The notes under the pieces: generated by a model | What the model was told of the DNA's origin: nothing | Database searches by the model: none | What the model saw: the letters and a program-made list of their open reading frames with translations, nothing else | Source of the DNA: Ignavibacteria bacterium | Lineage (GTDB): Bacteria > Bacteroidota > Ignavibacteria > Ignavibacteriales > Melioribacteraceae | Assembly: GCA_009773205.1 (NCBI GenBank) | Contig: WPAE01000031.1 | Coordinates: 1-45,399, forward strand | DNA: 45,399 nucleotides | Reading direction: 5' to 3' | Shown here: piece after piece, positions 1-45,399 of the stretch | How the letters are laid out: every line of letters starts with the position of its first letter | How positions within the stretch are numbered: the stretch's first letter is position 1 | Position numbers and translations under genes: made by a program

Positions 1-372
1 CTTCGACACAATCACTGCCTTCGCAGTGATTGGCTCAGACTGACATCCAGTACTCAATATTTTTTTGTCATGGTGATCATTCGGCAAGCTCATGACAGGT
101 TTTGTCGAACCATAACACTACAACGAAATTGCCACACTTCAGACTGACATCCAGTACTCAATATTTTTTTTGTCATGGTGATCATTCGGCAAGCTCATGA
201 CAGGTTTTGTCGAACCATAACACTACAACGAAATTGCCACACTTCCCGCCTCCCGTCTCCCGTCTCGCCTTCGGCTTGCCGAGGCGGACGCCTTCGGCTC
301 ATCAGGCGGGCGACTGGCTCAGCTTGCCTGCTGCAAACAGGTGTGACAATAGATTAATTATTTAGATGTTTC
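1..372 (-). repeat. Dispersed repeat A, copy 1 (inverted orientation)
   Basis: This non-coding block is the reverse complement of the sequences at 8305-8551 and 9201-9390. Shared landmarks, read on the minus strand, are GAAACATCTAAATAATTAATC at the outer end (here near 350-372), a GC-rich GAGACGGGAGACGGGAGG segment, GGTTCGACAAA, and a terminal hairpin (AATCACTG-CCTTCG-CAGTGATT, 10-31). This copy is longer than the others because of an internal tandem duplication and an extra GC-rich stretch. No convincing ORF is present; the open frame at 175-357 is repeat sequence. The element has no transposase and looks like a non-autonomous intergenic repeat. Confidence 0.85.
37..245. repeat. Near-perfect tandem duplication inside repeat A
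   Basis: Positions 37-140 and 141-245 are the same sequence twice, starting AGACTGACATCC and ending GCCACACTTC. The only difference I see is one extra T in the poly-T run of the second copy. The other two copies of repeat A have this segment once, so the duplication is specific to this locus and recent. Confidence 0.9.
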
Positions 373-477
373 AACTCATAACTTAAAACTCCGTTAAAAA
401 CATTTCCGAAACATTTCTTGTTTATAAAACACTAACCGCACTTACTAATTTTAAGTAACAGAATTAAGGAGTAAAGC

Positions 478-711
478 ATGATATTATTTTTGGGCACACA
501 CTTTTTAGCTATAGGCGTTGTTTTTTTGTTGCACATAATATTGTATAAACGGGTTCCAAAATCTCTAAGCTATTTTGTTCTATACCTTGTTTCTTTTGGT
601 ATGCTGTCAACAGTAACAGTTCATGGTATTTGGCTTGGGTTAACCACTTTAATTATAGGAACCTTATGTCTAAGATATTATCACACACAGAAACTAAAAG
701 GAGAGCTATAA
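478..711 (+). CDS. Small membrane protein coupled to cas1
   Basis: A 77-aa, strongly hydrophobic protein with about three membrane segments (residues 1-23, 31-47 and 50-66), a basic loop (YKRVPK) after the first, and a charged C-terminus (HTQKLKGEL). A good ribosome binding site (AAGGAG, 7 nt upstream) supports the ATG at 478. The stop codon ends at 711 and the cas1 ATG starts at 714; the cas1 ribosome binding site lies inside the last codons of this gene, so the two are very probably translationally coupled. I do not recognise a family. Membrane proteins accompany some CRISPR systems (for example Csx27/Csx28 in type VI-B and CorA in some type III), but I see no sequence signature linking this one to them. 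It occupies the position where cas4 often stands. It is real with good probability; its function is unknown. Confidence 0.65.
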   Translation: MILFLGTHFLAIGVVFLLHIILYKRVPKSLSYFVLYLVSFGMLSTVTVHGIWLGLTTLIIGTLCLRYYHTQKLKGEL

Positions 712-713
712 CT

Positions 714-1799
714 ATGAAAAACAATCTTTACCTGTTTTCCGATTCTTTGATCAGAAGAAAAGACTCATCGCTTCTCTGCGAAAAACTAATTAAAAAAACT
801 ACCGAAGAAGATGAGCTGGAAGTTCAAGAAGAAAAAGACCTTAAGCAAGAAGAGTTTTACCTTGACCCGGATAGCATAATACCAAATGGCGATAAAAAGT
901 ACATACCAGTAGAAAGCGTTGACGGAATCTATACCTTTGGTTCAATACACTTTACCAGCCGCCTTATATACTTTTTATCTCAAAACCATATTCCTCTTCA
1001 CACGTTTAATTTTAATGGCTCCTATGCCGGCACTTTTTTCCCATCAGAAAGAAAAGTTTCTGGTTCAACACTTATACAGCAGGCAGCACACTACACAAAC
1101 TATAAAAGAAGAATGATTGTAGCCAAAGAGTTTACAACAGCAGCGGTTAAAAACTGTATGGCTAACCTAAAATATCACATGAACCGTGGTGCGCATGTTG
1201 AAGAGGAATTTAGCTTTATTGAAGAAATGTTAGAGTATGTGCCCACTGCCGAAGATGTACAAGAGCTTTTTGGAATTGAAGGCAGTATCAAAAAAACTTA
1301 TTACTCCGCATGGAAAAAAATATTCCGTTATCCGGTAGATTTTTCACACCGAGTTAAGAATCCGCCCAATAATCTTATTAATGCACTTATTTCATATGGT
1401 AATGCAATAGTTTATTCTGTATGCTTAAACCAAATTTACCAAACACGTCTATATCCGGAAATTGGGTTTATACACGAAGTTGGCGAGGGCAAACTACCTC
1501 TTTGTTACGATCTTGCAGATATCTTTAAGCCTATTTTTACAGATAGAACAATCTTTAAAGTTATAAACAAGAATATGGTTAGCGAAAAAGATTGTATTAG
1601 AAAAAACGGCAAATGCTTTCTTAAAGAAAGCGCAAAAAAAATATTTGTAACAGAACTTGAAGCAAAACTGCAAACCACAATTACTATAGATGAAAACAGA
1701 AAAATGAGTTACAAACGGCTTGTTAAAGAAGAATGCTATAAGCTAATTAAACACCTTAACGGTGAAGAACAAATAAAACCCTATATATCAAAATGGTAA
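714..1799 (+). CDS. cas1: CRISPR-associated endonuclease Cas1 (type I-B-like)
   Basis: Cas1 is the metal-dependent integrase subunit that, with Cas2, inserts new spacers at the leader end of an array. The product is 361 aa. Expected active-site residues are present: Glu in LFGIEGSIKKTYY, His in GFIHEVGEG and Asp in LCYDLADIFKP. The C-terminal SYKRLVKEECYKLIKHLNG block is also typical of the I-B branch. The start at 714 gives the family N-terminus (MKNNLYLFSDSLIRRKDSSL) with AAAGGAGA about 8 nt upstream; a longer frame opening at 630 overlaps the previous gene and is not needed. An acidic insertion of roughly 25-35 residues (about residues 25-60, rich in E/D/K) interrupts the N-terminal beta domain before KKYIPVESV. 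The gene overlaps or abuts cas2 and forms an operon with it and the 77-aa membrane protein. Confidence 0.95.
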   Translation: MKNNLYLFSDSLIRRKDSSLLCEKLIKKTTEEDELEVQEEKDLKQEEFYLDPDSIIPNGDKKYIPVESVDGIYTFGSIHFTSRLIYFLSQNHIPLHTFNFNGSYAGTFFPSERKVSGSTLIQQAAHYTNYKRRMIVAKEFTTAAVKNCMANLKYHMNRGAHVEEEFSFIEEMLEYVPTAEDVQELFGIEGSIKKTYYSAWKKIFRYPVDFSHRVKNPPNNLINALISYGNAIVYSVCLNQIYQTRLYPEIGFIHEVGEGKLPLCYDLADIFKPIFTDRTIFKVINKNMVSEKDCIRKNGKCFLKESAKKIFVTELEAKLQTTITIDENRKMSYKRLVKEECYKLIKHLNGEEQIKPYISKW

Positions 1800-1819
1800 C
1801 CAACAATAACAGAAAAACT

Positions 1820-2086
1820 ATGTATTACATAATTACGTATGATTGTGCCTCGCCAAAGCGTCTGCCAAAGCTTCTTAAGACTTGCAGAAGATACCTTAAC
1901 TGGGTACAAAACTCCGTCTTCGAAGGCGACCTAACAAAATCTCAATTTATAGAATTAAGAGACAGGCTAAATCATATAATAGAAAAAAAAGATGATTCCA
2001 TAATTGTTTATGAGATCCGAAACCAAGAAGTTGTTGATAAAGAAATATTAGGTAAAGAAAAAAACGAAATTACTTTTATGATTTAG
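1820..2086 (+). CDS. cas2: CRISPR-associated protein Cas2
   Basis: An 88-aa ferredoxin-fold protein that forms the dimeric core of the Cas1-Cas2 integrase. The N-terminus MYYIITYDCASPKRL carries the conserved Asp at the end of beta-strand 1, followed by the helix LPKLLKTCRRYLNWVQNSVF and a second strand SIIVYEIRN. The family start fits the ATG at 1820. An in-frame ATG at 1793 overlaps the cas1 stop (ATGGTAA arrangement) and would add nine residues (MVTNNNRKT). Neither has a clear Shine-Dalgarno sequence, so coupling to cas1 termination is likely and the longer form cannot be excluded. The CRISPR leader starts directly after the stop. Confidence 0.93.
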   Translation: MYYIITYDCASPKRLPKLLKTCRRYLNWVQNSVFEGDLTKSQFIELRDRLNHIIEKKDDSIIVYEIRNQEVVDKEILGKEKNEITFMI

Positions 2087-2215
2087 AAAAAAGCCCAAAT
2101 ACGCGCTTTTTGCAAACTGGGCAGATAAATTTTTGCTCAGTTTTCCTACTTCGACAATTACTCGAAATCTGATATAATACTTGACATACACCCTTAAAAA
2201 AGCGAATTTACAGCT
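2087..2215 (+). promoter_or_regulatory. CRISPR leader with candidate promoter
   Basis: This 129-bp AT-rich stretch lies between cas2 and the first repeat. It contains a sigma70-like pair: TCGACA (2151-2156) and a perfect TATAAT (2173-2178) with 16 bp between them, which would start a transcript near 2185, about 30 nt before the first repeat. Its position beside cas2, and the degenerate repeat at the opposite end of the array, both mark this side as the acquisition end. An open minus-strand frame here (2048-2257) runs through leader and repeat and is not a gene. Confidence 0.75.
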
Positions 2216-4601
2216 ATATAAATCGAACCATCCTGGAATTGAGACTAAACACCCCAAATTTCGCCATTATGCTTTAGCGATATAAATCGAACCATCCTGG
2301 AATTGAGACTATCATTTTCCCATCGTTGTTAAATTTCGGCAATTTGATATAAATCGAACCATCCTGGAATTGAGACTTTGTGTGAAATTGCTCGGTTAAA
2401 AATGAGGGCGATAATATAAATCGAACCATCCTGGAATTGAGACGTGTAGTCATCAATATGTCAAAGACTGATTTACCCATATAAATCGAACCATCCTGGA
2501 ATTGAGACTTTATATATTGTACAGTTGTTCTCTTCCCAGTCTATATAAATCGAACCATCCTGGAATTGAGACCAGGGATATCATAAGATGATTGAGGGTG
2601 TTGTGTTATATAAATCGAACCATCCTGGAATTGAGACTGATAATTGCTTGCGTCCGGTTATTAACTGCCCCTCTATATAAATCGAACCATCCTGGAATTG
2701 AGACCGGGATTTAGACTTTAAAATATAACTGGTGCCGTTAAATATAAATCGAACCATCCTGGAATTGAGACAAAATTTAGAAAATTCTACCGTATAACCA
2801 TCGTTATATATAAATCGAACCATCCTGGAATTGAGACAGATAAGCGAGTTTTTCTTTTCTCTCTTTGAGCCAATATAAATCGAACCATCCTGGAATTGAG
2901 ACTTGATTGAGCCATTTGAATCCTCCTATTTTTGGGATATAAATCGAACCATCCTGGAATTGAGACGATTATTACGTCCATAACTTTAGCGAATCTCTCC
3001 ATATAAATCGAACCATCCTGGAATTGAGACAGCGTTTCCCCTTTTTTCGTTACGTAATGTTTCACATATAAATCGAACCATCCTGGAATTGAGACAGTTT
3101 GGCGTATTTTTCAGCAACAAACTTATTTTATATAAATCGAACCATCCTGGAATTGAGACATTATAAGCCTCTTTCAATACGTTCTAAAAAATCATATAAA
3201 TCGAACCATCCTGGAATTGAGACTCCTTTTTAGTTAAAAAATCATTCTCATAATAAAATATAAATCGAACCATCCTGGAATTGAGACCATTTAACCTCAG
3301 TTTCGCAAACAGTTCGCCCGGTATATAAATCGAACCATCCTGGAATTGAGACAAGATTAACTGCTGGGATACTTACTTGATATTGAATATAAATCGAACC
3401 ATCCTGGAATTGAGACACTGAGTGAGAGTTTGTACCAGCAATTAAGCCAGCATATAAATCGAACCATCCTGGAATTGAGACCCACTTTATGATATATCAT
3501 TGCAGCCTCTTAAATGCTATATAAATCGAACCATCCTGGAATTGAGACCAGGTATAGTTAGTTATACGAAAAACAGTAGTCAAAATATAAATCGAACCAT
3601 CCTGGAATTGAGACTTTTATTACGTTAAATATGTGTCCGTTTCTTTTGTCAATATAAATCGAACCATCCTGGAATTGAGACTTTAATAGTAGATTCTAAT
3701 GCAAAAACTTTGAAATATAAATCGAACCATCCTGGAATTGAGACTCCTTGCAGCTCTCGCTGCTTTTTTGATTAAAGAATATATAAATCGAACCATCCTG
3801 GAATTGAGACCATCTGTTTTTTCAGGTTAAATATTGCTCGCAAAAAAATATAAATCGAACCATCCTGGAATTGAGACATACCGTAGAATATCGTAAGGGT
3901 AAAATGGAGGGCATATAAATCGAACCATCCTGGAATTGAGACGAAGCGTTTGCGTTAATATCTGAGTGTCCAATACAGGATATAAATCGAACCATCCTGG
4001 AATTGAGACAAAGACTACTCAAACTATGTAGTTTTGACAGTTCAATATAAATCGAACCATCCTGGAATTGAGACTAAAATCAATCTCTTGCACTGTACGT
4101 GAATTTGAATATAAATCGAACCATCCTGGAATTGAGACGATTTCTGATGAGCGTATAGCGAAGCTGGTCGAGGATATAAATCGAACCATCCTGGAATTGA
4201 GACCCAAACGGCTAAGTGATGTTTTGGGACTCTCTCTCTCAATATAAATCGAACCATCCTGGAATTGAGACACCATAAATTCCAAGCACTTCAAAAGTGC
4301 TTAGTAATATAAATCGAACCATCCTGGAATTGAGACGAATTAGAGTTCATAACACAAGACCCGTTGTTAAATATAAATCGAACCATCCTGGAATTGAGAC
4401 TAAAGTTCTCATCAATGCTGCGTGCCCATTCAAGCATATAAATCGAACCATCCTGGAATTGAGACAAATCATTCTGTCGTCTAAGACGCAATTTAATCCT
4501 CTTAATATAAATCGAACCATCCTGGAATTGAGACTAAGTGTACGTGGTTAATTATAAATTTACTTGCTTCGATATAAATCGAACCATCCTGGAATTGTTG
4601 T
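2216..4601 (+). CRISPR. CRISPR array, 37 repeats and 36 spacers
   Basis: The 30-bp repeat begins ATATAAATCGAACC and ends TCCTGGAATTGAGAC. By direct reading, repeats start at 2216, 2280, 2347, 2414, 2479, 2543, 2608, 2675, 2742, 2808, 2873, 2937, 3001, 3066, 3130, 3194, 3258, 3323, 3387, 3452, 3519, 3585, 3652, 3715, 3781, 3848, 3913, 3980, 4045, 4109, 4174, 4242, 4307, 4371, 4436, 4505 and 4572. Spacers are 33-39 bp. All internal repeats look identical; the last (4572) matches for 26 bases and then diverges (TTGTTGT instead of TTGAGAC), the usual sign of the leader-distal end. The 3' end ATTGAGAC resembles the ATTGAAAC tag of type I-B/III repeats, giving plus-strand transcription from the leader. 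No effector genes flank the array in this window, so processing and interference would need genes elsewhere. Confidence 0.98.
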
Positions 4602-4620
4602 AGTGAGCGAAGCGAACGGA

Positions 4621-4710
4621 AATCCCGCAAACGGCGGGAAGACATATATCCCGCAAACAGAGCGGGATCATCGAAGTAAACCATTGAAATAATTTTGGTT
4701 TACTTCTCGA
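4621..4710. repeat. Cluster of three stem-loops at the CRISPR/pseudogene junction
   Basis: Three hairpins stand in a row: TCCCGC/GCGGGA (4623-4628 with 4634-4639), ATCCCGC/GCGGGAT (4648-4654 with 4662-4668), and TCGAAGTAAACCA (4671-4683) with TGGTTTACTTCTCGA (4696-4710). The first two share stem and loop sequence (CCCGCAAAC), so they look like two copies of one unit. The third extends into the 3' end of the truncated PLD gene. They could end transcription from both sides or be a palindromic intergenic repeat. Confidence 0.7.
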
Positions 4711-5210
4711 AATCGAACCACTTGCCCGCCTGCTGTAAGATTACTAGAACCTGTGATAACAACACCATAGCCGTGATCGTGTTTTTCTTTTTCGCGGAAT
4801 ACATAAATCTTAGCATGAATATTCTTAGCTGGATGAACGCGTATTTGAATCCTCTTTTTAGAAATATCTTCGATTAGTCTTACAATTCCGGATTCGATTT
4901 CTTTATTATAATTGGAACGCTGAATATCTTTTTTAGTATCGTTAAATAATTGATCTTGTGCCTTATCACGGTCTTCAGCAAATAAAAGCCCTTCTTTCTG
5001 AGCTTTATAGATCAGATGGTCAACATTAATACCAACAAGGATTCTTACCAGAGAAGCTTTTTCAATAAACTTTCTGATTTTGAAATACCCAGATGCTCTA
5101 AAATAACCAACAAGCGCATCTAAGTAGTAAATATCTCGGTGATTGAAGATCCCTTCAATTTTATTAAGAAGGGTATTCTCCTCTTCATTAGTGAAAAAGC
5201 GAGAATTCAT
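4668..5210 (-). pseudogene. Truncated PLD-domain helicase (N-terminal fragment)
   Basis: The 180-aa fragment starts at ATG 5210 (GAGG five bases upstream) with MNSRFFTNEEENTLLNKIEG, followed by YYLDALVGYFRASGYFKIRK and a PLD-like signature HAKIYVFRE ... GVVITGSSNLTAGG. This is the N-terminal nuclease-like domain found on large SNF2/DEAD-type helicases of about 1000 residues, a class common in defence islands. Homology stops right after TAGG (near 4730); the last 17 or so residues (QVVRFREVNQNYFNGLLR) are read-through into the hairpin cluster before a stop. The helicase part is absent. The gene points toward the CRISPR array and its 3' part was evidently lost when this junction formed. A short functional PLD protein is possible but unlikely, because the catalytic fold would be cut. 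Confidence 0.75.
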
Positions 5211-5447
5211 AGCCCTCAAAAGTAAATTAGAACTTTAATTAAGATTTTGGGTTTGTATAATAGAACAAATCTGCCCAAAAATAAATAAAAGTTTGGAAGT
5301 AAGTATTACAATTTCTGTGTAACTAATTTTTTGCTTAAGAATAACACAGAGGTTCACTGTGTTGTTACAGATCGAATTTCTGAGGTTGCTTAATCCACAA
5401 CCAAAAGATTGTCTGCTGCAAGCATGGTTACAGCTATTTTATTGCCG

Positions 5448-5545
5448 TCTCTAAAAATTGTCATTCTGAATAAAGGGATGAATCTCAGCTTTGCCTATTT
5501 GAAAGAAAATTGAGATTCTTCCCGTTCCGCTCCTCAGAATGAAAA
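5448..5545. repeat. MITE-like imperfect palindrome in a 420-bp non-coding gap
   Basis: The gap 5211-5630 has no convincing gene. Within it lies an imperfect inverted repeat: CATTCTGA (5462-5469) against TCAGAATG, and GAATCTCA against TGAGATTC, enclosing a short centre. Its left end, TCTCTAAAAATTGTCATTCT and the next three bases (5448-5470), is identical to 45261-45283 at the other end of the window. This looks like a small dispersed hairpin element without coding capacity. Confidence 0.6.
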
Positions 5546-5630
5546 ACATTTTTGGTTTTTAGAATCCCATATCTAAGGTGAGTTACTGAGCATCAAAAAT
5601 CGTATTTTTACTACAACAAAATGACTTAAC

Positions 5631-5855
5631 ATGAAAGACAAAGAATTTTATAAAGCACGAGCTGAAGGCTGGAACAAAGTAGCTGAGCTGAGGAGGGAAT
5701 ATAATACAAGCGCATTCTTTGAGCTCTTGGACCTAGCCGAACAAATCGTTAAAGAGAATAATTCAGAATTTTCTTTACACCGCGATGAAAAGATATTAGC
5801 AAAAGTAAAATTTAGAAAAGAGCTAAACTCGTTAAAATTCTATGACAAATTTTGA
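5631..5855 (+). CDS. Small protein partnered with nucleotidyltransferase (pair 1)
   Basis: A 74-aa, charged, probably helical protein (MKDKEFYKARAEGWNKVAEL ..., LLDLAEQIVKENNSEF). I do not recognise a family. Its last 14 bases overlap the start of the nucleotidyltransferase gene, so the two are co-translated. A small protein directly upstream of and overlapping an AbiEii/MNT-like nucleotidyltransferase is the layout of several toxin-antitoxin and defence modules, and a partner or neutraliser role is a reasonable inference. No clear Shine-Dalgarno is visible before the ATG. A similar two-gene arrangement recurs at 8551-9130 on the other strand. Confidence 0.6.
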   Translation: MKDKEFYKARAEGWNKVAELRREYNTSAFFELLDLAEQIVKENNSEFSLHRDEKILAKVKFRKELNSLKFYDKF

Positions 5856-6393
5856 AATTACACTTCTAGAAGTGGATTCTTTTTGCAATAAAGAAGGACT
5901 AAATTACGCGGTAATTGGGGGAATGGCTTTAATTGCCCATGGGGTAAATAGAACCACAGAAGATGTTGATATTACTCTCCAGTTAAATTTAGAAGATATA
6001 ACAATTGTTGGAGAAAAAATTTTAAAATACTTCGAGCCAATTCATCAAAATCCATTGTTGTTTTTTCAAAATAATTTTGTGCTACCGGTATTACACCCAC
6101 TTACCAAAATAGGAATTGACTTTGCGGCGGGACTTTCCGGTTTTGATTTTAAAGTAATTGAAAGAAAAGTAAGATTAAAATTTCATTCGATTGAATTACC
6201 TTTTGCGTCCATTGAAGATATTATTATTTACAAGCTCTTCGCCTCAAGAGGCAAGGACATTCTTGATCTTTCAGAAATAGCAAAGCAAAATAAAAACAAG
6301 ATTGATACTCGTTATCTTAAGCAAGCCTTGAAAGAATTTGCAGAACTAGAACGTGAAGATATGAAAAACAATTTCGATAAGATTTTCGGTTAA
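5842..6393 (+). CDS. AbiEii/DUF6036-type nucleotidyltransferase (pair 1)
   Basis: A 183-aa protein of the DNA polymerase beta-like nucleotidyltransferase fold. It has the GG motif and paired Asp residues in GGMALIAHGVNRTTEDVDI, a third carboxylate in KIGIDFAAG, and the typical helix SIEDIIIYKLFASRGKDILD. Family members transfer nucleotides to tRNA or protein targets or act as antitoxins or toxins in AbiE-like and HEPN-MNT systems; here the substrate cannot be read from sequence. The start overlaps the upstream 74-aa gene by 14 nt, indicating one operon. It converges on the spmAB-like gene across a perfect palindrome (6399-6421). The active-site residues look intact, so it is probably a functional enzyme. 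Confidence 0.8.
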   Translation: MTNFEITLLEVDSFCNKEGLNYAVIGGMALIAHGVNRTTEDVDITLQLNLEDITIVGEKILKYFEPIHQNPLLFFQNNFVLPVLHPLTKIGIDFAAGLSGFDFKVIERKVRLKFHSIELPFASIEDIIIYKLFASRGKDILDLSEIAKQNKNKIDTRYLKQALKEFAELEREDMKNNFDKIFG

Positions 6394-6398
6394 GATGT

Positions 6399-6421
6399 GT
6401 GATAGGTCTAAGACCTATCAC
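6399..6421. terminator. Perfect palindrome between convergent genes
   Basis: GTGATAGGTCT, one A, then AGACCTATCAC forms an 11-bp perfect stem. It sits between the stop of the plus-strand nucleotidyltransferase and the stop of the minus-strand spmAB-like gene, so it can serve both. The following T-run on the plus strand is weak (CTTTTAT), so it may act mainly as an mRNA 3' end structure. Confidence 0.6.
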
Positions 6422-6429
6422 TACAACTT

Positions 6430-8037
6430 TTATAATGAGCCAAACAAAAGCTTAACGATAAACAATGCACCCAATGCACCAGCAATATCGCCAATTAGAC
6501 CAACCGATACTGCATGACGTGTTTTTGATATACCTACTGAACCGAAATACAAAGCCAGCACATAGAATGTAGTCTCCGAGCTTCCATTCAGTGTTGAAAC
6601 CAGAATTCCTAAGAAAGAATCTGCGCCGTGAACTGCAATAGTTTCTGTCATTATTCCAATTGCGCCGCTTCCGCTAAGAGGGCGCATAAGCGCCATAGGC
6701 AAAGCTTCAGCAGGAAACCCAATTAATGAAGTAGCTGGAGAAATAATCATTATAAGAAAATCCATTGCACCGCCCGCTCTAAAAATTCCAATTGCAACAA
6801 GCATTGCAACCAAGTAAGGAATTATTCTTAGTGCAACATTAAAACCTTCTTTGGCGCCCTCAACAAATACTTCGTAAACCTTAACTTTTTTTAGAAAGCC
6901 ATAAGCAACAAACGAAGTAATTATAAATGGAATTGCAAGAACAGCAATTAATTGAATTATACTTTTTATTGTTTCTGTGTCTCCTAAAGAAGAGACAGCT
7001 CCGCTGAATACAAGAAAAACAACAGAAGATGCAAACAGAAAAAGTGTTGCTAAAATCTTCCAAGATGATTTAACTAAAGAAATAAATTCCGAGAATGTCA
7101 TCGGAAATTTTTCTAAAAGTTTAGTAGCAATTATTGCTGCTATAGTTGCGCAGCCAGCGCCAAAAATTGAAGTGCCTATAATTATTGCCGGGTCGCTGCT
7201 GCCTGAAGCGGCTCTTACTGCAATGGCAGTTGCTGGTATTAATGTTAGCCCTGCAGTATTAATCCCAAGAAAAGTAATCATCGCGTTTGTTGCTGTTCCC
7301 TTTTTGGGATTAAGTTTTTCAAGTTCTTCCATCGCTTTCAAACCGAATGGCGTAGCTGCATTTCCTAGCCCAAGCATATTAGCAGAGATATTCATTACAA
7401 TAGAACCAATAGCGGGATGATCGTGCGGTACTGAGGGAAATAAAAACTTTGTTAAGGGTCGAAAAACACGGGCAATAATATTAATAAGACCGGCTTGCTC
7501 GGCAATTTTCATAATGCCAAGCCATAATGCCATAATTCCAACTAAACCTAATGCAATATTAACTGCTTTGCCGGCGTATTCTATAGCAGCATTTGTAACA
7601 AATTTCATCTTCAACATAGAGACAGATTCAAAAACAATCCATGCAGAATATTTCCCGGGTTTAAGCTGCTTACCTAACCAAAGTTTTGCTGTTAAATCAT
7701 CTTCTTTCCCTGAAGCAGAAGCCATCTTTTTCCATACTTCGGGTGTAGAGCCATCAACATTTATGTAAACAGAATAATATCCTTCAGCAGAGTTGTAAGT
7801 AAGTTTAGCTTTCTGAGAAATTTTTTCTGCATAGCTCTTGTAAAATCTCGAAAAGTTTTTCGAATCAACCGTTATTGCTGCTTCGTTTTCTTCTTTTAGG
7901 TTTGAGTCCGATGTTTCTACAACAACAGACAGTGGTTTGTAGTTTTGGAACTTATCAGTAGATGAATCAAAAATATCCATAACTACTGCTGTAAAAATTC
8001 CTAATCCAAGTAGAGCAGCCCAAATGTAATTTAGCAT
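6430..8037 (-). CDS. SpmA-SpmB fusion, nucleoside-recognition Gate membrane protein
   Basis: A 535-aa polytopic membrane protein joining the two spore-maturation proteins SpmA and SpmB, each built on a Gate (nucleoside recognition) domain. The N-terminus (MLNYIWAALLGLGIFTAVVM) is a membrane helix, followed by an extracytoplasmic stretch (about residues 30-150). The first Gate half follows (ALWLGIMKIAEQAGL, MSANMLGLGNAATPFG-like segment near 215-235). The second half carries ALPMALMRPLSGSGAIGIM and FLGILVSTLNGSSETTFY, the hallmark SpmB motif. Fused SpmAB proteins are common in non-sporulating Bacteroidota relatives, so the name does not imply sporulation; the transported molecule is unknown. 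The gene is alone, convergent with the first nucleotidyltransferase pair. Confidence 0.85.
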   Translation of the reverse strand: MLNYIWAALLGLGIFTAVVMDIFDSSTDKFQNYKPLSVVVETSDSNLKEENEAAITVDSKNFSRFYKSYAEKISQKAKLTYNSAEGYYSVYINVDGSTPEVWKKMASASGKEDDLTAKLWLGKQLKPGKYSAWIVFESVSMLKMKFVTNAAIEYAGKAVNIALGLVGIMALWLGIMKIAEQAGLINIIARVFRPLTKFLFPSVPHDHPAIGSIVMNISANMLGLGNAATPFGLKAMEELEKLNPKKGTATNAMITFLGINTAGLTLIPATAIAVRAASGSSDPAIIIGTSIFGAGCATIAAIIATKLLEKFPMTFSEFISLVKSSWKILATLFLFASSVVFLVFSGAVSSLGDTETIKSIIQLIAVLAIPFIITSFVAYGFLKKVKVYEVFVEGAKEGFNVALRIIPYLVAMLVAIGIFRAGGAMDFLIMIISPATSLIGFPAEALPMALMRPLSGSGAIGIMTETIAVHGADSFLGILVSTLNGSSETTFYVLALYFGSVGISKTRHAVSVGLIGDIAGALGALFIVKLLFGSL

Positions 8038-8304
8038 AGTTTATTCTGAATGTTGTTTCTGAAAATTAAAAATTCTGTTACTAAAAAAGGCTTGTTTTTT
8101 TATTAAACAACTAAATGAAAGTCTTGAAAAAGCAACAACTCGTTAGAGAAAAAATTCAATTCAGCAAGACGCTTTTGTCAGTCAGCCGAAATATTTCTAA
8201 CTATCTCCAAAATTTCTCCAATCTATACTTGGCAGCAAAGTCATTAATAATATCAATGTTAATTAATGTTTCAGATTGTTTTAGCATACCTAATATATCT
8301 GTAG

Positions 8305-8551
8305 ATACATCTGAATAATTAATCTATTGTAACACCTGCTTGCAGCAGGCAAGCTGAGCCAGTCGCCCGCCTGATGAGCCGAAGGCGAGACGGGAGACGG
8401 GAGGCAGGAAGTGTGGCAATTTCGTTTGTAGTGTCATGGTTCGACAAACCCTGTCATGAGCTTGCCGAATTATCACCATGACAAAAAAATATTGAGTACT
8501 GGATGTCAGTCTGAGCCAATCACTGCGAAGGCAGTGATTGTGTCGAAGACT
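8305..8551 (+). repeat. Dispersed repeat A, copy 2
   Basis: A copy of the repeat at 1-372, in the opposite orientation to copy 1, running from ATACATCTGAATAATTAATC to the terminal hairpin (AATCACTG/CAGTGATT, about 8519-8540) and TGTCGAAG. Its right edge touches the stop codon of the second nucleotidyltransferase gene. The minus-strand open frame 8324-8557 is repeat sequence, not a gene. The preceding stretch 8038-8304 holds no supported feature. Confidence 0.85.
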
Positions 8552-8949
8552 CACCATGACTTAGCGTAAATATTTATAAATAATTCACTCCCAGAAAGGT
8601 CTATCTTTTTCTTATTTCTAATTGCCCACAATTGAATATCATCAGCCCCAATAAAATAAAGGTCGGCTTTGAAACCTGTTTCATGATGGATTAGATTGAT
8701 ATGACCACGTGAAGTACGTTTGATCTCTTTTATAATAATTTCTTTAGGAGGACAATAAAATAAATCTTGAGGAAATGCGCTTATTAATTCATCAACTTTA
8801 CTTTCTTTTAATATAATGACTAAATCAATATCATGAGTAAGTCTAGGTTCACCATAAGCAATTGAAGCAACAGAACCGGTAATAGCATACTCTATTTTGT
8901 GCTTGCTTAACCTTTCAGTAAATAAAGAGAATAAATTAATGCTTTGCAT
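8551..8949 (-). CDS. Nucleotidyltransferase (pair 2)
   Basis: A 132-aa nucleotidyltransferase-fold protein. From the preferred ATG at 8949 it reads MQSINLFSLFTERLSKHKIE, then the active-site block YAITGSVASIAYGEPRLTHD-IDLVI with the GS and D-x-D motifs, and a later ADLYFIGADD segment that can supply the third carboxylate. A longer frame opening at 8979 is possible but overlaps more of the upstream gene. It overlaps the 3' end of the small upstream gene by 14 nt (8936-8949). It is smaller than and clearly different from the nucleotidyltransferase at 5842. The stop codon lies exactly at the edge of repeat A copy 2, so the C-terminus may have been defined by the repeat insertion. Substrate unknown. 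Confidence 0.75.
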   Translation of the reverse strand: MQSINLFSLFTERLSKHKIEYAITGSVASIAYGEPRLTHDIDLVIILKESKVDELISAFPQDLFYCPPKEIIIKEIKRTSRGHINLIHHETGFKADLYFIGADDIQLWAIRNKKKIDLSGSELFINIYAKSW

Positions 8950-9130
8950 TACTGAAGATTTCCTTAACTTTTTTCTCAATTTCTTCTTCGCTCATATTTG
9001 GTTCAAGTGTTTTTAAGGCAGCTTTTTTTAATTCACGAGCAAGAAAATATAATCTCAAAGATTCTATCAACCGTTGCTCTGCTGTTAAATTATTCAGTAA
9101 AGGAACTTTATTTTCATCATCTTTTTGCAT
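8936..9130 (-). CDS. Small partner protein (pair 2)
   Basis: A 64-aa charged helical protein from ATG 9130 (MQKDDENKVPLLNNLTAEQR ... EEIEKKVKEIFSNAKH). A TTG at 9157 would add nine residues but is less likely. It overlaps the downstream nucleotidyltransferase gene by 14 nt, the same overlap length as in the pair at 5631-6393. I see no sequence similarity that would prove common ancestry with the 74-aa protein there. A regulatory or neutralising role beside the nucleotidyltransferase is inferred from context only. Confidence 0.6.
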   Translation of the reverse strand: MQKDDENKVPLLNNLTAEQRLIESLRLYFLARELKKAALKTLEPNMSEEEIEKKVKEIFSNAKH

Positions 9131-9200
9131 AGATAAAATTAGAAAATTCTTCTGCAAAAGACAGAATTATTTAGTATAGACTGCACAGAAATAAGTATTA

Positions 9201-9390
9201 GAAACATCTAAATAATTAATCTATTGTCACACCTGCTTGCAGCAGGCAAGCTGAGCCAGTCGTCCGCCTCGGCAAGCCGAAGGCGAGACGGGAGACGGGA
9301 GACGGCGAGGCAGGAAGTGTGGCAATTTCGTTTGTAGTGTCATGGTTCGACAAACCCTGTCATGAGCTTGCCGAATGATCACCATGACAA
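9201..9390 (+). repeat. Dispersed repeat A, copy 3 (shorter)
   Basis: The third copy begins GAAACATCTAAATAATTAATC and ends ACCATGACAA. It lacks the right third of copy 2 (the GAGTACTGGATGTCAG part and the terminal hairpin). It is in the same orientation as copy 2, so the second nucleotidyltransferase pair is flanked by direct repeats. The rest of the gap between 9131 and 9554 shows no gene or recognisable site. Confidence 0.85.
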
Positions 9391-9554
9391 TATTAATTAC
9401 AAAGGAAGTTAAAATTTCATGCTTGTTTCCCCAATCAGCGGAATTGTTTAATTAGTGGTATCGTGGTTATAAAGCATTACTGTAAAGAGGCACATATGTG
9501 AATGACAGTTGGTCCTTGTGTGTTTGCGTAACTTTAGAAAGTACAATAGTTTTT

Positions 9555-11225
9555 CTATCTCTCGCTAAAATTAATTAAAACATCGCCAACCGGCCAGCGA
9601 GCACGTAAATTTAAAGTATCGCTATGAAAACGAAAATCTTCGGCATACTTAAAAGGCATAATTGAACCTTTATCATATTTCCCATTATGATTTCTGTCCT
9701 TAAAAGCCCATACTTTGTATTTACCAGGCACAACTTTCTTAAAGTCAAATTTATTTTTCTTATCGTTTTTTTTCTGATAAACTCTTTTAGGTGTTGAAAT
9801 ACTTTCAACAACTGTAACCAAAGTGGAATCTTCACTGTTCACAATTCCAGATACTCCGCCAAAGTCCAACTCTGTTGTTGTTACAAACTTGATTTGATAA
9901 ACCGTATCAATAGACTTGGCTGAAAAATCTTTCAATTTGTCTGCTGCAAATTTTACTAAATATTCTGAACCCGGTTTAAGCTTACCTGGAATATTTAGGA
10001 TGAATAATGCATCATCAACTTTACTTACACCAAAATCAACTGGATTCTTCTTCGCGTCTTCTATTATTGTTCTTCTTTTTACATCATCTAAATCAATTCC
10101 ATCCACAAACTGAATTTTGACAACAGGCTCCTCGAAATCCACTTTCTCGCCGGGCATCTCTCCATAAACCTTGAGCAATTTGTTTACAGTTGTATCCTTT
10201 TCCGTCTTATAAACAAACCCGATTTTATCAGTACTATTTATATTCGAACTCAAGTCCTCAAAACTGTTTGCGTACAAAACATAATCTTCAAAAGAACTTG
10301 TGTCATCAAAAGCAACATAGAATTGATTTGGCTTTAGGTCGTGCTTAAAAAAGTATTTAGAGAAAATCTTCTTTTGCGAAACTGTATCAACCAATTCAAA
10401 ATTTGAGGCAGATAATTTAGTACTGTCTATTCCTTCACTAAACTCTACAACTAAATGATTTCTATCTTTCATGAAAGCAGCACTTAGCTTAGGAGCAATA
10501 GTATCTTCTTTGCTGAGGAAAAAATCTACATATTCTGCTATAGTCTTATCTTTTTTCAGTTCAATTTTTTCAGATTGAACTCCAAACTCGTCATCGTTTT
10601 TTTGATAAAGCATATCAAGCATATTATCACGAATTGCCAGTACTTTATATTCGCCGTTACGCAATCCTACTAAAGAATAGTTTCCATTTTTACCAACTTG
10701 GGAAACATAGTTTGGTTTTTGTTTAGCTGCATCAATATCCCCTGAAGTTTGATAAGCATAAATCATAACACCATCAACTTTGCTGTCATAAACTCTTCCC
10801 GAAATTTTTGCTGTATCAATTTGCTCGCCGGTAGAAAAAGCAAACACGTAAGGCTGAACCATCTTATTACGGTTGTTAAGATCAAATACTTCTGTACCGA
10901 TTGTAACTGTGTAAGTTGTATTCAATTGAAGCGTGTCTTTAAATTCGATACTAACGCTTTTGCCAGACCAATCGTAAGTTAAACCGTGTTGAAGCGCTGG
11001 TGAGATGAAAACTGCATTTTGTACAGAAAGTTTATCTACGTATTCACTAAATTGAAGTTCAATAAAGTTATCGGAAAAATTTGTTGTTCTGTTTTTTGGA
11101 AAGCTTTCAATTATTTCCGGCGGAATTTTATCAACTTCACCGCCTGTTGGAGCCATTTGATTTGCGCAGCCGGCAAATATTAAAATTACTCCAAACAATA
11201 AAACTATTTTTGATTTCTTAGCCAT
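9555..11225 (-). CDS. Ig-like (SbsA/Big_5) domain lipoprotein
   Basis: A 556-aa predicted lipoprotein with N-terminus MAKKSKIVLLFGVILIFAGC and the lipobox Cys at residue 20. The next domain (about 35-140) is an SbsA-type Ig-like domain: GGEVDKIPPEIIESFPKN ... ELQFSEYVDK ... TYTVTIGTEVFDLN. Further Ig-like repeats follow (VVEFSEGIDSTKLSASNFEL), then a C-terminal segment (VPGKYKVWAFKDRNHNGKYD) like carboxypeptidase-regulatory or prealbumin-type modules. This is a widespread Bacteroidota and Ignavibacteria lipoprotein type whose function is not established; it is presumably in the cell envelope. Its start overlaps the mltG stop by 22 nt, so it belongs to the same transcript. Confidence 0.8.
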   Translation of the reverse strand: MAKKSKIVLLFGVILIFAGCANQMAPTGGEVDKIPPEIIESFPKNRTTNFSDNFIELQFSEYVDKLSVQNAVFISPALQHGLTYDWSGKSVSIEFKDTLQLNTTYTVTIGTEVFDLNNRNKMVQPYVFAFSTGEQIDTAKISGRVYDSKVDGVMIYAYQTSGDIDAAKQKPNYVSQVGKNGNYSLVGLRNGEYKVLAIRDNMLDMLYQKNDDEFGVQSEKIELKKDKTIAEYVDFFLSKEDTIAPKLSAAFMKDRNHLVVEFSEGIDSTKLSASNFELVDTVSQKKIFSKYFFKHDLKPNQFYVAFDDTSSFEDYVLYANSFEDLSSNINSTDKIGFVYKTEKDTTVNKLLKVYGEMPGEKVDFEEPVVKIQFVDGIDLDDVKRRTIIEDAKKNPVDFGVSKVDDALFILNIPGKLKPGSEYLVKFAADKLKDFSAKSIDTVYQIKFVTTTELDFGGVSGIVNSEDSTLVTVVESISTPKRVYQKKNDKKNKFDFKKVVPGKYKVWAFKDRNHNGKYDKGSIMPFKYAEDFRFHSDTLNLRARWPVGDVLINFSER

Positions 11226-12247
11226 CTTCTGTACTTGCTCACATTAATTGTGTGCTGCTCATAAGTTGCAGCAAAAGAATGAGTGCCATCCTCATTTGCT
11301 ACAAAATAGAAAAAATTATTTTTCTCTGGATAAAGCGCCGCATGTATTGCCTGCTTGCCTGGATTATTAATTGGTCCCGGTGGTAAACCTGGATACTTAT
11401 AAGTATTGTACTTAGAATTTATTTGTAAATCTTTACGCGTAATTGTCTTGTTTTTTCTACTTCGGATTAAGTACGCAACCGTTGGGTCGGCTTGAAGAGC
11501 CATTCCAATTCTTAATCTATTATGATAAACACCCGAAATAGTTGCAAACTCTGAAAACAGATTTGATTCACCATCAATTATTGAAGCTAATGTAAGAATT
11601 TGATGTTCAGTCATTTTCAACTTCTTTAGCTGCTCTCTATTCTTTTTTGTCCAAATAGTATTTAGCTCATCGTTTAATTTACGAATAACAGCTCTTGCTC
11701 CGCTTGAAGTATAAAAATAATATGTTTCCGGAAGTAAGTATCCTTCAAGATTATCGGCTGTTATATTTAGTGAACGAAGAAAAGTTTTGCTGCCGGACAA
11801 TCCAATAAACTCAGTCGAATCAATATTTAATTCTCTTTGTATAATTGATGCAAGCTCTGGCTGCTCAATTCCTTCTGGTATAGTAACTTTCTTCTGCATA
11901 GAAACTTGAGAGCCGCTTAAAACATCAGTCAATTCTATATAACTCATCGGTTTATCTAAATAGTACGTTCCAGCTTTAATATTCTTTTCAGCGCCTTTAA
12001 GCATAATTGCAATCTTCATATTTAATTTACTTGGAATAATTCCTTTAGAGTAAAGACTATCTACAATCTGCTCAACAGAATCGCCGCTGCGTAGTTCTAC
12101 TTCAACTGCTTTGTTATTTGGTAGAGAATTAGGCGAATAAAATGTGAATATTAGAAGGATAAGCACAAAAGCAAAAAAGGCAGTTACAATATAAAACTCG
12201 TTTCGCGTAAGCAATGTTAAAGGTATTTTTTTCTTAGTGTCGGGCAT
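11204..12247 (-). CDS. mltG: Endolytic murein transglycosylase MltG
   Basis: A 347-aa inner-membrane enzyme that cuts nascent glycan strands and so terminates their elongation. One membrane helix near the N-terminus (FYIVTAFFAFVLILLIFTFY) is followed by a LysM-like region (SGDSVEQIVDSLYSKGIIPS) and the catalytic YceG domain. Signature segments are LEGYLLPETYYFYTSS, LTLASIIDGESN (the place of the catalytic Glu), VYHNRLRIGMALQADPTVAY and LPPGPINNPGKQAIHAALYP. It lies 36 nt downstream of tsaD and overlaps the following lipoprotein gene by 22 nt. Confidence 0.93.
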   Translation of the reverse strand: MPDTKKKIPLTLLTRNEFYIVTAFFAFVLILLIFTFYSPNSLPNNKAVEVELRSGDSVEQIVDSLYSKGIIPSKLNMKIAIMLKGAEKNIKAGTYYLDKPMSYIELTDVLSGSQVSMQKKVTIPEGIEQPELASIIQRELNIDSTEFIGLSGSKTFLRSLNITADNLEGYLLPETYYFYTSSGARAVIRKLNDELNTIWTKKNREQLKKLKMTEHQILTLASIIDGESNLFSEFATISGVYHNRLRIGMALQADPTVAYLIRSRKNKTITRKDLQINSKYNTYKYPGLPPGPINNPGKQAIHAALYPEKNNFFYFVANEDGTHSFAATYEQHTINVSKYRRWLRNQK

Positions 12248-12283
12248 TTTTTCTTAGTATAATTTTAGCGAAATATAAAGAAA

Positions 12284-13300
12284 TTATTTTATGAATGAAT
12301 AGTCATTTAGACTTGGATAGGCATTGAAACTAAAATCGTAGCGGTAGCCTGCTTCATAAACTTTTTGAGCTCGGTAAGCTATCATAGCAGCATTGTCTCC
12401 GCAAAACTCAAAAGAAGGAATTACTAATTTCTTGTTAAATCTATTTGCAAGTCCTGCAAATTCTTCTCTAAGAAGTTTATTTGCAGCTACTCCTCCGGCA
12501 AGAGAAATAGAATTAACATCGTATTTTTTTAAAGCTCTTTCTGTTTTTTCTACCAACGCTTTTACAACAGATTTTTGAAATGATGCTGCAATAAGTGGAA
12601 GATGTTCTGCTGGAATCTTGGAAGTATCTCCATATTCTTTTTGAACAAAACGAAGCACAGAAGTTTTTATTCCGCTGAAAGAAAAATCAAACTCACCTTT
12701 GCATTGCGAAACCGGAAAGTTTATAAAATCTGTCCTTTGGTTCTTAGCCGCTTGTTGAATTAAAGGTCCGCCTGGATAACCAAGTCCAAGCAATTTAGAA
12801 ACTTTATCAAAAGCCTCTCCTGCAGCATCATCAATCGTATTTCCAAGTTTTATGATCTCTGTGTCACTTTTCACAAGAAGTAATAACGTATGCCCGCCGG
12901 AAACAACAAGACTCAAGTAAGGAAATTCTGGTTTTTCATCCATCAAAAAACCAGAGAAGAGATGTCCCTCTATATGATTAACCGGAACGAAAGGTTTATT
13001 AAGTGAATAAGCAAATCCTTTTGCAAATGTTAACCCAACTAACAATGCACCAATTAATCCGGGTCCTGCAGTAGCAGAAATTAAATCTAACTTTTCATTT
13101 TCAATCTTTGAATCAACAAGTGCTCTTCTAACAAGCGGCATAATAATTTGTAAGTGCGCCCGGCTGGATAGTTCGGGAACAACACCGCCATAAATTTTGT
13201 GAATATCTTGAGAAGAAACAAGATTAGCTAAAATTTTCCCGTTCGATAAAATCGAAACCGAAGTCTCATCGCAAGAACTTTCTATTGCAAGAACATTCAT
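12284..13300 (-). CDS. tsaD: tRNA N6-threonylcarbamoyladenosine transferase TsaD
   Basis: A 338-aa ASKHA-fold enzyme that transfers threonylcarbamoyl from TC-AMP to A37 of ANN-decoding tRNAs, working with TsaB and TsaE. The N-terminus MNVLAIESSCDETSVSIL, the metal-binding pair in VNHIEGHLFSGFL, the block VVSGGHTLLLL, and DDAAGEAFDKVSKLLGLGYP with GGPLIQQAA are all as expected, as is AGGVAANKLLRE. Length is normal. The start codon overlaps the stop of the upstream proline dehydrogenase gene by one base (TGATG), so the two are coupled. Confidence 0.97.
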   Translation of the reverse strand: MNVLAIESSCDETSVSILSNGKILANLVSSQDIHKIYGGVVPELSSRAHLQIIMPLVRRALVDSKIENEKLDLISATAGPGLIGALLVGLTFAKGFAYSLNKPFVPVNHIEGHLFSGFLMDEKPEFPYLSLVVSGGHTLLLLVKSDTEIIKLGNTIDDAAGEAFDKVSKLLGLGYPGGPLIQQAAKNQRTDFINFPVSQCKGEFDFSFSGIKTSVLRFVQKEYGDTSKIPAEHLPLIAASFQKSVVKALVEKTERALKKYDVNSISLAGGVAANKLLREEFAGLANRFNKKLVIPSFEFCGDNAAMIAYRAQKVYEAGYRYDFSFNAYPSLNDYSFIK

Positions 13301-14199
13301 CAGTTAAACGAAAAAAGGCTTTTGACAATGTACCATGCCATATTAGGGTTTTCTTGCAGTCTTCTTATAGAATACTTATACCAATGTTCGCCAAAAGGAA
13401 CATAAACACGTAGCTTATGACCACTTGAATTAATTCTATCTCTCAGACCTTCCTTAACACCATACAACATCTGAAATTCATATTTGTCTTTAGTAATATT
13501 TTTTTCTCTCAGAATCATATAAGAATTTTCTACTAAATAATCATCGTGTGTTGCAATTCCAACGTAATTGCCGTCATCCAGCATTCTTTTTAAAATATCT
13601 AAAAAATTATCTCTAACTTTTTGATAATCTTTATATGCAATTTCAGCTGGCTCAACATAAATTCCTTTGCATAGACGGTAGTTAGTACCGGATTTATTAA
13701 GCTCATTTACATCATCTAAAGTGCGCTTTAAGTAAGATTGCACAACAATACCAACGTTGTTATACTTTTCTCTAACTCTGTTAAAAAGTTTAATAGTAGC
13801 ATCTGTAAAAGGAGAATCTTCCATATCAATGCGTACAAAATTATTATAACTTTTCGCTTTTTCTAAAATTTCGCAAAGCAAATCGTGGCAGAAATTTTCA
13901 TCAATTGCTAAACCTAATTGTGTAGGCTTCAACGAAAGGTTTGAATTGAGTTTGTTCTTTTCAATTGCATCAAGAACATCAAAGCACTCTTTCTTAGCTT
14001 CTTCACATTCTTTTTTTGATGATACAGCTTCCCCCAAAACGTCCATAGTTGCAATAATTCCTTTTGCATTTAGTTCTTTAACAGCTTTTACTGCATCTTC
14101 TAACTTAACACCTGCGATGTAACGCTTAGCAAAAACAAAAACGACCGCCTTTGGAAGCAGTTTTACAAACTTTACAATTAATTGATTGAAGAAATTCAC
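13300..14199 (-). CDS. Proline dehydrogenase
   Basis: A 299-aa single-domain, FAD-dependent proline dehydrogenase that oxidises L-proline to pyrroline-5-carboxylate. It has the TIM-barrel strands of the PRODH family (ATMDVLGEAVSS, FVRIDMEDSPFTDATI, VGIVVQSYLKRT, YRLCKGIYVEP, IATHDDYLV, FQMLYGVKEGLR) and the C-terminal substrate motif YSIRRLQENPNMAW. This is the short monofunctional form, not PutA; the pyrroline-5-carboxylate dehydrogenase partner is not in this window. It is coupled to tsaD by a one-base overlap. Confidence 0.92.
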   Translation of the reverse strand: MNFFNQLIVKFVKLLPKAVVFVFAKRYIAGVKLEDAVKAVKELNAKGIIATMDVLGEAVSSKKECEEAKKECFDVLDAIEKNKLNSNLSLKPTQLGLAIDENFCHDLLCEILEKAKSYNNFVRIDMEDSPFTDATIKLFNRVREKYNNVGIVVQSYLKRTLDDVNELNKSGTNYRLCKGIYVEPAEIAYKDYQKVRDNFLDILKRMLDDGNYVGIATHDDYLVENSYMILREKNITKDKYEFQMLYGVKEGLRDRINSSGHKLRVYVPFGEHWYKYSIRRLQENPNMAWYIVKSLFSFN

Positions 14200-14272
14200 A
14201 AGTTCACCTATTCAAGAATTTTTAGGGGTGAAAATTAGGAGAGCAAGGTCTTTAAAGCAAATTAGCTTTTTA

Positions 14273-14875
14273 TTAAACGGCAAGTTGGTTAATTAGAATT
14301 AACAAAAACTCAATTCTTTTCTCTAGTTCTTGAACGGAAGAATTATTATCGAGCACAAAATCTGCATCGCCTTTTTTTTCTTCGTCCGGAATCTGAAACT
14401 GCATTCTTGCACGAACTTGTTCTTCTGTTAAATTTTCTCGTTTCAAAACTCTATCAATACGTAGATTTTGATCAGTAAAAACCAACAGAACAAAATCAAA
14501 AAAATCTTCGAGATTGGCTTCATAAACCAATGCTGTTTCAATAAATACAATGTTTTTCTTCTTAAAAATTACAGTACAGAGAGAATTAATTTTCTCCATA
14601 ACAGGCGGATGTACAATTGCATTTATCTTTAGAACATTTTCTTCGTTATTGAAAACATTTGCTGCAAGGAATTTAGTGTTTAATATATCACCGTTAAAAG
14701 ATTCATCCCCAAACTCAGAAATAATCCGCATTTTTATTTCAGCATCTTGCGCCATCATTTCCTTAGCAATAAGGTCTGCCCTTAAAACCGAATGACCTTT
14801 CTTTTCCAAAAAATCTGAGACACTCGATTTCCCGGAACCAATTCCGCCAGTTATAGCAATTTTAATTTTCTTCAT
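14273..14875 (-). CDS. coaE: Dephospho-CoA kinase
   Basis: A 200-aa P-loop kinase performing the last step of CoA synthesis, phosphorylation of dephospho-CoA at the 3' hydroxyl. The Walker A is ITGGIGSGKSSVSDF at the N-terminus, followed by RADLIAKEMM, the CoA-domain segment INAIVHPPVMEKI, FIETALVYEANLEDFFDFV and the lid RVLKRENLTEEQVRARM. Length matches the family. It begins directly after the rny terminator hairpin, whose T-tract reaches the ATG, so transcription probably depends on read-through or on its own promoter. Confidence 0.95.
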   Translation of the reverse strand: MKKIKIAITGGIGSGKSSVSDFLEKKGHSVLRADLIAKEMMAQDAEIKMRIISEFGDESFNGDILNTKFLAANVFNNEENVLKINAIVHPPVMEKINSLCTVIFKKKNIVFIETALVYEANLEDFFDFVLLVFTDQNLRIDRVLKRENLTEEQVRARMQFQIPDEEKKGDADFVLDNNSSVQELEKRIEFLLILINQLAV

Positions 14876-14901
14876 AAAAAAGAAGCCCCGCTAAACGGGG
14901 C
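14876..14901 (-). terminator. Intrinsic terminator after rny
   Basis: Read on the minus strand: GCCCCG, loop TTTAG, CGGGGC (14885-14901), followed by TTCTTTTTT. It lies 7 nt after the rny stop codon and before coaE. This is a textbook intrinsic terminator; partial read-through would feed coaE. Confidence 0.85.
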
Positions 14902-14907
14902 GTAAAT

Positions 14908-16512
14908 TTATTTTGCGTAAGCTATTTTTCTTAACTCGCGGATAACCGTTACCTTAATCTGTCCCGGATATTCCATTTCTTCTTGAATTTTAGACGCTAT
15001 ATCATTTGCTAAACGATCTGCAAAAACATCATCAACTTTATCCGGTTCAACAACAACACGCACTTCGCGTCCGGCTTGAATTGCATAAGTTTTAGCAACA
15101 CCTTCAAAAGATTTTGCGAGAGTTTCAAGATTTTCCAATCTCTTAACATAGCTTTCTAAAGGTTCGCGTCTTGCGCCAGGTCTTGCACCGCTAATTGCAT
15201 CTGCCGCTTGAACTAAAGCCGCAATCGGATGCTCCATTTCGATATCTTCGTGGTGTGAACCAACTGCATTTACAACTATTGGATGCTCATTGTATTTCTT
15301 TGTTAAATCGTAACCAAGCAGAGCGTGCGGTCCTTCAACATTTTTGTCTATAGTTTTGCCGATGTCATGCATTAAACCAGCACGTCGCGCTAAGTTAGTA
15401 TCAAAGCCTAATTCGGCTGCCATAATTCCGGTTAAGTATGCTACTTCTATGCTGTGCTGCAAAAGGTTTTGCCCATAGCTGGAACGGTATTTCATTTTGC
15501 CGATATGTTTTACTAATTCTAAATGAACACCGTGCAGCCCTAATTGAATAATAGTGTTCTCACCTTCTTTCTGAATTTCTTCATCAAGCTCGGATTGAAC
15601 TTTGGTAACGACTTCTTCAATGCGTGCCGGATGAATCCTTCCATCAGCAATTAACCGCTCTAAAGAAATTCTTGCCACTTCCCTTCGGAACTGATCGAAT
15701 GCCGAAAGGATTACTGCTTCAGGAGTGTCATCAACAATAACATCAACTCCGGTGGCAGCTTCAAAAGCACGAATGTTTCTTCCTTCGCGTCCAATTATTC
15801 TTCCCTTCATTTCATCGTTCTGAATTTGAACAACTGAAACTGTAGATTCTACTGAGTGATCTACAGCAGTTCTTTGGATGGCTTGAACAACAATTCTTTG
15901 AGATTCTTTCTTGGCCTCAAGTTTTGCTTGATCACGAATTTCTTTAATGGCTTGAGCAGAATCTGTTTTAGCTTTGTTAATCATGTTTTCCATCAACATC
16001 TTCTTTGCTTCATCAGAAGTTAATGCAGCAGTTTTTTCGAGGCGTACATTTTGTTCTACTATTAAACCATCTAACTCAGCATGCTTTTTATCCAAATCTT
16101 GTTTTTGAGATAAGATGTTTTTTTCAGAAGTCTTTATTTCCTTCTCTTTCTGAGTAACTGTCTCAAATTTCTTTTCTAGGTTTTCTTCTCTCGATTCTAA
16201 TTGCTTTTCATGGTTCTGAAGCTTTTGTCTCTTAGAATTAACATCCGCATCAAATTCTTGTTTCTTCTTTAACCATTCATCTTTTACTTCTAACAGCTTT
16301 TCACGTTTGATATGTTTAGCTTCTTTTTCAGCTTCTTCAACAATTGATCTCGATTTCTCTTTTGCTGCTTCGATGCTGTTCTTTGCTGCCTCAACGCTGT
16401 TCTTTGCTGCTTCAATGCTGTTCTGGCCAATTTTAGAATTAATGAACCAGCCTAGAAAAAATGCAGTAGCTGCAGCTACAACTATAATTACAATACTCAA
16501 TATTAAATCCAT
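14908..16512 (-). CDS. rny: Ribonuclease Y
   Basis: A 534-aa membrane-anchored endoribonuclease that initiates mRNA decay. Order of parts: one N-terminal membrane helix (LILSIVIIVVAAATAFFLG), a long charged coiled coil (about residues 25-190), a KH domain (MKGRIIGREGRNIRAFEAAT), and an HD domain with LARRAGLMHDIGKTID and AVGSHHEDIEMEHP. The start at 16512 is chosen because a GGAGGA Shine-Dalgarno precedes it and it gives the usual short N-terminus before the helix; an extension to 16545 is unnecessary. Three near-identical repeats (SIEAAKN/SVEAAKN) sit at the start of the coil. The 6S-like RNA lies immediately upstream. Confidence 0.96.
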   Translation of the reverse strand: MDLILSIVIIVVAAATAFFLGWFINSKIGQNSIEAAKNSVEAAKNSIEAAKEKSRSIVEEAEKEAKHIKREKLLEVKDEWLKKKQEFDADVNSKRQKLQNHEKQLESREENLEKKFETVTQKEKEIKTSEKNILSQKQDLDKKHAELDGLIVEQNVRLEKTAALTSDEAKKMLMENMINKAKTDSAQAIKEIRDQAKLEAKKESQRIVVQAIQRTAVDHSVESTVSVVQIQNDEMKGRIIGREGRNIRAFEAATGVDVIVDDTPEAVILSAFDQFRREVARISLERLIADGRIHPARIEEVVTKVQSELDEEIQKEGENTIIQLGLHGVHLELVKHIGKMKYRSSYGQNLLQHSIEVAYLTGIMAAELGFDTNLARRAGLMHDIGKTIDKNVEGPHALLGYDLTKKYNEHPIVVNAVGSHHEDIEMEHPIAALVQAADAISGARPGARREPLESYVKRLENLETLAKSFEGVAKTYAIQAGREVRVVVEPDKVDDVFADRLANDIASKIQEEMEYPGQIKVTVIRELRKIAYAK

Positions 16513-16539
16513 CTGTCCTCCGTATAAGGTATAAATAAG

Positions 16540-16737
16540 CCGCACTTACCGGAAATTATCTTGAAAAGAACTATATCTACCCGAAATGTGGGAAATTGCC
16601 CAACGCTTTTTACTTCCACTAGTCTCGGTAAACCGAGAGCCCGAAGTATCGGGATGAGGCCTGTAATACACGCCGCGAGTCAATAACCCTTAGGTTATAT
16701 AATTTGTTAGTTCTTTCGTATAAAACCGGCAGTGCGG
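16540..16737 (-). ncRNA. ssrS: Probable 6S RNA
   Basis: A 198-nt structured, non-coding segment between zapA and rny. Its two ends pair: CCGCACT (16540-16546) with AGTGCGG (16731-16737), CCGG (16549-16552) with CCGG (16726-16729), and GAAAAGAACTA (16563-16573) with TAGTTCTTTC (16708-16717). Internal hairpins are CTCGGT/ACCGAG (16624-16637) and CCCGA/TCGGG (16640-16653). A long closing stem, about 190 nt in length, and location beside zapA are features of 6S RNA, which binds sigma70-RNA polymerase in stationary phase. The identification rests on position and pairing, not on a covariance match; another structured RNA is possible. Confidence 0.6.
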
Positions 16738-16741
16738 TAAA

Positions 16742-16942
16742 CTACGATTGGCTATCGTAAGCAATATTTAGTGCGGCTATAATTGCTATTGTATCTTTTG
16801 GTTGATCAGGTAACTCATCGCGTGTTTCTTCCATTATAGAATTAACGTATTCAGCTAACTCAGCAGCTATTTCTTGATTCTCAACAAGGAGTGAATATTC
16901 TCTATCAAAGATTTTTACTTTCAGCTTCTTCTTTTCGGTCAT
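16742..16942 (-). CDS. zapA: ZapA-like cell division protein, short form
   Basis: A 66-aa protein from ATG 16942 (MTEKKKLKVKIFDREYSLLV) with the ZapA globular domain: EIAAELAEYVNSIMEETRD and the helix TIAIIAALNIAYD. ZapA bundles FtsZ filaments at the division ring. Usual family members have about 95-100 residues, the last third being a coiled coil for tetramer formation; here the frame ends five bases before the 6S-like RNA, right after ALNIAYDSQS. An alternative ATG at 16966 adds eight residues at the N-terminus. Either the coiled coil is truly missing in this lineage, supplied perhaps by the adjacent coiled-coil protein, or there is a frameshift. Confidence 0.8.
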   Translation of the reverse strand: MTEKKKLKVKIFDREYSLLVENQEIAAELAEYVNSIMEETRDELPDQPKDTIAIIAALNIAYDSQS

Positions 16943-16972
16943 TTTATGCCAACCCACATCCAACATTAAATT

Positions 16973-17287
16973 TTATGAACGCAAATGATAGTCTATTCTT
17001 GCTATCAATTCTGAAATTTTATGCTTTAAGGCTTCTTTTTCTTCAATGTTGAATGCATCATCGCCAAAAAGATTCTGATCATTCAACAAAGTTCTACTTA
17101 CTTTTGATTCAATTTCTGCAATTTTCTTTTTTAATGCTTCGTTTTCCCGTTCAAGTAATGCTATGCGGTTATTTAAACCTTGATTCGTCTCCGCAAGTTC
17201 AGTTCCTTTTTGAAAATAATAATAAATCTGCTTTTCAAGGGAATTTAGTTCATCTAAGAACATATCATATTTTGAAGTTTCCGACAA
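16973..17287 (-). CDS. Coiled-coil protein between pheT and zapA
   Basis: A 104-aa soluble protein, almost all heptad repeat: LNSLEKQIYYYFQKGTELAE, LLERENEALKKKIAEIESKV, EALKHKISELIARIDYHL. No enzyme motif is present. A small coiled-coil gene in this place (pheT, this gene, zapA) is usual in Bacteroidota-type genomes, and a ZapB-like divisome role is plausible from size, coil content and neighbour. That assignment is inference. It starts one base after the pheT stop, so it is in the pheT transcript. Confidence 0.75.
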   Translation of the reverse strand: MSETSKYDMFLDELNSLEKQIYYYFQKGTELAETNQGLNNRIALLERENEALKKKIAEIESKVSRTLLNDQNLFGDDAFNIEEKEALKHKISELIARIDYHLRS

Positions 17288-19690
17288 TCAAGATCCTCTT
17301 AATTGGGCGCCAAATTTAATTTCTACAGCTTTGATTGCAGCTCTAAAATCTTTTTCAACTTCTTCTTCAGTCAAAGTCCTGCTTAAATCGAAGTACTCTA
17401 ATTGAAATGCAAGACTTTTCTTATCCTTACCTAAACTTTCACTTTGGAAAATATCAAATAAGATTACATTATGCAATAGTTTAGTGCTCGATTCTTTAAT
17501 TACTTCCGCAACTCGAGCAGATTCAATATCCGAATCCAAAACAAATGCACAATCTCTATAAACTTTAGGAAACTTCAATAATTCATTAAAAGCCTTTTGT
17601 AGAGATTTAATCCATTTCAATTTGTCAAGGTTCAGTTCAAGTACGTAAACAGGCTGATTTACATCAAATGCCTCGACAACTTCAGGAATAACTTTTCCTA
17701 TTATCCCAAGATCTTCGTTATTAATAATTATTTTTAAACAATTTGAATAATTCGAGTTAGCATCTGTACACTCCTCAAACTTAACTACTGCGCCAGGAAT
17801 AATTTTATTAATTAATGCTACAACTATTCCCTTTAGCTCATAAACATCAAACTGTTTATCACTTGCATACCATTTTGTTCTAACAGAGTTGCCTGTAATT
17901 GCAGCAATTAAACTTTCTGTTTCTTCAAAATCATTGAAACTGCTAATCTTTTCTATCTTTTTATTGAAAACCTTTCCGATTTCAAATAGCATTAAATCTT
18001 TTTCGCTGACTTTTAGATTATGAGAAACTGTTGTTAGAAGTCCGGGAAGCAACGAAGTTCTAATATGAGACATTTCACTGTTTTGCGGATTAATCACAGC
18101 AATAGGATTTCCAAATTTTGCAGCTACACTTTCACTAAGCATAGAGTTGGTTACAATTTCATAAAATCCAAGCGATGTAAATGCGTTTCTGAGTTTGTCT
18201 GTAAACTCATATTGATCAACTTTTTCTTCAAGTGTAATAGAGATTTTGTTAATTTCTGGAATGTTGTTGTAACCGTAAATGCGAGCAACTTCTTCAATCA
18301 AGTCTATTTCTCTTTCAACATCACTGCGGAAAGAAGGAACTTGAACAATCAATTTATCTTCAGATTTTTCAAGAAGTACAAAACCAAGATTAGTAAGAAT
18401 ACTTTGCACAATTTCTTTAGGTATTTCGTAGCCTAAGACTCTAGTAATTCTCGCAAAACGAACTTCCACTTTTGAAGGCGTAATTTGAATTGGATAAGCA
18501 TCAATTTCTCCAACAGCAATTTCTCCGTAGGTTGTTTCTTGGATTAGCTGAGCGGCGCGCTTTGCAGCCCAAAGTGTAATGTTGTAATCAGTGCCTCTTT
18601 CAAAACGGTAAGATGCATCTGTTGAAAGCGACAAATGTTTTGCAGTTTTTCTAACCGAAGAATGATTGAAATATGCGCTCTCTATCAGAATATTTTTTGT
18701 GCTTGTTGTAACTTCTGAATTTTTTCCACCCATTACACCTGCAATTGCAACAGTTCTATCAAAGTCGCAGATCATCAAATCTGATGATTTCATTTTTCTT
18801 TCTTTCGAATCAAGCGTAACAAACTTTTCACCTTCATCGGCTCTTCTAACAATTATCTTTTTGCCTGCTAAGTTATCCAAATCAAATGCGTGAAGCGGCT
18901 GTCCAACTTCATAAAGAACATAATTCGTTACATCAACAACGTTATTTATTGGTCGCAATCCAATGCTTTTTAATCTTTTCTTCAACCACTCTGGTGAGTC
19001 TTTTACTTCTACATTTGAAACTACTTTGCCGATATAGCGCGGGCACTTTTCAAAATCTTTTATTTCTACTTCAGCTAATTCATCGGATTTCTTACCGGAT
19101 TCTTTAAGATCAAGAATTGGATATATAAGCGGGCGATTAAAAATTGCAGACAAGTCTCTTGCAACACCAATGTGGCTTAAAGCATCGGCTCTGTTTGGGG
19201 TGATATTGATTTCCATTGTAACATCATCTAAACCTAACGCGGCAGATAAATTAGTTCCTTCGGTTAAAAATGAATCTAAAACCAAAATTCCATCGTGATT
19301 ATCACTTATGCCAAGTTCTTTTTCAGAGCAAATCATTCCTTCAGAAATCTCGCCTCGGATTTTTGTTTTTTCAATCATAAATCCGCCATTTGGAATTACG
19401 GCACCGATTTTTGCGAACGCAATCTTTTGCCCGGCATCAACATTTGAAGCTCCGCAAACAACATTGTAATCGCGAGTCCCATCTGTAATAACACACAAAG
19501 AAAGTTTATCAGCATTTGGATGCTTCTTTCTTTCCTTTACAAATCCAACTACTATATTTTCAAAAATCTTTTTCTGGTCAACAACTTCTTCAACTTCTAA
19601 ACCGGCATAAGTAATTTTCTCAACAATTTCATCAGATGAGATGCCGCTCAAATCAATGTAGTCTTTTAACCAATTAAGAGAAATCTTCAC
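17288..19690 (-). CDS. pheT: Phenylalanine-tRNA ligase beta subunit
   Basis: An 800-aa subunit of the alpha2-beta2 synthetase that charges tRNA-Phe. The N-terminus MKISLNWLKDYIDLSGISSD leads into the OB-fold tRNA-binding domain (VVGFVKERKKHPNADKLSLC), the B3/B4 editing domain (near 210-370), the B5 domain (IQITPSKVEVRFARITRVLG), the class II-like core, and the C-terminal FDX-ACB anticodon domain (LLKFPKVYRDCAFVLD to the end). Length is normal. It lies 23 nt after pheS. Confidence 0.97.
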   Translation of the reverse strand: MKISLNWLKDYIDLSGISSDEIVEKITYAGLEVEEVVDQKKIFENIVVGFVKERKKHPNADKLSLCVITDGTRDYNVVCGASNVDAGQKIAFAKIGAVIPNGGFMIEKTKIRGEISEGMICSEKELGISDNHDGILVLDSFLTEGTNLSAALGLDDVTMEINITPNRADALSHIGVARDLSAIFNRPLIYPILDLKESGKKSDELAEVEIKDFEKCPRYIGKVVSNVEVKDSPEWLKKRLKSIGLRPINNVVDVTNYVLYEVGQPLHAFDLDNLAGKKIIVRRADEGEKFVTLDSKERKMKSSDLMICDFDRTVAIAGVMGGKNSEVTTSTKNILIESAYFNHSSVRKTAKHLSLSTDASYRFERGTDYNITLWAAKRAAQLIQETTYGEIAVGEIDAYPIQITPSKVEVRFARITRVLGYEIPKEIVQSILTNLGFVLLEKSEDKLIVQVPSFRSDVEREIDLIEEVARIYGYNNIPEINKISITLEEKVDQYEFTDKLRNAFTSLGFYEIVTNSMLSESVAAKFGNPIAVINPQNSEMSHIRTSLLPGLLTTVSHNLKVSEKDLMLFEIGKVFNKKIEKISSFNDFEETESLIAAITGNSVRTKWYASDKQFDVYELKGIVVALINKIIPGAVVKFEECTDANSNYSNCLKIIINNEDLGIIGKVIPEVVEAFDVNQPVYVLELNLDKLKWIKSLQKAFNELLKFPKVYRDCAFVLDSDIESARVAEVIKESSTKLLHNVILFDIFQSESLGKDKKSLAFQLEYFDLSRTLTEEEVEKDFRAAIKAVEIKFGAQLRGS

Positions 19691-19713
19691 TGTTTCACCT
19701 ATAAATTTTCAGT

Positions 19714-20703
19714 TTAGAACTGAGTTAAAAATCTCTTGTCGTTATCAAACAAAATTCTGATATCATCAATACCATACTTGCGCATTGCTGTTCTTTCTAT
19801 TCCCATTCCAAAAGCGTAGCCAACATATTTTTCCGGGTCAATGCCAACATTTTTCAAAACATTAGGATCAACCATACCGCAGCCAAGAATTTCCATCCAT
19901 CTTCCCTCTTTACCTTTTGGCTCCCACCAAATGTCCATTTCTGCACTTGGTTCTGTAAACGGAAAAAAACTTGGACGAAAACGGTATTTAACATCTTGTC
20001 CAAAGAATTGTTTAACGAATGCAACCAATGTTCCCTTCAATTCGGCAAATGTTACATCAGTATCAACGTACAAACCTTCAACTTGATGAAACAGACAATA
20101 ACTTTTTGCACTTACTGCTTCGTTTCTGTAAACTTTTCCAGGCATAATTGCACGAAGCGGCGGCTGCTTCGAAGACATCAATCTAATTTGAACAGGCGAT
20201 GTATGAGTGCGAAGCAAAAAATTATCAGTTACAAAAAAAGTATCTTGCATATCACGCGCTGGATGATCATCGGCAAAATTTAACGCCGTAAAATTATTGT
20301 AATCACTTTCAAGTTCCGGTCCTTCATACACAGAAAACCCTAACCCTTTAAAAATGTTTTTTATTTCATCAAGAGTTTGAGTGATTATGTGTTTGCTGCC
20401 AAGAGTTTTTTCAACACCAGGCAAAGTTAGATCAACAAATTCTTCTTTTCCTTTTGATTCACTCTCAAACTTTTGCTTCAGTTCATCAAAACAAGAATTT
20501 GTGTGGTTCTTAAGTTCATTTACTGCTTTACCGGCTTTGGGTTTATCTTCTTTAGCAACATCTTTTAGAGAATCTACAATCTGAGTTATTAAACCTTTTC
20601 TGCTGAGATATTTTATGCGTAGTTCTTCGAGTGATACAAGATCGGTTACTTTGGAGAGATCTTCATCAAAATTTTTTCGGGTTGATTCGATTCTATCTAA
20701 CAT
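19714..20703 (-). CDS. pheS: Phenylalanine-tRNA ligase alpha subunit
   Basis: A 329-aa class II catalytic subunit, close to the usual 330-350. It has an N-terminal coiled-coil tRNA-binding arm (residues 1-90), motif 1 near GSKHIITQTLDEIKNIFKGL, motif 2 with NFLLRTHTSPVQIRLM and KVYRNEAVSAKS, the Phe-pocket region SFFPFTEPSAEMDIWW, and motif 3 GMGIERTAMRKYGIDDIR. A terminator-like hairpin (20724-20768) separates it from rplT, so part of its expression may be set by attenuation or it may have its own promoter. Confidence 0.97.
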   Translation of the reverse strand: MLDRIESTRKNFDEDLSKVTDLVSLEELRIKYLSRKGLITQIVDSLKDVAKEDKPKAGKAVNELKNHTNSCFDELKQKFESESKGKEEFVDLTLPGVEKTLGSKHIITQTLDEIKNIFKGLGFSVYEGPELESDYNNFTALNFADDHPARDMQDTFFVTDNFLLRTHTSPVQIRLMSSKQPPLRAIMPGKVYRNEAVSAKSYCLFHQVEGLYVDTDVTFAELKGTLVAFVKQFFGQDVKYRFRPSFFPFTEPSAEMDIWWEPKGKEGRWMEILGCGMVDPNVLKNVGIDPEKYVGYAFGMGIERTAMRKYGIDDIRILFDNDKRFLTQF

Positions 20704-20723
20704 TACTATAGTCCCGACAATTT

Positions 20724-20768
20724 AAAAAAATTCCCTCCCGAAACTTTAAGAAAGATTTCGAGAGGGAT
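20724..20768 (-). terminator. Intrinsic terminator or attenuator between rplT and pheS
   Basis: On the minus strand: ATCCCTC, TCGAAA, a short loop, TTTCGG and GAGGGA form a stem of about a dozen pairs with one bulge, followed by ATTTTTTT (20724-20730). It sits 5 nt after the rplT stop and 20 nt before pheS. It can end the infC-rpmI-rplT transcript or attenuate pheST. I see no leader peptide with Phe codons. Confidence 0.8.
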
Positions 20769-20773
20769 ATAAA

Positions 20774-21121
20774 TTAGTTAGTTGCAAATTTTACAACTTC
20801 GGCAAAAGCTTGAGGATTTTCGACAGCCAAGCTAGCAAGCAACTTACGATTAATAGTAACGCCTTTTTTATTGAGAGCGTTGATCAATCTGGAGTATGTT
20901 GTACCATTGATTCTTGCAGCGGCGTTTATACGAACAATCCACAAACTTCTATATTCACGTTTTTTAAGTTTGCGATCTCTGTATGCGTGGACAAGACCTT
21001 TTTCGACGTGGGTTTTAGCAACAGTCCATACGTTGCCGCGGGCACCCCAGTAGCCCTTCGCCATTTTTAGTACTTTCTTACGTCTTGCTTTGGAAGCGAC
21101 GTGATTTACTGAACGAGGCAT
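20774..21121 (-). CDS. rplT: 50S ribosomal protein L20
   Basis: A 115-aa basic protein binding domains I/II of 23S rRNA early in 50S assembly. [30 protein letters not shown] and the C-terminal block [20 protein letters not shown] are standard. It is 15 nt after rpmI in the conserved infC-rpmI-rplT order. Confidence 0.98.
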
Positions 21122-21136
21122 TAGTTGTTTCTCCTA

Positions 21137-21328
21137 TTATTGCAGCATTATAGCTACACGTTTTTCATCAGCTTTAGAAACCAACACACCTTTTCTCAAA
21201 TTTCTCTTTCTTGTACGAGATTTTGATGTAAGAATATGTGATTTGTAAGCCTTGTTTCTTTTGATCTTACCGGAGCCGGTTTTACGGAATGTTTTTGCAG
21301 CTCCTCTGTTACTTTTCATTTTGGGCAT
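21137..21328 (-). CDS. rpmI: 50S ribosomal protein L35
   Basis: A 63-aa very basic protein ([40 protein letters not shown]) of normal length. It lies between infC and rplT with gaps of 12 and 15 nt, the conserved operon order. Confidence 0.98.
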
Positions 21329-21340
21329 TGATTCACCTAT

Positions 21341-21868
21341 CTATTTTTTCTTTTTGCCTTTAGACGGCGCTAATATTGCGTGCATTGCACGTCCTTCAAA
21401 CTTTGGCTCTTGCTCAACTTTGGCTACTTCACTCAATCGCTCTATAAATTTTTTAAGAAGATTTTCTCCAATTTCTGTGTAAGCTAATTCTCTGCCTTTG
21501 AAAATAACAGAAACTTTAACTTTATCGCCATCTTCAATAAAATTTACCGCATGTCTGGCTTTAAAATCAAAATCGTGAGTATCTGTGTTTGGATGCAACC
21601 TTATTTCTTTGAGAACACTCACTTGCTGATTCTTCTTTTGCAATTTTTCTTTTTTCTGCAATTCATAAGCAAATTTACCATAATCGATAACTTTACATAC
21701 AGGCGGAACTGCTTGAGGTGCAATTTCTACCAAATCTAAATTTGCTTCTTCAGCTTTTTTAAGAGCTTCTTTAATGGAGACAATTCCTATTTGCTCTCCA
21801 TTAGCGCCAATCAAACGAACTTCTGGAACACGAATTTCTTGATTGACTCTATTTTTTATTTGAGTGAT
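21341..21868 (-). CDS. infC: Translation initiation factor IF-3, likely AUC start
   Basis: IF-3 keeps the 30S subunit free and checks the start codon. The conserved N-terminal part (KNRVNQEIRVPEVRLIGANG) is encoded upstream of the first ordinary start codon (TTG 21814, which would begin at LIGANG and cut the N-domain). Extending the frame to the thrS stop shows no ATG, GTG or TTG; the best initiator is ATC at 21868 (ITQIKNRVNQE), with GAGG 6 nt before it, giving 175 aa. ATA (IKNRVNQE) is the other possibility. Rare start codons in infC (AUU in E. coli, AUC in Myxococcus) allow IF-3 to repress its own synthesis. The C-domain (KEIRLHPNTDTHDFDFKARH, FIEDGDKVKVSVIFKGRE) is intact. The gene begins 12 nt after thrS. 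Confidence 0.93.
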   Translation of the reverse strand: MTQIKNRVNQEIRVPEVRLIGANGEQIGIVSIKEALKKAEEANLDLVEIAPQAVPPVCKVIDYGKFAYELQKKEKLQKKNQQVSVLKEIRLHPNTDTHDFDFKARHAVNFIEDGDKVKVSVIFKGRELAYTEIGENLLKKFIERLSEVAKVEQEPKFEGRAMHAILAPSKGKKKK

Positions 21869-21880
21869 TTGATACCTCGC

Positions 21881-23812
21881 TTAGCTGTGATTTATTTTGT
21901 TATCTATTTCTTCTTTAATATTTTTTATAAACAACTCGAGTTTAACACTTCCTTTATCTCCAACTTTATGCTGCCTAACAGAAACAGATTCAGCTTCTCT
22001 TTCTTTTTCTCCCACAATAAGCATATAAGGAACTTTCTTTGTTTCCCAATCGCGTATCTTGTAACCTATCTTCTCATTTCGTTCATCAAGCTCAACTATA
22101 ATATCGTTAGCTTTTAATTGATCTGCAACCTTTTTCGCATAATCTATAAAGACCTGCGAAACCGGTATTACAGCAACTTGCAGCGGCGCAAGCCACGTTG
22201 GGAACGAACCGCCGTAATGCTCAATAAGTACTCCAAAAAATCTTTCTATAGAACCAAGTAAAGCTCTGTGAACCATATACGGACGATGCTCTTTGCCATC
22301 TTCACCAATGTAAGTCATTCCAAAACGTTCAGGCAGATTAAAGTCAAATTGGATTGTACTCATCTGCCACTCGCGGTTTAGTGCATCTTTAATTTTAATA
22401 TCAATTTTAGGTCCGTAGAAAGCACCGCCACCTTCATCCATTTCGTAAGTAATACCTTCTTTATCACAAGCATTTTTTAATGATTGTGTTGCTTTTTCCC
22501 AAATTTCATCATCGCCAACAGCTTTTTCAGGTTTTGTAGCAATGTAATATTTCAAAGTTTCAAAACCGAAAGACTTCCACATATAATTTGAAAAACGAAT
22601 TACTTCTATAATTTCATCTTCAATTTGTTCTTTGGAACAGAAAATGTGTGCATCGTCTTGGGTGAAACCACGTACTCTTAACAAGCCATGAAGAACGCCG
22701 CTCTTTTCATAACGATAAACAGTTCCAAGCTCAGCCCAGCGCAGAGGCAAATCTCTGTAAGAGCGAAGTTGAGACTGATAAATTAAAATGTGGAAAGGAC
22801 AGTTCATCGGTTTAATAAAGTACTCTTGGTCATCAACATTCATCGGTGCGTACATATTATCTTTATAATTTGATAAGTGCCCGCTGGTTTGCCACAGCCA
22901 GCTTTTTCCCATATGCGGCGAGTACAAAATATCGTAACCATTTTTAAGATGAGCTTCGCGCCAGAAAGTTTCAATTGTGTTTCTAATTCTTGCACCTTTG
23001 GGATGCCAATAAATTAAACCAGCGCCGGCTTCCTCGTGAATGCTGAATAAATCTAACTGCTTTCCAACTTTTCTGTGATCACGCTTTTTTGCTTCTTCAA
23101 GAAATGCTAAATGGTCTTCTAACATTTTTTTCTTAGGAAAAGTAATGCCGTAGATTCTTTGCATTCTTTGGCGCTTCTCATCGCCTCTCCAGTACGAACC
23201 GGAAACGTTAAGAAGTTTTACAAATTTAATTTTGCCAGTATCAGGAATATGTGGGCCTGTACACAAATCAGTAAAGTCGCCTTCATCATAAATGCTTATT
23301 ACTTCAGCATTTTCATCAAGTTCGCTGATGATTTCTAATTTATACTGATCAGCTTTCTTTTCAAAAAACTTCTGTGCTTCAGATTTACTAAGTTCAGTTC
23401 TCTTAAAAGCATTTTTCTGCCCGGCAATTTCAATCATCTTGTTTTCAATCTTAACAAGATCATCTTCAGTTAACGCTGAACTAATATCTATATCGTAGTA
23501 AAATCCACCTTCAATAGCCGGGCCAACGCCAAACTTAGCTTCGGGAAAAATTGATTGCACAGCATGAGCCATCAAATGTGATGATGAATGCCAGTAAGTT
23601 TGTTTTCCTTCATTAGAATCAAAAGTAAAAAGTTGTAGTTCGGAATCATTATTAAGTTTGTAAGAAAGATCGCGCATAAAGCCATTAACCTTAGCAGCAA
23701 GCGCTTCATCGGCTAATCTAGTAGAGATTGATTTAGCTACTTCGAAAGGTGTTACGCCTTTATCAAATTCTCTTACAGAACCATCGGGGAATTTTATGTT
23801 GATTTTTTCCAT
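21881..23812 (-). CDS. thrS: Threonine-tRNA ligase
   Basis: A 643-aa class II synthetase. Domain order: TGS (1-62), editing SAD domain with HSSSHLMAHAV (about 75) and DLCTGPHIPDTG, catalytic core with zinc Cys in MNCPFHILIYQSQ, zinc and substrate residues in HGLLRVRGFTQDDAHIF, motif 3 VHRALLGSIERFFG, and the anticodon-binding domain at the C-terminus. Length is normal. It starts the thrS-infC-rpmI-rplT run. A terminator hairpin 10 nt upstream of its ATG would block transcripts from the tRNA genes or attenuate thrS. Confidence 0.98.
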   Translation of the reverse strand: MEKINIKFPDGSVREFDKGVTPFEVAKSISTRLADEALAAKVNGFMRDLSYKLNNDSELQLFTFDSNEGKQTYWHSSSHLMAHAVQSIFPEAKFGVGPAIEGGFYYDIDISSALTEDDLVKIENKMIEIAGQKNAFKRTELSKSEAQKFFEKKADQYKLEIISELDENAEVISIYDEGDFTDLCTGPHIPDTGKIKFVKLLNVSGSYWRGDEKRQRMQRIYGITFPKKKMLEDHLAFLEEAKKRDHRKVGKQLDLFSIHEEAGAGLIYWHPKGARIRNTIETFWREAHLKNGYDILYSPHMGKSWLWQTSGHLSNYKDNMYAPMNVDDQEYFIKPMNCPFHILIYQSQLRSYRDLPLRWAELGTVYRYEKSGVLHGLLRVRGFTQDDAHIFCSKEQIEDEIIEVIRFSNYMWKSFGFETLKYYIATKPEKAVGDDEIWEKATQSLKNACDKEGITYEMDEGGGAFYGPKIDIKIKDALNREWQMSTIQFDFNLPERFGMTYIGEDGKEHRPYMVHRALLGSIERFFGVLIEHYGGSFPTWLAPLQVAVIPVSQVFIDYAKKVADQLKANDIIVELDERNEKIGYKIRDWETKKVPYMLIVGEKEREAESVSVRQHKVGDKGSVKLELFIKNIKEEIDNKINHS

Positions 23813-23821
23813 AACCCTTTA

Positions 23822-23845
23822 TAAAAAAAAACGGAGAGAACTCCG
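23822..23845 (-). terminator. Intrinsic terminator upstream of thrS
   Basis: On the minus strand: CGGAG, loop TTCT, CTCCG (23832-23845), then nine or more T (23822-23831). It follows the tRNA-Val fragment and lies just before the thrS ATG. Likely it ends the tRNA transcript; an attenuator role for thrS is possible. Confidence 0.8.
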
Positions 23846-23850
23846 GTTAT

Positions 23851-23900
23851 TGTGGGTCCTATAGGATTCGAACCTATGACCTTCTGCACGTCAAGCACAG
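23851..23900 (-). pseudogene. tRNA-Val(GAC) 3' half, remnant
   Basis: On the minus strand this reads from the anticodon loop TTGACGT (anticodon GAC) through GCAGAAGGTC, a perfect T-arm (CATAGGTTCGAATCCTATG-like) and acceptor 3' strand AGGACCC plus A. The matching 5' half (acceptor GGGTCCT, D-arm) is missing; the upstream 30 nt (23901-23930) are AT-rich and unrelated, and the 5' anticodon strand has a mismatch. It cannot fold as a tRNA. Such 3' halves are typical scars of integrases that use tRNA genes as attachment sites. Confidence 0.8.
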
Positions 23901-23930
23901 TAAAAAACTTGATGTACATAAATAAACTTG

Positions 23931-24016
23931 TACCGAGAGCCGGAGTCGAACCGGCACGGGCATAAATGCCCACAGGATTTTAAGTCCTGTGCGTCTACCA
24001 ATTCCGCCATCCCGGC
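23931..24016 (-). tRNA. tRNA-Leu (UAA)
   Basis: An 86-nt tRNA with acceptor GCCGGGA paired (with G-T wobbles) to TCTCGGT plus discriminator A, anticodon loop ACTTAAAAT with anticodon TAA, a long variable arm (GGGCATTTATGCCC) typical of Leu, and T-arm GCCGGTTCGACTCCGGC. CCA is not encoded. Confidence 0.97.
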
Positions 24017-24174
24017 AACAAAGAACAATTAGCTTAAAAAGCGAAGACAAATATATAGTTTTTTTGGAATTTCTTGCAATGTTTTAACAATGGAAGAACC
24101 AATTAATTTATTACTTTAAGTGCAATCTTGTAGCAGTAAGAATAAAATGGAAGATAAAGAAGATTCTAAACTTG

Positions 24175-24248
24175 TACGCCCGGAAGGATTTGAACCCTCA
24201 ACCCTCAGATCCGAAGTCTGATGCTCTATCCAGTTGAGCTACGGGCGC
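24175..24248 (-). tRNA. tRNA-Arg (UCG)
   Basis: A 74-nt tRNA with acceptor GCGCCCG/CGGGCGT plus discriminator A, D-arm GTAGCTCAACTGGATAGAGC, anticodon stem TCAGA/TCTGA with loop CTTCGGA (anticodon TCG, reading CGA), and T-arm GAGGGTTCAAATCCTTC. CCA is not encoded. The spaces on both sides (24017-24174, 24249-24321) hold no further feature. Confidence 0.96.
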
Positions 24249-24321
24249 ATTTAGTTAAAACTAGTGAGCAAAAATATCCGAAATAACTGATTAGAACAAA
24301 TTGAATTTGTTGTAAGTAATT

Positions 24322-24355
24322 TTAAAAAGTGGTGGAGATTTTTTGAATCTCCACC
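24322..24355 (-). terminator. Intrinsic terminator after the 69-aa gene
   Basis: On the minus strand: GGTGGAGATT, loop CAAAA, AATCTCCACC (24331-24355), a 10-bp perfect stem, followed by ACTTTTT. It closes the transcription unit that includes the 69-aa gene and possibly the hybrid-kinase gene. Confidence 0.88.
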
Positions 24356-24405
24356 ATAAAGCAGTTATGCCAAAAACTACATAGCGATAAGCACATAGGT
24401 TAAAT

Positions 24406-24615
24406 TCATTCTTTTGCTTCTACGGCTCGAACGGATTCGTGCTTTGTTGCTTTAGCAGCAATTTTGATAGCTAACGCCTTAGCATTATCAGAAAGCTCAA
24501 CTTTATCTTGGTTGGTTGGGTAGTTTACCGGAGCAATCATTTGTTGTGCTCTCATAAGCTCTGCTTTAGTGACCGGAGGGTCTCTGTATAGAAGACTAGA
24601 TACACTGATATCCAT
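24406..24615 (-). CDS. 69-aa protein with FlgM-like motif
   Basis: A small protein with a very strong ribosome binding site (AAGGAGGATGAA before ATG 24615) and its own terminator, so it is a real and probably well expressed gene. The middle reads NQDKVELSDNAKALAIKIAA, which resembles the DKVELS-x-x-AK segment of FlgM-type anti-sigma factors; the N-terminal half (MDISVSSLLYRDPPVTKAEL) is not recognised. An anti-sigma or sigma-binding role is only a suggestion. It lies 123 nt downstream of the hybrid kinase. Confidence 0.7.
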   Translation of the reverse strand: MDISVSSLLYRDPPVTKAELMRAQQMIAPVNYPTNQDKVELSDNAKALAIKIAAKATKHESVRAVEAKE

Positions 24616-24738
24616 TTCATCCTCCTTGATTTAGTGGAATAATTATCCTTCCTTGGTAATACAGTGTATACCAACGGTATTATCGGCTTATGAGCTAAAA
24701 AGTTTATGGATTAAGAAAGAATGAGTTTTAGAATAATG

Positions 24739-27700
24739 CTATGAAAAAATCCTTTGAAGAACTTCAATAATTTTATCGCGAAGCAAAGGTTTGGAAATAA
24801 ACTCTGTAAAACCAGCAGCAATAAAACTATCTCTTGCATCAGGCTGAACATAAGCAGTTGAAGCAATCACTGGTATATCTTTGTAACCAGGCATACGTTG
24901 AATAATGCGGAGAGCATCAAGTCCATTGTATTCACCCTGCAGATTAATATCCATTACAATAAAATCGAATTTTTTAGTTTTAAGAAGCGGTAAAGCGGAT
25001 TCGAAGCTAACAGCAAACTCTAAAGATTTAAGGTCCTTCATCTGCACTTTGAACAACATCTGAGAATCAAGCTGGTCTTCGAGATACAAACAACTTAGAG
25101 TAGAAAGCTCTAATGATTTCGCACTATCAACAGCAGGTTTAAACAGTGGAGTTTCTGTTTTAATAGCAGGTATAATTTCAAACTTTTTGCTTTGCTTGTT
25201 TAAAGTATTTTCTTTTTTCTCTATAGATTCAATTTCAGCGTTAAGAGATTCACCAATAACGAACTTTAGAGGGAACAACAAAGCAAATTCTGAATACTCT
25301 CCACCTTTAGTAATTATTTCTTTCTTTACCGAAAGGAGATCAATCAATTTTTTAGCGAGTTTAATTGAGAACCTAGAGAACCCGTAATTTCTGCGAATCA
25401 CATTATCGTCATCCGAGAAAACTTCGTTGAATGTTTTTATTAAATATTGAGAAATACCGCCTGTCAAATCTTTGACTCCGACAGCACAATAGTTTTCTTG
25501 ATATACAGATGCAGATAAATAAACCGACTTTTCTTTTGTTATTTGTATAGCAAACTTTATGAACAAACTGAGTAAATAAATGAATTTTTGTTTATCGGTT
25601 TCAATTGTAAGAGATGAGGATATTTTACCATAATTTAATTCTATCTTCTTGCTTTCTGCTGTCTTTTTAGTCTGTTCTTTTAATTCATTCAATAAATCTA
25701 CAAACGTTATTATTTCAGGGCGAAACTTTATAACTTTTTGTTCTAATGTAGAGTACTCAACTGCGTTATCCATTATTTGAAGAAGAAGTTTTTGGTTTTC
25801 TTTAATTATATCAATTGCTTCTTTTTGTTCTTCGTTCGGAGATTCGATGCTATCGCCTAATTCTTGAGTAAACCCTAGAATCACATTTATAGGCGTAAGA
25901 ATTTCGTGAAACATATTTGATAGGAATGAGGCATCAATTTTATCTGAAGTATCTTCTTGCGTGTGCTGTAAATCTTTTACGGCAGCGGGCTCTTCTAATA
26001 ATCTAACGATAATGCTAAAAGAATCAACTTCGCCTGTATAGCTTTTAATTGGAGTTGCAATTAAAGCAGCTTTCTGAAAAGAACCCGAAGGTTTTTTAAA
26101 GTCAACTTCAGAACTAACCGTTTTCAAAATTCCGGAGTGGAAAATATTCTTGTTAATTGCTGCTCTATCATCATCGCTTAAAAGAGAAATTATTGGTCGC
26201 CCTTCCAATTCCCTTTTTGGATAGCCAAGTTTTTTAATTGCAACTTCGTTCACATCTTTAACAAAACCATCTTTATCTGTAATAATCAAAAGCTCGGAAG
26301 TATTCTCATAGAGTGATTCAAGGAACTGCCGTTTTTTCTTTTCCTCAATATTCTCACTCACATTTCTAACAAGGTTCAAATGTGCCTGGTGTTCTTTAAA
26401 TTCGATAGAAGTACGTCTTAATTCTACGTAAACAGAAGTACCATCACTTTTCTTGTGCCTCCACGGTCCGGTAAAAGATCCGGAAGGTGCTTTCGTATCG
26501 GAAGTTTCAATAAGCGTTTGAATATCTTCCGGCGCGTACAAATCTGTTAAATCCATGTTAAGAAAATCTGTGCGTTTGTATCCATAAAGTTTTAACGCAT
26601 GGTTATTCACTTCCAAGAAACGAAGATTTTCGATATCGTAAATAAACATTGCTTCCGGAGAATGCTCTATTAAAGCATCGTACATATTGGCTTTGACTTC
26701 TAACTGCGAATCTTTTTCTAAAACCGGGACCAACACTACCTGTATTAAATCCTCCAACTTGTGCACAATTCTTATCAGCTTAACTACGCATTTTAGGTTT
26801 CCTCTTTCAGCAAATAAATAATTAAATGTAGTTTCGCCGGTTATGCTCCTATCCTTTCTCATTACCTCTACTTGATCGAGAAAGTTTTTTTCAAAAATTT
26901 TAATAGCATCTTTACCTACTAAATTTATTTGTTCGCCTAGAGACAAAAGCTTAAGTAATTCTACCGAATGAGAAACGATCTTGTTTTCATTATTTAACAA
27001 AAAAATTGGAAGAGGCAGAGTTGAATAATTTGGATTAGTTGTTACTTCACGAGTAATTGTTTTATGTACTTGTTCCTTCTTAGAAAAGCCAATTATTGCA
27101 ACGACGTTATTATCAAGATCAGAAAGCGGTAATTCGATAAGTGATAAACCAACAAAGCTGCTGCCAATTCCAGCTCCGGAAATATTTTCGATAGTGATTG
27201 GGTTTGTTGTACTCTTTACGTAAGAATCCAGTGTTGCATAGATGTCTGTAAGATATTTTGGCAAAACATCAGCTTCATTCTTGTTTTCCAACTGAATTGT
27301 TTTATATCCTAAAGCTGCAGCATATTTATCATTTATTAATAAGAGCTTTCCTTCTACATCTTTTAACCAAAAATATTCTTCTATGTCATTTATCTCTTTC
27401 TGAATCTTTGCTTTTTCGATAAAAGAAAAAGGGAATGACAATTTTATCCGTTCGATTATGCTGGGAATTTTAGAATCGGGTGACAGCATATCTAAATCTA
27501 TTGAAGCTACTTTGAATTTTTTTGTTTCAGTCTTTGTTTGTGTACTCTTATCTTCATCAAAAATTATATTAAAGTAAAGATTATTTTCGCTTTTTAGCGG
27601 AGTAATAATTACTTCGAACGAAATAGTTCTATCTTTAGTTACAAGATCAAATTTATCTGTAACAGTTAAATCATTTCTGCGTGCTTCGGTGAATAATTTT

Positions 27701-27879
27701 GAAAGAGTTTTTGTTTCTTCGGTGTTAAATTGTTCGAGAAAATTTGAATGCGGAGTTAAAGATGGCACAAGACTTCTTAGAGCAGCGCTTAAAGCAATAA
27801 CGCGCCCAGTTTTATCAACAATCATAGACCGAATGGATTCTGGACTGATTGTCTCTATCGTTGCAAAATCGTCTATCAT
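24739..27879 (-). CDS. Multi-PAS hybrid sensor kinase, degenerate ATPase domain, C-terminal receiver
   Basis: A 1046-aa cytoplasmic protein from ATG 27879 (a TTG at 27909 would add ten residues). About five PAS domains are visible, for example DVEGKLLLINDKYAAALGY, AMFIYDIENLRFLEVNNHAL and LLIITDKDGFVKDVNEVAIK. A HisKA-like helix keeps the phospho-acceptor His (NMFHEILTPINVILGF). The following ATPase domain lacks the N-box Asn (FIYLLSLFIKFAIQI) and glycine-rich G2 box (NYGFSRFSIKLAKKL), so ATP binding is doubtful. The C-terminal receiver is intact: acidic LYLEDQLDS, phospho-acceptor in FIVMDINLQGEYNG, and Lys in EFISKPLL. No membrane segment is seen. It may be a signal-integrating pseudokinase that is phosphorylated by another kinase. 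It starts 16 nt after the Fn3 lipoprotein gene at the end of the exopolysaccharide block. Confidence 0.85.
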   Translation of the reverse strand: MIDDFATIETISPESIRSMIVDKTGRVIALSAALRSLVPSLTPHSNFLEQFNTEETKTLSKLFTEARRNDLTVTDKFDLVTKDRTISFEVIITPLKSENNLYFNIIFDEDKSTQTKTETKKFKVASIDLDMLSPDSKIPSIIERIKLSFPFSFIEKAKIQKEINDIEEYFWLKDVEGKLLLINDKYAAALGYKTIQLENKNEADVLPKYLTDIYATLDSYVKSTTNPITIENISGAGIGSSFVGLSLIELPLSDLDNNVVAIIGFSKKEQVHKTITREVTTNPNYSTLPLPIFLLNNENKIVSHSVELLKLLSLGEQINLVGKDAIKIFEKNFLDQVEVMRKDRSITGETTFNYLFAERGNLKCVVKLIRIVHKLEDLIQVVLVPVLEKDSQLEVKANMYDALIEHSPEAMFIYDIENLRFLEVNNHALKLYGYKRTDFLNMDLTDLYAPEDIQTLIETSDTKAPSGSFTGPWRHKKSDGTSVYVELRRTSIEFKEHQAHLNLVRNVSENIEEKKKRQFLESLYENTSELLIITDKDGFVKDVNEVAIKKLGYPKRELEGRPIISLLSDDDRAAINKNIFHSGILKTVSSEVDFKKPSGSFQKAALIATPIKSYTGEVDSFSIIVRLLEEPAAVKDLQHTQEDTSDKIDASFLSNMFHEILTPINVILGFTQELGDSIESPNEEQKEAIDIIKENQKLLLQIMDNAVEYSTLEQKVIKFRPEIITFVDLLNELKEQTKKTAESKKIELNYGKISSSLTIETDKQKFIYLLSLFIKFAIQITKEKSVYLSASVYQENYCAVGVKDLTGGISQYLIKTFNEVFSDDDNVIRRNYGFSRFSIKLAKKLIDLLSVKKEIITKGGEYSEFALLFPLKFVIGESLNAEIESIEKKENTLNKQSKKFEIIPAIKTETPLFKPAVDSAKSLELSTLSCLYLEDQLDSQMLFKVQMKDLKSLEFAVSFESALPLLKTKKFDFIVMDINLQGEYNGLDALRIIQRMPGYKDIPVIASTAYVQPDARDSFIAAGFTEFISKPLLRDKIIEVLQRIFS

Positions 27880-27895
27880 GTTGTTCTCATATTGT

Positions 27896-29182
27896 TTAGA
27901 ACGGCCCAATTACATTAGAGTAAGCCGAATAGGTTTTTGACGAAGAAGAAATTATTAACCTAACTCTGTACCTATTAATTGTCCGCGAATCAGCTTTTGT
28001 ATGTGTATAAACATTTGAAGTAGTAGATAAATTACTTGGTACGGTATCAATATTTGTAAAATTTAGACCGTCAGTACTCCATTCTACTTCAACATCGTAA
28101 TTGCTAGCAATGTTAGAAACTTCCCATTTAAAGAGAATATTGTTCAAACCACTCCTTCCTACAATAGCAAGTTTAGGCGCTGCAATATCTGTATAAGCTG
28201 TTGAAGCGCTTGCAATATTAGAATAAGGGCTTTTGTAGTTTGAAGTGAAAAAACGAATTCTGTAAGTGTAAGTTCCGTTTGCAGCAATATTATCAGAATC
28301 TTCGTACATAGTTGAATTAGGTGGAAGTACTTTTATTTGTTTAAAAGTTGTTGTAGCTGCATCCAACTTTTCGAGAATAAAACCGGATTCGTTTGGAACA
28401 AAATCTGTCCAAATTAACCGAATTAAACTGCTGCCAATTCCTTCAGCGCGTAGATTCCACGGACCGCCAGTTGAAGATTGCGGCGATGCTTCTTGGCTGA
28501 AATCAGAATATCCTGAGCCGTTGAATGCCCTAACTTTATAGTAGTATGCAGAAAATGAGGAAAGTCCAATATCTGTAGTACTTATTGTATTTTCTGTAAG
28601 AGATTTAATTCTTCTGTACTCAATTACACCGGTTGAGCCAATATCTTTTCGCCAAACTTCAAAACCTTTTTCGTTGCTGGAATTATCATCCCATATCAAA
28701 GTTACAGTAGAAGCAGAAGTAAAGCTTGCAAGTAAGTTAGATGGCGCGGTTGGCGGTTTATCTTTAATATAAACATTCTGTTGAACCTTGCTTACTTTTA
28801 ATTTTCCCTGCTTGTTATAAACAATCAAGTGGTAATTTATAGTTTTCCCTATCATTGTAGAATCAACAGTAATGTAGATAGCCGGATTAGTTCCGTCTGT
28901 ATTAACCGTAAACTTTTGTAAATAAATACCGTTGACGAACAATTCAAAGTGAGATAACCCTTGGCCGCCGGAGCCATCTAAAGCAGTGTAAAAGATGTTA
29001 TTTCTGCCAACAATAATTGTATCGTTAGTTTTGGGATATGCAATTTCAATAGAAGGAGTTGCGCTGGATGAAGATGTAGTATCTGAAAGAGATTCTACAC
29101 AAGAAGAAAAAAAAGCTCCTACTAAGAACAGGAATAAAACTCTAACAATTCCGGAGTGTGTAATTTTTGTTTTCACTTTCAA
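27896..29182 (-). CDS. Fibronectin type III lipoprotein
   Basis: A 428-aa predicted lipoprotein: MKVKTKITHSGIVRVLFLFL followed by VGAFFSSC with the lipobox Cys at residue 28, then a Ser/Thr-rich linker. The first domain (about 45-140) is Ig-like (IEIAYPKTNDTIIVGRNNIF). Three Fn3 domains follow, with typical strands APSNLLASFTSASTVTLIWD, NLRAEGIGSSLIRLIWTDF and APKLAIVGRSGLNNILFKWE. It is probably surface or periplasmic and may bind polysaccharide or scaffold the export complex; no catalytic motif is present. It sits between the deacetylase-like gene (122 nt gap) and the hybrid kinase (16 nt gap). Confidence 0.82.
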   Translation of the reverse strand: MKVKTKITHSGIVRVLFLFLVGAFFSSCVESLSDTTSSSSATPSIEIAYPKTNDTIIVGRNNIFYTALDGSGGQGLSHFELFVNGIYLQKFTVNTDGTNPAIYITVDSTMIGKTINYHLIVYNKQGKLKVSKVQQNVYIKDKPPTAPSNLLASFTSASTVTLIWDDNSSNEKGFEVWRKDIGSTGVIEYRRIKSLTENTISTTDIGLSSFSAYYYKVRAFNGSGYSDFSQEASPQSSTGGPWNLRAEGIGSSLIRLIWTDFVPNESGFILEKLDAATTTFKQIKVLPPNSTMYEDSDNIAANGTYTYRIRFFTSNYKSPYSNIASASTAYTDIAAPKLAIVGRSGLNNILFKWEVSNIASNYDVEVEWSTDGLNFTNIDTVPSNLSTTSNVYTHTKADSRTINRYRVRLIISSSSKTYSAYSNVIGPF

Positions 29183-29304
29183 TTCGTCTTTTTTCTTTAC
29201 AACAAAATAATAAAAACAGCTCGAGTTTACATTACAATAACTAATTTTTGTATGTTTTATAAGGATGTTTTCGGCTGGAAAAGAAATTGATTAACACATA
29301 ATAA

Positions 29305-31206
29305 TTACGCGCCAACATTTTCAAAATCGATAATTAGAGATCTCGTTTCGTGCGGTTCCATTTTATCAAGATAGAAGTAAATTATTTGTCCATCTTCGCT
29401 AAGGCTGTGTTTAGGAATCTTTGTATTAATCATGTCCGAAGAAACATCTACGTTTTTAACACGTTTGTTAAGATTAACCTGAACAACAAGCGCATCTGTT
29501 TTTTCGTTTTTCGGGTTATTTAGCTCAACTGCAATTCTGCGCTTGCTTCTTGGCTCATATCTTACTTCTACACTACCCTTACGATTCCACCAAGTTTGCA
29601 ATTCATTTAGAGAAGTTAGCCATAGTTTTTTACTCTTAGCATACTTAATAACATCTTTAATAACCGAAGCATACTGAGGCTGCAATTGATACTGAGAGTG
29701 AACCTTAAAGACAAACAGTCCACCTTCAAACAAAATTCTATCAACGTCCTCCTCATACGTATATCTTTGGAATTCCGTATTAACTAAACCGTAATTACGC
29801 ACAACTTCATAATCGTCTCTTGCTGTTTTTGTAATTATCATTATTGGTCTATTGTTTCTAAATCTCACTTCGGGCACAGAACGATCGGTAAGAGAATCAG
29901 TAACTAAGAATTCAAAACCGGTAGCGGACATAGCAAGAAGCGTATTATCATCATAATATCCGTTTAGAGGCATTAAAGCAGTAATTTTTTTACCACTTAT
30001 TTTGCTTAGAGAATCCGAAGCAAATTTAAGGCTTGCCGTTTGCACATCTTTAGAGAACAATTTGTTAATAGTGTCTTCGGGCGCTGATATGTAGCCAATA
30101 TCTTGAATAATTCCAATTTCACCATACTTAGCTAAAGATTTTACCAATTTCGGATTTTGCATCGCTAATTTAGGTTCAATAAAATAAGTAAAAGGAGTCT
30201 TTGAAGAGCCAAAAATATTGGCAATGTTCGAGGCATTATGTGGCTGCTCGATCATAGTTGGCAAAATCAGCATAGCGGCTTCGTATTGGTTAGGCCAATC
30301 CTTAACAAAAGCAGTTGGGTGATATACTAACCAATTAACAGAATTATTAAAGAGCCTTTCAAAGTTTATCCAATCTTTCTGCACGCCAATAACAGAATTT
30401 AACTCAAAGCCATACCAAACAAACCTTCCTTTGCCGTAAGTGCCAAAAGCTATACCCGCACTTTTCTGAATGCCTTCTCTAACAAGCCCTGCTTCTTTCC
30501 GGAAATCATACCAAAAACTAACCTGCGTTGTTCTTGGTTCTAATACTTCGGCATAAATCGGTCTATCCCAAGTAGCGATTTTTAAAGTATAACCAGTTGG
30601 AATTTGTGCAGTAAGCGGCAAATTACCACGAAGAGTATGAACTTTATAAGTTTCTTCTGGTTTAATTTCGCGGTTGAAATTCATACCGAAAACTTCTTTG
30701 AAGAAATCCCAACCTCTCCACTTTGCTTCATCGGAATAAGTAGCCGGACCGCCAGTTGAAAAAACACTACCACCATTTTCGATATAGCGCTTGAGATGCA
30801 TAATCTCTTTATCGCTAAGCGATTTCGCACCAGGCAGTACTATCAATTTATATTCGTAATGCTCTCCGCGTTCAATTGTTTGGTCAGAAATAATTTCATA
30901 ATCTAGCTTGGCATTTCTAATTCTTTCTTTCCAGCTGTTAACATTGTCTCTAAGCCAAGTGCTGCCTGGCTCTAACATATTTTCTGTGTACTTAGAATAA
31001 AGAATAGCAGCTTTTTCTTTTTTAACGGAGCTAAAGAAATCCAAATTCTGCTTAGATGGAATTATTTCTTTTATCTCGTAATTACCGTAAATATTTTTTA
31101 TGATTAAAAGAAAAACCAAAGCACCAGTAATTAGCAAAACCAATCCACTAAGGAAAATGATTAGATAATTGACCCTAAGTCCTTTTGCCGCTTCTTTTAC
31201 CGCCAC
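29305..31206 (-). CDS. Membrane-anchored GATase-like/deacetylase-fold protein, catalytically degenerate
   Basis: A 633-aa protein starting at GTG 31206 (GAGG 10 nt upstream), overlapping the preceding gene by 10 nt. One membrane helix (YLIIFLSGLVLLITGALVFL) is followed by a class I amidotransferase-like domain (about 60-280: YKLIVLPGAKSLSDKEIMHL, YIENGGSVFSTGGPATYSDE). Then comes a domain with the layout of NodB polysaccharide deacetylases (about 310-530), and finally a beta domain (EVRYEPRSKRRIAVELNN). The deacetylase motifs are lost: AAMLILPTMIEQ replaces the TFDDG strand, GEIGIIQDIGYI replaces the H-x-x-x-H pair, and MPLNGYYDDN the R-P-P-G motif; only the late His in FVFKVHSQYQ remains. 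It likely binds rather than cuts the polymer made by the adjacent GT2. Confidence 0.75.
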   Translation of the reverse strand: MAVKEAAKGLRVNYLIIFLSGLVLLITGALVFLLIIKNIYGNYEIKEIIPSKQNLDFFSSVKKEKAAILYSKYTENMLEPGSTWLRDNVNSWKERIRNAKLDYEIISDQTIERGEHYEYKLIVLPGAKSLSDKEIMHLKRYIENGGSVFSTGGPATYSDEAKWRGWDFFKEVFGMNFNREIKPEETYKVHTLRGNLPLTAQIPTGYTLKIATWDRPIYAEVLEPRTTQVSFWYDFRKEAGLVREGIQKSAGIAFGTYGKGRFVWYGFELNSVIGVQKDWINFERLFNNSVNWLVYHPTAFVKDWPNQYEAAMLILPTMIEQPHNASNIANIFGSSKTPFTYFIEPKLAMQNPKLVKSLAKYGEIGIIQDIGYISAPEDTINKLFSKDVQTASLKFASDSLSKISGKKITALMPLNGYYDDNTLLAMSATGFEFLVTDSLTDRSVPEVRFRNNRPIMIITKTARDDYEVVRNYGLVNTEFQRYTYEEDVDRILFEGGLFVFKVHSQYQLQPQYASVIKDVIKYAKSKKLWLTSLNELQTWWNRKGSVEVRYEPRSKRRIAVELNNPKNEKTDALVVQVNLNKRVKNVDVSSDMINTKIPKHSLSEDGQIIYFYLDKMEPHETRSLIIDFENVGA

Positions 31207-31697
31207 CGTAAATTATCCTCTTGCTTTCGCTCTTGTTTCGATGGTTCAACATAGCCTTCGTTAGTATAGCGCATAAATTTGCCTTTAGCAGCTTTTCTTT
31301 CCTGTTCATATTGCTTAGGCTGTTCGCCTGTTGCTCTTTGATAGCGAGTTTCGCTATACTGAGAAGGAGCGTTACCAACAAAAGTTGGACGAAGTTCCGG
31401 TCCCCTGTTATAATCTTCTTGAGGAATATATGTTTGCTGTCTCTGCTGCTCGTAAGAATATTCTTGCTGCGGGAGATCAAAAGTTTTTCTATCTGAAGCC
31501 GGAGTAACAATTCTCTGTTCAGAAACAAGCGGTGCAGGCGCTACTAATTCAGCCGGAATTGCCGATGGCTGCGGAGCCGAAGAAGTCATACCTTTTCTTT
31601 CTCTAATCTTATAAAGAATGTAAGCGCCAACCGATAGCATAAAAGTAGAAATGGTTGCTACTAAAATGATTAACGAAAGGATTGGAATAAGTTCCAT
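31197..31697 (-). CDS. Single-TM protein with disordered Gln/Pro-rich tail
   Basis: A 166-aa protein with an N-terminal membrane helix (LIPILSLIILVATISTFMLS) and then a low-complexity, Gln/Pro/Tyr/Arg-rich tail (YSYEQQRQQTYIPQEDYN, RATGEQPKQYEQERKAAK). No family is recognised. It lies 22 nt after the GT2 gene and overlaps the deacetylase-fold gene by 10 nt, so the three are one translational unit. Small membrane subunits beside GT2 synthases (PgaD, BcsF-like) assist the synthase; the same role is inferred here from size, topology and position, without sequence similarity. Confidence 0.7.
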   Translation of the reverse strand: MELIPILSLIILVATISTFMLSVGAYILYKIRERKGMTSSAPQPSAIPAELVAPAPLVSEQRIVTPASDRKTFDLPQQEYSYEQQRQQTYIPQEDYNRGPELRPTFVGNAPSQYSETRYQRATGEQPKQYEQERKAAKGKFMRYTNEGYVEPSKQERKQEDNLRWR

Positions 31698-31719
31698 TTT
31701 AAGCCTCTAACTTTAATTT

Positions 31720-33138
31720 TTATTTAGCGCCTTGCGGCGATACTTTACTTCCACTTTGTGCAAACCCTGTTCTTTCAAGTTTACCCCAAGTCATACTTAC
31801 ACCTAAAAATTCTTCTACAGTAGCCATTGCTTTTGTAACATCAATTAGCAAAATAAAGATCATACGATAAATAATAGCGTAAGGTACTAATCGAAATTCT
31901 TCTTTTTCGGCGGCAACACAGTAAACGGCAGCCATTAAATCTAAAACTGCAATTCCTATCCACCAAAGAAAAATAAAGCTGGACATTCCATAAAAAATGG
32001 CTACAACAATAAAATATAGGTTCACAAAAATATTCATTGCCGGCCATATTAAAGCTTCATAAAACATCTGCCAAAGAATAACACTATTATTAAAATTTAA
32101 TGTTGGATTAATTAAATACTTTTTATGTTTTCTGATAGCTTGTAAAATTCCGCGGGTCCAACGGTATCTTTGCTTTAGTAATTGGTACACAGTAACTGGA
32201 GCTTCTGTAAATGCAATTGCATTCGGCTCATAAATAATCTTCCAGCCTGCGGCAAGAATTTTGAGAGTAACATCTGCATCTTCGGCAAAAGTATCGCTTG
32301 AATAAAAACCAGCATCCTTAAAAGCAGCTTTTCTAAAAATGCCTATTGGTCCGGGAATGATATTAACCATTTGCAAAAACCCCTGAGCACTACGAGCCAT
32401 GTTCAGACCTTCGAGATATTCTAAGGCTTGCAAATCTGTAAGAATTTTTTTTCTATTCTGCACCTTAACATTTCCGGCAACGGCACCAACAGCGGGATCA
32501 ATAAAATGACGAACCGCCATTTTCAAAGTGTTTTCGCTTAACTGAGAGTCACCATCCATACATAAAACAAACTGAGCTTCTGAGTATTGAATTCCGGCAT
32601 TAAGTGCTTTCGCCTTACCACCGTTTGGCTTATTTATTAACGAAACTTTTACTAATCCAGAAACTCCTTTTTGATAACCAACCAAAGTATCGGCTACTGC
32701 GGCAGTATCATCAGATGAACCATCATTTACAATTATTATTTCGTAATTAGAGTAGTTTATTTCTAAAAGAGATTGTATAGATTCTCTTATTACTTTACCT
32801 TCATTGAACACAGGGACTATAATTGAAACAAAAGGATAATAGCCCGACTTTTCTTCGACCGTATATCTGGTTATATAAAAATACGCCATAAATAAAGTGG
32901 CAAAATATCGTATCAAAAGGATGAAGAGAAATATAACTAGCGATACAATTGAAGAATAAACGAAAAGTCCGCTCCAGCTAAGAACCGTAAGTGGCAATGT
33001 TAAAAAAATTGTAATGATTAAGAAAAGGGAAATAACGCCCGAAACGATAATAGTTCTAAGTTTTTCGCTGCCTACATCTCTTTTAGGCGGCTTAAGCTCT
33101 CTATTATCCAACGCTATTTGATATCTCTGTTTGCTCAT
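31720..33138 (-). CDS. GT2 processive glycosyltransferase (PgaC/IcaA-like exopolysaccharide synthase)
   Basis: A 472-aa inner-membrane synthase. Two membrane helices at the N-terminus (about 25-85) precede the GT-A domain (FVSIIVPVFNEGKVIRESIQ; IIIVNDGSSDDTAAVADTL; DxD in VLCMDGDSQLSENTL; catalytic Asp region SDTFAEDADVTLKILAAGW; QxxRW in LLKQRYRWTRGILQAI). Three or four helices follow. All processive GT2 signatures are present, so the enzyme should be active. The absence of a PilZ domain argues against BcsA; similarity in layout is to PgaC/IcaA, but the sugar cannot be read from sequence. It is followed closely by the single-TM protein and the deacetylase-fold protein. The upstream gap 33139-33393 has no gene and could hold a promoter. 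Confidence 0.92.
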   Translation of the reverse strand: MSKQRYQIALDNRELKPPKRDVGSEKLRTIIVSGVISLFLIITIFLTLPLTVLSWSGLFVYSSIVSLVIFLFILLIRYFATLFMAYFYITRYTVEEKSGYYPFVSIIVPVFNEGKVIRESIQSLLEINYSNYEIIIVNDGSSDDTAAVADTLVGYQKGVSGLVKVSLINKPNGGKAKALNAGIQYSEAQFVLCMDGDSQLSENTLKMAVRHFIDPAVGAVAGNVKVQNRKKILTDLQALEYLEGLNMARSAQGFLQMVNIIPGPIGIFRKAAFKDAGFYSSDTFAEDADVTLKILAAGWKIIYEPNAIAFTEAPVTVYQLLKQRYRWTRGILQAIRKHKKYLINPTLNFNNSVILWQMFYEALIWPAMNIFVNLYFIVVAIFYGMSSFIFLWWIGIAVLDLMAAVYCVAAEKEEFRLVPYAIIYRMIFILLIDVTKAMATVEEFLGVSMTWGKLERTGFAQSGSKVSPQGAK

Positions 33139-33393
33139 GATTTTATTTATAACTTACAACACTAAGAGGCAAAATGAATGCCATTTTAAAATCATTAATT
33201 ATTCACATTTTTCTACTTTATTCACTTTAATAAATGTCCCATCAGTAAACACTACTTGATGAATGCATCATTAAGAAACAATTTCGCAATTAATATAAGC
33301 GAAATATTAAATTATTGCAAGAAAATAGGTTAAGAAACAAATCTAAAGCATAAGTACAAGCAAAAGCCGTAAATCCTTTTTATTTATCAGTTC

Positions 33394-34674
33394 CTATTTT
33401 CTATATTTTGAGTAGGTATCCATTATTGCATCGTACAAAAATCCAGCTACTTTTGAGCCGCCAAGCTGCGTAAAGTGGGCATAATCTTTTAAAGCTAATG
33501 GTGGGGATGCATTTACCCAATCATTCATCGAATTTTTACCGCCCATCATTTCCGAAAGATTCCAAAATGTTATGCCTGTTTTATCTGCAATTTTTTTCTG
33601 TGCTCCGATGAGCATTAGAACATCCGGATTAGTTACAAACCGAGAGCCTACTTTTTGAGTGCGGTCTGACGAACTAATTAGCAAGAAACTTGTATTTGGA
33701 AAGGCTTTTTGGTACTTCTTTATAACATTAACCATTTTGTGTTCGTAAACGGTAAAAATTCCTTTGTTAGGGGAAGATACGTTAGCACCGTAAGAAAGTA
33801 TAATTAGATCATAATGTAATTTCTTGTTAAACTGTTCTAATAACGCTTCTGGAATATCAGCTAACGATGCCCCCGAATTGCCGCGCATCGGGAAATTATC
33901 TATATAGACCCCATTGCCAGATGTTTCCAGACTAACGCCGTAAAAAGAAGGACTTGCACCTGACAAAAACTGCATATAGAACTTTTTAGAATTTCCTTTA
34001 GTCTTTATTACTAATTCATTCAAGCTGCTTCCTGGTTCAAGCACTAGCTTAATCTTTTCACCATCATCAATCGAGTAATGAATAGTAGAATTTTGATCGG
34101 CATTAGAATAGTAAATCTTTACAATATTGAATTGAGAGGAAGATTTATAGATCGAATTTGTTTCATACTTTACCCAGCTGCCTGCTTTTGGTATTGCCAA
34201 AGCGCCGGAGATACCAAGCGGCAATTGGTTCGGATTTCTGGTGAGAAATGAGTAATAAGTCCAATCACTAGAATATGTGTGAATTGTAGTAACTCTCATT
34301 CTGTTATCATCTGAAACAATATTAAGCATGCCAGCGCCCTGCCCGCCAAATTTTTGCTGAAATTTTTCTCTTAGATAATCTGTAATAATATCACCGAGAA
34401 TTAATGAATCGCCATAATGAGCAATTCTAACTGAATGAGTTCGAGCATTATTTAATGCTTCAAAAAAATAATTCATCTGAGAAATAGTTCCGGAAAGCTG
34501 AGTAAACTTTCCAATAGCTTGAAAAACCGGTAAAGTTAAGTTATCCGCGTAGGCTATTTCGAGACTGAGACTGGCATTAAACTCTTGCGATGTCTTCATT
34601 TCGAGGTTTTTTGAAAATGTATCTGCCCAAATAAGAGTAATCAATGCAGTAACAACGGTTGTACTTAACTTCAT
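33394..34674 (-). CDS. Secreted SGNH/GDSL-type hydrolase
   Basis: A 426-aa protein with an N-terminal signal peptide (MKLSTTVVTALITLIWADTF). An SGNH core is visible: block I IAHYGDSLILGDIITDYLRE, an oxyanion Gly in FPMRGNSGASLADI, block III LIILSYGANVSSPNKG, and block V LALKDYAHFTQLGGSKVAGF with the D-x-x-H pair. A beta insertion (about 150-260) separates blocks I and II. Such enzymes add or remove acetyl groups on extracellular polysaccharides. Its location between the TPR/barrel gene (59 nt) and the GT2 gene (255 nt) fits O-acetyl editing of the exported polymer; substrate is inferred. Confidence 0.8.
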   Translation of the reverse strand: MKLSTTVVTALITLIWADTFSKNLEMKTSQEFNASLSLEIAYADNLTLPVFQAIGKFTQLSGTISQMNYFFEALNNARTHSVRIAHYGDSLILGDIITDYLREKFQQKFGGQGAGMLNIVSDDNRMRVTTIHTYSSDWTYYSFLTRNPNQLPLGISGALAIPKAGSWVKYETNSIYKSSSQFNIVKIYYSNADQNSTIHYSIDDGEKIKLVLEPGSSLNELVIKTKGNSKKFYMQFLSGASPSFYGVSLETSGNGVYIDNFPMRGNSGASLADIPEALLEQFNKKLHYDLIILSYGANVSSPNKGIFTVYEHKMVNVIKKYQKAFPNTSFLLISSSDRTQKVGSRFVTNPDVLMLIGAQKKIADKTGITFWNLSEMMGGKNSMNDWVNASPPLALKDYAHFTQLGGSKVAGFLYDAIMDTYSKYRK

Positions 34675-34733
34675 GCTAACCTTTTTTTGGATTGCTTAAC
34701 TAAAAAATAATTTGGGAAAAAGTAAAATGATAA

Positions 34734-37700
34734 TTAAAATAGATTCCAGTATGCAGACAATGCACCATTAAAACTTCGATATCCTGAGCCGTACCGGAAA
34801 CTGTTTCCATAAGTAGCTGTTGCAGAAATAATTAAATTTTGAATTGGATTGTAAACTGCTTCTCCAAAAATTTCGCTTATAACAAAATCTACAGCCGGAG
34901 CGTATCCAATTTTGCCGCCTGCTTTAAATTTCCATTCTTTCTTATACTCGTAATCATATTCCGTCCAAATACTATGAGTTGCGTAATCTTGCGGCGAGTA
35001 GTAATAAACCGAGTTTGCCGCATAATCCGAGAAGAAGTACTCATAGCCAAACATTCCGAAACTCAAGAATCTTCTTCCCAATCTTACTATAAAATCATTT
35101 CCTTTGTTGCGGTCCGAAAGGTTAAAATATTGATAGTAAGTTTTAAACAATGCAAGGTTTTTCACGTTGTAGTAAAAGTTGAGCCTATAAACATCAGCAG
35201 TCATTCTGTTGTAAAACATATTTGGCGAGTATAAAAACAATCTTGCATCTGTATTCTCAAAATTAGCGGATAGCAAAATTTCATTTTGTTTCTCATACTT
35301 TATAGTTGCATCCCAAACTCTATAGTTCGGTTCTCCAGGTGTGTTCATTTTGCCATAAGTACCGCCAATAGAAATGAAACGAGTAAAATAAATTGAAACA
35401 GCGCCTTTAAGCTGCGTAAAATCTTTTGTTAGAGCTATGTTGTTGAGCCTAGTTTTATTCCAAATTAAACCAAGATTTAAGAAACCAATAAAACCTGCAT
35501 CGGCACGAATGCCATAATTCCACAAACGAAATTTCTGGTTATCTGCATAAAAATTACCAAATGGAGAAACGCTGATATTTGTAGGAATAAAAAGATTGAA
35601 AAAGCTCTGAATGCTGCTAAATCCCTTGCTGAAGCCCGATGGAGGCAGCCATTTAATTCTCTGGTTAATTTTATTTACTATTGAAGTATCGGTAACAGTT
35701 TCTAAAAGTGATTTGTAAGTAGAGCGTGCATCTCCGTAGTCTTCATTCTGCACATAAGCATCACCTAAGAAAAGTATCTTTTCATTTAGATCATAAACTA
35801 AAACTGTGTCTGTAATTTTTGTCTGAAGATTTTCAAAAAGCTCCTCAGCAAGTTCAAACTCTTTATCTTGAGTCATTAGATAGCCCATATAAGTTTGCCT
35901 CTTGTAAAGGTCGTTCAACATTTCCGGCTCGGTTATTCTTTTTTCGAGTTTCTCAAATTCTTCTACAGCTAAATCATATTTTTTGTCAGCAGCGTACGTA
36001 TCAGCAAGAAAAATATATCTTTGTTCTAATTGTTGTTTAATCTCTTGTGAAGTAGTATCAGTATCCAACTCGCGATAAATCCGAGTTCCCTTTTCGTATT
36101 TCTTAGCGTCAATATAATTTCCGGCTAAGAACAACAACTGCAGGTTAATGTCATTCTTTTCAGCAGTGCTAACAGCTTTCATTTTCAGTTCACGATAAAT
36201 GCTCTCAGCACCTTCGAGCCGGTTAGTTGCGGCGTATGTATTAGCTAAAAATAATCTTGCTTGATCATCCTCGGGGTTCATTTTTTCTAAACTTTCAAGT
36301 TCAGTACGGGCTTTGGTTGTATCGTTATTTAAGAAGTAATTTTTAGCTCTAAGCAATGCAGCTTCATAATCAAATCCATCTTTTATTATTTCATCGTATA
36401 ACTCAATTGCACGTTTATATTGAAGTGCACATGTTGCAATTTCGGCGTATTCAATTTTTTCTTCTCGTGTTAAACTTTTTCTTTTTTCAAAATATTCATC
36501 ATATTTAGCCAACGCATCAACACAGTTTCCTTCCATAGAAAGTTTACCAGCTTCTCCGCGTATTTCGAAAAGCTTAGTTTCATCATCAGCTTGCTGCCGC
36601 AGTTGGAAAATGCTTTCCATGTTTGCAACTTCGGGATTGTTAGGAAAGTAGCTTACCAGCTCATCTAAATATTTCTTGCCTGCTGCAAAATCTTTTCTCC
36701 AAGTGTGAAGATTAACTAAAGACAACAATGCCTCTAAGTTTTTAGGGTTTGAATCGTGAACCTCATTAAGATATTGTTCGCCAAGCTCTAAATCGTTCAA
36801 GGTCCAAACCGCTATTTGTCCGCGTAAGAGTTTGTAATCGGAGTTATTAGGATCAAGCTCTAACAATTTATCCAATTGCGAAATTGATTTTTCCCACTCA
36901 TAATTCCAAGCTGAATACTTTGCATACTTAAACCGTACATCTAAATCTTGGTCTTCAGGAACATACTGCAAATACTCATTTAAGATTTCGATAGCGCTAT
37001 CGTAATAAAAAAGATTAGCGTAAGCATCTGCTAATTTCACAACTGCATCTTTATCCGATGGATTATTCTTTAGTAATTCTGTGTAGTGGTCAACATCTTT
37101 ATTAAAAGTACTGTCGCGATAATCGGAAACAAATTTGAAAACAGTCTTAAACCTCTCTTCATCAGCATATTTAGGCTGAAGATATTGTAGCTGCTGAAAT
37201 GCTTCTTCATACCGAGAATTTTTAACTAACTCATTGAGTAAATCGAAGCGAATATCATCGTCATCTGGATTCTTTTCTAACAATCTGTAATATCTATCAA
37301 TTGCATATTCTTGAGAAGCAGGGTCTCTTCTATCTCTGCCAATATCAATATTTAGATAAGGCTGCCGGCGTGCTAAATCTAAACCATCTTCTGCTTCTTC
37401 AAAAAAAGGTTTAATACTAAGTGACTTTCTAAAAGCATCTTCTGCAGCTTTATTTTTACCAAGCCATAAAGTAAAATAACCGTATCGGCTCCATAATCTC
37501 CAGTCATTCGGATAGCGAGTTACATACTTTTTAAGTATTCTTTCTCCTTTTACAATGGAACGTGTTTTAGCTAAGATAATTGTGTATCTAATAATTTCGT
37601 CAGGAGAAGCATTATCATCTCGTTTTAAGTATTCATCGTACCATTGTTCAGCATCGTACCATTCTTCAAGCCAGCGGTAAGATTTTCCAATCTCCAAATA

Positions 37701-38090
37701 AGTAAAAGCATTATTTGGGTCAACTGCTAAATCTCTTTTGTGTCCTTCAATTTTTTGATAAAGCTGCTTGTGCCAAACCGCAGTAATTCTATCTAAATCA
37801 GAACGAACTTTAGCATCTTTTGGAGAAAGTCTCAATGCTCTTCGCAAATCAAAAACAGCGTCCCAATACTGAAGGCGCTGTTCAAAGCATAATGCTCTTA
37901 AATGGTATCCATCAGGCAAGCGTGGATTGGCAGTAATATACTTATTAAACTGATCGATGGCTTCACCAAATCTGCCATCATTCATTAATACCTGTCCTTG
38001 ACGTTTCATTTCATCGTTACGGCTTTGAGCAAAAAACAACCCAGCCGATAGAACAGCAAGAATAAAAATTATTCTAAGGTAAGCCCTCAT
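34734..38090 (-). CDS. TPR scaffold with C-terminal outer-membrane barrel (PgaA/PelB-type architecture)
   Basis: A 1118-aa exported protein. The signal peptide is MRAYLRIIFILAVLSAGLFF. Residues 25 to about 840 are tandem TPR helices (GRFGEAIDQFNKYITANPRL; YYDSAIEILNEYLQYVPEDQ; EYDLAVEEFEKLEK-like units). The last about 270 residues alternate in beta-strands rich in Tyr/Phe/Asn (LWNYGIRADAGFIGFLNLGL; YYNVKNLALFKTYYQYFNL) and end in ...GALSAYWNLF, the C-terminal aromatic signal of outer-membrane barrels. The same TPR-then-barrel plan exports PNAG (PgaA) and Pel (PelB). It is coupled to the ATPase gene upstream by a one-base overlap (TAATG). Confidence 0.88.
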   Translation of the reverse strand: MRAYLRIIFILAVLSAGLFFAQSRNDEMKRQGQVLMNDGRFGEAIDQFNKYITANPRLPDGYHLRALCFEQRLQYWDAVFDLRRALRLSPKDAKVRSDLDRITAVWHKQLYQKIEGHKRDLAVDPNNAFTYLEIGKSYRWLEEWYDAEQWYDEYLKRDDNASPDEIIRYTIILAKTRSIVKGERILKKYVTRYPNDWRLWSRYGYFTLWLGKNKAAEDAFRKSLSIKPFFEEAEDGLDLARRQPYLNIDIGRDRRDPASQEYAIDRYYRLLEKNPDDDDIRFDLLNELVKNSRYEEAFQQLQYLQPKYADEERFKTVFKFVSDYRDSTFNKDVDHYTELLKNNPSDKDAVVKLADAYANLFYYDSAIEILNEYLQYVPEDQDLDVRFKYAKYSAWNYEWEKSISQLDKLLELDPNNSDYKLLRGQIAVWTLNDLELGEQYLNEVHDSNPKNLEALLSLVNLHTWRKDFAAGKKYLDELVSYFPNNPEVANMESIFQLRQQADDETKLFEIRGEAGKLSMEGNCVDALAKYDEYFEKRKSLTREEKIEYAEIATCALQYKRAIELYDEIIKDGFDYEAALLRAKNYFLNNDTTKARTELESLEKMNPEDDQARLFLANTYAATNRLEGAESIYRELKMKAVSTAEKNDINLQLLFLAGNYIDAKKYEKGTRIYRELDTDTTSQEIKQQLEQRYIFLADTYAADKKYDLAVEEFEKLEKRITEPEMLNDLYKRQTYMGYLMTQDKEFELAEELFENLQTKITDTVLVYDLNEKILFLGDAYVQNEDYGDARSTYKSLLETVTDTSIVNKINQRIKWLPPSGFSKGFSSIQSFFNLFIPTNISVSPFGNFYADNQKFRLWNYGIRADAGFIGFLNLGLIWNKTRLNNIALTKDFTQLKGAVSIYFTRFISIGGTYGKMNTPGEPNYRVWDATIKYEKQNEILLSANFENTDARLFLYSPNMFYNRMTADVYRLNFYYNVKNLALFKTYYQYFNLSDRNKGNDFIVRLGRRFLSFGMFGYEYFFSDYAANSVYYYSPQDYATHSIWTEYDYEYKKEWKFKAGGKIGYAPAVDFVISEIFGEAVYNPIQNLIISATATYGNSFRYGSGYRSFNGALSAYWNLF

Positions 38091-39352
38091 TAACCAATAT
38101 ATTTATTCAACGGTTGATAGCTTTGAGAGGAAGAATCTACGGATAAAACTGTTTCCATTAAGATTTCTGCATTCTCAAATCTTTCATTTACTTCCTGGTT
38201 AAATATAGAAATGAATTCTAAAACTGCATTGATGTAATTAAGATCTTTGTTTGGCAAGTTATTCTGTACATTGCTCATAAGGTCAACCACACTTTTCATG
38301 TTTCCTCTTACAAGCAATACTACAATTTTATTTTCTACTACACAAATTTTGTCTTTTTTAGATGTAGATAATCTTATTGCATTTTGAAGCTGCCCCAAAT
38401 TTAGTAATCCTCTCATCTGTGCGGTTGCATCCAGCTTAAATGAAATTAAATTAAAAGTTTGCCCAGTGCTTTTATACAACGCAATTTGGTTGTTCAAGAT
38501 GAGTAAGAAATCATTGAAATTATAGATATTAGAAAATGCATAAGGCTCGGATGGCATTTCAATTTTAGTTTGAGCATTAAAATTTCTGCTTTTTACCAAA
38601 CGAGGTGTTTCTTCAAATGTTTGCGTGCTCAGCCTATCCGGCGAAAACTCTGTAGTTACTCCCTTATTAGGTTCAATTCTGTAATCACTAACAAACTCGC
38701 CTTCTGTGTGCCCAACATTTGGAGAAATTATTACCTGTCCTGTATGAAACCGCTCTCCCCTTGTTGCCGTTTCCTTTTTTAGCATAATTGTTCCGGTTAC
38801 AAATTGAGATAATCCTTCAACAATATTTTGAGCTTTTTGGGTAGCCGGCTCACTAATAATGAACATACTTGTAATATCACGTTCTTCTATATTTTCAAGC
38901 GTTCTCAAAAAAGTATCACGTAAGTAGTCAAGATTCTTGAACCCAACAAAAGGAGTCAGCTCATCAAAAATAATTCTTGCTGGGCGGTACTGATCTACAA
39001 CAGTAATTATATCATGAAAATATTCTACTAAATAATCATCTGGATTGTACATATCGTAAATTTCATTTGGCGGAGCTACTCTAACAACAATAATCAAGTT
39101 TTGATTCATGTAAGATTGAATATCGAAGTTGAGTGAAGCGGCTTGAATCATCAAATCTTTTGGACGCATCAAAGTGAAATACAAACATACTTCTGTGGAT
39201 TTAGCAGCTTCTAATGCGGACTGTAACCCTAATAAAGTTCTGCCGGATTTTCTTGGTCCAACAATCATGTAACTTCCGCCTCGATAAATACCTCCCCAAT
39301 TTTTATCAATTAAGGAGAATCCTGAAGTTATTCTTTTGATTGAACTGCTCAT
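38090..39352 (-). CDS. KaiC/RecA-like ATPase with altered Walker A and GGDEF-like tail
   Basis: A 420-aa cytoplasmic protein. Residues 1-235 form a KaiC-family RecA domain: ITSGFSLIDKNWGGIYRGGS, Walker A GPRKSGRTLLGL, FTLMRPKDLMIQAASLNF, Walker B ARIIFDELTPF, and TSMFIISEPATQKAQNIVEG. The invariant Walker A lysine is replaced by Arg (GPRKSGRT), although a Lys sits three residues earlier. Residues about 280-420 follow the strand/helix order of a GGDEF domain (FNLISFKLDATAQ, LNLGQLQNAIRLSTSKKDKI, then CVVENKIVVLLVRG where GGDEF would be), with no catalytic residues left. A nucleotide-sensing regulator of polymer export is a reasonable guess. First gene of the block; overlaps the TPR/barrel gene by one base. 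Confidence 0.8.
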   Translation of the reverse strand: MSSSIKRITSGFSLIDKNWGGIYRGGSYMIVGPRKSGRTLLGLQSALEAAKSTEVCLYFTLMRPKDLMIQAASLNFDIQSYMNQNLIIVVRVAPPNEIYDMYNPDDYLVEYFHDIITVVDQYRPARIIFDELTPFVGFKNLDYLRDTFLRTLENIEERDITSMFIISEPATQKAQNIVEGLSQFVTGTIMLKKETATRGERFHTGQVIISPNVGHTEGEFVSDYRIEPNKGVTTEFSPDRLSTQTFEETPRLVKSRNFNAQTKIEMPSEPYAFSNIYNFNDFLLILNNQIALYKSTGQTFNLISFKLDATAQMRGLLNLGQLQNAIRLSTSKKDKICVVENKIVVLLVRGNMKSVVDLMSNVQNNLPNKDLNYINAVLEFISIFNQEVNERFENAEILMETVLSVDSSSQSYQPLNKYIG

Positions 39353-39500
39353 TGTAAAGCCTTTTGGATTTTTCTACAAAATGTTTTCAATTATAGTGCC
39401 ACAGAATGATAGAAATATATCCATAAAATGGAGAATAAAAGCGGATTAGACATCTAAAAGTGAGATAAATCAGCTTGGTGCATCAAAATAGAACATCCAA

Positions 39501-41162
39501 TTACTTTTTTGAGATTGCTCTAAAGACAAAAATAGCAGTTGCATTCCCTGTAATTGTTGGCTCGTTTGTTATATAGTCATTTCTATCATCACGGTAATAC
39601 GAATCTGATGTCTGAAATCTCGCATATTTATCGTTCTTATCTAACGGCATATTAGCTTTATCTACTAATTCTTTAGCTGCAGGACCTGCAGAAAAGCCGC
39701 CCGGCAGCCTTCCTTTGAAGTGAGCAACTTGATGATGAAAATTTCTTGTGTAATTTTTACCATACCCATTTATAAAACTTACTCCCCATTGGTTTCTGCC
39801 TAAAATATAATCGCGCGAAAATGAATCTAAAGAATCAAAGCGCGCATCGTTTGTTAATTTTTTAAAGAGAATATTTTGCAAAGAAATACCAAGCAAGGTT
39901 ACATTAGTGCCCCAGCTAAGAGAAACTCCTTTACCAAAAAGATTATCATTTTTTTTACGGTTAAATTCCTCCAAATTCAATTTAATGTAATCTGAATATT
40001 TTGGTATGATTTTAGCTAAACGGTAATGAGCTAAAGAATTAATATTACCCCAGCTCCACCAAAGATCAGGCCCGGCTAAATCTGCAAATGCTGCTGCATC
40101 ATTCAAATAATTATTTTTGTTTGTAGAAAGGTATAATTCTACAGCGCCTAAAGCCATCTTTCCTTCGTAAGATTTATCTAAATAAACGCCGGTGCCGCTG
40201 CTATCAACATCGGGCACTGTTTTATGAATCGAATACAAATTTTGAGCAGCATTAAGACATTGATTAGCAAATTCCGGGTAATTCAATTTTGTGCTCCAAA
40301 TTCTGTAAGCCAATGCCATTGTAGCCGAGTAAATTCCAATTAGATTCTTCCCGATACCAAGAAATGCAGGTCTATCATAGCCAACGGCATCATTTTCGGG
40401 CAATCTCCAGCCAACACCTTGATCGCGCAAATCTTGTACTTGAGTTACAAGTTTGTTCTTATCGTAATAAGCGCGAAGCATCCAATCCAATCCTATTTTA
40501 GCTTCTTCTAAAATATCAGGCACATTGTTTTTGTTTTTATCGCTAGAAAATTTTGTCTTATCAAATTCATAAGAGAAAAGCAGCATATAAGTAGAAAATG
40601 CAGTAGTATTAAGAAACTTCACATAATCGCCGGCATCATGCCAGCCGCCGGTTACATCAATTTTTTTATTTATAATCGTTTCGCCGTCAATCAGTTGAGC
40701 GGCATCTGAGATATGGCAAACTTCGTGTAAGAATGGATTTGTGTAACCACACCGCTGAACTTTGAAAAACCCCAACAAAGAATCTGCAATTCCGTTATAA
40801 ACATTTTCTCCAATTTTGAAACTAAAAGTTTTTTGACTTGAGTATTGAAAATAATATTCACCCATTTTTTTAAGCGCAGTAAAATCAATTCTGTACGAAA
40901 AAGAAAAATTGCCAAATCTGCCTAAACTTTTTCCAAACTTATAATCATTAACATTTTGATTGCTGCGAATGCTTTTAATGCTGATCTTTTTTCCTTCTAA
41001 CGAATGCGAAGATAAGATGACAGCAGATTTTATGTCAGAAGGTAAATATCCAACTTGATTAAAACGAATAAATATTTCCGGCTCTGCTTTAATGCTCGGC
41101 TGGCAGTTTGCTATAACAAATGTTAGTAGAACCACAATAAACAAGAAATATTTTTTAGACAT
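39501..41162 (-). CDS. Glycoside hydrolase family 9 (endoglucanase-type) lipoprotein
   Basis: A 553-aa exported enzyme. The N-terminus MSKKYFLFIVVLLTFVIANC gives a plausible lipobox Cys at residue 20. An Ig-like CelD_N domain follows (about 30-115: IFIRFNQVGYLPSDIKSAV), then the alpha/alpha-6 barrel of GH9: catalytic-base region VTGGWHDAGDYVKFLNTTAF, NNVPDILEEAKIGLDWML, LGRNQWGVSFINGYGKNYTR with HHQVAHFKGRLPGG, and the acid Glu in DDRNDYITNEPTITGNATAI. All key residues are present. GH9 enzymes cleave beta-1,4-glucans. It may degrade external cellulose or trim the polymer of the neighbouring exopolysaccharide block; the 148-nt gap before that block makes co-transcription possible but not certain. 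Confidence 0.92.
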   Translation of the reverse strand: MSKKYFLFIVVLLTFVIANCQPSIKAEPEIFIRFNQVGYLPSDIKSAVILSSHSLEGKKISIKSIRSNQNVNDYKFGKSLGRFGNFSFSYRIDFTALKKMGEYYFQYSSQKTFSFKIGENVYNGIADSLLGFFKVQRCGYTNPFLHEVCHISDAAQLIDGETIINKKIDVTGGWHDAGDYVKFLNTTAFSTYMLLFSYEFDKTKFSSDKNKNNVPDILEEAKIGLDWMLRAYYDKNKLVTQVQDLRDQGVGWRLPENDAVGYDRPAFLGIGKNLIGIYSATMALAYRIWSTKLNYPEFANQCLNAAQNLYSIHKTVPDVDSSGTGVYLDKSYEGKMALGAVELYLSTNKNNYLNDAAAFADLAGPDLWWSWGNINSLAHYRLAKIIPKYSDYIKLNLEEFNRKKNDNLFGKGVSLSWGTNVTLLGISLQNILFKKLTNDARFDSLDSFSRDYILGRNQWGVSFINGYGKNYTRNFHHQVAHFKGRLPGGFSAGPAAKELVDKANMPLDKNDKYARFQTSDSYYRDDRNDYITNEPTITGNATAIFVFRAISKK

Positions 41163-41236
41163 TTTTTTAGTTTCTCAAATTTTATAATGTGAGTTAAAAA
41201 TACATAAACGCTGTAATAATTACTTAAAGAGAGAAT

Positions 41237-41268
41237 AAAAAAAGGGTCACAAAAAGTGACCCTTTTTT
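41237..41268. terminator. Strong bidirectional-looking terminator
   Basis: AAAAAAAGGGTCAC, loop AAAAA, GTGACCCTTTTTT is a perfect hairpin flanked by A and T runs on each side. On the minus strand it ends the transcript of the type IX cargo gene and the 30-aa gene and lies about 75 nt upstream of the GH9 start. Confidence 0.92.
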
Positions 41269-41289
41269 GTATGCATATTTTATTTGTTT

Positions 41290-41382
41290 CTACGAAAAAT
41301 AAGTTACGTGGCAAGCATAGAGAGCTAAGCCTATTGCTGCCAGAACTAAAATGACCATAATAGATGCGCTAATTTTTCTCAT
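41290..41382 (-). CDS. 30-aa single-helix membrane microprotein
   Basis: From ATG 41382 the frame reads MRKISASIMVILVLAAIGLA, then LYACHVTYFS and stop TAG. Basic residues at the N-terminus, one 18-20 residue hydrophobic helix and a Cys/His at its end make it look like a bacterial membrane microprotein. A purine-rich GAGAAGAG stands 7-8 nt before the ATG. It sits 28 nt after the stop of the type IX cargo gene and directly before a strong terminator, so it is on a transcribed mRNA. No family is recognised and the length is below usual gene-calling limits. Confidence 0.55.
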   Translation of the reverse strand: MRKISASIMVILVLAAIGLALYACHVTYFS

Positions 41383-41409
41383 TTTATTCTCTTCTCTCTA
41401 TGTTGGCAA

Positions 41410-44400
41410 TTATTTAATTAATAACATCTTTTTAACAGAAACAAAGTTTCCAGCAGTTAATCTGTAGAAATAAACGCCGGAACCCAATTGAGAATTGAGA
41501 ACTTGTCCGCCGCCTGCTTCGGCTCCTGCCAAGCGAGACGAGTTTGTTTGGCGGATTGAGAATTGAGAATTATAAGTCCCGGGTTGTTTGTGTTCATCTA
41601 CTAATGTTGCAACTTCGCTTCCTAAAACATCGTAAACTTTTAGAGTAACATAGCTTGCCGCTTGGATCTTGTAGCTAATAACCGTACTTGGGTTAAAAGG
41701 ATTTGGATAATTTTGAGCAAGTTCAAATTTACTTGGAATCTCACTTATCTGTTCAGCAGAAGTAAGATTTCCAGAAGTTCTGAATGTTGCAATATCAGAA
41801 AACTTACTGTAGTTACCTTGAGCATCAAGAGATTTAGCTCTCCAGAAGTACGTAGTGTTATCTTTCAAACCGGTTACACTTAGCTTAGGTTCAGAAAGTC
41901 CCGTAACTATTTTGGAATTTGCGAAATCAATATTATCTGAATATTCAACAGAATACGTTAATTTAGATTTACTTGGGGCTGGTGTAAACCAAGATAAAGT
42001 GGCGGCGGTAGTCCTTAGTTCTACATTGTTAATTGGGCTTCCAGCTAATGGAACAACAGAGCTTGAACCCGGATCAATTACAAATGAACCTGTTGTAGAA
42101 ATGCTTGAACCGCCTGTATAATTTACTGTAACCTGCCAATAAATTGTTGCACCTGCTAAAGCTGGATTAGAAGGCAAAGTATAGAAATTATCAAGTCCAG
42201 TACTAATTGTAGTTACAAATGCTGGAGGAGCGCCTCCTAACAAGTTTGAAGTATTGCTGTATTTTAAACTATACGAAGTAATGCCGGAAACTGCGCCAGT
42301 AGCGTACCAGTAAAGTGTTGGTGTTAATGTGTAAACAGTAGTTCCACCAATTGGTGTTGATAAATAGACACTAACAGCAGTAGTTGTGTTTGATACTGTA
42401 AACGAACCAGTTGACCAAGGTGTAACCTTAGTAACGCCATCATAACCAGCTATTGCCCAGTAATATTTTAATCCAGCAGTAAGATTTGTTGGTATTGTGT
42501 AGGATGTTTCAGACAAGGCAAGATCAACGCCTCCGCCAAGTCCTGTCCAAGTAGCTTGTGATAAATCAGTATTTGTTTGCGAATACTTGATAACATATTT
42601 AGTCAGCCCAGTCTGCGAACCATACATATACCAATAAACTGTAGGTGTTAAAGAGTAAACTGATGGATTGCCAACAGGCCAAGATGCTACAGGGTAACCG
42701 GTGCCTATACTTGAACTGACTATAAAAGTACCTACCGTAGAAGTAAATGCGCCATTGCCGCCTTCAGCAACTGCATACCAATTGTAAGTACTTCCAGCAG
42801 CAAGCGTAAAAGGATTTAGCAATACGCCGGATAAATCTAAGAAAAGATTTGAGGTATTATCTGCTACTTTTGTGTAAGAGCCGGCAGAAGAAAGTTTAAT
42901 GTAAACATCAAAGACCACGCCTGCAGTTGAAGTACCAGTGTACCAATAAAGTGTTGGTGTTGTAGTATAAACTGTTGTGCTACCTATAGGGTAAGCCAGA
43001 AACGGTGTTGAAGCTGTACCACTGCCCTGCGGAATAAAACTACCGGTAGAAGAAGTTAAAAATTGCTCTTCTGCAGAAATACCTTTTTTATACCAGCATT
43101 TAACTTTCCAATAACGTGTCGCTCCAGGAGCAAATGGTGTCACAATCCAATCGTATTGTAATGCTGCAATATTTTGAACTGAATCTACTCCAACTGTAAA
43201 TCCTGCATTTGAAGCAGTAATTAAAGTAAATGTGAGATTAGTTAAATCGCTTGTTCCAATATACCAACTAAAGGTTGGGCTATTTGTATAAACTGGCAAG
43301 CCGCCTATTGGGTAACTTAGATAAGGAGTAAACGCACCAGATTTAGTAGTGAAGAAGTAGCTACCAGAATAGCTAACAACTTCATCAGAAGAATTAAGTA
43401 TTACTACTCTCCAATAATATTTTTTATTTGCTAAAAGTGTTGATACCGGATAAGGTAACTCCGAAAGTAAATTTGTTAGTGTAAAATTACTTGAGCCACC
43501 CCATTCTGCAATAGTAGGTACAGTTGTCTTGGCAAAGTATTGAACTTTATACTTTAGAGAACCAGTAAATCCATTTACAACTTGGAATGAAAAATATGTA
43601 GGGCTTAACTCAACATTTACAGAACCGTTAATAGGATTAATTGGTAAAATTGAAACTACAGGTATTGTCTTAAAACTCCAGACGCTTGAAATTGCAGTAT
43701 TAGCACCTTGAGTAGCAGTAACTCTCCAATAATATGTAGTATTATTAGCAAGTTTGCGGGCTTCTGGCATAGTTAATGTCAACAAAGTTAATCCTGTTGT
43801 ATCTATAACTGTAGTTCCAAAAGCGTTACTTGTAGAAACTTCTAAACGATAAGTTACTGCCCCAAAACCAGCCCAAGTCCAACTAAACGTAGGTAAAATA
43901 GGAACGCCAGTTAACGTATTTGCGGGAGTTACTAACACAGGCGAAGGAATTGCTTGCGTTGTAAATGTGAATTGATGCCAAGTGCCATTAGCGCCGCCGC
44001 CATCAGTATCTGTATCTCTAACTCTCCAAGTGTAAAGCTGATTATACAACAATGGATTTGTTAACACAAAAAATAAGTTTGTTGTAGAATTAATAAAGAA
44101 GTCCGGTGCGCCATCATTTACGCCAATATAAACTTCTACATCATAAGGTCCGTTGCCTGCATTGCCTTCATTAATTGCAGTCCAGCTTACTTGCGTAAGT
44201 GTATTTACGTTTTGGTTTGTGGCAGCATTTGCAGGTGTTGGTGTTGGATATGTGTAAGTAGTAAAAGTTCTTGATGAAGAGTACTTATCACTTTCACCAG
44301 CTTTCTTAGCTACAATTCTCCAAGTAATTGTTTGATTTGAACCAAGCCCTGCTAATGTATGCGGTGCAGTAACTCCAGTCACAGTTGTACCTGGGAAAGC

Positions 44401-44901
44401 ACCTATTCCAACATAATACTGAAGATCAAATGTTACCCCACCTGTACCGCCAGCTAAAGTCCAATTTAGTATTGGAGATGTTAATTGATTAGTCGCTACG
44501 TCAGTAGGCGCAGTTAAAACTGGCGTAGCAATTTCTGTTGTGAAAGAAAAATTAACCCACACATCATTATCTCCAGCAACACCATCATCATTTAGATCTG
44601 CGTTCCTTACTCGCCAATAATAAGTAGTGTTGAATGCCAAAGCAGTTCCAATAACAGCGTTCACTGTTCCTGTAACTTGTTGTCCCACCTCTAACAAAGA
44701 AGTGTATGCACCATTAGTGTGAATCTCAAAGTCATAAATATTTGGATTCAAACCAACAGCAATGTCTGTCCAAGTAAAAGTAGCAGTGCTTTGCGTAACT
44801 CCAGTTGCTGCATCTAAAGGTACAACAGCAGGCGTTTGCCCAAAACTCACCCCAGAAAAAGATAATACAAGTAAAACTAAAACAGATAATTTGTTTTTCA
44901 T
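41410..44901 (-). CDS. Giant Fn3-repeat surface protein with type IX secretion signal
   Basis: A 1163-aa protein from ATG 44901 (AGAGGG upstream; a GTG at 44907 would add two residues). Signal peptide MKNKLSVLVLLVLSFSGVSF. About ten Fn3-like domains follow. The first five are ordinary (TAVPSPVLVTPANTLTGVP-like units with TYYWRV); the next four carry the repeat motif P-x-G-x-x-x-VYT-x-x-PT-x-x-WY (for example PIGGTTVYTLTPTLYWYATG). The C-terminal about 90 residues are a type IX sorting domain: FELAQNYPNPFNPSTVISYK, VTLKVYDVLGSEVATLVDEH, SGVYFYRLTAGNFVSVKKML. The protein is expected on the cell surface, for adhesion or polysaccharide binding; no catalytic motif is visible. An unusual insertion interrupts the sorting domain (41485-41572). 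Confidence 0.9.
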   Translation of the reverse strand: MKNKLSVLVLLVLSFSGVSFGQTPAVVPLDAATGVTQSTATFTWTDIAVGLNPNIYDFEIHTNGAYTSLLEVGQQVTGTVNAVIGTALAFNTTYYWRVRNADLNDDGVAGDNDVWVNFSFTTEIATPVLTAPTDVATNQLTSPILNWTLAGGTGGVTFDLQYYVGIGAFPGTTVTGVTAPHTLAGLGSNQTITWRIVAKKAGESDKYSSSRTFTTYTYPTPTPANAATNQNVNTLTQVSWTAINEGNAGNGPYDVEVYIGVNDGAPDFFINSTTNLFFVLTNPLLYNQLYTWRVRDTDTDGGGANGTWHQFTFTTQAIPSPVLVTPANTLTGVPILPTFSWTWAGFGAVTYRLEVSTSNAFGTTVIDTTGLTLLTLTMPEARKLANNTTYYWRVTATQGANTAISSVWSFKTIPVVSILPINPINGSVNVELSPTYFSFQVVNGFTGSLKYKVQYFAKTTVPTIAEWGGSSNFTLTNLLSELPYPVSTLLANKKYYWRVVILNSSDEVVSYSGSYFFTTKSGAFTPYLSYPIGGLPVYTNSPTFSWYIGTSDLTNLTFTLITASNAGFTVGVDSVQNIAALQYDWIVTPFAPGATRYWKVKCWYKKGISAEEQFLTSSTGSFIPQGSGTASTPFLAYPIGSTTVYTTTPTLYWYTGTSTAGVVFDVYIKLSSAGSYTKVADNTSNLFLDLSGVLLNPFTLAAGSTYNWYAVAEGGNGAFTSTVGTFIVSSSIGTGYPVASWPVGNPSVYSLTPTVYWYMYGSQTGLTKYVIKYSQTNTDLSQATWTGLGGGVDLALSETSYTIPTNLTAGLKYYWAIAGYDGVTKVTPWSTGSFTVSNTTTAVSVYLSTPIGGTTVYTLTPTLYWYATGAVSGITSYSLKYSNTSNLLGGAPPAFVTTISTGLDNFYTLPSNPALAGATIYWQVTVNYTGGSSISTTGSFVIDPGSSSVVPLAGSPINNVELRTTAATLSWFTPAPSKSKLTYSVEYSDNIDFANSKIVTGLSEPKLSVTGLKDNTTYFWRAKSLDAQGNYSKFSDIATFRTSGNLTSAEQISEIPSKFELAQNYPNPFNPSTVISYKIQAASYVTLKVYDVLGSEVATLVDEHKQPGTYNSQFSIRQTNSSRLAGAEAGGGQVLNSQLGSGVYFYRLTAGNFVSVKKMLLIK
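41485..41572 (-). repeat. Repeat-bounded in-frame insertion in the sorting domain
   Basis: Within the type IX sorting domain, the residues SIRQTNSSRLAGAEAGGGQV plus LNSQ replace a loop that is usually only a few residues before SGVYFYR. The coding DNA is bounded by two identical 15-bp direct repeats, ATTGAGAATTGAGAA at 41487-41501 and 41555-41569. The GC-rich centre resembles the GC-rich parts of the intergenic repeats of this genome. It looks like a small repeat element captured in frame. Confidence 0.65.
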
Positions 44902-45399
44902 AAACACCCTCTCAGGATATTTGTAAATAAGTTTATAAATCTCGGCTGATTTACTTTTTTGGCTGGTATTTCATACGGCAACTTCCTGAAACTGCATTAG
45001 CAGATTTCAATTTGTCCTTTCAATTATACTATAGTTGCACTCAATAAAACATATCGGCTGGAAACTGAAGTAAAACTAACATTCAAAAGACTCAATGTCA
45101 AGTAATTTTTTCACAAACTAAAGAAGAATAGTGATATTCTGCAACAACTGCTATGAAATTAACGTAGAGCAAATAAAGTCCAACACATTTGCTGCTCTTT
45201 AAAGATTTTCTTTCTTGTAACGCTACTTACTAAGTCACGTTACGCAGAAATATAAGGGCATCTCTAAAAATTGTCATTCTGAACGACCAGCCTCGCCGGC
45301 CAATGCTGTCAACTTAAGAAAGGGCCATATTCTGTACATTTAGAAAGCTCTCTTTTTATTAAGTGGATATTTTAAGTTTCCCTTTTTCTTTCTTGGATA
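44902..45399. other. Non-coding right end of window
   Basis: About 500 bp without a supported gene. It presumably contains the promoter of the type IX cargo gene. The only recognisable element is 45261-45283 (TCTCTAAAAATTGTCATTCT plus three bases), identical to 5448-5470, followed by a short GC-rich palindrome (CCTCGCCGG, near 45290). Confidence 0.5.

Follow-up and report, generated by a model that had tools for sequence, protein, structure and literature searches.

The stretch of DNA analysed here (the window, 45,399 nucleotides of an Ignavibacteria bacterium contig) carries a conserved gene cluster that probably directs synthase-dependent exopolysaccharide production and export, and that seems to be a new variation on the pga, bcs and pel systems, with apparently non-catalytic and BcsE-like parts. 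At sequence level, this reading rests on a processive family 2 glycosyltransferase (GT2), on a TPR protein, on GH9 and SGNH hydrolases that keep their catalytic residues, and on the strong conservation of these genes as a group. The preliminary description had proposed a system of this type, and the conserved set supports it, but an active deacetylase and an active kinase are not supported as originally written.

An open-reading-frame check recovered the eight minus-strand genes of the preliminary description at their positions (Table 1), and its junctions proved correct: the KaiC-like and TPR reading frames overlap at 38090, the single-TM and deacetylase-fold frames overlap at 31197-31206, and a gap lies between the single-TM and GT2 genes (31697/31720). 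Position 27879 agrees with an ATG start inside the kinase-like gene, the longest frame of which begins with TTG and overlaps the Fn3 gene by 14 bases. The upstream limit, however, has to be moved, as the GH9 gene one position earlier also belongs to the cluster. Profile searches matched KaiC (E 5.8e-21), TPR_19 (E 1e-31), GT2 (E 4.8e-31) and fn3 (E 6.2e-7), and the PAS, HisKA and receiver domains of the kinase-like protein exceed the cut-off, whereas SGNH (23.1 vs 32.9 bits) and deacetylase (NodB; 18.4 vs 23.1 bits) matched only below theirs.

Table 1. Features of the putative exopolysaccharide cluster, in window coordinates.
Feature	Position	Strand	Basis or remark
Multi-PAS hybrid kinase-like protein	24739-27909	minus	PAS, HisKA, receiver; no TM by eye
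Fn3 lipoprotein	27896-29182	minus	fn3 domain, loose lipobox pattern
Deacetylase-fold protein, membrane-anchored	29305-31206	minus	GATase1/GH42M-like, NodB-fold and beta-sandwich domains
Single-TM protein (TM by eye)	31197-31697	minus	putative synthase partner or recruiter
Processive GT2 synthase, 472 aa	31720-33138	minus	GT2 domain; PgaC_IcaA best NCBIfam model
SGNH/GDSL hydrolase, optional member	33394-34674	minus	below-cut-off Lipase_GDSL_2 and catalytic motifs
TPR protein, putative exporter	34734-38090	minus	TPR families, weak PgaA match
KaiC-like protein	38090-39352	minus	KaiC domain and C-terminal domain
GH9 glycoside hydrolase with CelD_N domain	39501-41162	minus	Glyco_hydro_9, E 3.3e-74
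Terminator-like hairpin, possible cluster boundary	41268-41238	minus	consensus match upstream of GH9; such sites no more frequent than in shuffles

Of the 58 order genomes, 49 (including that of the window) have a GT2 orthologue, and 40 of these 49 loci were fetched for comparison. Cluster genes recur in 18-40 of the 40 loci and 12 other window proteins, taken as controls, in none, which points to more than a chance neighbourhood, an explanation we therefore reject. The GT2 count (40/40) holds by construction, because the loci are centred on this gene; the single-TM (E 1e-5) and deacetylase-fold proteins also occur in all 40, the kinase-like protein in 39, the Fn3 protein in 38, GH9 in 32 (E 1e-5; 30 under a stricter E of 1e-15 with 40% coverage) and SGNH in 18. 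The KaiC-like gene lies in 34 of the loci, and the other six genomes carry it on a separate contig, within a GH9-KaiC-TPR group in all four of those inspected; at locus L055 (genome G031), on a 13.5 kb contig without TPR or GH9, it adjoins the GT2 gene. At E <= 1e-100 it was detected in 51 of the 58 genomes, comprising all 49 GT2-positive genomes and 2/9 GT2-negative ones, these relatives being non-independent samples.

The cluster is also found in further families of the phylum. Among 395 sampled phylum genomes, the deacetylase-fold protein was found in 50 (E <= 1e-35), all of which also encode the KaiC-like protein (E <= 1e-80), and the latter occurs without the former in three. Outside the class, 13 genomes gave matches, and in 10 of them the KaiC, TPR, GT2 and deacetylase-fold genes are grouped; homologues of GH9, SGNH and the kinase-like protein were not detected in these out-of-class clusters, and a plasmid collection queried with an out-of-order KaiC-like protein gave no match. 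The co-occurrence of ATPase, TPR-barrel, GT2 and deacetylase-fold genes that the preliminary description had named as its support is accordingly strong in the order and extends to other phylum families. Alignments were subsets of the available sequences (A1, KaiC-like, 34; A2, deacetylase-fold, 28; A3, single-TM, 28; A6, 30; A7, 17; A8, 21), and motif counts cover the window and all proteins extended from tblastn matches, some clipped by contig ends.

The synthase carries the D, DxD, ED and QxxRW signature of the membrane GT2 enzymes of synthase-dependent systems, as NDG, DGD, ED and QRYRW in 41/41 rows. It is nearer to PgaC (hhalign E 1.5e-38, 33% identity) than to BcsA and, unlike BcsA-type synthases, has no PilZ domain; its score is about half the curated PgaC cut-off (209.1 vs 422.3 bits). 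The adjacent single-TM protein combines a variable tail with a conserved C-terminal W-R/K. In the TPR protein, the repeats are clear; the PgaA match is weak (34.7 of 366.65 bits), and both PgaA and BcsC matches are confined to the repeats, which match widely. Its C-terminal region (about residues 830-1118) resembles an outer-membrane barrel, to judge from sequence and from aromatic C-termini (Phe in the window; F, Y or W in 23 of the 32 homologues longer than 700 aa).

The predicted model of the deacetylase-fold protein (pLDDT 85.4) contains GATase1-like and NodB-like domains matched by structure (VIA Z 26.1, rmsd 2.5 over 238 residues against deacetylase 3rxz; Z 21.6, rmsd 3.1 over 206 residues against GH42 5e9a), followed by a beta-rich domain assigned by secondary structure alone. 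GATase1/ThuA-like, NodB-like and beta-rich domains in identical order characterise PelA (CE21), which acts beside a TPR exporter, and Agd3 (CE18). Foldseek multi-domain matches ranked NDST1 first (545 columns, rmsd 11.2) and PelA 9cgy fifth (701 columns, rmsd 16.7), deviations that therefore indicate a shared domain order, not one rigid match. The Asp-His-His metal triad of CE4, CE18 and CE21 is absent, H503 being the sole histidine kept at 90% across residues 300-545 in 41 rows; no metal-binding histidine was seen in out-of-class copies within the portion of the alignment viewed. Because these histidines are lost, the protein is probably no deacetylase, and an active polysaccharide deacetylase was rejected as a candidate. 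The protein looks like a non-catalytic member of the PelA/Agd3 type, from which it differs in its missing triad histidines, its N-terminal TM anchor and the lack of a GH114-type partner among Pfam matches; a GT2 stands where the Pel system has PelF. In an AlphaFold model described in PMC12022489, the equivalent PelA domains sit on the TPRs of PelB.

Both hydrolases keep their catalytic residues. In GH9, both Asp residues of DAGD are kept in the 30 rows spanning them and the NE pair in the 32 spanning it, the 33 aligned rows including three gaps at the first motif and one at the second; solved relatives are mostly endoglucanases, mostly beta-1,4-glucanases, and the protein is a probable polymer-trimming enzyme. 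The GDS, GxN and DxxH residues of the SGNH protein are present in 19/19 rows. Of the 38 Fn3 homologues, 24 show a loose lipobox pattern near the N-terminus (within residues 1-50).

The KaiC-like protein consists of a KaiC/RecA-like domain (residues 1-240) and a second, C-terminal domain (275-420). The former shares the fold of KaiC and of archaeal KaiC-like ATPases (7s65: Z 27.1, rmsd 2.5, 217 residues; FlaH 4yds: Z 23.7, rmsd 3.4, 222 residues), from which the protein differs in its single KaiC domain, its mostly Arg Walker A (Lys replaced in 30/35 rows), its different C-terminal domain and its polysaccharide setting; a circadian KaiC was rejected on scores far below the NCBIfam cut-offs (51.1 vs 408 and 26.1 vs 546.25 bits). 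The C-terminal domain is a probable degenerate GGDEF type, judging from model topology (pTM 0.56) and below-cut-off Pfam GGDEF matches in 4/6 C-terminal domains, the window's own not among the four. GGDEF families are absent among the best 25 matches listed for 34 order members, and the domain profile retrieved nothing convincing from PDB sequences, with two weak unrelated matches.

A precedent exists in the E. coli cellulose system, where the N-terminal part of BcsE has been modelled on KaiC (PMC7439463). The claim that the ATPase is an unusual part is qualified by this precedent; it also left out the second domain and the Walker A arginine found in most rows. Matches to PF10995 (BcsE) all fall below the cut-off, the closest being a divergent protein (L198; E 7.4e-5, 22 of 25 bits) and the best elsewhere reaching E 0.043, in 1/14 and 2/34 members. 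No relationship to E. coli BcsE emerged by hhalign, and BcsE is absent from the best 50 matches of structure searches with the KaiC model, which are filled by matches to the KaiC domain and so bear on residues 1-240. Taken as a whole, the protein is a putative cytoplasmic regulator or scaffold.

The last gene of the cluster retains the multi-PAS hybrid layout attributed to it, with the phospho-acceptor H668 and receiver D987 in 30/30 members, but not the ATP site of a working kinase. HATPase_c is detectable in 11/30 members (best E 7.1e-6; the window copy at E 0.086, 13.7 of 26.4 bits), and the N-box Asn and glycine motif (G-box) are not kept. The PAS protein can thus probably carry phosphate on His and Asp without phosphorylating itself.

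In line with the preliminary description, none of the operons compared matches gene for gene. E. coli Pga shares a PgaC-like GT2, a TPR exporter, a NodB-fold periplasmic protein and a small membrane protein beside the synthase; here, however, the NodB metal site is lost, and GH9, SGNH, Fn3, KaiC-like and kinase-like proteins are additional. E. coli type II Bcs (BcsE/BcsF) resembles the cluster in joining a RecA/KaiC-like part to a degenerate GGDEF domain (a probable one in the protein described here) and in having a short membrane protein, a cellulase-type hydrolase and a TPR exporter, but the synthase here is PgaC-like and without PilZ, E. coli BcsE is unlinked by hhalign, and a BcsB match is absent among the cluster proteins. 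Literature searches, mostly outside subscription journals, on KaiC, exopolysaccharide, BcsE, PelA/Agd3, Ignavibacteria and Melioribacter found no description of the cluster.

Several alternatives concern the polymer. A PNAG (pga) system making poly-beta-1,6-GlcNAc would explain why PgaC is nearest to the GT2 and why a TPR exporter is present; it is nevertheless quite unlikely, given the half-cut-off synthase score, the lost metal site, a linked hydrolase with mostly beta-1,4-glucanases among its solved relatives, and the failure of hhalign to find counterparts of PgaB (A2) and PgaD (A3) against the single E. coli sequences. Another candidate is a beta-1,4-glucan resembling cellulose, or a chain with glucosamine in it, which the PgaC-like synthase would make and GH9 would trim, much as BcsZ trims cellulose. 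This is a narrower form of the preferred reading and a tentative possibility, in keeping with the frequency of GH9 at the loci, its kept catalytic residues and its endoglucanase relatives. Against it stand the greater closeness of the synthase to PgaC than to BcsA and the wider range of the GH9 family, which also includes enzymes acting on other substrates. GH9 was, moreover, not detected in out-of-class clusters, so the polymer may differ outside the class.

Other alternatives concern organisation and control. That the locus represents two independent neighbouring operons, GH9-KaiC-TPR and GT2-TM-deacetylase-Fn3-kinase, is suggested by three genomes with the halves at two separate places (G036, G038, G043), by other genes upstream of GT2 in G012, and by an out-of-class GT2 block without upstream TPR, with KaiC on another short contig (G147); yet the split-locus genomes keep both halves, KaiC accompanies GT2 in every positive genome, and the four core genes mostly stand together outside the class, leaving this explanation very improbable. 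Bacterial synthase-dependent polysaccharides are usually switched by cyclic-di-GMP, and the GGDEF-like domain could bind the messenger at an I-site, in the manner of BcsE and PelD, and turn the synthase on. The BcsE-like layout of RecA/KaiC-like part and degenerate GGDEF (PMC7439463), RxxD at the expected I-site in 6/9 out-of-order proteins inspected, the near-threshold BcsE match of L198 and a canonical GGDEF protein in G228 favour this view. In all 34 order sequences (A1), however, the expected I-site is without R, and three genomes with RxxD (G136, G181, G087) have no PF00990 match at E <= 1e-5. PilZ is absent in 12/12 genomes tested at E <= 0.001, with the control responding in 5/14. PF00990 matches 58 places of 35-65 bits in 57/58 order genomes, but of the 21 places read, an intact GG[DE]EF occurs in none of the 20 aligned proteins nor in the 21st. 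The missing PilZ and GGDEF motifs thus make cyclic-di-GMP control of the cluster unlikely.

In the preferred synthase-dependent system, the GT2 and single-TM protein would polymerise a beta-linked glycan and extrude it across the inner membrane, where the anchored PelA/Agd3-like protein may hold or guide the chain and dock it to the TPR exporter. GH9 would trim the chain, the SGNH protein, where present, would edit acyl groups, and the barrel would release the polymer, with the Fn3 lipoprotein as a putative accessory. The cytoplasmic KaiC-like/GGDEF-like protein would, like BcsE, assist assembly or gate the system, its input being something other than cyclic-di-GMP and, in this order, probably arriving via the neighbouring PAS protein. 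It is conceivable, though on balance doubtful, that the cluster forms a distinct secretion class. In lineages that had given up cyclic-di-GMP synthesis, the part of the PilZ/cyclic-di-GMP switch would then fall to a KaiC-type ring joined to a degenerate GGDEF-like domain, together with a PelA-like periplasmic protein without catalytic function and a phosphorelay protein whose kinase is dead.

If this reading is correct, a well-conserved system with a regulator of BcsE layout, in genomes without sign of cyclic-di-GMP production by the PilZ and GGDEF tests, would illustrate either the re-wiring of such a switch to another input or roles of BcsE-like proteins beyond messenger binding. The GH9 genes of Melioribacter roseus are listed as possible cellulose-degrading endoglucanases in PMC3534657; the GH9 gene in this lineage may serve polymer export.

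The cluster is real and conserved, and the reading that fits best makes it a new variant among synthase-dependent exopolysaccharide systems. The eight minus-strand ORFs and tight junctions from which the preliminary description drew a candidate new exopolysaccharide system with a KaiC-like ATPase were all recovered in place by ORF reading. The KaiC, TPR, GT2, Fn3 and PAS/HisKA/receiver domains score above the curated Pfam and NCBIfam cut-offs, and the SGNH and deacetylase matches fall below them.

Coordinates of features in the window beyond the eight ORFs
Feature	Position	Strand	Remark
cas1 gene	630-1799		beside the CRISPR array
CRISPR array	~2216-4600		37 repeat copies, 63-68 base period
AbiEii-type nucleotidyltransferase gene	5842-6393		
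CelD_N/GH9 hydrolase	39501-41162	minus	one gene upstream of the eight; absent from the preliminary description
Hairpin with T-run	41268-41238		precedes the GH9 gene; terminator-type scan, site frequency no higher than in shuffles
Large Fn3/Ig protein, type IX secretion C-terminal tail	41410-44907		directly upstream of the cluster

Within the Ignavibacteriales, 49 of 58 genomes, counting that of the window, contain a GT2 orthologue, with 64-91% identity in relatives; order members named among the matches include Stygiobacter, Melioribacter, Melioribacteraceae, Ignavibacterium and many MAGs. Gene counts were made in 40 of these 49 loci by tblastn at E 1e-5, which detected the small single-TM and deacetylase-fold proteins in all 40, the kinase in 39, Fn3 in 38, KaiC and TPR in 34 each, GH9 in 32 and SGNH in 18, orientation and order being unchanged wherever the genes were found. 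At a stricter E 1e-15 with 40% coverage, the corresponding counts were 40 for the deacetylase-fold protein, 39 for the small protein, 38 for the kinase, 37 for Fn3, 34 for KaiC, 31 for TPR, 30 for GH9 and 18 for SGNH, and each of 12 other window proteins, used as controls, was found in 0/40 loci. The type IX-type protein upstream of GH9 was recovered in 1/40 loci at this setting and is thus not conserved with the cluster.

KaiC is missing from six loci, of which L048 and L058 terminate at a contig edge and L050, L056, L057 and L062 carry other genes at that position; all six genomes carry it on a different contig, and each of the four off-locus places read is a GH9-KaiC-TPR arrangement. The GH9-KaiC-TPR and GT2 halves are genuinely separate in genomes G036, G038 and G043; in G040 each half runs up to a contig edge and the two may be contiguous, and in locus L055 KaiC adjoins GT2 directly, TPR and GH9 being absent from the contig. 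At E <= 1e-100, KaiC accompanies GT2 in 49/49 positive genomes, against 2/9 without the orthologue, namely G002 (77% complete) and G007 (a divergent form). Among the remaining GT2-negative genomes, G009 holds a short form (E 3e-41), and KaiC was not found at E <= 1e-20 in G003, G018, G022, G024, G048 and G054. A reduced variant in G007 (L198, G007:C30:46068-47363 and neighbours) comprises a KaiC-like gene, a kinase-like gene and genes for a TPR-family protein (507 aa) and a weakly GT2-like protein (449 aa); the small and deacetylase-fold genes were not found in the stretch read.

Across 395 sampled Bacteroidota genomes, the deacetylase-fold protein occurs in 50 at E <= 1e-35, with two further weak partial matches, and all 50 also carry the KaiC-like protein at E <= 1e-80; KaiC stands without it in G007, G087 and G224. 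None of the genomes matching either protein comes from another order of the class. Of the 50 genomes, 13 lie outside the class, and reading stretches of each revealed KaiC, TPR, GT2 and deacetylase-fold genes together in unchanged order in 10, including G392, whose KaiC gene is cut by the contig end. Cluster pieces lie at contig ends in G184 and G294, and G147 has no TPR gene upstream of its GT2 block and carries KaiC on a separate 3,961-base contig. The small protein is recognised in 8/13, its position being occupied in the other five by a different or unrecognised ORF of ~146-336 aa. A second, more divergent deacetylase-fold gene is often present in tandem (L182, L183, L184, L186, L187, L191, L211 and others). 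No GH9, SGNH or kinase homologues were detected in these 13 genomes' stretches, and Fn3 gave one weak match (E 4e-6, opposite strand, L210). Loci L203 (G087), L204 (G224) and L205 (G375) hold KaiC-like/GGDEF-like genes, the rest of the core being absent from the 20 kb read; L204 also has a distant kinase-family match (E 1.2e-9) ~5 kb away.

Residues 1-240 of the KaiC-like protein superpose on KaiC (Z 27.1, rmsd 2.5, 217 residues). Walker A carries Arg in 30/35 rows and Lys in 5/35, and the Walker B D-E pair is present in 35/35; both motifs are mostly lost outside the class. Beyond the linker, the modelled C-terminal domain appears, by our reading, to have GGDEF-like topology. Four of six C-terminal domains matched GGDEF, GGDEF_2 or PelD_GGDEF, in every case below cut-off (E 1.7e-4 to 0.068); the window's own domain gave no GGDEF-type match, and the 25 families listed for 34 order members include no GGDEF family. 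An excerpt of PMC7439463 describes BcsE as a RecA-like part modelled on KaiC followed by REC-like and GGDEF-like domains, brought to the membrane by BcsF. The resemblance of the KaiC-like protein to BcsE is one of layout; sequence comparisons did not place it in the BcsE family.

Control by cyclic-di-GMP appears unlikely. PilZ was not found in any of 12 genomes tested. PF00990 matches 58 places in 57/58 order genomes (35-65 bits), of which 21 were read for the motif; GG[DE]EF appears in none of the 21, 20 of which align as a single protein family, the other being a second partial match in G012. Members of that family (L213 (G000:C444), L214-L225, L227-L233) have ~620-650 aa, a TM-GAF-GAF-GGDEF-like layout by eye, which we take to resemble that of PelD, and a degenerate GGDEF motif; such a protein is the sole PF00990 match in most order genomes. 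A canonical GGDEF protein is present in G228, one of five genomes tested from outside the class; the other four gave no PF00990 match at E <= 1e-5, three of them (G136, G181, G087) carrying RxxD in the KaiC-like protein. The likeness to BcsE therefore probably concerns assembly or gating.

In the deacetylase-fold model, built from 28 sequences (pLDDT 85.4), a TM helix is followed by GATase1/GH42M-like and NodB-like domains and then by a beta-sandwich. Structure comparison by VIA related the NodB part to deacetylase 3rxz (Z 26.1, rmsd 2.5, 238 residues) and the first domain to GH42 5e9a (Z 21.6, rmsd 3.1, 206 residues); 3RHT is also matched (Z 18.2, rmsd 3.0, 202 residues). Agd3, according to an excerpt of PMC7229062, has three domains, the first nearest GATase1-like 3RHT, and these three are also seen here. 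The multi-domain Foldseek matches to NDST1 (rank 1, 545 columns) and PelA 9cgy (rank 5, 701 columns) support domain order only, because their rmsd values are 11.2 and 16.7. Excerpts of PMC12022489 and PMC13254593 state that CE4, CE18 and CE21 enzymes rely on a metal triad of Asp-His-His. Within residues 300-545, H503 is the sole His conserved at 90% (41 rows) and would, by our reading, occupy the last motif's place; BA3943, a known CE4 pseudoenzyme, is also among the structural matches. We infer that this PelA-like protein is non-catalytic and serves for docking or for guiding the glycan; its invariant acidic residues (D437, D464, D465, E486, D487, E494) may line a groove.

The GT2 synthase retains its catalytic motifs in 41/41 rows and is nearest to PgaC, then BcsA; GH9 and SGNH likewise retain catalytic residues, and the presence of GH9 mildly favours a beta-1,4-linked polymer in the order. 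In the single-TM protein, the N-terminus is near-invariant (consensus MELIPILSLIILVATISTFILAVGAYILYK), and W-R/K is conserved at the C-terminus.

In the kinase-like protein, the HisKA His and the receiver Asp and Lys are conserved in 30/30 members, HATPase_c is detected in only 11/30, and the N-box and glycine motifs are not conserved; it may be a phosphate relay or a pseudokinase. The shortened KaiC-like gene and the kinase-like gene remain as a pair in G009, the rest of the cluster being gone, which hints at a joint role for the two proteins.
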